From the NCBI RefSeq assembly GCF_002571225.1, contig NZ_NVEC01000047.1, positions 1 to 44,989 on the forward strand: 44,989 nt of DNA, in the 5' to 3' direction. Each line of letters begins with the position of its first letter. Within the stretch, counting starts at the first letter, position 1. Positions 1-44,989 of this stretch are shown here, piece by piece. The position numbers were made by a program, and so were the translations under genes. Source of the stretch: Bacillus sp. AFS059628 (GTDB lineage: Bacteria > Bacillota > Bacilli > Bacillales > Bacillaceae_G). A model generated the notes under the pieces. The model saw only the letters and a program-made list of their open reading frames with translations, did no database searches and was not told the DNA's origin.

Positions 1-31
1 TTAAGTTGATGGATGTGTGGCGAGACCCCAC

Positions 32-145
32 TTAATCATTTCTTTTTATTATAAAATCCTTCGGATGACCTTTTAACCGATAATACTTCATGTTGAGACG
101 AATAACTACTACAGAGATTACAATAAACCGTATTACATATAACAT
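32..145 (-). CDS. Small basic peptide with one hydrophobic segment, 37 aa
   Basis: A short reading frame runs from ATG at 145 to TAA at 32. A GGAG motif lies 8 nt upstream of the ATG, which is what separates it from random open frames. The peptide starts MLYVIRFIVISVVVIRL, one likely membrane-spanning stretch, and ends in a basic hydrophilic tail rich in Lys and Arg. It follows directly after the decayed nuclease gene (163-800) on the same strand, so it may be the last gene of that operon. I recognise no family. It could be a chance frame. Confidence 0.35.
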   Translation of the reverse strand: MLYVIRFIVISVVVIRLNMKYYRLKGHPKDFIIKRND

Positions 146-162
146 GTCCCTTTCTCCATTTC

Positions 163-800
163 TTATTGTTTAGCGAACTTATTATGTAAATACTTCACAT
201 GTTTCTTTTTAATATCCTTATCATTAATGTTCGCTCGCAGTATTGTTTGATATATATGTTGGACCTCATCATTTGTTAGTTGCACGTCAGTATAGGATTC
301 AATACATTTTGTAGATCGTTATAATATAAGACATGCTTATCTTTAGAAGAAACATTTACCCTTTTCAGACTGCATTTTGGATGAAATGCTGCTATAGAGA
401 TGCTCGGCAGCTGTTGTTCCATCACTCATTCAATTGCTTTTATATGCTTATAGTTTTGTCGAAATGGATTTTGAAAAGAGGATTTCTTTCTAAAAATACC
501 CTGTGTCCACCTTGCCGCTTTCTCACTTCCATAGATCCATCCTTCATAGTTCTTTGTCTCTACAACAAATACACCGGTTTCCGCGATAACAATATGGTCA
601 ATTTGCGTTGTATCAACATACTCCGTATAAACTGTAACATCATGTAACACGCAATAACTTTCAGAATCCAACTTGCTCAATATACGTTTTACTAATTTTT
701 CTCCGGCTTTTCCTTTCCATCTCGGTACATGTTTTTTCACAACAATATTCAACGGAATCAGAACCGCAATGAGAATTAATTCAAATATCAATACTTTCAT
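163..800 (-). pseudogene. NERD-domain nuclease-related protein, inactivated by a stop and a frameshift
   Basis: The first 124 codons give an N-terminal membrane segment (MKVLIFELILIAVLIPLNIV) followed by a NERD domain. Its hallmarks are GKAGEKLVKRIL, TQIDHIVIAETGVFVVETKN and the WTQ...NPFRQN stretch, with the acidic and Lys residues of a nuclease-like core (D in QIDH, E-K in VETKN). Translation stops at TGA 426-428. The same frame continues as VMEQQLPSISIAAFHP, and after a frameshift near 310 another frame carries on (LTNDEVQHIYQTIL) to TAA at 163. The original protein was therefore about 210 aa, and the gene carries two lesions. The start is supported by GGAGG 8 nt upstream. NERD proteins are often plasmid-borne and are thought to process DNA. 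A read-through or a shortened active product cannot be excluded. Confidence 0.75.
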
Positions 801-816
801 AATAGAGTCCTCCTTT

Positions 817-1200
817 TTACACCTTTGCGTTTCTGCGCATTAAACGATATACATGCATTTCTAATCCTAAAATAAAATATGAGATACATAAGCCTTTTAT
901 CACCATCTCTACGAATCCTAATGCTAATGAAACAAGGAGCCCCCCTCGAAACTGAAAAGGTGTGATCACCCTTCTATTTACTGGTTTTTCAATGACGCCA
1001 AAGTTGGCCCAGGTAGGCAAACGTTTTTCCACATTTTTCACGGTACCCATTAATCCGTATTTTAACGATAGAATGAAACATCCGATTAATAAATAAACAA
1101 CAGAAGAAAAATAAATAGATAGGCCTATTACGATGCATGTCAGTAACCAGCCTATTAATATAGAATTTCGCAAAGCAATATATTCTCGATTTCTATTCAA
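817..1200 (-). CDS. Unknown membrane protein, about 127 aa
   Basis: I chose TTG at 1200 as start because AAGGA lies 9 nt upstream of it; a longer form from TTG 1218 would have no visible ribosome binding site. The product has two adjacent hydrophobic helices near the N-terminus (ILIGWLLTCIVIGLSIYF and VVYLLIGCFILSLKYG), a soluble loop, and a third hydrophobic region near the C-terminus (GGLLVSLALGFVEMVIKGL). It is therefore probably an integral membrane protein with three or four segments. It lies 16 nt upstream of the NERD pseudogene on the same strand, so the two form an operon. Small membrane proteins in such positions are common in conjugation regions of Gram-positive plasmids, but I do not recognise a named family. 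Confidence 0.65.
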   Translation of the reverse strand: MNRNREYIALRNSILIGWLLTCIVIGLSIYFSSVVYLLIGCFILSLKYGLMGTVKNVEKRLPTWANFGVIEKPVNRRVITPFQFRGGLLVSLALGFVEMVIKGLCISYFILGLEMHVYRLMRRNAKV

Positions 1201-1249
1201 TACAAACAGTCCTTTCAAAATTAATAAGGTTATTTTTAATTGGTAAATA

Positions 1250-1278
1250 TTTACATTTTTTTATAAGCATGATATGAT
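1250..1278 (+). promoter_or_regulatory. Sigma-A-type promoter for the 1326-2508 gene pair
   Basis: TTTACA (1250-1255) and TATGAT (1273-1278) are separated by exactly 17 nt, each one mismatch from consensus. The predicted start of transcription is about 40 nt before the ATG at 1326. It is divergent from the minus-strand gene at 817-1200. Confidence 0.7.
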
Positions 1279-1325
1279 ACGTCTATATTAATTTAAGAAT
1301 TAGCCTAAAAAGGATTGTGATAGAC

Positions 1326-1910
1326 ATGTTAAAACTTGTAGTAAATAATACCGGAACAGAACCAGAAAGTGATTCAGCCTTTTCAAACTATTTCACCTGC
1401 AAAGACTGTGTATATTATCTTTCAAAATCAGATTCTTGCAGTCTACAATTAGCAACTGATTCAAATAATCCCCTTGTCCCTTATGAGTGTGGCAACTTTG
1501 AGGAAACCTATGAAATCGGAACGGAAGATCCATTAAATTCACACATACATCAGCAACTTCGTGAAGAAAAAGCGCAAATACTAGCTGAAAGCTATCCAGC
1601 ACAACCTGCTATTGATCCAATTCATAAAGACGCAATATGGTATGGAGCAGCAAACTATGGTTGTTGGATTATAAATGATTCGAAGAAACGTTTTGCACTT
1701 GCAGAACAGGTTCCTTTCGGTGATAATAATATGTCATCTGAAAAATACGCATCTCCTTTTCCTTTACATGACCATGGAGCAAAAGAAGGTATCCGGCACT
1801 ATATGTGTTGGTACGTAAATGAAAAAGGAATTGGCGAATACCATCTTCTTATTGGTGGTGTCATCATGAAAATTGCAGAAGGAGTTAAGAAACTTGGATT
1901 CAATTACTAA
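1326..1910 (+). CDS. Unknown soluble protein with an N-terminal four-cysteine cluster, 194 aa
   Basis: Start ATG 1326 has AGGA 11 nt upstream; GTG 1317 is in frame but too close to it. The N-terminal part contains CKDCVYYLSKSDSCSL and, further on, YECGNF. The C-x2-C...C...C arrangement resembles a small metal-binding (zinc-ribbon or Fe-S) knuckle. The C-terminal half holds FPLHDHGAKEGIRHYMCWY, which is rich in His and Cys, then a hydrophobic stretch EYHLLIGGVIMKIAEGV. No signal peptide is visible. It is read from its own promoter, opposite to all neighbours, and overlaps the next gene by 17 nt, so the two are translationally coupled. I do not recognise the family; a toxin plus membrane-immunity pair is only one of several possibilities. 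Confidence 0.7.
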   Translation: MLKLVVNNTGTEPESDSAFSNYFTCKDCVYYLSKSDSCSLQLATDSNNPLVPYECGNFEETYEIGTEDPLNSHIHQQLREEKAQILAESYPAQPAIDPIHKDAIWYGAANYGCWIINDSKKRFALAEQVPFGDNNMSSEKYASPFPLHDHGAKEGIRHYMCWYVNEKGIGEYHLLIGGVIMKIAEGVKKLGFNY

Positions 1911-2508
1911 TCGTATCTACAAGAAAAGAATGTTAGAACATACCATACTATTTAGTTTGGTACAGCTGGTACCACTGATCGTATCTACCGGTATCATATA
2001 TATATTGTTAGAACTTACTGATACAGAGTGGAAAACCTGGCTTAGTTATGAAGGAATCTTTGCAATTATTTTTCTTCTAACGAGGTTCCAGGTGTTTCAG
2101 AATAAGAAAAGTATTATTTCCTTAAATCAACACGAAAAATGGTTTTCAAAGTTAAATATTTTCTTGGTCTCTATATTTCTAGTATTATTTGCATCCATAC
2201 CAACTCTATTAAAAATTGCTTTCATTCTACAAATGACTGTTATTCTATTTCTACTAGAGTACCTTTGTTTGTATATTAATCGTTTACCGATACATAATTT
2301 ATATAGAGTAAAAGAGATCATTTGTGATAAAAAGCAACTCAAAATTGAACGAATTATTCCAAACAATGAGGAACACGGTACTCATACAATTAAAACAAAG
2401 GATGAGCAATACTTTTTATATACCGCTGTGTATTTGAGCGGCATACTATCTCCAATTTCAGAAGAAGTATTTGAAGAATATGAAAGAAAGAACCTAATGG
2501 GTAGATAA
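1894..2508 (+). CDS. Unknown membrane protein with cytosolic C-terminal domain, 204 aa
   Basis: TTG at 1894 is the likely start, with GGAG 9 nt upstream inside the end of the preceding gene. The N-terminal two thirds contain four or five hydrophobic segments (HTILFSLVQLVPLIVSTGII, GIFAIIFLLTRF, LNIFLVSIFLVLFASIPTLL, AFILQMTVILFLLEYLCLY). The rest is a soluble, charged domain of about 70 residues ending in EEVFEEYERKNLMGR. The overlap with the 1326-1910 gene argues for a joint function. A bidirectional terminator follows immediately, so the pair is a complete two-gene transcription unit. I know of no named family. Confidence 0.7.
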   Translation: MDSITNRIYKKRMLEHTILFSLVQLVPLIVSTGIIYILLELTDTEWKTWLSYEGIFAIIFLLTRFQVFQNKKSIISLNQHEKWFSKLNIFLVSIFLVLFASIPTLLKIAFILQMTVILFLLEYLCLYINRLPIHNLYRVKEIICDKKQLKIERIIPNNEEHGTHTIKTKDEQYFLYTAVYLSGILSPISEEVFEEYERKNLMGR

Positions 2509-2545
2509 AAGGTACTGAATGTAGATTCAGTACCTTTTCTTTCTT
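2507..2545. terminator. Bidirectional intrinsic terminator
   Basis: A perfect 14-bp stem (2507-2520 with 2525-2538), loop GTAG, is flanked by T-rich runs on both strands. It lies between the convergent genes ending at 2508 and 2559 and serves both. Confidence 0.9.
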
Positions 2546-2558
2546 TATATATAGTTCT

Positions 2559-3197
2559 TTACATATTAGCAAATAGCCATGGAGCGAGTACGGCTAACAT
2601 ACACAACAAACAAGATCCCGTTATGACACGATTGGCCCAACGGTAATATTCCGGCTGTTTCGTACTCTCATGAATTCTTCTTAAACGAATACCTGCGATT
2701 AACATAAAGGGTGTGAAAATAAGTGCTGTTGCTTTAAACAGGTCTAAAAAATCCGTAAAGATGTTCATAAACGAAAATACATCGGAACTAAACAAGAAGT
2801 ATACACTTAGTCTCATCGACATCATGCTGATAAATGAGAAAATCATACTTCCGGTTGCCCACTTCATCCATTGACCATTCTTTGTAATTAATGCCATAAC
2901 CATGACAATAACTCCTAATACGAATGAAATAGAAAAGATATTGACTCCTACTTTAAAAGCCGGCGCATACAATCCTTCAATCTTTTGAATGATTGATGAT
3001 CCAAATGAATCATCTTTCTCTGTTGTTTTCGTTCGATTGTTTAGTCCATCTTTAAATGATGACGAAACATCATTTCCTTTTAACTCATTAAAATCTACTT
3101 TTACAGAAGCTTGAGCTGCTTGTAAGGGTACAAGTAATAAAATCATCAAAACAAGCGTGCATAAGACTCCTATCATTCCTTTTTCTCGTTTCATCAC
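2559..3197 (-). CDS. Exported multi-pass membrane protein, possibly a conjugation channel component, 212 aa
   Basis: An N-terminal signal sequence is clear (MIGVLCTLVLMILLLVPLQ ending AAQASV, a good signal peptidase I site). A polar stretch of about 50 residues follows, then four hydrophobic helices (VGVNIFSISFVLGVIVMVMA, WATGSMIFSFISMMSMRL, LFKATALIFTPFMLIAGIRL, VITGSCLLCMLAVLAPWLF). This layout, a cleaved leader, an extracytoplasmic segment and several membrane helices, resembles membrane proteins of type IV secretion or conjugation modules on Gram-positive plasmids. No signature residue proves it. Its start overlaps the stop of the upstream gene (ATGA), so it is coupled to the 209-aa protein. 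Confidence 0.7.
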   Translation of the reverse strand: MMKREKGMIGVLCTLVLMILLLVPLQAAQASVKVDFNELKGNDVSSSFKDGLNNRTKTTEKDDSFGSSIIQKIEGLYAPAFKVGVNIFSISFVLGVIVMVMALITKNGQWMKWATGSMIFSFISMMSMRLSVYFLFSSDVFSFMNIFTDFLDLFKATALIFTPFMLIAGIRLRRIHESTKQPEYYRWANRVITGSCLLCMLAVLAPWLFANM

Positions 3198-3823
3198 ACA
3201 TCACCTGCTAATTTTGGTTTGATGCGCTTTAATTTGATTTCATTTCCTTCTGCAGCATAATAAAGATCTGCTGCATAATAGATATTTGCTTTTGTATATG
3301 CCCCCATAATTGCATTTGCAATTTCTTCTTTTTCTACTGCCACATATGTTTCATTTTCATTGTAAAACTCAATTTCAATTCGATTAATATTATTATTTAA
3401 TACTGTAATATGTAGTTCTTTTAAGCTATCTAAGCGATTCCCTAATCCACATACCAACTTAAATACTTTATTTGCAATTGTTGGTGGTTTTACATACGTC
3501 GTATTAAAATGAATCGTTTCATCATCTATCACACCATCTTCCTCGACTTCACACGTCATAATAAAAGAATGATTTTGTTTTTCAATTTCTTGTTGACTCA
3601 ACTTGCGATCAATGACATACTTCACGCTTGTTGACAGATTTTCTATATATTCATCCAGTTCGGTATTTGAAATTTTAACCTCTGAGAATTCCGGAAAAAT
3701 CATGTAAGCGTGTATATTAGAACTACTTTTACTTACACGTAATACCTGGACTTGTTTCTTTTCATAGCGCACCGTTTGTTCTAATTTTTCTACTACATTG
3801 TTACTTATGGAATTAATATTCAT
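3194..3823 (-). CDS. Unknown soluble protein, 209 aa
   Basis: This is an acidic cytosolic protein with no membrane segment or signal. ATG 3823 is preceded by AAAGGTG. The sequence is rich in Asn, Glu and Ile with no cysteine cluster or nucleotide-binding motif, so no reaction can be proposed. It is the first gene of a two-gene unit, its stop overlapping the start of the membrane protein at 2559-3197. That coupling suggests a cytosolic partner of the membrane protein. Confidence 0.65.
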   Translation of the reverse strand: MNINSISNNVVEKLEQTVRYEKKQVQVLRVSKSSSNIHAYMIFPEFSEVKISNTELDEYIENLSTSVKYVIDRKLSQQEIEKQNHSFIMTCEVEEDGVIDDETIHFNTTYVKPPTIANKVFKLVCGLGNRLDSLKELHITVLNNNINRIEIEFYNENETYVAVEKEEIANAIMGAYTKANIYYAADLYYAAEGNEIKLKRIKPKLAGDV

Positions 3824-4159
3824 TTACATTCACCTTTCAAAATTGTTATTTTTTCAACTCAAAAATATTTTTTACTTCATATAATCCTCATGTTTGGATT
3901 TAATCTATTTTAAGCATTGTAATATTACGAAGAGTTCTCAATTCTCCTGTTTTAAGACTGTTAATCACTTGAATCTCAAAACATTTCCATATTACAATGA
4001 CGTACAATGTCTCATTATAGTCGAATATCCTTATATAGTGAATCATTCTGTCCCACTCATTTGTACAAAAATAAAAAAATGTTTTATTCCTGTACAAATG
4101 AGTGGGAAAATGCTGTATTTCATGCTATTTAACTAAGAAAATACAACTAGGAAATAAAA
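3824..4159. other. Intergenic stretch with a perfect 16-bp inverted repeat
   Basis: No supported gene is here; short open frames on both strands lack ribosome binding sites. The notable structure is the inverted repeat at 4052-4106, listed separately. The rest is AT-rich. Confidence 0.6.
4052..4106. repeat. Perfect inverted repeat with 16-bp arms
   Basis: CCCACTCATTTGTACA at 4052-4067 recurs as its exact complement at 4091-4106, around a 23-nt AT-only-like spacer. There is no T-run after either arm, so it is not a typical terminator. It could be a protein-binding site, a cruciform, or the collapsed ends of a small mobile element. Confidence 0.8.
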
Positions 4160-4178
4160 TTATATATTCCCTAGTTGT
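4137..4178 (-). terminator. Intrinsic terminator overlapping the end of the 237-aa gene
   Basis: ACAACTAGG (4143-4151) pairs with CCTAGTTGT (4170-4178). The last codons of the upstream gene lie inside the 5' arm. On the minus strand the stem is followed by ATTTTC. Confidence 0.65.
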
Positions 4179-4873
4179 CTATTACTCCATTCAACTAGTG
4201 TATAAGAATAAGGTGAATCGACCTCTAATTCCATATACAGTAATTGATTTTTCGGTAATATCTCTCCCTCTGTATGGATCCAATAACGCTTCTTATTAGA
4301 CATATTTATGACACGTGTCAATCCTTTTTCTTGTTCTATTACTTTTGCAGTACACTTTACAAAATCCATATCATCTACCTCTGAAACTACTTGTTGAAGA
4401 GTGACGATATGCTCTGTTTCTTGTGGGATCGGCAACTGTCCTAGTTCCAGAAATGTCTCCTCATATTCTAACAATTCCTCTGGTATATCCTCATCGTTAG
4501 GAAAAGGAATATCATATACTGCTTCAGAAGCAGGAGTATGGTGAAAAACTTCAACATACTCCACTTCCTTTGCAACGTCCTTGTCCTGTTCTAACGTATT
4601 TTCTTCTTCACCTACATTTATTTGAATCGATGCAGCAACTAGATCATATATATTTGCTACATCTTTTTCTAAGGTAATTTCTTTCGTTGGAACAGTAACA
4701 CGTTCTTGTTCCCTGCCAATAGGCCTATTTTCTCTTGGACACCAATAAACGGGTCGTTCCAACGGTTCTGGTCCTTTTGCTTTATTTTTCTCTTCTATCA
4801 ACATATTTCTTTTTGTTTTGTAAACTACAAAACATATATAGCAAATTAATGCGATAAGAAGCATCTTAAACAT
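4160..4873 (-). CDS. Acidic membrane-anchored protein, 237 aa
   Basis: One N-terminal transmembrane helix (MLLIALICYICFVVYKTK) is followed by a basic stop-transfer segment and a long acidic, presumably cytosolic domain. This has many Glu/Asp runs (ILEYEETFLELGQLPIP-like, VSEVDDMDFVKC). Its C-terminal 60 residues look like a small beta-rich domain (GLTRVINMSNKKRYWIHTEG). It starts 17 nt after the helicase stop and has a good ribosome binding site (GAGGGGAAA), so it is probably co-transcribed with the helicase. The function is unknown; a membrane tether in a plasmid-transfer or DNA-processing complex is a guess from context. Confidence 0.65.
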   Translation of the reverse strand: MFKMLLIALICYICFVVYKTKRNMLIEEKNKAKGPEPLERPVYWCPRENRPIGREQERVTVPTKEITLEKDVANIYDLVAASIQINVGEEENTLEQDKDVAKEVEYVEVFHHTPASEAVYDIPFPNDEDIPEELLEYEETFLELGQLPIPQETEHIVTLQQVVSEVDDMDFVKCTAKVIEQEKGLTRVINMSNKKRYWIHTEGEILPKNQLLYMELEVDSPYSYTLVEWSNRQLGNI

Positions 4874-4889
4874 GATTTTCCCCTCTCAT

Positions 4890-5620
4890 TTAACCAAATA
4901 AATCAAACTCAAATTGTCCTTCAATTACTTTATTTTTTTGTTTCCCTTTCCCTTTCTTTTGAGAAGTATCTACTTCCACAATCAATTCATCCCACAGTGT
5001 AATATCTTGTTTTTGTACAAGCATACGCTTATCTGTATTCAGTGTTGTTAAAGTTCGAATCACATCTTCTATTTCTCCATCTATTTCAAGTACATTCTGT
5101 TTCATTCGAACACCAGGTACTTGCTCTTTGTTAATACATTCAACAGCTTTTTGTATAAATTTAGCCTCTTTCATAAATGCTACGTCCATTGTTTTTGGCA
5201 ATTTTTCCACCCAATTCGTCAATTGAATTTCAATTGGTTCAAATACAGGCTTTATTACATTACCAAGATTTTCAAGAACGCGTTTGGATTCATCAGATGC
5301 TGCTTTTGTCCATTCCTCTGTTGAACCTTTTAATTGATTTCCACTCTTAATGTTTTGAATTAATAGAGTCTGTAGATCTCCTGTATCACCAAGCATTGCA
5401 TTCAGTCCATCGCTTGTTGCATCACCATTCATTGCTTCAGCAGCTTTATTCTTCTGAGCAATTAACTGTGCCATCTGAGCTTGGAATGTTTCTTTGTAGC
5501 CCAGATAGAAGGTTCTACATTGCTTAGTTTGTCCAATACGCCAGTGTCTTCTTGCAGCTTGGTTTAACGTAAATAAGCTAAATGATAGTTGGTAGAAAAT
5601 TATTGTTGGCGTGGCCAGCA
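4890..5620 (-). CDS. SNF2-type helicase, exon 2 (C-terminal part)
   Basis: This is the 3' exon of the gene interrupted by the group II intron at 5621-8151. The codon split by the intron becomes Leu, and the exon then reads LATPTIIFYQLSFSLFTLNQ, followed by AARRHWRIGQTKQCRTFY. This is SNF2-family motif V joined to motif VI with its arginine finger region. The remaining 190 residues are a helical tail, rich in Lys and Glu, ending in EGQFEFDLFG. The spliced protein would have 1098 aa (2566 + 731 nt, an exact multiple of three). An internal ATG at 5474 gives an open frame, but it is unlikely to be a real start because motif VI lies upstream of it. Confidence 0.85.
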
Positions 5621-8151
5621 GTCGGGTAAGTCAGAGGTGTTACCAACTCTTTCTCCCCTAAGAACCGTACTTGTACCTTTTAGCACATACGGCTCAAGCC
5701 TCCCTTTATCCTTAACAATCTAGTATTTAAACTTTTTATATGTGTTCAACATTGTTCTAACTGCTTTTCTGCTGTTGATAGGTATCTTTTGAGATTTTAA
5801 ATAAGCATGTACTTTAGGTAGCTGTTTTCCGTTCCCGTACCATTCTAAAAGGGCATGGTGCTGTTTATGACAACTACAATGAAGTAATTCAAGATTATCG
5901 TACTCATCTTTTCCACCTATAACTTTAGGAACAATGTGATTACTTTCAAGTGGTTCATCTCCAACTAATGAGTTGTTACAAACTCTGCATTTATATTTAG
6001 TTTTTTTCGCTAATTTTCTCTTGGAATTTGTATTGAACCTATTGAATATCTTTTCATCCCTTTTTGCGAAGTATTTTTTAAGATTAGCGTCATCTGGACT
6101 ATTCTTATACTTAATCAGTACATGTCTTACAATTGGTATCCATCTCATACGAATCAATTGATTTTTGTGATTATCAGGGTCCGTTAGTAACCATTTATCT
6201 TGGCTAACACCTGTATGGTCTGGATGGAAATATTTCTTATTTATCCATCTAGCGCCTTTCCGGTGATGTTTATATTTAAGATGGTGCATTACCTTCTTAT
6301 GAATATAGCTGTCAATATTGCCATAAATTACTTTTGCTACAACAGGTGACCAGTAATTTGCTATACCTGTTATAACTGGATTTAGTTTTCTGATTAATTG
6401 TCCAATTGAACGTCCTCTATGAGATTTAAATATTTCGCTTATCTTTTCTTTAGCTTTTTTGACACTTTGGTTGGATGGTTTAATGAAGAGTTGTGACCCT
6501 TCTTTAGTAGGATATTGTCTAAAATTAAAGCCTAAGAAATCAAAACCATCAGTAATGTGTACTACTCTGGTTTTTTCCTCTGCCAATTTTAACCCTCTTT
6601 TATCAAGATAAGGTTGAAGTTTAGCATACATACTTTCAGCTTCTTCTTTAGAATTACACGTTATAACAAAGTCATCTGCATATCTTACTATCCCAATTGA
6701 ATCGGGATATAACATAGCTCCATCCCTTTTTGGGAAATGGTATCTTACTCCTAATTCCTTTTCCATTCCATGTAAAGCGATATTAGCTAATAAAGGTGAA
6801 ATAATTCCCCCTTGTGGAGTACCAGTTTCTGTTTTGTAGAAGGTTTTATTATCTATACATCCTGCGTTTAACCATTGGTTAATTGCATTACTATAAGGAA
6901 AACCTTCTATACAGGACAAAATATGCTCATGATTCAGATTATCAAAACAACCTTGAAAATCACCTTCGAATATCCATGCTCTATTAGTTCCTCTACTTAA
7001 TTTAAGGAAAAGGTTTGCCATAGCGTCATGAGCACTTCGTTTGGGTCTAAATCCATAAGACATAGACTCAAAGCGACATTCCCATTGAGGTTCTAGTGCA
7101 TTTTTAACCATATTTTGAAATATCCTATCTTTGATAACTGGAATCCCTAAAGGTCTTTTCTTTCCATTCTTCTTAGGAATATAAGCTCTTTTCACTGGAA
7201 ATGCCTTAATGTTTCTAACACTATACCCTTTTAATAAGTGGAACAATTTAACTCTATCCTCTGGTGTGTTAGTAGTAATCCCATCAATTCCAGCAGTACG
7301 TTTTCCTTGATTGATTTGCGTTACTCTCTTAATACTTAATAACAGGTTCGCCTTACTTCTCAACATTAGACGTTGAAGTTTTCTCACCTTACGTTTATTA
7401 CCGAATTGTTCGGCACGATAGATTCGTTGTCGAAGTTTCTTCACATAGTTTTCAATTTCCTTCCATTGTATGGAGTTCCATTGAGTTACCTGTGGAGAAA
7501 CAGCCGACTTCATATTGACAGTATTCATAACATGTTCCTCCTTTATAAGATTCCTCTTTCCGCTTTCTTTCGTGTTGAAGACCAGTTGGAATTCAGCACT
7601 TTTTCAAGTTATGTCAAAAGACACTATCCGCTCAGTTATGATTTCCTGCTATCTTTCGATATAGCGGCATTCGCTTTCTCCAACCTCCTATACCCTCTGA
7701 AGAATTAGTCGCACCTTACGGTTTGATTACCTTATTCATAGTGTTCTCGGCTAAAACGATTCACACGATTTATGAGGACTTCATAGGGCTTAACAAGTTC
7801 CACTAATAATAGATTCGTTTAAGGTAAGTGTCCTTCTTTACTCCGGCAGATCTATGGGTCATTATACGACTCTTTGACCGTCGAGCCTTTCCTATCTGCA
7901 TCTACGAGCTTGTTCAATCACAGTACACTCGTTGTAGGTGACGAAGATTACAAAGATTCAGCATTACGCTTACACATTCTTAAACTTTCCCTAGCCCCTT
8001 CAAACGTCTGTGTAACGTTATCCGTTGGACACTTAACTCTCATGCAACCCAACAATCCGATTACTCAGATAGCAGCTTCGAGCGGGAACACCTTTCATGA
8101 CTAAGGTGACTTCATAATGAAGCACTATTTATTAGCGACTTCTTGTCGCAC
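5621..8151 (-). mobile_element. Group II intron, complete, 2531 nt
   Basis: The 5' end is GTGCGACAAG at 8151, the canonical GUGYG. The 3' end is ...TTACCCGAC at 5621, a canonical AY. Domain V is a 34-nt hairpin at 5662-5695 beginning GAGCCGTATG (with the AGC catalytic triad) and ending TACGGTTC. Domain VI follows, with a candidate branch-point A seven nt from the 3' end. An intact intron-encoded protein sits in domain IV (5720-7528), and 7529-8151 is the structured RNA of domains I-III. Removing the element restores the frame ...VGLD-L-LATPTII... of the host helicase exactly, which fixes both boundaries. The intron is in the same orientation as its host gene, as required for splicing. All parts look functional. 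Confidence 0.93.
5720..7528 (-). CDS. ltrA: Group II intron reverse transcriptase/maturase with HNH endonuclease, 602 aa
   Basis: Splices its own intron RNA and copies it into DNA during retrohoming. RT motifs appear in order: YIPKKNGKKRPLGIPVIKDR, FEGDFQGCFDNL, GTPQGGIISPLLANIALHG, the catalytic VRYADDFVITC, and DFLGFNF. A maturase (domain X) region follows with GRSIGQLIRKLNPVITGIAN. The C-terminus is an HNH nuclease: CRVCNNSL, then ESNHIVPKVIGGKDEYDNLE and LHCSCHKQHH, with two CxxC-type pairs for zinc and the HIVP and HH catalytic histidines. The protein has the full length of the family and no lesion. ATG 7528 has AAAGGAGGAAC upstream. HNH-bearing intron proteins usually cut the bottom strand to prime reverse transcription. 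Confidence 0.95.
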   Translation of the reverse strand: MNTVNMKSAVSPQVTQWNSIQWKEIENYVKKLRQRIYRAEQFGNKRKVRKLQRLMLRSKANLLLSIKRVTQINQGKRTAGIDGITTNTPEDRVKLFHLLKGYSVRNIKAFPVKRAYIPKKNGKKRPLGIPVIKDRIFQNMVKNALEPQWECRFESMSYGFRPKRSAHDAMANLFLKLSRGTNRAWIFEGDFQGCFDNLNHEHILSCIEGFPYSNAINQWLNAGCIDNKTFYKTETGTPQGGIISPLLANIALHGMEKELGVRYHFPKRDGAMLYPDSIGIVRYADDFVITCNSKEEAESMYAKLQPYLDKRGLKLAEEKTRVVHITDGFDFLGFNFRQYPTKEGSQLFIKPSNQSVKKAKEKISEIFKSHRGRSIGQLIRKLNPVITGIANYWSPVVAKVIYGNIDSYIHKKVMHHLKYKHHRKGARWINKKYFHPDHTGVSQDKWLLTDPDNHKNQLIRMRWIPIVRHVLIKYKNSPDDANLKKYFAKRDEKIFNRFNTNSKRKLAKKTKYKCRVCNNSLVGDEPLESNHIVPKVIGGKDEYDNLELLHCSCHKQHHALLEWYGNGKQLPKVHAYLKSQKIPINSRKAVRTMLNTYKKFKY

Positions 8152-10717
8152 AGTCCAACCCTACCTTAACTAATTCTTGTGAACAGATGATTACATTCAC
8201 ACCGCTACTTACTTGCTCTTTTAACCATGCACTGCGCTTTGGCGGAGCAACTGTATTCGTGCGAAGAATAGATACTTTTGCACCAGGTACTTGCTCTGCA
8301 ACCTTCTGTAAACGAGGCTGAATGTCTCGTTCTTTCACTGTAGATCCTGTATCAGATACATAAATGATGGTTGGACGGCCTTCAGAGATTTCAGTTTGCA
8401 ATATTTCTTGTAACTTCTTCTCCTTCGGCTGTATACAATCCTCATCAAATCTGAATTCCTCGTTGGACCAAACCAATTCTTTTTCCGCGTTATCTAAGTG
8501 ATAGTTTGGATAGTGGTTCATATTATCTGGATACGAATTTCCTGTACGAATATAAGAGAGCCATAGCTTCCCAACATCTGGTGTACCTTTCGCCCCTTCA
8601 ATCGCCTTCTCAAAAGACCCTTTCATATGCTCATAAGCCTTTTTTTGTTCTTCCGACATCTCGACAAGAATCGTAGGTACATTAATTAACTCTACAGGAT
8701 TTGGCCAAACATCTTTTAAGCGTACATTAATGGTTGTATCCATTAAGAATTGAGTAAACACATATGGTGAAATACCAGGAACAACTTTTGTTTTATCTAG
8801 CATCCCTTGTGCACCACGTGAAGCAACGTTGGATACCACTTCACCGTCATGATAATACGTTCTCTCTATGTTTCCGTAGGTTTCATTCCATTCCATTAAA
8901 GAACTATATTCAAAGCCACTTTTCACCATCTTTTGTGGGAATAAACGCCATAAAGTATAGAATACGTCGCTCGCGCGCCCACCGAATAATGTACCTGTTC
9001 CAGCTACAACTTTCTTACAAACCTTTGCTAAACTTCCTAGTGCAGTTCCTTGTGCTGTTTCACTTTTTAATTCGTGGACTTCGTCACAAATTAAAGCATC
9101 AAAGAAGTGTTTCATTTTTCTACGAATATACTCAACAGTAGCTACCTTTCGATATGCTCGTCCTGATTGTTTCGCATCATATGGCTTCACACGATTCTCT
9201 AGCTCTAGTTGCTTTTGCAGCGGTTTATTTCCCTCTTTTATTGCTTGCACTAATTTATTTTCATATTTGGTCCAATCTTTAAAACTCGCATATTTCGTTT
9301 TTACTTTTGGACTCCAAATGTTTGAATTACAATCAGCACATACACTGTTTTTATTTGTTTTCGAATCTAAGTCACTTCCTGTGAAATCTTTATACTGGCA
9401 GACTTCTTTCTGATCACCATTAGCTTGTTGAACCATAATAGAAGACGTTTTTTTACGTAACTTAGCACCACAATCTGGACAGTAGTAGCCATTCTTATAA
9501 TATCTTTGCACCTCTTCCTTCGATTTCTTGGAAAGTACAATTTGTTTATAAGGTAATGGCATTTGTTTAATAGCATCCCCTCGCATCGTTGTAAAACTAA
9601 TGACAAAGAAGGTTGGTTTTTCTGGTTTTGGTCTTCCTGCCTGAATCCAAGATTGATGAATGCAAATTAAATCCTCTGTACGTTTAATCAGATGTACGTC
9701 TGCGTCTGGTATTAAGTGTCGTATTTCTTCTTTTGCCCACTTCTCAGTAAGAGTCGGTGGAACAAATACGCAGGTACGATACCCTTTTTTTCCGGTTAAA
9801 TGGAAATATCCATCTACTGTCGCTGTCATGATTGCGCTTTTTCCGGACGACATTTCCCCCTGTATAATGATTCCTTTTTGTACTTGTAATGCTTTTGCTG
9901 CACCTGTTGCTACATGTGCCTGTACAGGGAATAATGGTCTTTGGTACGTATCAAAATGAGATAATGCCTGTTCTTTCATCGGTTGATGTAAAGGCTCATC
10001 TAATTTCGTTACCTTATCAAGCATGACAGGCGAATATTCCAATAGGTATTCATTTAAATCTTGTATTTCATTGATTTTTTCACCTGTACCCTCTTTTGAA
10101 AATTGACATTTTCCAGAGCGAATCATTTCTGATAAAAACTCTTTACAATCCTTTTCTTTTAGTAAGACTTGTGCAATCGTTAGAGCAGAAAACTCATTCT
10201 TATCGAAATACACCTCTAACGGTTGTAATAACTTTCTAGTTAGCATCTCCTCGTATATTGGCTTCGCCCATTCTTCTAAGATTGGGAGACCGTATGGAGG
10301 AGCCATTAAGAAATCTCTTACTTGCATTTCTGGTGCTTCATCAATTGCAACAATATACTTTTCTTCTAATTCTCTAGAAAATGCAATAATTGCCTTCTTT
10401 TTATTTATTGTTTGCGTATTAATAAATTCAAACTGACCTTTTGAATTTACATTCACTTTTTTATCTACTATGTAATGTAATTCTTCTTTTTTTCCTTCTC
10501 CAAAATACAAGCGACTAGTTCCCATTGATATGGCAGCACGAAATGACTTTAATGTACTGTCATTCCCACCTAGTACTACAAATTGGATTTGATGATGACG
10601 ATTTACTGCCATTGCAAAACAAAAAGCTGTATGTGAGGCAGTTCCCGTCTCTAATTGCAACATCGCTGGTGTTTGTTCCTGATCAAATGTATCTTGTTGA
10701 ATCATTTCTTGTAACAT
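8152..10717 (-). CDS. SNF2/DEAH-type helicase, exon 1 (N-terminal 855 codons)
   Basis: ATP-dependent DNA translocase or helicase, plasmid type. A unique N-terminal domain of about 260 residues precedes Walker A (GEMSSGKSAIM, residues 287-297). The Walker B/DEAH box is ICDEVHELKS near residue 560, and motif III is AGTGTL. Two cysteine pairs (CPDCGAKL and CADCNSNI) in an insertion between motifs I and II should bind zinc. Helicase half 2 begins at EKKLQEILQ...PTIIYVSDTGS, and the exon ends at VGLD, in motif V, where the group II intron enters. Without splicing the frame would run into the intron and stop at 8132 after a few foreign residues (CATRSR), losing motif VI. Start ATG 10717 has AGGAGG upstream. 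Together with the DUF6094-type methylase nearby it belongs to a set often seen on large Firmicute plasmids. Confidence 0.85.
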
Positions 10718-10729
10718 AAGTTTCCCTCC

Positions 10730-10762
10730 TAAAATAAAAAACGCATCTTATTCGATACGTTT
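10730..10762 (-). terminator. Intrinsic terminator in front of the helicase
   Basis: A 9-bp stem with one G-T pair (10739-10747 with 10754-10762), loop GAATAA on the minus strand, is followed by TTTATTTT. It lies just upstream of the helicase ribosome binding site, so transcription from the methylase unit is cut or attenuated here. Confidence 0.6.
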
Positions 10763-10788
10763 CATGTCCTACTCATTCAATTTATTGG

Positions 10789-11016
10789 CTAAAAATCTAT
10801 AAACTGTTTCCACTCTGGTAATGACTGTTCAGCCGCATGTAGCATATCACCTGCACCTTGAAAGACAGAGAATTGCTCTAATACTTCCAAATATGTACCT
10901 GCAACTAATTGAGAAGCACATAAACAAATGACTGTAAGTACAATAGCAATACGAAACATACGATTACTAAATTCCCATACGATAAATAATGCTCCTATTC
11001 CTAATAGTACAGACAT
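10789..11016 (-). CDS. Small membrane protein, 75 aa
   Basis: Two hydrophobic segments (MSVLLGIGALFIVWEF and FRIAIVLTVICLCASQLVAGTYL) are followed by a short amphipathic tail with EVLEQFSVF and HAAEQSLPEWKQF. ATG 11016 has AGGAAAGAAGG upstream, and the gene starts 15 nt after the stop of the methyltransferase, so the two are co-transcribed. The family is unknown. The size and two-helix hairpin are like small accessory membrane proteins of conjugation regions, but there is no motif to prove it. Confidence 0.6.
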   Translation of the reverse strand: MSVLLGIGALFIVWEFSNRMFRIAIVLTVICLCASQLVAGTYLEVLEQFSVFQGAGDMLHAAEQSLPEWKQFIDF

Positions 11017-11031
11017 AGCCTTCTTCCTTTC

Positions 11032-12123
11032 CTAGACAAGTTCTTTGACTACACCAGTTGGTGTTGCAATGATAAATTTAGCGCGACGTTTTTGTAAAAC
11101 AACTTCTTTCGTTGTTTTTTCCAATTGCTCAAATGAATGTTCATAATACACATTTTCAGATCCACGAACTGCATGGAGTGTATCACCTTCACCAAGCAAA
11201 CCATCTGCCACACCTGTTATCAGCAATAGTCCTAATTGTCCGGAAGCAATCGGCATCTTTGCTCTTTCAGCAGCTGTTTTCTCACCTTGAAGTGAGTAGC
11301 CATTCCCTCTATTTAAACGCTTCTTTAATGATGCGATTCCCTCTGATTTGCCTATACCTTTATAAGCATCTTTATAATCCACGCGAGATGTGAAAATTAA
11401 TTTATTTCGATGTCGCAATTCAGGTATAACCCAACTTTTATGAGTCACCATTTCTGCTAATTTATTCACATGTTTTCTTACGAAAGCAAGATCGGACATA
11501 TTTTCACAAAAATTAGCAAATCTATCATTGAAATATGTATCTTTTTTCGTAGCTGCACGCTTACGGCCGATAAAAACACATTGCTTAAATTGCTCAAATT
11601 CGTCATTTTCATCACCAAAACGCATTAATCCTATTTCCTCGTAATTCTTTGCTAAGTAATAACTGATATCGTCTCTAGCGAATCTGTCGTATGGAATGAC
11701 ATACACCATAATTCCACCTTCTTGTAAATAAAGATGAGCACGCTTTAGGAAATTGAACTCCATTTTCTCTGATTTTGTATTTTCTGTACGAAGCTCCGTA
11801 TTATAAGGAGGATTTAAAAAAATAAGCGGAAAGTAGTCATGACTAATCATCATGCTTTCAAAACTTGAGCGTACCACTACATCTAATTGCTCTTTTGCTT
11901 TGCCATATCGATTTGCATCCAGCTCTACGCCATACGTATGAAACTGGATTCCCGCCTGCTTCATTTCATCTGCAAAACTTCGTAAAATTGTCCCTTCTCC
12001 ACAGCATGGATCAAAGCAAGCATAAGCTCGCTCTGATTCCATTTGTAATAGTTGTACTAAGTGTTTCCCTTCTGTTAGTGGTGTTGGATAAAATCCCGCC
12101 GCTAAATCATTTCCTAAACGCAT
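11032..12123 (-). CDS. DUF6094-type SAM-dependent DNA methyltransferase, about 363 aa
   Basis: The SAM-binding motif I is FDPCCGEGTIL (residues 37-47 from the chosen start), the acidic motif II is YGVELDANRYGKAKEQL, and the catalytic motif IV is LIFLNPPYN, the NPPY of N6-adenine methylases. The N-terminus GFYPTP is also typical of this group. A C-terminal domain of about 150 residues lacks known motifs. I chose ATG 12123, with GGAGGT 7 nt upstream; a TTG at 12138 is in frame but overlaps that site. No restriction nuclease is seen nearby, so it is more likely a solitary plasmid methylase protecting the replicon or part of a transfer module. It is followed by a 75-aa membrane protein in the same operon. 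Confidence 0.85.
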   Translation of the reverse strand: MRLGNDLAAGFYPTPLTEGKHLVQLLQMESERAYACFDPCCGEGTILRSFADEMKQAGIQFHTYGVELDANRYGKAKEQLDVVVRSSFESMMISHDYFPLIFLNPPYNTELRTENTKSEKMEFNFLKRAHLYLQEGGIMVYVIPYDRFARDDISYYLAKNYEEIGLMRFGDENDEFEQFKQCVFIGRKRAATKKDTYFNDRFANFCENMSDLAFVRKHVNKLAEMVTHKSWVIPELRHRNKLIFTSRVDYKDAYKGIGKSEGIASLKKRLNRGNGYSLQGEKTAAERAKMPIASGQLGLLLITGVADGLLGEGDTLHAVRGSENVYYEHSFEQLEKTTKEVVLQKRRAKFIIATPTGVVKELV

Positions 12124-12154
12124 AATCGTTACCTCCAAGTTCTTTTTTTACAAT

Positions 12155-12200
12155 AAAAAAAGGAAGATCCAAGTAAATACATCACTTAGTTCTTCCTTTT
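12155..12200 (-). terminator. Intrinsic terminator between two small operons
   Basis: AAAAGGAAGA (complement of 12191-12200) pairs with TCTTCCTTTT (complement of the 12157-12166 region) around a 24-nt loop and runs into TTTTTTT on the minus strand. It separates the 47-aa and 150-aa genes from the methyltransferase. Confidence 0.75.
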
Positions 12201-12226
12201 ACCCTCTATACACTACCTCGACTTTA

Positions 12227-12364
12227 TTAAAACGGTAGTAAATCATCTGTAATCTCCGATAGCTCATCCAAACCAGCGAATATATCATCCGGCTCTTGGG
12301 ATTGCTCGTTTGTTTCCTGCTCTTTTGGATCGTCTAATATTGTCCAAATGTTATCCTTTTTCAT
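12227..12364 (-). CDS. Small acidic protein, about 45 aa
   Basis: This frame runs from ATG 12364 (or ATG 12370) to TAA 12227. GAGGG lies 8 nt before the inner ATG. The product begins MKKDNIWTILDDPKEQE and ends ELSEITDDLLPF, strongly acidic and without a membrane segment. It begins shortly after the stop of the 150-aa gene, with an almost identical leader (GAGG..ATATGAA.ATGAAAAA.GAT) in front of both genes, so the two start regions may be duplicates. Conserved-looking leader and codon use support it as a real gene. The function is unknown. Confidence 0.55.
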   Translation of the reverse strand: MKKDNIWTILDDPKEQETNEQSQEPDDIFAGLDELSEITDDLLPF

Positions 12365-12385
12365 CTTCATATCCCTCTATCTTTC

Positions 12386-12799
12386 TTATTTTTCAGTTTC
12401 ATAAACCACTTCTTCATAATCGAAGAAAAAATCTTTCAGCTTACGCATGATTTTACGAAACTTTGGTTCAGCTACGATCTTAGTACCACTATAAAAACTT
12501 CGTTGCCCAACAAAGCGCCATAAGATGACATAGCCTACCTTCATTTCCTGTATTCCTTCAATATATAATGCGATTTCTTGAATGGCTTCTTTTTCATTAA
12601 GAACATGTGGCTTGAAATATTGAAATTTACCATCTGGTAATATAATTTCTGCTTCAAAACACCCTCTCATTTGATTTACTCTTGCTCTGGATTCAGATGA
12701 CATGGCTGGTGCAGCATATGACTTCTGATTTTTTTCCATTCGTGTTTTATGTTCCTCTACTGTTGGTACTAGTCGTAAGTGTCTACAATCTTTTTTCAT
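12386..12799 (-). CDS. Unknown soluble protein, about 137 aa
   Basis: ATG 12799 has GGAG 8 nt upstream; a longer reading to ATG 12838 would include that site in its coding part and is less likely. The product starts MKKDCRHLRLVPTVEE and is basic. It has a compact domain (FEAEIILPDGKFQYF, EKEAIQEIALYIEGIQ, VGYVILWRFVGQRSFYSGT) followed by a Lys/Phe-rich end. No catalytic motif is seen. It is the first gene of a short unit that ends at the terminator near 12155-12200, and it lies just downstream of a long hairpin (12870-12949) that may attenuate it. Confidence 0.6.
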   Translation of the reverse strand: MKKDCRHLRLVPTVEEHKTRMEKNQKSYAAPAMSSESRARVNQMRGCFEAEIILPDGKFQYFKPHVLNEKEAIQEIALYIEGIQEMKVGYVILWRFVGQRSFYSGTKIVAEPKFRKIMRKLKDFFFDYEEVVYETEK

Positions 12800-12869
12800 T
12801 TTCATATCTCCTCTATTTTGTAATTTGTTATGATTCATAACCCTGCCTGCAAACTTGAAAACAACACAA

Positions 12870-12949
12870 AAAGGGCTTCTTCAAGTCGATTAATAATGTG
12901 CATAGCAAAATAAGCTATATATACACTAATCGGCTCAAAGAAGCCCTTT
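12870..12949 (-). terminator. Long hairpin, probable terminator or attenuator
   Basis: AAAGGGCTTCTT (12870-12881) pairs with AAGAAGCCCTTT (12938-12949), an inner CGATTA/TAATCG stem continues it, and ATAGC/GCTAT closes the apex. On the minus strand the stem ends in CCCTTTTTGTG, a proper terminator tail. It sits about 70 nt before the 12386-12799 gene, so it could attenuate that operon or end a short non-coding RNA. Confidence 0.6.
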
Positions 12950-13091
12950 CACAAATAAAACAAGACGCAACTTGCTTCTACAACTCAACCACAACACAAA
13001 AAGGTGTGGGAATAAACGGAATCAAATAAACTAACAATATACCTATATATTACATAACAACATTATAGATTTCAAGAATTATTAATTAAAA

Positions 13092-13171
13092 TTAACGCAT
13101 TATCCAAAAGAATCCTTATTCCTCAGACTTGTGAAGGACAATAGTCACAAGGTATTTGAGTAATGCGTTAA
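13092..13171. repeat. Nested inverted repeat related to the element at 24849-24932
   Basis: TTAACGCATTA (13092-13102) pairs with TAATGCGTTAA (13161-13171); inside, CTTGTGA (13128-13134) pairs with TCACAAG (13145-13151). The first 65 nt align without large gaps to 24849-24915 (shared blocks ATCC-AAAGAAT, TTCCTC, TGTGAAGG, GGTA). Confidence 0.7.
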
Positions 13172-13202
13172 AGTTTAATAAACTACTATCAAATGTTTTA
13201 CA

Positions 13203-13300
13203 CTTTCAATTCATGCACCTACTAGAGGCGTGACGCCATACAATTCCTTTAAAAGTGGAGCGCTAACGATCTCAATTCACACACCTATAAGAGGTACGAC
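13203..13300. CRISPR. Relic of a CRISPR array: two degenerate type I-C-like repeats and one 34-nt spacer
   Basis: Two 32-nt units (13203-13234 and 13269-13300) share TCAATTCA, CACCTA, AGAGG and a terminal GAC, and are separated by 34 nt. Both resemble the complement of the type I-C repeat class (a GTCGCACTC... start and ...GGATTGAAAT end on the other strand). Repeat length and spacer length both fit type I-C arrays. The units differ from each other at several positions, and neither a third unit nor cas genes are visible, so this is at most a decayed remnant. Confidence 0.5.
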
Positions 13301-13345
13301 TTGGAAGGTCAAAGTAGACAAGACCTTCACATTACAATTACAGTA

Positions 13346-13855
13346 TTAGCTCTTGGGCCATAGCTCTTCCATCCGCTTTGTTACCCGGACTTTGTGCTGC
13401 TGCCATCGAGCGGCGGGAAGTTGCATATCAACCTTTACACGTGTGTCCTTGTAGAAAGGCACATCAGCACAACCGACTTCGACTACAACCTCCTCGGTAT
13501 CAGATAATTGATGGACTTCGAATGCCAGTTCACCCAGAGGATCAGTACTTGACAGTATGATCAGCTTTTCTGGCACTTTCAGTAAAATTTCCGCGTCACT
13601 TTCAGGGTCAATGTAACGAAACTCCGGTAATGTAGCGAATGCGCTAGGAATAACCTCTCTTCCTTCATCCGAAAGGGATAATGTAAGTGTCCTGGTTTCC
13701 GGATCGTATTTTCTAGTACGAACATCGACTATGTAGTGTAGCGCTCTAGTAGCTGTATTCGATAAACGAACGACTAGCTCAATATTTTCGTCTGTTCGCT
13801 TGGCTGATTTGATTGAAGCCTTTAGGGCGTCTGGATAGATATTGTTATCAGTCAT
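13346..13855 (-). CDS. Unknown 169-aa protein, third gene of the protease operon
   Basis: This is a soluble, beta-rich-looking protein. Notable stretches are IELVVRLSNTATRALHYIVD, RTLTLSLSDEGREVIP and LAFEVHQLSDTEEVVVEVG. There are no membrane segments, no signal peptide and no cysteine cluster. Its ATG overlaps the stop of the HExxH protease by one nt (ATG 13855, stop 13855), and GGAGGGGC lies upstream, so translation is coupled. GC content is clearly higher than in the plasmid genes to the left, as in the other two genes of the operon, which suggests joint transfer. The role is unknown; a regulator, inhibitor or carrier of the protease is plausible from the coupling alone. Confidence 0.7.
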   Translation of the reverse strand: MTDNNIYPDALKASIKSAKRTDENIELVVRLSNTATRALHYIVDVRTRKYDPETRTLTLSLSDEGREVIPSAFATLPEFRYIDPESDAEILLKVPEKLIILSSTDPLGELAFEVHQLSDTEEVVVEVGCADVPFYKDTRVKVDMQLPAARWQQHKVRVTKRMEELWPKS

Positions 13856-15333
13856 TATGCCCCTCCTTTAATATTTTCCTCATTGTCCAAAATAACTTTA
13901 ACTGACGTAATATCGCTAAACTGATCTTTAAGCCGTTGACGAAAACGCTTTCTGTTACTTGCTGATTGCAGCAAGACGGTGTCACAAAACTCCAGTTCCT
14001 TGGCCACTTGTTCCGCTGATAAGGATGCCCAAACCATATTAATTGGAACCTCCGGAATCCAAGACTCCAGTGCACGATTGAACTCGCGCCCAATAGTCTG
14101 TTCGTTGGCACCATCAAAGAAAAGAGTCAACAAATCATGATAAATTCGGACAGGAGCAACTAATGACCATTGAATATAGTCACTAGGCCATGCGAGCTCA
14201 CTCAGGAGTGCAATTAGCTCTTGAGATATATCATCACTGTTGTCCGAAACCTGCTGATTCAGCCAGTATATGTTTGTACGGTGTAGAGCTTCTAAGCGAG
14301 ACTTCGACTGTGCCCGGTCCGTATGATTACGTACAAATACCGTACCTAAATCAAAATCCTTGAACTGATGACTGGACCTTTCGATCATTATCTTCCAGAA
14401 CTCCAGCAAAGGATCTATGTAACCCTCCAACAATATTTCAGAAATGTTTGGATGGCCTGCCATGATAGTACAAACCTGCGGTGAAAACGCGTAGTAGTCA
14501 TAAAAAAACTTCTCGAAAAACGCATACCCGACCTCCGTGTTACGTACGAAATGGTCTCGTATGAATCTGAGGTACTGAACTTGCGGAGAGGTCAATGACT
14601 TTGAAGCAACGGTCGCGATAATACAGCAGCCTCCGCCTCCGCCAATCCATGTACCACCGCATCCTGTAGATCCACAGTAAATCTTAGGGTCTCGAAGCTC
14701 CGGTGTTACTCCATTACGTTTTGCGATTTGCGTCCGCAATTCGTTCTCGTCAACGATTGCTGCTTCTTCCTCCGGGGATGACGGTTTACATTCAAAAGTC
14801 GTTTGCTTAACTTTGTTGTTAACGATCCGAAAAGCGTGGGAAAATTCATGATAAAGTACGACCGGATTTGAAATTGGTAAATCTGTAACGCCATTTGTTC
14901 CGGCACGTGCGACACAAATATCCTGCTTTATGTCGTAGATAATTAGGCAGTCTTTAGTTGGATTCAGATTTGCCCCATCCCAGTTACTGTTTGATGGTGG
15001 TAATGCAAATGCGTTATTCTGGATTGGAGTTCCATTCTTGAGAGTAAATCCGGGTAACGCCGGAATTACAACGATGTCCACATTTCCCGGTCCTTTTCCA
15101 TCTTTGCCATAGTTAGGAGTAAATACTTTATTCACTAATTCATCAAGGCGCACCTGAGGTGCTCCATCCATTTCCATTGATCGTTTGTAGGTCACCTGTT
15201 GTTTGCCATTGACCGGATCGTTTAGACCGAGTCCGACGTCGTTGGCTATGATAGCGAGGTCGACAAAACCCTGATTGGTATCAAATTCATTTGAACCGAT
15301 TCCCTTTGCGTCTTTTAAAATGAACATAGCCAT
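13855..15333 (-). CDS. Zinc metalloprotease-like protein with CFI-box C-terminal domain, 492 aa
   Basis: The N-terminal half carries HEFSH (residues 162-166), an HExxH zinc site, preceded by the usual hydrophobic run (NPVVLYHEFSHAF). It is followed about 30 residues later by EEEAAIVDENELR, the acidic segment that in M91-like peptidases supplies the third ligand and the ENxxR anchor. A Gly/Cys-rich linker (CGSTGCGGTW, GGGGGCCIIAT, residues 220-241) leads into a CFI-box domain, a C-terminal module found on many bacterial surface or secreted proteins. The last 200 residues are helical. No signal peptide is visible. It is the middle gene of a three-gene operon; its ribosome binding site is formed by the end of the upstream gene. 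Protease activity is inferred from motifs only. Confidence 0.75.
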   Translation of the reverse strand: MAMFILKDAKGIGSNEFDTNQGFVDLAIIANDVGLGLNDPVNGKQQVTYKRSMEMDGAPQVRLDELVNKVFTPNYGKDGKGPGNVDIVVIPALPGFTLKNGTPIQNNAFALPPSNSNWDGANLNPTKDCLIIYDIKQDICVARAGTNGVTDLPISNPVVLYHEFSHAFRIVNNKVKQTTFECKPSSPEEEAAIVDENELRTQIAKRNGVTPELRDPKIYCGSTGCGGTWIGGGGGCCIIATVASKSLTSPQVQYLRFIRDHFVRNTEVGYAFFEKFFYDYYAFSPQVCTIMAGHPNISEILLEGYIDPLLEFWKIMIERSSHQFKDFDLGTVFVRNHTDRAQSKSRLEALHRTNIYWLNQQVSDNSDDISQELIALLSELAWPSDYIQWSLVAPVRIYHDLLTLFFDGANEQTIGREFNRALESWIPEVPINMVWASLSAEQVAKELEFCDTVLLQSASNRKRFRQRLKDQFSDITSVKVILDNEENIKGGA

Positions 15334-15337
15334 AGCA

Positions 15338-15934
15338 TTACCTCACTTGATCCGGTCTTTGTGGTTTCGGCAATGGTTTCCAATCCTGACCCTCTAGCTT
15401 ACGCTCCCGATAAATCGGGGTCTCACAAACCTCTGGGCATTCTTCCTCTGGAATTGGTTTAGGTGGACAGCATTGTTCAATTTTCTTATTCAGTTCGTGA
15501 TGACGGTCGTAATCAACTGCTTCACTGCTATGAATGCGTTCAGTGATGCCTTCAATACGTACAACTGATTCGAGCCCCTTCTCGCTCATCTGTAACTGGT
15601 GACTCAACTTGCGCATGATGTTGCAAAGAATTTTGTTATTATTTACTAGTTCGCAGATAATTGTGTCGTTCTGCTGGCGGTTATAGTCAAGTAATTCCAA
15701 AGAAGCATGTTGTACCTGTAGCATTGCGAAAAGCCCCTGGGATAAGCTTGCAAATCCCACATCCAATTTATTGTCAATTTGCAATAATTGGCCATTTGTC
15801 TGGTTTAGTTCCTTACGTATGTCTTGAGAAACTACCAAGTTTTCTGACGTATTTTTGGCTATGTTGGCAGTATTTGTGGCAATTAGATTTAGTCTCGAAT
15901 TTATTTGATCGGCAACATCTTTAATTGATGGCAT
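15338..15934 (-). CDS. Coiled-coil protein with Pro/Cys-rich tail, 198 aa
   Basis: First gene of the protease operon, with AAGGAGGATTTGT before ATG 15934. The sequence is a long helical, heptad-like region from residue 5 to about 145 (INSRLNLIATNTANIAKNTS, LLQIDNKLDVGFASLSQGL, NKILCNIMRKLSHQLQ). The tail is KIEQCCPPKPIPEEECPEVC, then KPLPKPQRPDQVR. The tail is proline-rich with four cysteines, suggesting a metal site or disulfides. No transmembrane helix is seen. A coiled-coil scaffold for the downstream protease is the simplest reading; the family is not recognised. Confidence 0.75.
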   Translation of the reverse strand: MPSIKDVADQINSRLNLIATNTANIAKNTSENLVVSQDIRKELNQTNGQLLQIDNKLDVGFASLSQGLFAMLQVQHASLELLDYNRQQNDTIICELVNNNKILCNIMRKLSHQLQMSEKGLESVVRIEGITERIHSSEAVDYDRHHELNKKIEQCCPPKPIPEEECPEVCETPIYRERKLEGQDWKPLPKPQRPDQVR

Positions 15935-16737
15935 ACAAATCCTCCTTAAATACTATTCTACAAATTTGCAGTTAGATATATAAACCTCAAAACACATTTT
16001 TCCCTTTTCAGGTTATATTATACATACATTTGTAATTATTTTCCTTTCAGAGAGGCGTACACACTTGATAAATATCAGTTTATATAATTATATAAAAACA
16101 CTACCAAATCACAAAAAAGGAAGCTCCTTTCCCCTGTCGAGTTATTGTAGAAAGAAGGAGATACCCTAAGACTAGATACTCTTATATTAACAGCCTTAGT
16201 TTCACTTGAACACACAGTATGTCTAATTATTCAGATAATAATTAAATTATATATAATAATTAAATGATAAAACAAGAACTAAACTCGCTTGCTAAAGAGA
16301 AGCAGAATAAGGTTCTTGGGAATAAATCCTATTTTGAAGCAGTGGCAAAGATAATTGAATAAAATATTTTAATTCTATTAGAACAGAGGAGATCTCTACA
16401 ACTAATTCAGAAATAACAAACTTATGATTGATTAATTCTACATACGCTTCCATAAATAATGGATTTTTTTCTATACAAGCAGCTGTTGGTTTGAAAGAAA
16501 GTTCAAATAAAAGCAACCTCACAGCCGCTAAGAATTTGATATATGGTCAGCTGTTATTTTTAATAAAGTTTGATCAAAATGATACTAATAAACCGGATAA
16601 ATGAATAGAAAGAAAAATCGTGTATTGAAAAAAGTTTAATCAAAACACGATTTTAATAATTCAATTGAATCATTTTTTATAAAAAAATTTAATTATTTTC
16701 TAATGCATTGCTCCATAATTACCTAATTAATGTTTAA
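15935..16737. other. AT-rich gene-free stretch, 0.8 kb
   Basis: I see no supportable gene. A 76-codon open frame at 16292-16522 (minus) lacks a ribosome binding site. A TATAAT-like box near 16018-16023 (minus strand) could be the -10 of the protease operon, but no good -35 accompanies it. Confidence 0.5.
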
Positions 16738-16911
16738 TTAATCCATATCTCTACAGGTTGTACCTAAAGATTCCCAATGACCATTACGACATTTCTTATT
16801 CTTACCATTGATACAAATTATGACCCCATCTGGATAAAAGTCCTCACCATATTTACACATTACACCTCGTTCGACGCTCTGTTTGTTGGTACCTTCCGTT
16901 TGATTGTTCAT
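16738..16911 (-). CDS. Small four-cysteine protein, 57 aa (DUF1496-like pattern)
   Basis: A complete frame from ATG 16911 to TAA 16738, with a perfect GGGAGGTGA 7 nt upstream of the ATG. The product runs MNNQTEGTNKQSVERGVMCK, then YGEDFYPDGVIICINGKNKK, then CRNGHWESLGTTC. The spacing C..Y..G...G..ICINGK...C.NG.W resembles small DUF1496-type proteins, which carry a single Cys-rich fold. The four cysteines could form disulfides or bind a metal. It stands alone with more than 500 nt without genes on both sides. The function is unknown. Confidence 0.7.
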   Translation of the reverse strand: MNNQTEGTNKQSVERGVMCKYGEDFYPDGVIICINGKNKKCRNGHWESLGTTCRDMD

Positions 16912-17476
16912 GAATTATCACCTCCCTATAACTATTATTTTCTCAATTAGTTTTTGTATTAAGGAAGAAATAGAACAGAACCATCACACATTCAGGTCAC
17001 TGATTATATAAATCTGTGGGGTGATTTCTTATGTCTAATAAAATGGAATTGACCATCGATCTTCGCTTGTTGTCGAGAACTACTTGAAATACAGGATGTT
17101 TGTTCAAACATTTTTAAAAACAGTACATTTTTTTATAAACGGTTAAACTTTATTCAAAACTATACGACTTTATTTCAAAGTAACACCCACCGAACTTGGC
17201 ATCGTCTGCTAAAAACTTATAGAGTTGACCAGTAGATGCCTTCGTCGTCATCAATACCTCTCCAAGCCATGTAGATCCGTCCTGCTACATTTGTGAGTGC
17301 CGGCCCTGTCGCTTCGCTTCCACGTCCAGCCAGAATTAACCGAATCGCCAGGATGTAGAGCGAATATGCGAACATTATTACCTTAAAGAGTTAGCAAGGC
17401 TAACGAAAATAACGAGGATAAAAACAATGTGTAATTACAATATAAAATAAAAATTTAGGATTAGGAGTAAGTAATA
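16912..17476. other. Gene-poor stretch with gene fragments
   Basis: At 17030 a good ribosome binding site (GGGGTGATTTCTT) leads into ATG but only 18 codons (MSNKMELTIDLRLLSRTT), a possible truncated gene start. At 17217-17350 there is the tail of a propeller protein on the minus strand, listed separately. Nothing else is supported. Confidence 0.5.
17217..17350 (-). pseudogene. C-terminal fragment of a beta-propeller protein
   Basis: One minus-strand frame reads SEATGPALTNVAGRIYMAWR followed by GIDDDEGIYWSTL and TAA at 17217. The pattern GPAL....GR-Y-AW-G...D-GIYWS is that of a propeller-blade repeat found in secreted Bacillus proteins and lectins. No start codon, ribosome binding site or earlier blades are present, so it is a leftover of a larger gene. 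GC content is higher than the flanks. Confidence 0.6.
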
Positions 17477-17656
17477 ATGCAAAAGTATATGCTTACAGTA
17501 ATTATGTTATTTTACTTTATTAGTGATATTTCAATATTAATGGAATTTTTTACAGACAGAACTAATGGTAGAAATCGTAATGGGAATGTTACCCCCTTTA
17601 ACAGGGTAAAGGTCGTTGGTTCGAACCCAATCGGGGGTCATTATCACAAGCCCTAG
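17477..17656 (+). CDS. Small hydrophobic peptide whose frame runs through a tRNA relic, 59 aa
   Basis: ATG 17477 has AGGAG 9 nt upstream. The first 25 residues (MQKYMLTVIMLFYFISDISI...) form a membrane segment. The last part reads VKVVGSNPIGG, which is simply translation of the tRNA-like 3' half at about 17600-17640. The gene start is convincing, but its end has probably been replaced by the tRNA remnant when an element inserted. Alternatively the whole frame is chance. Confidence 0.3.
   Translation: MQKYMLTVIMLFYFISDISILMEFFTDRTNGRNRNGNVTPFNRVKVVGSNPIGGHYHKP
17595..17640 (+). tRNA. 3' half of a tRNA-like sequence (remnant, possible att site)
   Basis: GTTGG-TTCGAAC-CCAAT (17615-17631) is a complete T arm with the invariant TTCGAAC loop, followed by an acceptor-type 3' strand CGGGGGTCA. 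Upstream, ACCC...GGGT around CTTTAAC looks like an anticodon arm. No matching 5' acceptor strand (TGACCCC) or intact D arm is present, so this is not a functional tRNA. A preserved tRNA 3' end is the usual footprint of site-specific integration. Confidence 0.5.
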
Positions 17657-17680
17657 AAACCACTTGTGTTTCAAGGGCTT
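17648..17680. terminator. Terminator-like hairpin behind the tRNA relic
   Basis: AAGCCCT (17648-17654) pairs with AGGGCTT (17674-17680), extended by GAAAC/GTTTC, with a following TTTCTC. It could end transcription from either side. Confidence 0.65.
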
Positions 17681-17793
17681 TCTCATTATAACAAGTTATT
17701 GGATTTTTATTGATATAGTTGAATTAGGGGTTATTTGGGAATTAACTCTATCCTATTAGAGTGTATTAAAACGACTTGAATTTTTAATATTTT

Positions 17794-19110
17794 TTATTTC
17801 GGAATGCTTTGTTCGAAACGGAATAGATTCTCGGGATCGTACATTCGTTTGACCTTCTTCAGCCTAGCGAAGTTTTCTCCAAAATATGCAATAGGCCAAT
17901 CAGGGATGTTTGAATCGCAGTAGTCGCGATATGCGCCGTGGGTATAGAGGAGCATAGATTCACGGAATTTCTCGATCCATCGGATATTTTTATCCGCTTC
18001 AGCATCCTCCGACCAGTACGATAGGTATTGTATCACGAACAAGGCTTTGCGGTGTACGAATGGCGTTTCGTCGGTGGGCACTTCGCTAATTGAACCACCA
18101 TAGGCGTCAAATGCGACCACATTAGTTGGGCCAGGGGCGGCTTGCAAGTTACGGATTAATACGCCCAGTGCCTCATCTGACAGAGGTTCGTAGGCATAGG
18201 CGGAAGAATTTTTAAATTTTTCTTGCTTTACCGGTAGTGCCGCAAACCGGCGAGCAACTTCAATCCAAGTAGTGGAGTGGAATTCACAAGTCTTGGGCCG
18301 AGTCGCCTCTTGCAAAGGGCGCATAATCTGCTTGAGCTCTTGTTCCGAGCCGACAAATACGCCGTTGGAACGGAGCCTGCCCTTCGCAGTAAGTGATAGA
18401 AGGGATGTCAGACGGGCATCGACATGGGGAGCCCACGCCTGCCAATAACGCACCACTTTTTCGAGATCAGAAAAGTCCCATGTCATTCTGTAACGAGCGA
18501 CATTCTTGATCGGATGCACACGAAAGGTAAAGGATGTAATCACACCAAAGCTACCGTCTCCCCCACCACGGCAAGCCCAAAACAGGTTACTGTGCTGACC
18601 CTCATTGGCATAGATGATCTTGCCTTTCGCTGTAACTATTTCCAATCCGAGTACATTATCACAGGTCATTCCCATAAGCCTGGACAACAACCCGTATCCT
18701 CCTCCAAGCGTTAATCCAGATATACCAACCGACCGACAAGTCCCGCCTGGGATGGTCACTCTTTGCTTCCAAAGTGCTTCATACAAATCCATCAAACGGA
18801 ACCCCGCGCCAACCTGCGCCGTACCGACATCTCTATTGATTTCCAACCGTAGCAGCCCACTAACATCAATGACGAGACCGCCGTCGACGTTGGAAAATGC
18901 TTCATAGCTATGTCCGCCGCCGCGCACGCGAAAAGGAATCTGTTGCTTGCGTGCCCATAAGATCGCGTTGACAACATCCTGTACGACCTCACAGTAAACA
19001 ATCACTTTGGGGAATTTGTTAAAACGGCCGTTGTAATTGAATCTTGCCTCGTCATAGCCGCCTTCTCCTTGCAGGATTACACGCCCGGTTAGCCCTTCTG
19101 TCCTTACCAT
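17794..19110 (-). CDS. BBE-like FAD-linked oxidase, 438 aa
   Basis: A berberine-bridge-enzyme-type flavoprotein with a PCMH FAD-binding domain (residues about 30-210) and a C-terminal BBE segment. The FAD attachment site is RVRGGGHSYEAFS, with His67 expected to carry the 8-alpha link. TIPGGTCRSVGISG carries Cys125 at the position of the second, 6-S-cysteinyl link, so a bicovalent flavin is predicted. LGGGYGLLSR and CRGGGDGSFGVI are further FAD contacts. The C-terminus (YFGENFARLKKVKRMYDPEN followed by LFRFEQSIPK) has the Tyr-x-N-x3-L signature of the family. Such enzymes oxidise sugars or secondary metabolites and make hydrogen peroxide. ATG 19110 has AAAGGAGG upstream. There is no signal peptide. 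It stands alone, with higher GC than the surrounding DNA, and is likely acquired. Confidence 0.9.
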   Translation of the reverse strand: MVRTEGLTGRVILQGEGGYDEARFNYNGRFNKFPKVIVYCEVVQDVVNAILWARKQQIPFRVRGGGHSYEAFSNVDGGLVIDVSGLLRLEINRDVGTAQVGAGFRLMDLYEALWKQRVTIPGGTCRSVGISGLTLGGGYGLLSRLMGMTCDNVLGLEIVTAKGKIIYANEGQHSNLFWACRGGGDGSFGVITSFTFRVHPIKNVARYRMTWDFSDLEKVVRYWQAWAPHVDARLTSLLSLTAKGRLRSNGVFVGSEQELKQIMRPLQEATRPKTCEFHSTTWIEVARRFAALPVKQEKFKNSSAYAYEPLSDEALGVLIRNLQAAPGPTNVVAFDAYGGSISEVPTDETPFVHRKALFVIQYLSYWSEDAEADKNIRWIEKFRESMLLYTHGAYRDYCDSNIPDWPIAYFGENFARLKKVKRMYDPENLFRFEQSIPK

Positions 19111-19788
19111 GAGACAATGCCTCCTTTAAAATGTAAGATACCGAGAGTTTTTATATTATCCATATGCAAAACAAGAAGACATAGAACTGATGGACGAATG
19201 GATTGATTTTTGTAAAAAAAGTGCAGTGACGCTTCATCCAAGTAGGAAGTTCCATATGAATTTATCTAATTATAATTAGTTCGTGACCAAGATGTGACCA
19301 ATATTAAGCAAAGTGAGAAGCATTAAGTCCCCTCCCATTGGTAAGGAAAAGGTTATTGAAGTAACAGGAGGATAGTTTAACTAAGGGAGGATAGAAAGGG
19401 AACAACATTTATGACTAATAAGACAGACAATTAGAAGAGGTGGTTTATAAAAAAATGAATGAGCTTCGTCTACTTGAGTATTGCTTTTTTCCCCCTGAAC
19501 AGAAGTTAATTTTCTGATAGTTGAACAAGGTCATTTTCTTAATTTTTGTTTACTTGCTTATTAGTTTCGGTGTATAAGGTAGAACAACCCAAAATAACAG
19601 CAAATAAAAATGAATTGAGTCACAGAGCTCGAGCGTTCTAACTTTAAGGCTTAACTTCCTTAAGATTCATTCAAGAAGGAAAGATAATATTCAAAAAGAA
19701 AAGTGCCCTAATTACCTTTTGATAGAGAATTACAACAACTTAAAAATAGTAATGCTATTGCAAATGGTCCACTCACAAACATAAAATA
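19111..19788. other. Gene-free stretch, 0.68 kb
   Basis: Only tiny frames are present. Two have ribosome-binding-like sequences but stop after 7 codons (ATG about 19411) and 20 codons (ATG about 19455, MNELRLLEYCFF...). They look like decayed gene starts. No repeats or RNA genes are recognised. Confidence 0.5.
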
Positions 19789-20970
19789 TCAGGGACAGTA
19801 CTGTTCCCAGTTTAAAGTGCATGGTGCACTACCGGCTGGCGCGATTTCCTGTCGATTCCATTGTCCTCCTTCATGCCAAGAGGCGTTTTGTATGGAACCG
19901 TCTTTTCCAATCCACCATATTTCCATGCTTCCTGGGATTCTTGAGACAGCTGTGATACTTCCATTGTAGGAAGCACTACCGGCTGGCGCGATTTCCTGTC
20001 GATTCCATTGTCCTCCTTCATACCAAGAGGCGTTTTGTATGGAACCGTCTTTTCCAATCCACCATATTTCCATGCTTCCTGGGATTCTTGACACAGCTGT
20101 GATACTTCCACTGCGGAAAGCACTACCGGCTGGGGCAATTTCCTGTCGATTCCATTGTCCGCCTCCATACCAATAGGCGTATTGTATGGAATCGTCCCAC
20201 CCAATCCACCATATTTCTATGCTCCCTGGAATTCTTGAAACGGCTGTGATACTTCTTCCAGAGTTTGAAGCACTAAGATCTGGGGCGAACTCCCACAAAT
20301 TCCATTGTCCTCCTTCATACCAATAGGCGTTTTGTATGGAACCACGTGGACCAATCCACCATATTTCTATGCTCCCTGGAATTCTTGAGACAGCTTTAAT
20401 ACCTGCATCTGGGGAAGCACTATCGACTGGTCCAATCTCTTGCTGAGTCCATCGTCCACCTTCATACCAAGAGGCATAGCGTATGGTACTTTGTACCCCA
20501 GTCCCTCTCCCAAGCCACCATATTTCCATACTCCCTGGGGTTCTTGACACAGCAGTAATAGCTCCTTGATTGGAAGCACTGCCAGCTGGGGCGATTTCCT
20601 GCCGGGTCCATCGTCCGCCTTCATACCAAGAGGCATTTTGTATGGAACCATCCTTCTTAATCCACCATATTTCCATGTTGCCAGGAAATCTTGACACAGC
20701 TGTGATACTTCCATGAATGGAAGCACTCTCAGCTGGGGCGATTTCCTGCCGGGTCCATCGTCTACCTTCATACCAAGAGGCGTTTTGTATGGAACCGTCT
20801 TTTCCAATCCACCATATTTCCATGCTCCCTGGGATTCTTGATAAAGCTGTGACACTTCCTAAGGGAAAATCGTATAAACCAGCATAAATAGGTTCTTCCG
20901 GTGAATTCCTTCCATTGAAAAAAATTGCCCCGTGTGTTCTATATAACGGAAAATAATTATAATAATACAT
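19789..20970 (-). CDS. Seven-repeat beta-propeller lectin-like protein, 393 aa
   Basis: After a 35-residue leader the protein consists of seven repeats of 45-52 residues, each a variant of SITAVSRIPGSMEIWWIGKD followed by GSIQNASWYEGGQW and EIAPAGSA. Repeat spacing and the W-W and ASWYEGG motifs are those of tectonin or fucolectin-type propellers, where each blade forms a sugar pocket with its neighbour. Seven blades close a ring. There is no classical signal peptide. Two adjacent blades at the C-terminus (about 19820-20100) are nearly identical at DNA level, a sign of recent unequal duplication. The gene stands alone; AGAAAGG precedes ATG 20970. Carbohydrate binding, perhaps to host glycans, is inferred from the fold; the ligand is unknown. 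Confidence 0.8.
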   Translation of the reverse strand: MYYYNYFPLYRTHGAIFFNGRNSPEEPIYAGLYDFPLGSVTALSRIPGSMEIWWIGKDGSIQNASWYEGRRWTRQEIAPAESASIHGSITAVSRFPGNMEIWWIKKDGSIQNASWYEGGRWTRQEIAPAGSASNQGAITAVSRTPGSMEIWWLGRGTGVQSTIRYASWYEGGRWTQQEIGPVDSASPDAGIKAVSRIPGSIEIWWIGPRGSIQNAYWYEGGQWNLWEFAPDLSASNSGRSITAVSRIPGSIEIWWIGWDDSIQYAYWYGGGQWNRQEIAPAGSAFRSGSITAVSRIPGSMEIWWIGKDGSIQNASWYEGGQWNRQEIAPAGSASYNGSITAVSRIPGSMEIWWIGKDGSIQNASWHEGGQWNRQEIAPAGSAPCTLNWEQYCP

Positions 20971-21354
20971 AAAATCAAACCTTTCTAAGGCGTTTAAAAC
21001 AATTTAATTAACTTTATCAAATTTTATTTCTTACTAGTATATTTTGATATACCCACTTTAGATGATTGTCTCTGCATAATTGGGTGAGTGTCTAAGATAC
21101 ATAGCTTCGGATTAAAATAATACCCAAAAAGAAGGAGTAGATAGTTGCGGTTATAATCCTTAACAAGGTTTATTTTTGGAGGCGTCTTGGTCAAATGAAG
21201 TTATTAACTAACCTTAAAAGACGATTTATTATTATCTCTCAATCAGATAATTAAGTAAAAAAACACCTAGCCTGTAATTTGACTAGGTGAATATCCCAAT
21301 AACGTCTTAATTAAGGAAATAAAGCGGTTGTTACAATAGAAACGCCTTATAAAC
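20971..21354. other. Intergenic stretch with a terminator
   Basis: No gene is seen. GTATAT-CAAA-ATATAC (21035-21060 region, minus strand) is a short inverted repeat upstream of the lectin gene that could be an operator. The terminator at 21258-21289 serves the YukJ-like gene. Confidence 0.5.
21258..21289 (-). terminator. Intrinsic terminator of the YukJ-like gene
   Basis: CACCTAG (21264-21270) and CTAGGTG (21283-21289) form a 7-bp stem followed on the minus strand by TTTTTTT. It lies 65 nt after the stop codon at 21355. Confidence 0.85.
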
Positions 21355-22203
21355 TTAACGTAAACATTCACCTGTAGAATTATCTGTTGTTAAGCATTGC
21401 GTAGCGAATCTTAAGAAAATAGCGGACCATTTATCTTCATGTTTAAAATGAATTATCAATGCTCCGTCTTGAAACACACCATTATCTTCTATCCACTCTT
21501 CTGTGCCAGTGTTCCCTTGATTCATATGAACATCATGCATCCCTTTAAGCCCGTTTCTGTTTAGAAACTCCAGTTTGATCCTTCTTTCTTCTTCATTTGA
21601 AATATTTCTTGGATATCTAAAATTTCTGGGTGTTCGTGGATATGCATCTCCAAAAAAATATATATCAGCATCGCTTTTTTGTGCCTTTCTAATTCGATCA
21701 TGTATGAACTCATTTAAATCATTGTATTCCCCTTGTTCACTATCTTTAGTTGTTGGCACTTCGACAAATAATTCATTTAAATTAGTTGGATGACTTAGAG
21801 TAAATATACTACTGCGAAGATAATCTAGTGCAATCCCACTTTCTTTTCTAGCTTGGCCATCAAAATCTAAAATAGTTAGACCATAGTCTATCTGCTTAAG
21901 GTTTTCTAAAGAAAAATTCATTGCATTTTGTGGTTGGAAGTCGTCTACAAAATAACAGTACAAATTACGTGTAAATCTATTATCTGTCGACGAAGACCTT
22001 ACATTAACTTTAATTTCTATTCCAAAGTCATCTTCTAATGCGCTTTTAACCTTAAAGCTGTAGTGAGGATTATCCTTTTCATCTCTTGTACATATAACTT
22101 GTCCTTCTAGCTTTTGATTTGGACCTTCTCGTGGAGTTTCACATCTAATTTCATCTATAGTACTACCTTTCCCCTTAAATACACCATATATCGGAAGTGA
22201 CAT
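21355..22203 (-). CDS. yukJ: YukJ-family (DUF2278) protein, 282 aa
   Basis: The N-terminus MSLPIYGVFKGKGSTIDEIR and the C-terminal block (LKGMHDVHMNQGNTGT, DNGVFQDGALIIHFKHEDKW, AIFLRFATQCLTTDNSTG) match the DUF2278/YukJ pattern of P-YGV-KG at the start and GIHD-HMNQGN...DNG--QDG-L--H at the end. The conserved His-Asp-His and Asp-Gly residues look like a metal or catalytic centre, but the family has no established reaction. I chose ATG 22203 with AAGGTGG 8 nt upstream; the GTG at 22215 overlaps it. There is no signal peptide. It has its own terminator and is probably monocistronic. It neighbours a trypsin-like protease and a lectin. Confidence 0.85.
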   Translation of the reverse strand: MSLPIYGVFKGKGSTIDEIRCETPREGPNQKLEGQVICTRDEKDNPHYSFKVKSALEDDFGIEIKVNVRSSSTDNRFTRNLYCYFVDDFQPQNAMNFSLENLKQIDYGLTILDFDGQARKESGIALDYLRSSIFTLSHPTNLNELFVEVPTTKDSEQGEYNDLNEFIHDRIRKAQKSDADIYFFGDAYPRTPRNFRYPRNISNEEERRIKLEFLNRNGLKGMHDVHMNQGNTGTEEWIEDNGVFQDGALIIHFKHEDKWSAIFLRFATQCLTTDNSTGECLR

Positions 22204-22373
22204 ATACCCATCCACCTTCTTTTCTTTAATAATATCTACTGTCCCATTCCGTAATTAATCTAATTTTATAAAATAATACATATTCTCCATTTAAGCTTTC
22301 ACACATACTCGTTATGATTTGTAAGAAGAAACTTAATTTCCTTAAATTTCCAATAATTATTTATGTTTCTAAG

Positions 22374-23378
22374 TTACGTGTGAACAGGAACCTCAGTAAA
22401 GAGTGCAATCCCGAGGGCCTCTTCAACATCACTAAAATGATTGGCGAAAGTTCTTGATCCATCTATAGTTCCACCAAACAATAATCCTATGACGCGATTT
22501 TGCTCATCGACAATGACTGAACCTGAGTCCCCTCGATCAGAAAATCTAGGATTTCTGGTAGTATCCGGTGCAATGGTAATTTGATTTGTTAATGTCACTA
22601 CACCAATACTATGTCCATAAGGAATTGAAACAGTACGATCAAGACCAGTTACAGTTCCAAAGGTCAATTTAGTCGTACGACCATGCTTACGAACAGCCGT
22701 GCCGAGAGCTGGCGAGGCTTTCCCTTTTACCTTACCAATATTTAGAATTTCTGATGATACTGACCTATTTTCAATAGTAGAAATAGCGGCATCAACTTGC
22801 TGGTTTTGACAGTTGAATTTATTACTAAGACATGCATTATCTAATTTTCCGATTAAATCATTTGAACATCTACCACCGTCAGGTCTACCTGGTTGTGTCA
22901 TTTCATCCCCTCGGGCAAATGAACTGTCAACGCACATGACGTGAAAATTACTTAATGCGTAAAACTTGTTATCTTCTTTCTGAACAATAGCTCCAAGTGT
23001 ACCAACATAGGTAACTTGATTGCCTTCTTCATTAGTAAAGGTTCTACACGGACCTACGCTAGTTCCACCGATTAAAGGTTCAAACCTGCCTGTTTCAACT
23101 TCAAGAACGGGTGTATCCACTGGAACCTCTAACACTTGTAATACTACCTCTTTCTCTTCAATAACATCTGTTTTTACCCCATCAATTGTTCGAGGAACTT
23201 CATCTTCTGGATTCACGTTTTCCTTCTTTTTTACAAATGTACGTATGGTAATCTCGTCAGTTCGCTTTCCCTCCACATATTTAAATCCTACATCGACACC
23301 TATGACATTGGGCTTGCTTAGTAGTACATTTTCGTTGGCTCTTTTAATATCTATAAGTTCTTTTACTTTTTGATCCAT
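22374..23378 (-). CDS. Trypsin-fold (S1-like) serine protease, 334 aa
   Basis: The catalytic triad is readable: His146 in ALSNFHVMCV, Asp196 in QQVDAAIS, and Ser285 in RGDSGSVIV. The oxyanion region (FSDRGDSGS...VIGLLFGG) and the spacing fit a chymotrypsin-like domain spanning about residues 100-325. The N-terminal 100 residues (NVIGVDVGFKYVEGKRTDEI..., EVPRTIDGVKTDVIE) resemble the prodomain-like region common in cytosolic members of this group. There is no signal peptide or transmembrane segment, so export by the Sec route is unlikely. ATG 23378 has AAGGAAGGAAT upstream. It stands alone between YukJ and a dead recombinase. The substrate is unknown. Confidence 0.88.
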   Translation of the reverse strand: MDQKVKELIDIKRANENVLLSKPNVIGVDVGFKYVEGKRTDEITIRTFVKKKENVNPEDEVPRTIDGVKTDVIEEKEVVLQVLEVPVDTPVLEVETGRFEPLIGGTSVGPCRTFTNEEGNQVTYVGTLGAIVQKEDNKFYALSNFHVMCVDSSFARGDEMTQPGRPDGGRCSNDLIGKLDNACLSNKFNCQNQQVDAAISTIENRSVSSEILNIGKVKGKASPALGTAVRKHGRTTKLTFGTVTGLDRTVSIPYGHSIGVVTLTNQITIAPDTTRNPRFSDRGDSGSVIVDEQNRVIGLLFGGTIDGSRTFANHFSDVEEALGIALFTEVPVHT

Positions 23379-23610
23379 ATAATTCCTTCCTTTGTAAGAA
23401 ATTTTAGAAAATACAACTTTATTAAGAGTAGTGAAATCTACCCATGCCTATCATTTGTTATACAACAAGGTAATATAAGTGCTAGTTCTTACCACAATGA
23501 TTAAGTATAAAAAATACAAGTAACAAAGAGAAGAAGCCCCCATTGTGAGGATTTTTCTATTTTATAAAATAATGAGGTGCGCAATTTTGACCAAAAAGGA
23601 GTATATAAAA

Positions 23611-23985
23611 ATGTCTCACACTGAGCTCATTGATGAATATTCTTTATATATGAGTGGATTGGGCCGAAAACAATCTACTATCACTACCTACCTTTATGAA
23701 CTTGCTCTATTTTTATAATGGCTAGAGAAACACCAGGATGTCTCATCTGAAAGCCTAAATTCATTAACTAGCAATGACATACAAAAATATTTAGATTCCC
23801 TTACAAGTAAATCTAAATATGCTGCTTCTTCTTTAAAACAAAAATACACATGTATTAAGAGCTTTCTAGGATTCTATAATGCTCCGATAGATATAAACAA
23901 AGAACCAGGATATTAAACGCCTATTATCAACTATGCGCAGCTTAGAAGGGCTTTCTGAATATCAAGCTAATGGAAGAAAATATAT
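23611..23985 (+). pseudogene. Tyrosine recombinase (XerC/D-like), N-terminal part only, broken
   Basis: ATG 23611 has AAAAAGGAG upstream. The reading starts MSHTELIDEYSLYMSGLGRK followed by QSTITTYLYELALFL, the SAM-like core-binding domain of phage integrases. It is cut by TAA at 23716, where W-L-E-K-H follows in the same frame, and continues (NDIQKYLDSLTSKSKYAASS, IKSFLGFYNAP) to TAA 23914. After a frameshift DIKRLLSTMRSLEGLSEYQ goes on to about 23993. The catalytic domain with R-H-R-Y is absent. The gene is therefore dead. It was probably the integrase or resolvase of a plasmid or integrated element. Confidence 0.75.
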
Positions 23986-23993
23986 CTTAAAAA

Positions 23994-24259
23994 AAGAAAT
24001 GTGAGTTCTAGACATAAGAGACTCTGACATTTTTCAAGTACAGTTAGTAGAAAAACAAGAGCAAAATTCTTGATGATAATAGGAAAATTTAAAAATTGAA
24101 CAAATAATCGCCCATAGGGATTGGTATGAGTCAGGTCTAATATTTTTTCTTCTATCTTCGTTATATAGGTAAAGACACAATTATATATAGACAATCTACA
24201 AGAACATAAACTTTCAAATACATTCTAAGTAATGAAGAATAAGATAAGGAGGGATAGGC
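23994..24259. other. Degraded intergenic DNA
   Basis: I see no gene. A 75-codon minus-strand frame at 23967-24194 overlaps the recombinase relic and has no ribosome binding site. Part of this DNA may be further decayed recombinase sequence. Confidence 0.4.
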
Positions 24260-24436
24260 TTGTTTTATCGTCAATACTCTATAAATCCATATTATTATCC
24301 TATAAATTCAAATCCTCGTCCTATGAGACCATATTATTATTTTTTTAATCCTTACCGTCCATGCCCCATAGCTCCTCCTCCCTGCCAATATTACAGGGAT
24401 GATGAAGGTTATTGTATATTATTGTGTCCAGAATAA
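24260..24436 (+). CDS. Tyr/Pro-rich small protein, spore-coat-like, 58 aa
   Basis: TTG 24260 is preceded by AAGGAGGG with 6 nt spacing, a strong ribosome binding site. The product starts MFYRQYSINPYYYPINSNPR, continues PMRPYYYFFNPYRPCP, and ends in a four-cysteine tail (IAPPPCQYY...GYCILLCPE). Composition (Tyr, Pro, Asn, Arg, terminal Cys) is like small cross-linkable spore-coat or exosporium proteins of Bacillus. It has no membrane segment and no neighbour in an operon. The role is inferred from composition only. Confidence 0.6.
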   Translation: MFYRQYSINPYYYPINSNPRPMRPYYYFFNPYRPCPIAPPPCQYYRDDEGYCILLCPE

Positions 24437-24564
24437 CTATAGGTGGCTTTAGCTTGATTATGTGCAATTACAATAAATTTGTTTAATTTTAAAATCCTGA
24501 TCATGCATTAAACCGTTCCAATTTTTGAACAATTTTCAAATTACTAAACAACAACGGGGAGGGA

Positions 24565-24702
24565 ATGACAACGATGGGTCTCTATTTTTATAATGGGACT
24601 AACGAAATGGTGCAGATTGTTTACGCTCACCCCGATCCCAACTGTGAAGGTAACATTAACAGGAAGGAGAGCGCGAAGAAGAACCAGGACAAGAAGAAGT
24701 AA
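24565..24702 (+). CDS. Unknown small protein, 45 aa
   Basis: ATG 24565, or the in-frame ATG 24574, follows GGGGAGGGA. The product is MTTMGLYFYNGTNEMVQIVY followed by AHPDPNCEGN and a Lys-rich tail (KESAKKNQDKKK). Codon use (GTT TAC GCT CAC CCC GAT CCC) is richer in GC than the surroundings, which suggests transfer. I do not recognise the family. Confidence 0.5.
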   Translation: MTTMGLYFYNGTNEMVQIVYAHPDPNCEGNINRKESAKKNQDKKK

Positions 24703-24728
24703 GCAAAAACTAAGAAAGGGAGCCGGCT

Positions 24729-24753
24729 CGGATAAATCCGCGGGATTTATCCG
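24729..24753 (+). terminator. GC-capped hairpin after the 45-aa gene
   Basis: CGGATAAATCC (24729-24739) pairs perfectly with GGATTTATCCG (24743-24753) around a 3-nt loop. There is no T-run, so it may be a structural or transcript-stabilising element rather than a classic terminator. Confidence 0.5.
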
Positions 24754-24848
24754 ACATGTCCTGATTTAACTCCCCAACTTCGTCGAAGGGATAAATCGAA
24801 CATGTCTGTGTTCCCGTTTTACCACTCTAATCCATAATCTCGATTTTT

Positions 24849-24932
24849 TTAACGAATCATCCGAAAGAATTCTCCTTCCTCGAGCATGTGAAGGGCGATA
24901 CCCCAACGGTAGGTGGGAGGTGAATTTCGGTT
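24849..24932 (+). repeat. Structured repeat related to 13092-13171
   Basis: The segment beginning TTAACGAATCATCCGAAAG keeps the same blocks as the copy at 13092 (AAAGAAT, TTCCTC, TGTGAAGG, GGTA). Here the closing stem is CCGAAA/TTTCGG and an inner CCTTC/GAAGG stem is possible. It lies just upstream of a TnpB tail and may be part of an IS200/IS605-type element. Confidence 0.55.
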
Positions 24933-24995
24933 TGGCATAGCCAAAAACTTTTGATAAACTAGCTATATGAAGTTCTTGGATAACTTGATATATGA

Positions 24996-25190
24996 GGTTG
25001 CAGGAAGAAAATAGAGTGTGAAAACCAAGCCATTCGATTCCTGCGTAAAATATCAACCATACCAAAAGAGCTTCCAAGCGTTGGACATCTAGGGGTGGAA
25101 CACCCCGAAGTAACGCTTAGGGAGACGAAAGGTTGCTTTCGTCGTGGAACTGAGAAGCTCCCACTTCAAGTTTTGCTAAGTGGCGAGTAG
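24996..25190 (+). pseudogene. tnpB: C-terminal tail of an IS200/IS605-type TnpB, relic
   Basis: The frame open from 24996 to TAG 25188-25190 reads FLRKISTIPKELPSVGHLGV, then EHPEVTLRETKGCFRRGTEK and LPLQVLLSGE. The GxEHPEVTL... ending is like the extreme C-terminus of TnpB proteins, which is followed by the element right end and the omega RNA. All catalytic (RuvC-like) parts are absent. No TnpA is seen. If correct, an IS605-like element was deleted down to its right end here. Confidence 0.45.
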
Positions 25191-25208
25191 TTCACTCATT
25201 GTATTATC

Positions 25209-26118
25209 CTACAATAAATTCATTACTTCTTGTCTTTCTATCCACTTATCTAGCTTATTCTTCGTATCATCATTTAATCGTTTTCTTTTACCGGATAACA
25301 TCCTTGAAAGTGTTGAATATGAAATATCGATTTCTTTCGCTAACTCACGAATACTTTTATTATTCTTCTCTTTATACGTGTTCATTTTTTCAATATAGAA
25401 CTCAATACTATTAGGTATTTCTTGATTTGGTATACTTATTGGCTTCTCTTCAATTACAGGTGGCTTTTCTTCAATCTCGATAATTAATGGTGACTGCAGC
25501 TTACTTTTCTTAGTAATCAACTCTTGTTGTAATTTAACAAGTTCATTTGTCGGAGAAATAATTACTTTTAATTTTAGCCAGTAATTCTCAAACCAGTTTT
25601 TCCCCTTACATTTTTCTTCATCAATTTCAGGAGAGTATTTCCACTCTTGAATTACTTGGTCTCTCATAAGATCATCTAACATCTTTTCGAAAACTTGTCT
25701 TATTAGGCTAGGTTTTCTATTCATACTTATCTCCATTACTTGTAATAGCCCTTTAGGACCACCAATACTATATAAATGAGTTAGATGTTGATAGGATTGT
25801 TGAATACGCCAACGCCAACTTAGATATCTAGTTAACCTTTTGTGATATCTCTGCTGCTTGCTGTTATACTCCAATGCTTTCTTAGATAATAAACCTGTTA
25901 GTTTTTCAGAACCATATAGATATTTCGATAAAAAACTACCTGGTGTAACGTTCATACTCTCTATTCCCAATGTTTTATCCGTATCAATATCTTTTGCAAT
26001 AATAATTTCATCCATTACAAATAACCTTCGAATTCTTTGCTTTTTATAAGCTAAGGTTTCATTTGGATCCTCTTCATTTAAAATGTGCTTGTAGACAAAA
26101 ATTAATAATAAAGTTGTT
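25209..26118 (-). pseudogene. Plasmid replication-protein-like gene, truncated at the 5' end by a mobile cassette
   Basis: The open frame gives 268 aa from ATG 26015, but coding-like sequence continues upstream (NEEDPNETLAYKKQRIRRLF) until the inverted repeat near 26107-26118. The start of the original gene is therefore missing. The central part (LSKYLYGSEKLTGLLSKKAL, YHKRLTRYLSWRWRIQ) and a winged-helix-like region (WFENYWLKLKVIISPTNEL) resemble Rep proteins of Bacillus theta plasmids. The C-terminus (KSIRELAKEIDISYSTLSRM) is a helix-turn-helix. The shortened protein may still bind DNA if translated from ATG 26015, which lacks a clear ribosome binding site. The Rep assignment is from remembered family patterns, not proven. 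Confidence 0.55.
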
Positions 26119-26124
26119 TAAATC

Positions 26125-26156
26125 TTATTGAACTAAAGCACCAGTTAGTTCAATAA
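26125..26156 (-). terminator. Perfect 12-bp hairpin at the left cassette end
   Basis: TTATTGAACTAA (26125-26136) pairs with TTAGTTCAATAA (26145-26156) around an 8-nt loop, directly after the cargo gene stop. It may end that gene's transcript, though it has no T-run; part of it is the terminal repeat itself. Confidence 0.45.
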
Positions 26157-26176
26157 GAAAAAATTATCTATTATTA

Positions 26177-26692
26177 TTAAAGTGGCCCACCTTCAAAACC
26201 AATAGGCCATCCATCGTCTTTAAATTTTACTTTATACTGAAACTCAAAGTGACCATCATAAATAAAAGCTAAACTAAACCCAGAAAATATATAATTTTCA
26301 AAATTAACCATCTTCCCAAAACATATTGTGGATAGATAGTAGTTCTTCATTTCTTGATTAGGGAAGAATTTCTGTAAATATTTTAATGCACAGCTTATAT
26401 ATAGATGGAGTTCATCGAATGTTTTTTCTGACATTTCGATAATCTCCACATCGGGATTTTCATTATTCCCTTGAATAATAATATCCACATCTTCCCATTC
26501 TCCGATATTAATACTATAAAACCACCGTTTTTGAATGAGGTAATTCTCATTTTCGTATACAGGGGGATTAACTAGGTTTAATTTTTTCACCTCATCTTTA
26601 GTTAACGGTTTATCAAGAATAAGCTTTTTATGCAAAATTTCTTTGATATTAGAGACAATATATTTAGATTTGTTTAATTCTAAAGAGTCCAT
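26177..26692 (-). CDS. Unknown cargo protein of the inverted-repeat cassette, about 171 aa
   Basis: ATG 26692 (MDSLELNKSKYIVSNIKEIL) is chosen because GAGGTGG lies just upstream; longer readings up to 26746 would start in sequence without a ribosome binding site. The protein is soluble and slightly acidic. Its end, FEFQYKVKFKDDGWPIGFEG, with IYDGHFEF before it, resembles small DUF2004/DUF2262-type proteins, some of which act as immunity proteins of polymorphic toxins. This is a weak resemblance. No partner toxin is in the cassette. The gene is the only cargo between the inverted repeats. Confidence 0.6.
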   Translation of the reverse strand: MDSLELNKSKYIVSNIKEILHKKLILDKPLTKDEVKKLNLVNPPVYENENYLIQKRWFYSINIGEWEDVDIIIQGNNENPDVEIIEMSEKTFDELHLYISCALKYLQKFFPNQEMKNYYLSTICFGKMVNFENYIFSGFSLAFIYDGHFEFQYKVKFKDDGWPIGFEGGPL

Positions 26693-26746
26693 TTTCCACC
26701 TCATAAATAATAAATAAAGTAAATTCCCCCTTAAGTATATCATCAT

Positions 26747-27077
26747 CCTTATTCAACTATCCTGCACCGTTAGTTCAATAAGAATTAAACAACTTTATTG
26801 TAAATTAAACAACTCTATTCACATAAATTTCTTTATAAGCAAGGCTATATTCTTTGTCTGCATATACATATGATTTACAAATCCCTTCTTAATGCCGCAG
26901 TAATCTAGATACATTACTGCTTACCGCTCTTCATTTCAAGCATTAAGATATAACTCCCTTTCAAGCCTGCAACCTTTAGTTTTAAGAGGTCACTAATACA
27001 TAAACCTATATTGTATAACTACTTTACTACATTATTTGGGACAAATTTTAATTTAAACCCTATATTATCTATATTTA
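26747..27077. other. Gene-free junction between the cassette and the bac genes
   Basis: It holds the right cassette end (26763-26800), a short minus-strand relic reading YADKEYSLAYKEIYVNRVV that runs into the repeat (about 26806-26890), and a CAGTAAT/ATTACTG hairpin near 26904-26925. No transporter gene is present, although BcrABC would be expected beside bacRS. Confidence 0.55.
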
Positions 27078-28100
27078 TTAAACCTTTTCTGTTTTTGGAA
27101 AAGAGATACCAAAAACTGTTTTATTCCATGGACTACTTTCAACCCATATCCTGCCCTGGTTTTTTTCTACTAAGGATTTAGCAATAGCAAGCCCTAATCC
27201 GCTACCTCCATTAATAGAATTTCTTGATTGGTCACCACGATACATTCGTTCAAATACATGATCTAAATCATGTTCCGCGATTCCCTGTCCTTTATCCCAA
27301 ACAAGCAATTGGAATTCTTGATTTGATTCCATGAGTTCTATTCCAAGTACTTTTCCTTCTTTCCCATATAAAATAGCATTTTTTATTAGGTTATCTATAA
27401 TTCTTATAATACTTAGATAATCAGCCGTGATAAAACATTTTGTTTTTGGTAAACTAAGCTTTAACTCCAAATTATTCTTCTTGATTTCAGGCAAATGCTC
27501 AATTAATACTTCTCTGGTAATTTCAGTTAACTCTAGAGATTCAGGATTTATTAAAACTTCATCTGCATCTAGCTTTGCCATATTAAATATTTCATTGATT
27601 AATTGCTTTAAGTTGCTGGATTTTTTTGAAATAATTTCAAGATACTCTTTTTTCTCTTCTCGAGAAACAGCTATATCATCTTTTAAAGCATCAATATATC
27701 CTATAATAGATGTAAGAGGAGTTCTGATATCATGAGAAATACTTGATAAGAGCCTTTTTCTCGCATTTTGAGCTTTAATGGATTCGATTTGAACTCTCTC
27801 TAACTGTTCAATTAATTCATTCACAGAAAATATCATTTTATTAAATACATTATCTTCATTTACAATTAACCTTGTTGTTAAATTCCCTTTAATTACACGT
27901 TGTAACTCCTCAATCATTATTTTCAAACGATTAACGAAGTGAAACCTTATAAGTAAGAGAAAAGTCGTAAAGAAAAATAGTACTATGTACAAAACAAGTT
28001 TATTTATTCCTAATAGCTGATTATTTAAATCTGTAAAAAAAAGTCCTATAATACATAATAATTGAAGAATATTAAGTAAGATAATTTTATCGCTATACAT
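27078..28100 (-). CDS. bacS: BacS-like sensor histidine kinase, 340 aa
   Basis: Two N-terminal transmembrane helices (ILLNILQLLCIIGLFFTDL and LVLYIVLFFFTTFLLLI) are separated by only about ten residues, so there is no extracellular sensor domain, an intramembrane-sensing layout. A HAMP-like linker follows. The H-box is SSISHDIRTPLTSIIGYIDA, the N-box LIKNAILYG, G1 WDKGQGIAEHD, the F-box VFERMYRGD and G2 GGSGLGLAIAKS. ATG 28100 overlaps the stop of the response regulator (ATGTATAG), with AGGTG upstream, so the pair is translationally coupled. In bacitracin producers bacRS lies directly downstream of bacC and controls the BcrABC exporter; the position here is the same. The symbol rests on that context. 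Confidence 0.82.
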   Translation of the reverse strand: MYSDKIILLNILQLLCIIGLFFTDLNNQLLGINKLVLYIVLFFFTTFLLLIRFHFVNRLKIMIEELQRVIKGNLTTRLIVNEDNVFNKMIFSVNELIEQLERVQIESIKAQNARKRLLSSISHDIRTPLTSIIGYIDALKDDIAVSREEKKEYLEIISKKSSNLKQLINEIFNMAKLDADEVLINPESLELTEITREVLIEHLPEIKKNNLELKLSLPKTKCFITADYLSIIRIIDNLIKNAILYGKEGKVLGIELMESNQEFQLLVWDKGQGIAEHDLDHVFERMYRGDQSRNSINGGSGLGLAIAKSLVEKNQGRIWVESSPWNKTVFGISFPKTEKV

Positions 28101-28803
28101 TTTGGTCACCTACAAACTTATATCCTATTCCCCAAACTGTTTGTATTAATTGAGGATTAGAGGGATCCACTTCTATTTTTTTTCTAAGTTTTCGAATATG
28201 GACCATGACAGTATTATCATCTTCTAAATAGTTGTCCCCCCAAACATTACGGAACAACTGAGATTTTGTAAACACTTGCTCCGGATTTGAAGCAAAAAAC
28301 CTTAGTAGTTCCATCTCTTTTGCAGTTAAAGGAATCTCTTCCCCCTCTTTGAAAACAGTATATTTTTTCATATCAATTGAGATTTCTTTAAACTCTATAC
28401 GTGTTTGTTCTCCATCCCCTGCTTCACTTCCTAAAACTAAAAATCTCCTCATAAGAGCTTTAACTCTAGCCACTACCTCATTTATACTAAAAGGTTTTGT
28501 AATATAATCATCTGCGCCCATACTTAAACCTAATATCTTATCAGTTTCATGATTTTTAGCAGTGAGCATTAGAATAGGAACATTCGTTTTTTCTCTTAAT
28601 TTTCTGCAGACCTCAATCCCATCAATTTTTGGCATCATAAGATCTAATATAAACAGATCATATTTGTTTTTATTAAATAACGAAAGAGCGTGCTCGCCAT
28701 CTATAGCAACATCAACCTTATATAATTCTCGCTCCATATATTTTTTTAATAAATCTCTAATTTCTTTTTCATCATCTGCTATAAGAATTTTAATTTCTCG
28801 CAA
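28093..28803 (-). CDS. bacR: BacR-like OmpR-family response regulator, 236 aa
   Basis: The receiver domain has ILIADDEKEIR (acid pocket), the phosphoacceptor Asp in LFILDLMMPK, the switch Thr in ILMLTAKN, and Lys in ADDYITKPFS. The winged-helix DNA-binding domain has FTKSQLFRNVWGDNY and VMVHIRKLRKKIE. I prefer TTG 28803 (LREIKILIADDE), which has AGGTG upstream; ATG 28821 would lie only about 9 nt from the putative -10 box. It follows the NRPS gene after a strong terminator, so it has its own promoter. It should be phosphorylated by the coupled kinase and regulate bacitracin resistance or export genes; no target gene is in this window. Confidence 0.82.
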   Translation of the reverse strand: MREIKILIADDEKEIRDLLKKYMERELYKVDVAIDGEHALSLFNKNKYDLFILDLMMPKIDGIEVCRKLREKTNVPILMLTAKNHETDKILGLSMGADDYITKPFSINEVVARVKALMRRFLVLGSEAGDGEQTRIEFKEISIDMKKYTVFKEGEEIPLTAKEMELLRFFASNPEQVFTKSQLFRNVWGDNYLEDDNTVMVHIRKLRKKIEVDPSNPQLIQTVWGIGYKFVGDQNV

Positions 28804-28828
28804 AATAACACCTGCTTTCATAATTTCT

Positions 28829-28834
28829 ATTATA
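28829..28834 (-). promoter_or_regulatory. Putative -10 box of the bacRS promoter
   Basis: TATAAT on the minus strand, 26 nt before the TTG start at 28803. No good -35 box is seen 16-18 nt further upstream, so the promoter may need an activator, as expected for an autoregulated two-component operon. Confidence 0.35.
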
Positions 28835-28890
28835 CATGTCCAAAATTATTGCGCTTATTCTCTTTAATTTATAAGTCATCAAAATAAGAA

Positions 28891-28920
28891 AATTGGCATT
28901 TCTTTAAAGAAATGCCAATT
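28891..28920 (-). terminator. Terminator of the NRPS gene
   Basis: A perfect 30-nt palindrome (AATTGGCATTTCTTT and its complement) just after the stop codon, followed on the minus strand by TTTTCTTATTTT. It isolates the synthetase operon from bacRS. Confidence 0.85.
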
Positions 28921-28928
28921 CTCAAAAA

Positions 28929-31900
28929 TTAAACTGTTTCAAACGCCAATATGTCGTTTATTATATTAGCATTCTTTTTAAGAATATCTAGCTTTGAATT
29001 TGATAACATTTCCATATGGGTTCCGTACCCTTGAATTATCCTGAAATTCTTCGTAGTAGCATTCTCCCACAGTAAATTATTTTCATCTTCTTTTTCTTTT
29101 ACTGATTTTATATAACTTATATTTCCATCAATACTGCCATTTGTTGTTGTACTCTGTACATACATATAAGACTTCATAATTAATTCTATCAAATAATCAC
29201 TAGCTAATTTTTCTAAATCTTTATATTTTTTCAGATTGAATTTTTCATGAAGTTCTCTCTTACACTCTTCCTCTGTATAAAGATTCTGTTCTACAATCGT
29301 ACGGTATTTTGAATCAATAAGAATAAGATTTTCTACTTCAAAACCTTGTCTATTCAATTCTTTTGCCACATCGAATGCAAGAATTCCACCAGCTGAATAT
29401 CCCACTAATGTGTATGGTCCTTCTGATTGAATATCTTTTATTATTTTAACATATTGTGCAATTCTATTTTCAGATTTAATAAAATTAAAACTGTAAACCG
29501 AATATGACTCAATATGCTTTGCTAACCCCATATATGCTATTCCTATTGAAGCAGCAGGTGGGAAACAAAATAGTTTTTTATTGGTGCTTGTTGAGCTACT
29601 AAGTTGAATACAATCCTCTGTATAATCCTTTAACATTTCTTTTGCACCTTCTAAGAACGCTGAAAAACTTCGGACTGTAGGTTTATCAAATACATCTTTA
29701 AACGGTACTCTAAAGTTTAACTCTGCAACTATCCTTGAAACAAATGTCATAACGTTTAAAGAGTTCGCTCCGATATCAAATAAATTAGTATTCATACCTA
29801 TTTTTTTGATATTTAAAATCTCTTCCCATATGCTAACAATTTTTTCTTCTAAATCATTTCTTGGCGGTTCGTATTCTAATTCATATTTGACATTTCCATC
29901 TGGTGCTGGTAATGAATTTATATCTATTTTACCATTTGTTGTCAACGGTAATTCCTTAAGCTGTGTAAAAAATGCCGGTATCATATAATTTGGAAGTTCT
30001 TTTGATAAATATCTTCGCATCTCTGTAACAGTAATTGCTTTTTCTTTATTCTCTAAAACAACATATGCACAAAGATACTGACTATTCTCACCGTCTATTC
30101 TTGCAACAACTTTTGTTTCTTTTATATTATCTAATTTTAGAATTTGATTCTCTATTTCTCCTAATTCAATTCTATAACCACGAATTTTTACTTGATGGTC
30201 AGTTCTCCCTATAAATTCGATATTTCCACTAGGCAACCATCTTGCAAGATCCCCTGTTCGATACATCTTTGCTCCAGGTACATATGGATTTGATATAAAT
30301 TTTTCTGCTGTCAATTCAGGTCTATTTAAATAACCTGTAGCAACACCATCTCCACTTATATAAAGTTCTCCTTCTATTCCTACTGGTAATATCTTTTGAT
30401 TATCATCCAATATATAAATTTGAACATTATCAATTGGCTTCCCAATAGGTACCGATATGTGTTTATCGTCATTAAGGCTATATTTATAAATCATACAGCC
30501 AATTGTTGTTTCTGTCGGACCATACTCATTATAGATTTCAATATTATGATTGAAACTTTTTGAAATTTCTCTTGCTAACTCAGTCTTTAAATCTTCTCCA
30601 CCCACTATTAATCGTTTTATACTTGAATTGCAGTTATCAATATCTCTTATCAACCTTAAATGGGATGGTGTCAATTTTACTATACCTACTCTATTATCCT
30701 TAAAGATTTTTCTTATAATTGGTTCATCCCCATCATTATTGTAAATAACTATTTTATTTCCAGAAATTAATGGTGTGAATAATGATGTAATTGTAAGGTC
30801 AAATGAGAAAGATGAATACAAGGCAAAATCTAAGGCCTCTCCTTTGACATATTCCTTATTTGCCCATGTTATATAATTGACTAGGCCTCGTTGCTTCAGC
30901 ATAGTTCCCTTTGGCATACCTGTAGAACCCGAAGTATAAATCATATAAGCTAGATTGTTAGTATTACTTGTTACTTTTATATTTTCAGTAGAATAATGAT
31001 TATACTCTTCATCTAAAAATACTATTTCTTTGCTTAACCTCACTGCATCTTTACCTTTTGTAAGTATTATATTTGTTCCACTATCCTCTACTATATACTT
31101 AATTCGCTCTTCAGGATATTCAGGATCTATTGGTAAATATGCTGCTCCAGATTTTAAAATCCCCATAATTCCTATAATCATCTCTAGAGAACGTTCAAGC
31201 ATGATACCTACAACTGTGTCTGGTTGAACTCCTTTATTCTGGAGTATCCTAGCTATTTGGTTAGATTTTTCATTAAGTTCTTTATAAGTAAGTTGCTGCT
31301 TATCAAATACCACAGCTACCTTATTTGGAGTCCGTTCTACCTGTTCTTCAAATAAGCGATGAATTGTTTTTTCTTTTGGATACTCTGCCTTTGTTTCATT
31401 AAACTCATTCAAGAAATAATGCTTTTCTTCTTTTGAAAGGATTTCTAATTGATTCACATTTTTATGTTCATCCTGCACAACTTGGTCTATAACATTTTTC
31501 AGATGATTTGCTATGTTCTGGATGAGTTTTTCTGAATAGAGATTTCCATCATATGATATTTTGAGAACAAGCTGTTCACCAGGAACGACAACTATTGTAA
31601 ATCCATAGTTGGTTTGTTCAATCCCTTTAATATCCTTAAACACGAAACTACTCTTACTTTCTTCTTCCTGAAGTAAACGTTCATCAAGTGCATAATTCTC
31701 AAAAATCATTACATGATCAATTAAATCCCTTTTCAAATCACTAAGAGACTGTATATCTGAAAGATTCATATAGTTGTATGCTTGGCTTTCTATTGCTTGT
31801 TGCTGTACCTCTTTTAAAATATTTTTAAAGCTCTTCTGTTCTTTTATATTAATTCTCGTTGGAATTGCATTAATGAATAATCCAACCATTTTTTCAATTC

Positions 31901-32745
31901 CAGCTACTTTGGCATCTCTACCAGAAACGACAGAACCAAATACAACATCGTCTGTATGATTATACTTGGCTAAAATAATCCCCCATAAAGTTTGTAGCAC
32001 AGTGTTTAACGTAACATTATTTTGATTAGCCAATTCAGTCATTTTTTTCGTAAATTCCCTTGAAAATTCAATGAGCGTCTCTTGTCCATGGTACTCTCTT
32101 GTACTATCAATTTTGAACGATGGAACTTTCGCAGGTTTTTGATATCCTGCTAAATATTGTTTCCAATATTGAATTCCCTCTTCTTTTTCCTGTTCTCCTA
32201 ACCATCTAATATAATCACTATATGGTCTTGGCTCTTCTAAATTAGGATACTGTCCTACTTGTTTGTTTCCATAGATATGGAACAATTCTCCCAAAATAAT
32301 ACCTCTGCCCCATCCATCGAACAAGATGTGATGATTACTCCATATAATTGTATAAGCCTTATCATCAGTTTGAATAAGTTCCAGTCTAATTAAGACATCT
32401 TTACTAAAATCAAAACCTTTTTCTCGATCTTGTTCAATGTAGGTTGTTATACTTTCTTTTTGCTGATCTATTCCTTGCTGTCTAATATCTCGGTATCTAA
32501 AGCCAATCTTTCGACCTTTTATAATTACATTTTTTGGTTTTTCTGTAATTTCATATTCAATTGCTGTCCGAAGGATTTCATGTCTTTTCATAATATCGTT
32601 CAAGCTTTCCTCGAATAAATTGACATCAATAAACCCTTTGACATCAATGACAAGTTGTTCAAAGTATGCACCTGATTGTGGATCTTCTAATGCATGGAAT
32701 AGCATACCCTGCTGCATATTAGCTAATGGATAAATCTTTTCTATT
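28929..32745 (-). other. NRPS module 12: C-A-T-TE, Asn and cyclising thioesterase
   Basis: The C domain has NHHILFDGWG near 32325. The A pocket reads D-L-T-K-I-G-E-I-G (FDLTITS, VKLTP, LIVGGE, NEYGPTETTIG), an Asn code. The carrier is DIGANSLNVM near 29765. The thioesterase shows Ser in GYSAGG (near 29390), a candidate Asp in LILIDSK and His in YGTHMEML, the triad that in bacitracin closes the ring between the Lys6 side chain and Asn12. Confidence 0.85.
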
Positions 32746-35700
32746 TCTCCCCACCTATTTTTCGCCTTGATTTCCTCTAGTTGTTCGAAGCTTAATTCTT
32801 TGTCTCCGTAGTCAAATGGTGTTTTTTCAGCCTGTTCCTTAGAAATGCAATGATGGATTACATCACGAAGAGCAGCCTTGAAAGCTTCTGTAAACTCCAC
32901 TACGACATCCTCTGCATATACTTTTGTATTATAAGTCGTATCAATAGTGAGCTTTCCATCTAAGACAATAGCATTCATTTCTATAGGTGTTTCTCTTGTA
33001 TGTTTACCCCCAATCGACTCTCCTGCCGATATCCAAGAAGAAGAAAAGATTGTATTATTGAGATCTGCATCCATTTGACCTAAGTAATTAAACAGAATAG
33101 GTGGCTGTTCAATATTCCATAAATCTGAATCTCCACTCAATTGTTTTAAAACCCCATAGCCTATTCCCTTATTCGGAATTCTTCTAAGAGACTCTTTCAC
33201 TGTTTTAATAGTCATTGAAAGGTCCTTTTCATCTCCTAAATTGATGTATACAGGATATTTGGTTGTAAACCATCCAACTGTTCGGCTAATATCTACATTT
33301 TTTATAATCCGTTCTCTACCATGGCCCTCTAGACTAATCCTAATTTTATTTTCACCAGTTACTCTCCTTGTAGCTATTAAAAGAGCACTAATCAGTAAAT
33401 CATTGATTTCAGTATGATATGCTTGATTTGTTTCTCTTAACAATCGGCTTGTTTCCTCTATTCCGAGAGCGGTACTAAAAGTATCACTATCCTCATATCG
33501 GAATAGTCCAACTTCCTCTTTTTTCTCTAAAAAGTTAACATTATCCTTTAATGTGTTCACCCAATATTGCTTTTCTCTAAGGATTTTTGCACTCTTAGCA
33601 TACTCGTTGAGCTGAGTAGCATACTCTTTATAAGAAGTCGTTTTTGGATAAAACGCTATTGGTTCGCCTTTCATTAGCTGGCTGTATCCAAGTGCAAAAT
33701 CTTCAAATAGGATTCTCCAAGAGATTCCATCCACCACAAGGTGATGAATAATAAGTAACAGATGGTCTCCAACATTCGTCTTAAACTGTGCTACATTTAC
33801 AAGAGGTCCTTCTTGTATATCAATTTTCTTCTGTAATATTGTCGCAAGTTCTTGAATTTTCACATCTGGATTATCTTCTCTCGAAACGTCATAAACATAA
33901 AAACCAAATTGATTCTTTTCCACTTCTCGATTAAATTGAAGTACTTCATTATTCTCCTCTTTATAAATCATTCGTAAAGCATCATGATGTACAAAAATTG
34001 CTTCCATAACTTCTTGTATCATTTCCTCTCGGAATCCATCTTTCCTATACAACATAACTGCATGATTATAATGATTTACATCTTCTTTTCCATTCATAAA
34101 ATACGCTTTTTGGATTGGAGTGAGCAACACATCTCCTGTTTCAATTTCATAAGAGCCTTCTTGTATGGTCTCAATATTGACATAGTTGCTTAAAAACTTG
34201 ATTTCCGGATAGGTAAATAGATCTTTCATCTCTAACGTGATACCTTCTCGTGATAAACGTGAGATAATTTGTAAAGCTTTAATAGAATCTCCACCCGAAG
34301 CAAAAAAGTTATGGCTAATCCCAATTGGCTTGACTCCTAATATATCTTCCCATACCTTCACAAGTCTTTCTTCTACCTGATTTCTTGGTTTTTCATAATC
34401 TACTCCCTTACTCACATCAGGCTCTGGTAAGGCTTTTTCGTCTATTTTTCCATTTGCCGTAAGTGGAATACGCTCCATCTGAACAAAATAAGATGGAATC
34501 ATGTATTCAGGGATTTCTACTTTTAAGTACGCTCTTAATTCTTCAAATGATAGGTCCCTCTGGGACGTAATATATGCACATAGATATCTTCTTCCGTCCT
34601 GACCTTCTCGGTCAATCACGAATGCTTCTTTAATTTGTTCGTGTTTAACTAAATGACGCTTAATCTCTTCTGTTTCAATTCGATAACCTCTTATTTTCAC
34701 TTGACCGTCAATCCTACCTGCAAGCTCAATTCTACCATCTGATAGTCTTCGAGCAAGATCCCCTGTCCGATACATTTTTTTATTTGGTTCAAACGGATTT
34801 TGAACAAATTTTTCTTCTGTCAAATCTGCTCTGTTTAAATATCCACTTGCTACGCCATCTCCTGATAAGCATAATTCACCATAAACACCTTCTGGGACAA
34901 GTTTCATTTGTTGATCCACTACGTAAGCCTTCATATTCTGAATTGGTCTTCCAATCACAGGGCATTCTTTGAAAGCTACCATTGTATCATAGTCAATAAC
35001 TTGATATACCGAACCAATTGTCGCCTCTGTAGGTCCATAGTGATTCATTACCGCATGATTTGGGTAATGTGTATAGAATGTTTCAACATCTATTGGATTG
35101 ATTTTCTCTCCACCTAACACGACTAATCTCAAAGTTTTACAGCTCTGATTATTTGAGAAACTCGGATCATTCACCAAGACGTTAAAGAGAGACGGTGTTA
35201 ATTTCAAATAAGAAATCCCTTGTTCTTCTATATACTGTAATGCTTTCTGAGCATTAGTATATACTTCTTTTGTAACGAGATGCAGTTCACATCCATTTAA
35301 AAGTGATGAATATAGACTTGTATAGCCCAAGTCAAATGCATAGGAAGATACTAACATTGCCTTATCTGTTTCTTTTAGATTCGCTTCCTTTGTAAACCAA
35401 GTCATGTAGTTTACAACGTTGTTGTGCTGAACACATACACCTTTAGGTGTACCAGTCGAACCTGATGTATAGATGATATACGCATTATGATTCCATTTAT
35501 AATTGACTAATAAATTTGATGTATCCCTCTCTTTTATAGAATCATCTTCCATGGAGATTACTTCTCCATTAAATTGGAGAGTTTCTTTCCTTTCTCCTTT
35601 TACTATCAATAGGCTAGCATTACTGTCCTTTAAAATGACATTCGTTCTTTTATCCAGTTGTTCAGGATCTATTGGTAAGTAAGTAGCTCCTGCTTTTAAT

Positions 35701-38700
35701 ACGGCCATAATTCCAATAATCATTTCAAGAGATTCTTCCACTAACATACCTACTGTTATCCCTGGCTTTGCTCCTTTTTCTTGAAGCAACCTTGCCATTT
35801 GATTCGCTCTTTCATTCAGTTCCAGATACGTAAGTTTCTGATTTTTAAATACCACGGCTACATGGTGAGGTGTTCGTTTCACCTGTTCCTCAAATAATTG
35901 TGAAATTGTTTTATCTTTCGGATAATCAGCTTTTGTATCTTTATCATCCTGCAATAGCATCTGCACTTCTTCTTCTGAAAGCAACATAATATCCTGAATG
36001 CTTTGTTCTGGCTTCTCAATAATTTCTTTAAAAACCTGGATTAAATGTTTAGCTAATCTTTCTACAGTTTCCTTCTTAAATAATTTAGTTCTGTAATTTA
36101 ATACACATGTGATACTACGCTCTTCTTCAACAGCGGTAAGTGTTAAATCAAATTTAGAAACATGCGCCTTCATTTGATATGGTGAGAAAGTTAAACCTTG
36201 TATTTCAAAATCATCATAGTCAAAGTTTTGTAAGACGAGCATTGTATCAAACAAAGCACTTCTGCTCATATCTCTCTTTAAATCTAATTTTTCAACTAAT
36301 TCATCAAATGGATAATCCTGATTTTCATAGGCTTTTAAAGCATTCTCTTTAACTTCTTTTAAATAATCCTGGAATGAAACGTCTCGTTTTGGATAATTTC
36401 TCATTGCAAGAGTATTAACAAAAATACCCATAATCTGTTTCAAATCATCATGAGGTCTTCCTGCGATTGGAGATCCCACTACGATTTCCTCTTGCCCCGT
36501 ATATTTTGAAAGTAAAGTTGTATATCCAGCTAACAGAAGCATATACAGCGTCACACCATGTTCCTTCGCCATCTTCTTAAGATTAACATATATGTCACTA
36601 TCGATTTCAAAATGTACAAGGTCACCTTCTGTACTTTGAATTGGCGGTCTTTTATAATCTGTCGGCATATTTAGTACTGGTACTTCTTCTTTAAATACAT
36701 GCATCCAATACTCTTCTTGTTTTTTCATTTCTTCTTGAGTAAACAATTCTCTTTGCCATACAGAATAATCCTTATATTGAATGCTTAATGGAGATAATTC
36801 TTTCCCGTTGTATAACTCAGCTAATTCCTGTGTAAAGATCCCCATTGATACACCATCTGATATGATATGGTGCATATCTAATACAATCACGTGCTCATCA
36901 TCTGTAACATGTATGATTTCAACCCGTAAAAGAGGAGCCTTCTCCAAATCAAACGGTTTAACAAATCCATTGATCATATCATCTAGCTTATTGGTACCCA
37001 TTTCTCTATACGTCACTTGGAAATCTATGTCTTTTTCAATCTTTTGAACTGGTTCACCATCTACCATTACAAAAGAAGTTCTTAAAGCTTCATGTCTTTC
37101 GATTAATTTATGGAAAGCCTTCTCAAGTTGCTGAACATCCAAATCACCTTTTATCTTCATGGCGAACGGTATATTGTAAGATACTCCGCTACCCTCTATT
37201 TTGTTTAAAATATAGAGTCTTTTTTGTGCAGATGAAAGTGGATAATAATCTTGTTCTTCTACTTTTTTGATGGATGCATATACACTTTCTTTTGTAGAGT
37301 CAATAAATTCTCCAATCCCTTTTATAGTAGGTGTTTGGAAGATTTGTCGTAAAGGTATCTCCACCATAAGTTCCTTATGGATTTTAGAAACCATCGTAGT
37401 TGCTTTAAGAGAATGACCTCCTATTTCAAAAAAATGCTGGTTGATACCGATTTTTTCTACTCCTAAAATTTCCTGCCAAATGGATACAAGTCTTTCTTCG
37501 ACTTCATTCCTTGGTGCCTCATACTCTACTCCCACAACTGCACTTTCATCAGGTTCTGGTAAGGCCTTTCGGTCCACTTTTCCATTTGCTGTAAGTGGTA
37601 GTTTATCCAACTGAACGAAAAACGCAGGAATCATATACTCTGGAAGCTCTTGCGCCAAATCCTTCCGAATTTCTTGTAATTTAGATTCTTTCTTACGTGT
37701 TTCAGACGTAAAATAAGCACATAAATATGGTTGACCATTATTATCCTCTCTTGCGATGACAACGGCTTCTTTAATCTCTTTCTGTTTCAAAAGTTGATTC
37801 TCTACCTCACCAAGTTCAATCCTGAAACCTCGAATTTTCACTTGATGGTCAATTCTACCTAAAAATTCGATATTCCCATTAGGCAATAACCTTGCAAGAT
37901 CTCCTGTCCGGTACATCCTTTCCCCTGGAATGAATGGATTTGGAACAAACTTCTCCGCTGTGAGCTCTGGTCTGTTTAAATAACCACGTGCCAAACCTTC
38001 CCCACTTACACAAAGTTCACCTGCAACTCCTAATGGCACTAAATTATTTTCCATATCAAGGATATAAACCCTGTTATTACTTATTGGTTTACCAATAAGT
38101 ACCTTCTGATCTTCCTGTTTTAATTCACATATTGTAGAACAAACACTATTTTCTGTTGGACCATATTCATTAAACAATTTTACGTGAGGCATTTTCTGAA
38201 AATGTTTTGTAATTAGATTTTCATTAAAACCTTCACCTGCAATTGTCACAAATCTCAAATCTACTAAAGGCTTATCAATAGTGTTTAATAGATTATTATA
38301 ATAACTTGGAACAGCTAACAAATTAGTTACTTTATTATTTTGAATAATATTTATAAATTTACTGAAATTCATTCTTATATCTTCTATTAAAATTAATTTA
38401 CCTCCAGAAAGCAAAGTAGTAAAAATATCTTCAACAGAGCTGTCAAAAGAGAAAGAAGGCATCTGTAACGTAATATCACTTTCACTATATTGATATGATT
38501 CTATTCTCCAACATAACGTATTGAGAATAGATTTATGATTCACCATAACACCCTTTGGTTTTCCAGTTGAACCTGAAGTGTATATTATATAAGCCATGTC
38601 AGAGGACTTATTTAGACTAGGCAAGTTTTCTGTAAATCTATCCTTAATCTTTTGTACATTTATATCAATACAAGTTAAATCATAATCTACATGTTTATTT

Positions 38701-41700
38701 TCTTGTTTTAACAATATTTCTATACCACTGTCTTCTAACATATATCTTCTTCTATCCTCTGGATACTCAGGATCAATTGGAAGGTATGCTCCCCCGGCTT
38801 TTAATATCGCCATCATACCAACTATCATTTCAATCGAACGTTCAACCATAATACCAACCACAGTATTAGATTTCACACCTTTTTCTCTTAGCAGAGCAGC
38901 GACTTGATTAGATTTTTCGTTAAGTTCCCAATAAGTCAATTGTTTATTTTCAAACACAACTGCAATATTTTCAGGTGTCCTTTCTACCTGTTCTTGGAAC
39001 AATTGATGGATCGTCTTCTCTTTTGGGTAATCTACTTTTGTATCATTAAATTCATACAATAAAGTTGTTCTTTCTTCTTCTGCAATTATGTCTATTTCAT
39101 TTATTTTCTTATTCTCATCTGCAATCACTTGTTCAGTTACTTTTTTAATGTGCATTTCGATATTATCTATTATTTTGTCATCATAAATATTGCCATCATA
39201 AGTTAAAACTAAATTTAACTTCTCACCTGGAGTTGCAGCAATACTAAAACTATAATTGCTCTGCTCTTCTGCATGTATATCTTCTACCTCAAAACCTATA
39301 TCCATTTTTTCATTTCCGGCAATACGTTTATCAACAGCATAGTTCTCAAACACAATTATATGATCAATAAGATCATTCTTTAATTTACTCATTGCTTGAA
39401 CTTCAGCTAAATTCATATAGTTATAATTATTGCTAGCTATAGCTTCACTCTGTACAACCGTTAAAACCTCTTTAAACTTCTGATTCTTTCCAAGATTTAT
39501 TCTAGTTGGAATGGCATTAATAAATAAACCAATCATCTTTTCAATTCCGTCTACTGGTGCTTCCCTTCCCGATACAATAGTTCCAAATACTACTTCGTCT
39601 GTATTGTTATACTTCGCCAAAATAATACCCCAAATACTCTGGAATACTGTATTAAAGGTTACGCTATTCCTATTAGCAAGCTGTGTAATCTTATTTGTTA
39701 GTTCGTTCGAAAATTCAATTACTTTTTCTCTTCTTAAATACTCACTATTATTCTTAGTAATCTGTAATTTTGGTATTTGCGCTTTCTCTTCATAACCATC
39801 TAAATATTGCTCCCAATAACTTTTACCTTCTTCTTTATCTTGCTCTTCCAGCCATTTTATATAATCGCTATAAGGTTTCGTTTCTTCTAACTCATATTCT
39901 TCACCATTTATTAATTTTCCATATACAGTGAATAACTCACCTAATACGATGCCAAGACACCAACCGTCCAATAAAATATGGTGATGACTCCATACCAATT
40001 TATATAAGTTTTCATCTGTTCTAATCAAACATACTCTCATTAAAGTATCTTTACTTAAGTTAAATCCCTTTTCTGTATCTTCTTCTCTATAATTTTTTAT
40101 GAATAACTCTTTTTCTATAGTTCCTCTTTCACTTATATCGCAATATTGAAAACCTATTTCTCTATCCGCTATTATTATTTGTCTAGGCTCCTCAACTATT
40201 TCATATTCAAATGATGCTCTTAGTATTTCGTATCTTTGCATGATTTTATTAAAACTTGTTTTTAATATCTCTACATCAATGTATCCTGTTATATCCATGA
40301 CAGTTTGTTCAAAATATGCTTTTGAATTTTTGTTTTCCAAAGCATGGAACAGCATTCCCTTTTGCATATTTGCTAACGGGTAAATCTTTTCAATTTCAAA
40401 ATCTTTATACTTCTCTTTAATATCCTTAAGTTCACTTAGAGTTAATTTAGTATCCCCATAGTCATAAGGCGTCTTTTCCACCTCTATTTGACTAACACAA
40501 TGATCAATTATAGTTTCAAGACTTTCTTTAAACTTATCATTTAATTTCCTGATTGTTAGTTCATCAAACTCTAGCTCATTAAAGGTAGTATTTATAACCA
40601 ATTCATTATTAATAATTATCGAATTGATTTCTATCGAATTATTTCTTGAAATCTTTCCTCCAATTGTTTCCCCATAAGAAAATTTTGATTCAGAAAATTC
40701 ATTTCTGTTAACATCATTATCCATTTCACCTAAATAGTTAAATGAAATTGGTGCTTTTTGTTCATTTAATAGATACTTCTCTTTTGATAAATATTTTAGT
40801 ATACCAAATCCGATTCCCTTGTTAGGAATTTTCCTTAAAATTTCTTTTACCATTTTTATATTAGTAGCAAGATCGGTCTCATTGCCTAAATCTATAAGTA
40901 CTGGATACATAGTTGTAAACCAACCTACAGTCCTACTAATATCTACATTTTCTAAGATATCTTCTCTTCCATGTCCCTCCATATTTATTTTTATACAATT
41001 TTCACTTGTTATCTCTCTAGCACCTAATAATAAGGAAGTTAACAATATGTCATTTATTTCTGTATTGTATGCTCTATTGGATTTTCTTAATAAACTTATA
41101 GTCTTTTCCTTATTTAAAGAAATACTAACTGTTTTACTATTTTCGAATGTGTCACTTTTGAGCTCTTTTTTTCTAGGTATAAATGCAACTTCAGTATTTG
41201 CTATCTCTTGCCAATACTCTTTTTCCTTTAATAATTTATTGCTACTAGCATACTCCCTCAGCTTAGAGGAAAATTCTTTAAAGGATTCAGTTTTGAATCC
41301 AACGTTTAACTTCTCACCTCTTAAATCCTGAGAATATAGAGTTTCAAAATCTTCTAATATTATTCTCCATGATACTCCATCTACTACAAGATGATGAATG
41401 GTAATAAGCAGATGATCACCTTGATTCGTTTTAAATAAACAAAGATTAACAAGTTTACCATTTTTGATGGAAGATTTCTTTTGGATATTTGTCGCTAATT
41501 CATATATTTTCTCTTCCTTATTCTCTACTCCCTCAACATCATGAACGTATAAATCAAAGAGGTTATCCTTATAGCCTCTATTATACTGAATGATCTTTCC
41601 ATCATTTTCTCTATAAATCATTCTAAGGGCATCATGTTGCTCTAATATCTTATTAAAGACTCTCTCTATTCTCTTTTGATCAAATCCATCTTCCCTAAAT

Positions 41701-44700
41701 AGCATAAATGATTGATTAAAATGATCTAGTTCTTCTTTATTTTTCTCAAAATACCATTTTTGAATTGGAGATAATATTACTTCTCCTGTAACTATTTCAT
41801 AAGGTTTTAACCGTTTGTTTTGCTTTTTTACATACTTACTAAGATCTTTAATTTTAGGGTTTGCAAATAGATCTTTCACTTCTAACTTAAGATTTATTCT
41901 AGACAACCTGGACACAATTTGCAGAGCCTTAATAGAATCCCCACCTGATACAAAGAAATGATGATTTATCCCTATATCCTCTATGCCTAGGATATCCCTC
42001 CAAATCTCAACAAGATGTGTTTCAACTTCATTTCTTGGTGCCTCATATTCTACCCCTGATTGACTACTTCTATCTGGTTCTGGAAGTGCTTTTCGATCCA
42101 CTTTATCGTTTGATGTAAGTGGTAACTGGTCAAGTTGAACAAAATAAGAGGGAATCATGTAATCAGGGAGTTCCTTTTCTAAAAATTCTCTTATCTTGGC
42201 TGAAGATATTGCTTTTTCAGACACAATATAAGCACTTAGATACGTATGATTTTCCTTATCCTCTTTTGCTACTACTACGACCTCTTTTATATCTTGATGT
42301 TTTAACAACTGGATCTCTATTTCACCAAGTTCTATTCTATACCCACGTATTTTTACTTGATGGTCAATTCTTCCTATGAATTCAACATTTCCATCAGGCA
42401 TCCATCTTACAAGATCACCTGTACGATACATTTTTTCCCCACTGACGAAAGGATTTTCCACAAATTTCTCGGCAGTTAAAGCTGGATTATTTAAATAACC
42501 TCTTGCCAATCCAACTCCAGATATACATAACTCTCCTGTTACTCCAATTGGACAAAGCTGATTATACTTATTAACTATATAAACTTTAGTATTATACACC
42601 GGTTTTCCAATTGGAATATTATCATCATTTTTATTCATTAAGAAACTTGTAGTTACTACTGTATTTTCGGTTGGACCGTAGGCATTTACAAGCTGATAGC
42701 GGGTATTCTTATTTAAAATTAACTTTTCGCCACCGGATACTAACATTCTTAAAGAATGATTATCTTGTAATATAAATTGTTCACTTACCTTAGATGGGAA
42801 TGTTGCAACTGTTATGTCTTTACTATTCATATATTCATTTAATTTATCTAGATCAAGCCTAATATCTTTGCCTAAAACATGCAAAGTAGCTCCGGTGATT
42901 AAGCAAGGGAAAATTTCTCCAATAGATGCATCAAATGAGACTTTCAAATAGTTTGTAATTCGATCTCTTTCTGTTATTTTATGAAAATCTACATACCAAT
43001 TACATAAATTGACTAAGGAATGATGTTCCACTAACACCCCTTTTGGTAAACCCGTGGAACCAGACGTATAAATGACATAGGCTAAATCATTTCTATTATT
43101 ACGCCTTTCCATATTAATTTGCTCTTGATTTTTTATTGTTTCATCATCAATTGAGATTTTAGTTATACATTCATTATTGATAAAATGAAGTTTATCGTAT
43201 AAATGAGTCTGCGTTAATACGAACTTTGTGTTACTATCTTCTACCATATATTTAATTCGCTCTTCAGGATATTCAGGGTCTATTGGTAAATACGCTGCCC
43301 CTGATTTTAATATCCCCATGATACCGACAATCATATCTAAAGAACGTTCCACCATAATTCCTACAATCATTTCTGGATGAACATCCTTATCATAAAGTAA
43401 TCTAGCTACTTGATTGGATTTTTCATTGAGCTCCTTATAAGTAACTTGTTGCCCCTCAAATTCTACGGCAACCTTGTTTGGAGTTCTCTCTACCTGCTCC
43501 TCAAATAATTGATAAATGGTTTTATTCTTTGGATAATCTATATCAGTTTCATTAAATTTATTCAAAAGAATGTGCTTTTCTTCTCCCGAAAGCATATCTA
43601 TTTGACCTAAACAAACTTCCAGATTATTAGTAATTTCTCTTAAAATACTAACAAAGTGCTCTGATATTTTAGCTATTGTCTCTTTCTTAAACAATTTTGT
43701 ACAATATTCTAAATCAAATTTTATGATGTTATTAGTTTCTACTGCTGATAATGTCAAATCAAAATTTGCTATATTAAGTTCACTATCATATGTTTCAAAA
43801 CTTAACCCTTTAATCTCTTCATTAGAGGTATCTAAGTTTTGTAGCACAAACATCGTATCAAATAATGCACTTCTACTCATATCTCTTTGTAAGTCCAGCT
43901 TTTCAACCAATTCATCCAAAGGATAATCTTGATTTTCATAAGCCTTTAATGCATTTTCTTTTACTTCTCTTAAATAATTACGAAATGTTTTATCTTCATT
44001 TGGATAATTTCTCATCGCAAGGGTATTCACAAACATTCCGACAATATTTTCAAAATCATGATGGCCTCTTCCTGCAATTGGAGATCCTACCACAATATCA
44101 TCTTGACCCGTATATCTTGAAAGTAAAGTTGTATATCCAGCTAACAGAAGCATATACATGGTAACCCCATTTTCTTTTGCAATTCTATTAAGCTTCTTTG
44201 TCAACTCACTATCTATTTCAAAACTTCTTCGGGCCCCTTCAACACTTTGTGTCGGCGGCCTTTTATAATCTGTTGGCATATTTAAAATAGGTACTTCTTC
44301 TTTAAAAACATTTATCCAATATTCTTCTTGCTTCTTCATTTCCTCTTGAGTAAACAAGTCTTTTTGCCATACTGCATAATCTTTATACTGTAGGTCCAAT
44401 GGGGATAACTCTTTCCCTTCATACAGTTTACAGAGCTCTCTATTTAAAATGTTCATTGAAACTCCATCTGAAATGATATGATGCATATCTAATACCACCA
44501 CGTGCTCATCATCTGTAACATGTATGATTTCAACCCGTAAAAGAGGAGCTTTCTCCAAATCAAATGGTTTAACAAATCCATTAATCATATCATCTAGCTT
44601 ATTGGTACCCATTTCTCTATACGTCACTTGGAAATCTATCTCTTTTTCAATCTTTTGAACTGGTTCACCATCTACCATTACGAAAGAAGTTCTTAAAGCC

Positions 44701-44989
44701 TCATGTCTTTCGATTAGTTTATAGAATGCATTCTCAAGCTGATGAACATCCAAATCACCTTTTATTTTCATAGCGAAAGGCATATTATAAGATACTCCGC
44801 TACCCTCTATTTTGTTTAAAATGTAGAGTCTTCTTTGGGCAGATGAGAGCGGATAATAATCCTGTTCTTCTACTTTTTTGATCGATGCATATACACTTTC
44901 TTTCGTAGAGTCAATATATTCTCCAATTCCTTTTATAGTAGGTGTTTGGAAGATTTGTCGTAAAGGTAGCTCCACCATAAGTTCCTTAT
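28929..44989 (-). CDS. bacC: Bacitracin-type NRPS BacC, 5' end outside the window
   Basis: Multimodular peptide synthetase, more than 5,350 residues here; the frame is open to the window edge, entering inside a carrier domain. Domain order is (T) - C-A-T-E - C-A-T - C-A-T-E - C-A-T-TE. Each C domain has an HHxxxDG site (MHHIISDGVS or HHHILLDGW-type), the four A domains have YTSGSTG and GPTE cores, carriers have GGDSIKA, GGHSLKA, GGDSIKA and DIGANSLN, and both E domains have HHLVVDG-SWR. The TE has GYSAGGILAFD. A-pocket residues indicate His, Asp and Asn for the last three modules. That is the end of bacitracin (D-Phe9-His10-D-Asp11-Asn12), and BacC carries residues 8-12. The missing part, about 1,000 residues, would be the Ile8 module. 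Modules 9 and 11 are followed by C domains of the D-C-L class (YPLANMQ... start). A terminator follows, then bacRS-like genes. Confidence 0.88.
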   Translation of the reverse strand, partial: KELMVELPLRQIFQTPTIKGIGEYIDSTKESVYASIKKVEEQDYYPLSSAQRRLYILNKIEGSGVSYNMPFAMKIKGDLDVHQLENAFYKLIERHEALRTSFVMVDGEPVQKIEKEIDFQVTYREMGTNKLDDMINGFVKPFDLEKAPLLRVEIIHVTDDEHVVVLDMHHIISDGVSMNILNRELCKLYEGKELSPLDLQYKDYAVWQKDLFTQEEMKKQEEYWINVFKEEVPILNMPTDYKRPPTQSVEGARRSFEIDSELTKKLNRIAKENGVTMYMLLLAGYTTLLSRYTGQDDIVVGSPIAGRGHHDFENIVGMFVNTLAMRNYPNEDKTFRNYLREVKENALKAYENQDYPLDELVEKLDLQRDMSRSALFDTMFVLQNLDTSNEEIKGLSFETYDSELNIANFDLTLSAVETNNIIKFDLEYCTKLFKKETIAKISEHFVSILREITNNLEVCLGQIDMLSGEEKHILLNKFNETDIDYPKNKTIYQLFEEQVERTPNKVAVEFEGQQVTYKELNEKSNQVARLLYDKDVHPEMIVGIMVERSLDMIVGIMGILKSGAAYLPIDPEYPEERIKYMVEDSNTKFVLTQTHLYDKLHFINNECITKISIDDETIKNQEQINMERRNNRNDLAYVIYTSGSTGLPKGVLVEHHSLVNLCNWYVDFHKITERDRITNYLKVSFDASIGEIFPCLITGATLHVLGKDIRLDLDKLNEYMNSKDITVATFPSKVSEQFILQDNHSLRMLVSGGEKLILNKNTRYQLVNAYGPTENTVVTTSFLMNKNDDNIPIGKPVYNTKVYIVNKYNQLCPIGVTGELCISGVGLARGYLNNPALTAEKFVENPFVSGEKMYRTGDLVRWMPDGNVEFIGRIDHQVKIRGYRIELGEIEIQLLKHQDIKEVVVVAKEDKENHTYLSAYIVSEKAISSAKIREFLEKELPDYMIPSYFVQLDQLPLTSNDKVDRKALPEPDRSSQSGVEYEAPRNEVETHLVEIWRDILGIEDIGINHHFFVSGGDSIKALQIVSRLSRINLKLEVKDLFANPKIKDLSKYVKKQNKRLKPYEIVTGEVILSPIQKWYFEKNKEELDHFNQSFMLFREDGFDQKRIERVFNKILEQHDALRMIYRENDGKIIQYNRGYKDNLFDLYVHDVEGVENKEEKIYELATNIQKKSSIKNGKLVNLCLFKTNQGDHLLITIHHLVVDGVSWRIILEDFETLYSQDLRGEKLNVGFKTESFKEFSSKLREYASSNKLLKEKEYWQEIANTEVAFIPRKKELKSDTFENSKTVSISLNKEKTISLLRKSNRAYNTEINDILLTSLLLGAREITSENCIKINMEGHGREDILENVDISRTVGWFTTMYPVLIDLGNETDLATNIKMVKEILRKIPNKGIGFGILKYLSKEKYLLNEQKAPISFNYLGEMDNDVNRNEFSESKFSYGETIGGKISRNNSIEINSIIINNELVINTTFNELEFDELTIRKLNDKFKESLETIIDHCVSQIEVEKTPYDYGDTKLTLSELKDIKEKYKDFEIEKIYPLANMQKGMLFHALENKNSKAYFEQTVMDITGYIDVEILKTSFNKIMQRYEILRASFEYEIVEEPRQIIIADREIGFQYCDISERGTIEKELFIKNYREEDTEKGFNLSKDTLMRVCLIRTDENLYKLVWSHHHILLDGWCLGIVLGELFTVYGKLINGEEYELEETKPYSDYIKWLEEQDKEEGKSYWEQYLDGYEEKAQIPKLQITKNNSEYLRREKVIEFSNELTNKITQLANRNSVTFNTVFQSIWGIILAKYNNTDEVVFGTIVSGREAPVDGIEKMIGLFINAIPTRINLGKNQKFKEVLTVVQSEAIASNNYNYMNLAEVQAMSKLKNDLIDHIIVFENYAVDKRIAGNEKMDIGFEVEDIHAEEQSNYSFSIAATPGEKLNLVLTYDGNIYDDKIIDNIEMHIKKVTEQVIADENKKINEIDIIAEEERTTLLYEFNDTKVDYPKEKTIHQLFQEQVERTPENIAVVFENKQLTYWELNEKSNQVAALLREKGVKSNTVVGIMVERSIEMIVGMMAILKAGGAYLPIDPEYPEDRRRYMLEDSGIEILLKQENKHVDYDLTCIDINVQKIKDRFTENLPSLNKSSDMAYIIYTSGSTGKPKGVMVNHKSILNTLCWRIESYQYSESDITLQMPSFSFDSSVEDIFTTLLSGGKLILIEDIRMNFSKFINIIQNNKVTNLLAVPSYYNNLLNTIDKPLVDLRFVTIAGEGFNENLITKHFQKMPHVKLFNEYGPTENSVCSTICELKQEDQKVLIGKPISNNRVYILDMENNLVPLGVAGELCVSGEGLARGYLNRPELTAEKFVPNPFIPGERMYRTGDLARLLPNGNIEFLGRIDHQVKIRGFRIELGEVENQLLKQKEIKEAVVIAREDNNGQPYLCAYFTSETRKKESKLQEIRKDLAQELPEYMIPAFFVQLDKLPLTANGKVDRKALPEPDESAVVGVEYEAPRNEVEERLVSIWQEILGVEKIGINQHFFEIGGHSLKATTMVSKIHKELMVEIPLRQIFQTPTIKGIGEFIDSTKESVYASIKKVEEQDYYPLSSAQKRLYILNKIEGSGVSYNIPFAMKIKGDLDVQQLEKAFHKLIERHEALRTSFVMVDGEPVQKIEKDIDFQVTYREMGTNKLDDMINGFVKPFDLEKAPLLRVEIIHVTDDEHVIVLDMHHIISDGVSMGIFTQELAELYNGKELSPLSIQYKDYSVWQRELFTQEEMKKQEEYWMHVFKEEVPVLNMPTDYKRPPIQSTEGDLVHFEIDSDIYVNLKKMAKEHGVTLYMLLLAGYTTLLSKYTGQEEIVVGSPIAGRPHDDLKQIMGIFVNTLAMRNYPKRDVSFQDYLKEVKENALKAYENQDYPFDELVEKLDLKRDMSRSALFDTMLVLQNFDYDDFEIQGLTFSPYQMKAHVSKFDLTLTAVEEERSITCVLNYRTKLFKKETVERLAKHLIQVFKEIIEKPEQSIQDIMLLSEEEVQMLLQDDKDTKADYPKDKTISQLFEEQVKRTPHHVAVVFKNQKLTYLELNERANQMARLLQEKGAKPGITVGMLVEESLEMIIGIMAVLKAGATYLPIDPEQLDKRTNVILKDSNASLLIVKGERKETLQFNGEVISMEDDSIKERDTSNLLVNYKWNHNAYIIYTSGSTGTPKGVCVQHNNVVNYMTWFTKEANLKETDKAMLVSSYAFDLGYTSLYSSLLNGCELHLVTKEVYTNAQKALQYIEEQGISYLKLTPSLFNVLVNDPSFSNNQSCKTLRLVVLGGEKINPIDVETFYTHYPNHAVMNHYGPTEATIGSVYQVIDYDTMVAFKECPVIGRPIQNMKAYVVDQQMKLVPEGVYGELCLSGDGVASGYLNRADLTEEKFVQNPFEPNKKMYRTGDLARRLSDGRIELAGRIDGQVKIRGYRIETEEIKRHLVKHEQIKEAFVIDREGQDGRRYLCAYITSQRDLSFEELRAYLKVEIPEYMIPSYFVQMERIPLTANGKIDEKALPEPDVSKGVDYEKPRNQVEERLVKVWEDILGVKPIGISHNFFASGGDSIKALQIISRLSREGITLEMKDLFTYPEIKFLSNYVNIETIQEGSYEIETGDVLLTPIQKAYFMNGKEDVNHYNHAVMLYRKDGFREEMIQEVMEAIFVHHDALRMIYKEENNEVLQFNREVEKNQFGFYVYDVSREDNPDVKIQELATILQKKIDIQEGPLVNVAQFKTNVGDHLLLIIHHLVVDGISWRILFEDFALGYSQLMKGEPIAFYPKTTSYKEYATQLNEYAKSAKILREKQYWVNTLKDNVNFLEKKEEVGLFRYEDSDTFSTALGIEETSRLLRETNQAYHTEINDLLISALLIATRRVTGENKIRISLEGHGRERIIKNVDISRTVGWFTTKYPVYINLGDEKDLSMTIKTVKESLRRIPNKGIGYGVLKQLSGDSDLWNIEQPPILFNYLGQMDADLNNTIFSSSWISAGESIGGKHTRETPIEMNAIVLDGKLTIDTTYNTKVYAEDVVVEFTEAFKAALRDVIHHCISKEQAEKTPFDYGDKELSFEQLEEIKAKNRWGEIEKIYPLANMQQGMLFHALEDPQSGAYFEQLVIDVKGFIDVNLFEESLNDIMKRHEILRTAIEYEITEKPKNVIIKGRKIGFRYRDIRQQGIDQQKESITTYIEQDREKGFDFSKDVLIRLELIQTDDKAYTIIWSNHHILFDGWGRGIILGELFHIYGNKQVGQYPNLEEPRPYSDYIRWLGEQEKEEGIQYWKQYLAGYQKPAKVPSFKIDSTREYHGQETLIEFSREFTKKMTELANQNNVTLNTVLQTLWGIILAKYNHTDDVVFGSVVSGRDAKVAGIEKMVGLFINAIPTRINIKEQKSFKNILKEVQQQAIESQAYNYMNLSDIQSLSDLKRDLIDHVMIFENYALDERLLQEEESKSSFVFKDIKGIEQTNYGFTIVVVPGEQLVLKISYDGNLYSEKLIQNIANHLKNVIDQVVQDEHKNVNQLEILSKEEKHYFLNEFNETKAEYPKEKTIHRLFEEQVERTPNKVAVVFDKQQLTYKELNEKSNQIARILQNKGVQPDTVVGIMLERSLEMIIGIMGILKSGAAYLPIDPEYPEERIKYIVEDSGTNIILTKGKDAVRLSKEIVFLDEEYNHYSTENIKVTSNTNNLAYMIYTSGSTGMPKGTMLKQRGLVNYITWANKEYVKGEALDFALYSSFSFDLTITSLFTPLISGNKIVIYNNDGDEPIIRKIFKDNRVGIVKLTPSHLRLIRDIDNCNSSIKRLIVGGEDLKTELAREISKSFNHNIEIYNEYGPTETTIGCMIYKYSLNDDKHISVPIGKPIDNVQIYILDDNQKILPVGIEGELYISGDGVATGYLNRPELTAEKFISNPYVPGAKMYRTGDLARWLPSGNIEFIGRTDHQVKIRGYRIELGEIENQILKLDNIKETKVVARIDGENSQYLCAYVVLENKEKAITVTEMRRYLSKELPNYMIPAFFTQLKELPLTTNGKIDINSLPAPDGNVKYELEYEPPRNDLEEKIVSIWEEILNIKKIGMNTNLFDIGANSLNVMTFVSRIVAELNFRVPFKDVFDKPTVRSFSAFLEGAKEMLKDYTEDCIQLSSSTSTNKKLFCFPPAASIGIAYMGLAKHIESYSVYSFNFIKSENRIAQYVKIIKDIQSEGPYTLVGYSAGGILAFDVAKELNRQGFEVENLILIDSKYRTIVEQNLYTEEECKRELHEKFNLKKYKDLEKLASDYLIELIMKSYMYVQSTTTNGSIDGNISYIKSVKEKEDENNLLWENATTKNFRIIQGYGTHMEMLSNSKLDILKKNANIINDILAFETV
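32745..37256 (-). other. NRPS module 11: C-A-T-E, D-Asp
   Basis: The A pocket reads D-L-T-K-V-G-H-I-G (FDLGYTS, LKLTP, VVLGGE, NHYGPTEATIG), the standard Asp code. Carrier GGDSIKAL near 34285 and epimerase with HHLVVDGISWRI near 33730. The C domain start (36840-37256) is almost identical in DNA to that of module 9. Confidence 0.85.
37290..40395 (-). other. NRPS module 10: C-A-T, His
   Basis: The C domain (HHHILLDGW near 39980) starts with IEKIYPLANMQKGM, the class that accepts a D-configured donor. The A pocket reads D-S-E-L-T-A-E-V-C (FDSSVED, NLLAVP, VTIAGE, NEYGPTENSVC), the code I recall for the His-activating domain of BacC. Carrier GGHSLKAT near 37410. No epimerase. Confidence 0.8.
40395..44870 (-). 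other. NRPS module 9: C-A-T-E, D-aromatic residue
   Basis: C domain about 43560-44870 (HHIISDG near 44470), A domain about 42090-43540, carrier about 41830-42040 and epimerase 40440-41790 (HHLVVDG near 41390). Pocket residues aligned to GrsA read D-A-G-T-V-G-A-V-V (FDASIG, ITVATFP, MLVSGG, NAYGPTENTVV). This is an aromatic-type pocket but without the large residue at position 239 seen in Phe-activating domains. A larger side chain such as Tyr or Trp is predicted, and the epimerase makes it D. Confidence 0.75.

Follow-up and report, generated by a model that had tools for sequence, protein, structure and literature searches.

The window is the whole stretch of DNA that was analysed, 44,989 nucleotides of Bacillus sp. 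AFS059628 (contig NZ_NVEC01000047.1). Much of it is taken up by one minus-strand reading frame (28932-44987), which stays open over 5352 residues and runs past the window end. Pfam places condensation, AMP-binding, carrier and thioesterase domains in this frame, and Pfam together with motif scans gives the encoded order (T8 tail)-C-A-T-E / C-A-T / C-A-T-E / C-A-T-TE (Table 1). The C/E, A3, T, A10 and TE motifs looked for are intact in every module where they are expected. The window encodes modules 9-12, the final four of a bacitracin-type synthetase, in the C-terminal arrangement of BacC, 9(E)-10-11(E)-12-TE, with C9-A9-T9-E9 spanning 40395-44870.

The bacitracin synthetase has 12 modules distributed over BacA, BacB and BacC; its product starts with Ile-Cys, and the thioesterase closes a ring from Lys6 to Asn12. 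Each module of the window synthetase would load one amino acid. Residues 10-12 would be His, D-Asp and Asn, matching bacitracin A, and module 9, given its E domain, is expected to flip residue 9 to the D form as well. The thioesterase would then release the peptide and probably close the ring. Release, cyclisation, enzyme activity and the existence of the product are all predictions from sequence. The synthetase found no DNA match among plasmids and no protein match among viral contigs.

Table 1. Features of the synthetase and of the regulatory pair behind it
Feature	Coordinates	Strand	Evidence
NRPS, C-terminal 5352 residues of a BacC-type subunit, gene start beyond the window	28932..44987	-	open frame, Pfam
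Carrier-domain tail, module 8 (limit by hand)	44898..44987	-	alignment to five BacC relatives
C domain, module 9; HHIISDG at 44463-44483	43566..44864	-	Pfam, motif
A domain, module 9, pocket DAGTVGAVV-K (limits by hand)	42063..43532	-	Pfam, alignment
Exchanged A-core block, module 9, residues 594-826, about A3 to A6	42510..43208	-	two-rate breakpoint fit, identities, trees
Stretch with pocket positions 235-331, module 9	42654..42932	-	hand count
T domain, module 9, GGDSI (limits by hand)	41808..42035	-	motif, Pfam
E domain, module 9; HHLVVDG at 41376-41396 (limits by hand)	40488..41795	-	Pfam Condensation family, motif
C domain, module 10 (limits by hand)	39093..40355	-	motif, Pfam
A domain, module 10, DSELTAEVC (His)	37548..39035	-	pocket alignment, identity to His10 domains
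T domain, module 10 (limits by hand)	37278..37520	-	motif
C and A domains, module 11, DLTKVGHIG (Asp)	34413..37256	-	Pfam, pocket alignment
T and E domains, module 11, D-Asp expected	32838..34400	-	motif, Pfam
C and A domains, module 12, DLTKIGEIG by hand (Asn)	29898..32705	-	Pfam, alignment
T domain and thioesterase, module 12; GYSAGG at 29385-29402	28932..29870	-	motif, Pfam
Response regulator, BacR-like by position	28093..28821	-	Pfam; regulator ORF behind BacC in relatives
Sensor histidine kinase, BacS-like by position	27078..28109	-	Pfam

Related clusters

Relatives were sought in 1718 genomes, overlapping between searches, the class-wide draws being samples. The centre of the Bacillus-group search, G167, was picked for three BslA-family matches. 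In its genus at least 5 of 44 genomes match the window His domain at E 1e-160, three by a His10 domain and two by other A domains. G771 (12 modules) and G780 (modules 9-12) combine Phe9 (DAFTVAAVC) with His10; G790 (12 modules; L076-L078) and G766 (modules 1-5 and 9-12, split over two contigs; L079-L080) combine the same Phe9 code with Thr10. G766 is very near the His10 cluster G771 on the backbone, with end branches of about 0.02, which implies that residue 10 changed recently.

With the module-9 A domain as query, at least 7 of 80 genomes in the G167 family match at E 1e-165, the best listed being modules 5 and 9 of G789 (68%). G789 (L056-L058) has 12 modules and His10; its modules 5 and 9 both read DATTIGACV, and its module 4 has an Asp code. 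Its A domains are 98.8% identical between modules 5 and 9 and 100% between modules 4 and 11, so copying inside the cluster is probable.

Of 394 genomes in the family that includes G002 (Paenibacillus taiwanensis), at least 16 match at E 1e-165. A DAST[VI]GAVV domain is present in 6 of those 16 listed: five in ORFs of 6388-6413 residues, about BacC length, and one in a cut ORF of 2053. Both G553 (L044-L046) and G503 read Ile-Cys-Leu-Glu-Ile-Lys-X7-Ile-X9-Thr-Asp-Asn, which is the order of paenitracin; X7 is DGITIGAVV in G553 (its last letter is unread in G503), and the module-8 code of G503 is DGFTLGVVF. The class-wide sample (at least 26 of 398 genomes at E 1e-158) added G104 (L099-L101), which reads X1(DAWLVGAIL)-Cys-Leu-Glu-Ile-Lys-X7(DVATEGAIW)-Ile-X9(DACTIGSVV)-Thr-Asp-Asn; its pockets at modules 1, 7 (with Glu in the pocket) and 9 are unusual. 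The window's module-9 pocket occurs in none of the 16 loci read of the 18 new in this sample. When the His domain was searched across the class at the strict limit of E 1e-170, with at most three candidates scored per listed genome, 0 of 398 genomes matched, a result of little weight. An extra HHLVVDG domain lies in the same place as E9 in G553, G503, G790, G766 and G104.

Positions 1, 4, 5, 7 and 10 are variable among these relatives. The mass shifts of +16 or +39 relative to known bacitracin that had been put forward for the product cannot be assumed, given this variation and the fact that modules 1-8 lie outside the window.

Regulatory genes and flanking DNA

The response regulator and sensor kinase lie behind the synthetase, where BacC-type clusters carry such a pair. 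In DNA the pair (27078-28821) is 70.9% identical to one on the Staphylococcus plasmid pLEW6932, where its neighbours are an undecaprenyl-diphosphate phosphatase and an ABC transporter, so that the whole resembles a bacitracin-resistance set. Among ORFs of at least 50 aa in 23380-27100, read by eye, no ABC transporter pair (bcrAB) follows the window kinase, and Pfam matched an ABC family in none of the 18 non-NRPS window ORFs searched. In G790, G104, G553 and G503 Pfam places an ABC ATPase with an ABC-2 permease at this site, preceded in G553 by a regulator and a kinase; in G771 and G780 the transporter is recognised from its first letters only.

A missing transporter at the place where relatives usually have one, together with plasmid-like flanking DNA, would suit a relic, an assembly line that is non-functional or makes nothing. 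This is a most improbable reading: all 5352 codons are open with the motifs looked for intact, immunity genes may sit upstream, and G789, with a 12-module set, likewise has no transporter behind its kinase among ORFs of at least 150 aa in 13 kb, by eye.

A 162-kb plasmid from Bacillaceae bacterium C02 (CP045534) matches pieces of window 3743-13054 at 91.9% DNA identity, and the best place on it covers 27% of a 24.9-kb query. The flanking DNA suggests that the antibiotic genes lie on or beside a plasmid or other mobile element. A group II intron reverse transcriptase-maturase with an HNH domain (5720-7528, minus strand) sits amid the plasmid-like genes. Between these and the antibiotic genes are a CFI-box protein (13855-15333), a berberine-bridge-type FAD enzyme (17794-19110) and a beta-propeller lectin (19789-20970; above its family cut-off, just below the CV39L one). 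Two Klebsiella-named records, CP079755 and NZ_CP031260, contain Gram-positive-like stretches, possibly through mixed samples or misassembly; the first matches 14% of the query at 96.9% identity and the second 35% at 70.9%.

Pockets of modules 10-12

Pocket letters were read by alignment to the GrsA Phe domain; residue names follow the usual specificity codes, save those tied to a compound. Module 10 reads DSELTAEVC and module 11 DLTKVGHIG. Module 12 is DLTKIGEIG by hand, the script having given DLTKIGEIC and then DLTTIGEIC owing to gap placement. These are read as His, Asp and Asn pockets, that is, the bacitracin end, and with the E domain of module 11 they bear out the His, D-Asp, Asn C-terminus claimed in the preliminary description.

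The His10, Asp11, Asn12 order is found also in G771 and G780. The His10 domains of G789, G780 and G771 share 69-72% identity with the window A10 domain, and the A10 blocks of G553 and G503 (Thr10) share 36.7-37.8% with the window block. In an A-core tree of 102 rows, window modules 10, 11 and 12 are placed with their bacitracin counterparts. Position 10 splits at 100/100 into His (window, G789, G780, G771) and Thr (G790, G766, G553, G503, G104), against the backbone.

The module-9 pocket

The module-9 pocket reads D-A-G-T-V-G-A-V-V plus K517, by alignment and a hand check of residues 686-778, the same letters as had been given before. The Phe9-type clusters, known from their genes alone, were searched for this pocket, and all four (G771, G780, G790 and G766) carry DAFTVAAVC, the Phe-type code that window module 9 lacks.

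Among 113 other A domains compared, five have 8 of the 9 pocket letters and one has 7; all six are module 9 of G503 and G553 or its counterparts in G264, G476, G032 and G529, the first two clusters having been read out module by module and the other four not. This resemblance is not chance. The window shares 8/9 letters with DASTVGAVV (G503) and 7/9 with DASTIGAVV. Position 239, G in the window and S in DASTVGAVV, is a main specificity position. Agreement is 6/9 with each of DAFTVAAVC (Phe), DALSVGEVV (bacillomycin module 2), DGITIGAVV (module 7) and the DATTIGACV of G789 module 9, and 5/9 with DAWFLGNVV (Leu3). Over 34 pocket-lining letters, modules 5 and 9 of G789 come first (30/34), with module 9 of G553 and G503 and L021 at 29/34; these matches and the nine-cluster trees below come from a round that scored 114 domains, G104 added. 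The best single-domain matches among solved structures are GrsA (527 bits), TycA (522) and LgrA module 1 (about 500), whose substrates are Phe, Phe and Val. In one genome-contig scan, A domains read from 10 loci (36-49% identity) included none with the window's pocket. Pocket strings used as literature search terms brought no match; ten-letter codes did bring matches.

An A-core block of different ancestry

A two-rate breakpoint fit over residues 41-1500 puts identity to G780 at 0.35 inside residues 594-826 and at 0.67 elsewhere. Its log-likelihood exceeds that of a single-rate fit by 39.7; the limits are the best among all segments tried, and the gain carries no p value. The block comprises 233 residues (window 42510-43208), roughly A3 to A6. 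Inside it the window is 35.2-38.2% identical to G780, G771, G790 and G766, 51.9-56.2% to G553, G503 and G104, and 66.1% to G789. In the flanks, C9 and T9-E9, the order is different: 60.3-69.6% to G780, G771, G790 and G766, 50.6-55.2% to G553 and G503, and 61.8-62.1% to G104. The G104 flanks are thus as near the window as those of some Phe9 clusters, so that the identity contrast is weaker there and the trees carry the point.

The block tree of nine clusters separates window, G789, G104, G553 and G503 from G771, G766, G780 and G790 at 100/100 (bootstrap/SH-aLRT). In the C9, T9-E9 and T10-TE trees, window and G789 instead join G771, G766, G780 and G790 (100/100, 100/99 and 100/100). In the 102-row A-core tree, window module 9 falls within a 15-member clade that also holds G789 and the paenitracin-type domains (support 99), adjoins Leu-type domains (98) and lies away from Phe domains. 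This tree was made by a quick method with SH-aLRT only, and its rows include 16 chosen loci from the searches in the G002 and G167 families plus L003; it leaves out the remaining loci of those searches, many of them repeats of cluster domains already included, A domains shorter than 440 residues and the BamA acyl-ligase domain. The AU test rejects a grouping of window module 9 with Phe domains (p 5e-42, on 55 of the 102 rows, with groups picked after the tree was seen). The pairing of window with G789 has a support of 82 in the A-core tree and is absent from the nine-cluster block tree, where the fork has 40/59.

The identity drop is sharp and confined to the A core, and trees inside and outside it conflict. 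The block joins paenitracin-type module 9 while its flanks join Bacillus-group synthetases, a clear case of A-core subdomain exchange at module 9.

Two other origins can be set aside. A Phe domain altered by point mutations is ruled out by the different ancestry of the block, and the idea that three substitutions enlarged the pocket is replaced by a block of 233 residues. Faster drift of the pocket region is ruled out by the comparison with G789, to which the window is 66% identical inside the block and 69% outside.

Substrate of module 9

The module-9 A core, whose ancestry differs from that of ordinary BacC, is most likely Trp-loading, and the synthetase would probably make a Trp9/His10 bacitracin congener. 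In paenitracin, MS and NMR place Trp at position 9, its D form being inferred there from the E domain, and the published structure has Leu at position 7 (PMC13011432). Since the module order of G553 and G503 is that of paenitracin, DAST[VI]GAVV can be paired with Trp; module order is what ties these two clusters to the paenitracin producer JJ-778, and the assignment goes back to one characterised compound. For the window, D-Trp is the best guess because its pocket agrees at 8/9 and its A core falls in the same clade as paenitracin-type module 9; Tyr, Phe and Leu are weaker. Of the D-Tyr or D-Trp suggested in the preliminary description, a large aromatic residue is probable, and Trp is favoured over Tyr.

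A D-Tyr9 bacitracin, through loading of Tyr alone or of Tyr along with Trp, is unlikely. A small residue at 239 together with Thr278 would make space for a para substituent, and engineered W239S Phe domains reportedly accept substituted Tyr. The only Tyr domain compared, bacillomycin module 2 (Tyr by the structure of the peptide), agrees at just 6/9 with Glu at 322, and its position in the 102-row tree is unsure (long-branch warning); the 8/9 domains of paenitracin type pair with a Trp peptide. Quite unlikely too is that module 9 still takes Phe in a differently shaped pocket, leaving position 9 ordinary. In one survey four identical codes were common to Phe and Trp domains (PMC12283262), Phe9 codes likewise share 6/9 letters, and the Phe domains GrsA and TycA are the best single-domain matches among solved structures. 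Against this, all four Phe9 relatives hold DAFTVAAVC and their A cores form a separate clade.

Leu or another aliphatic residue is very unlikely, even though the Leu-type (DAWFLGNVV) domains form the sister clade and the clade of window module 9 itself holds paenitracin-type module 7 (DGITIGAVV), which goes with Leu. The pocket agrees at only 6/9 with module 7 and 5/9 with Leu3, and Ala236 with a small residue at 239 follows the Trp9 pattern, unlike Gly236/Ile239. Modules 7 and 9 of G553 have A domains 95.8% identical though they are paired with Leu and Trp, which implies that few changes suffice to move the substrate; they are a natural near-minimal pair for specificity change.

Order of events in the family

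If the backbone is rooted there (the tree has no outgroup), the paenitracin-type clusters and G104 lie outside the Bacillus-group clusters. Because the paenitracin-type clusters, G104, window and G789 all carry a non-Phe core, the shortest account would have the Phe core enter once, in the lineage of the ordinary clusters. The deep branches have a non-Phe core too, so the Phe9 of textbook bacitracin may be the derived state. A tentative scenario, not far short of even in our judgement, is that the Trp9-type core is the older one, kept in the window strain, G789, G104 and the paenitracin type, that D-Phe9 came by a later single exchange, and that the strain makes a Trp9/His10 bacitracin. The core may also have been passed between lineages.

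Comparison with known systems and significance

BacC of G771 and G780 shares with the window modules 9-12 with TE, His10, Asp11, Asn12 and the regulator and kinase, at 62.1-63.4% overall identity; the window differs in the ancestry of its module-9 A core (35.2-38.2%) and in having no transporter behind its kinase. The paenitracin type (PMC13011432; G553, G503) has 7 or 8 of the 9 module-9 pocket letters and the same A-core clade, with an overall identity of 50.8-55.9% to G553 and G503 and Thr10 in place of His10. Plain membership of the paenitracin type is ruled out by His10. G789 is the closest overall among the clusters compared (68.6%), with His10 and a same-clade non-Phe module 9, and differs in its pocket, DATTIGACV against DAGTVGAVV.

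A-core exchange has been described for NRPS generally: a block with limits near A3 and A6 is swapped while C, A-sub and T are kept, as in the window; bacitracin is absent from the main texts of these papers (PMC8097286; PMC9205934). Known bacitracin congeners before paenitracin differed little, Ile sometimes being replaced by Val (PMC13011432), and two papers on new bacitracin-like peptides have Phe and His, and no Trp, in their main texts (PMC11350868, PMC8421597). Among the literature matches listed, from a search that left most subscription journals outside, paenitracin is the only Trp9 bacitracin and no Trp9/His10 bacitracin occurs. Trp9 alone has printed precedent; together with His10 it would be a new combination.

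Bacitracin is a drug in use, and a Trp9/His10 congener can be searched for directly. The clusters compared suggest that nature edits positions 9 and 10 of bacitracin by A-core block exchange, and such exchanges would represent naturally tested cut points for engineering.
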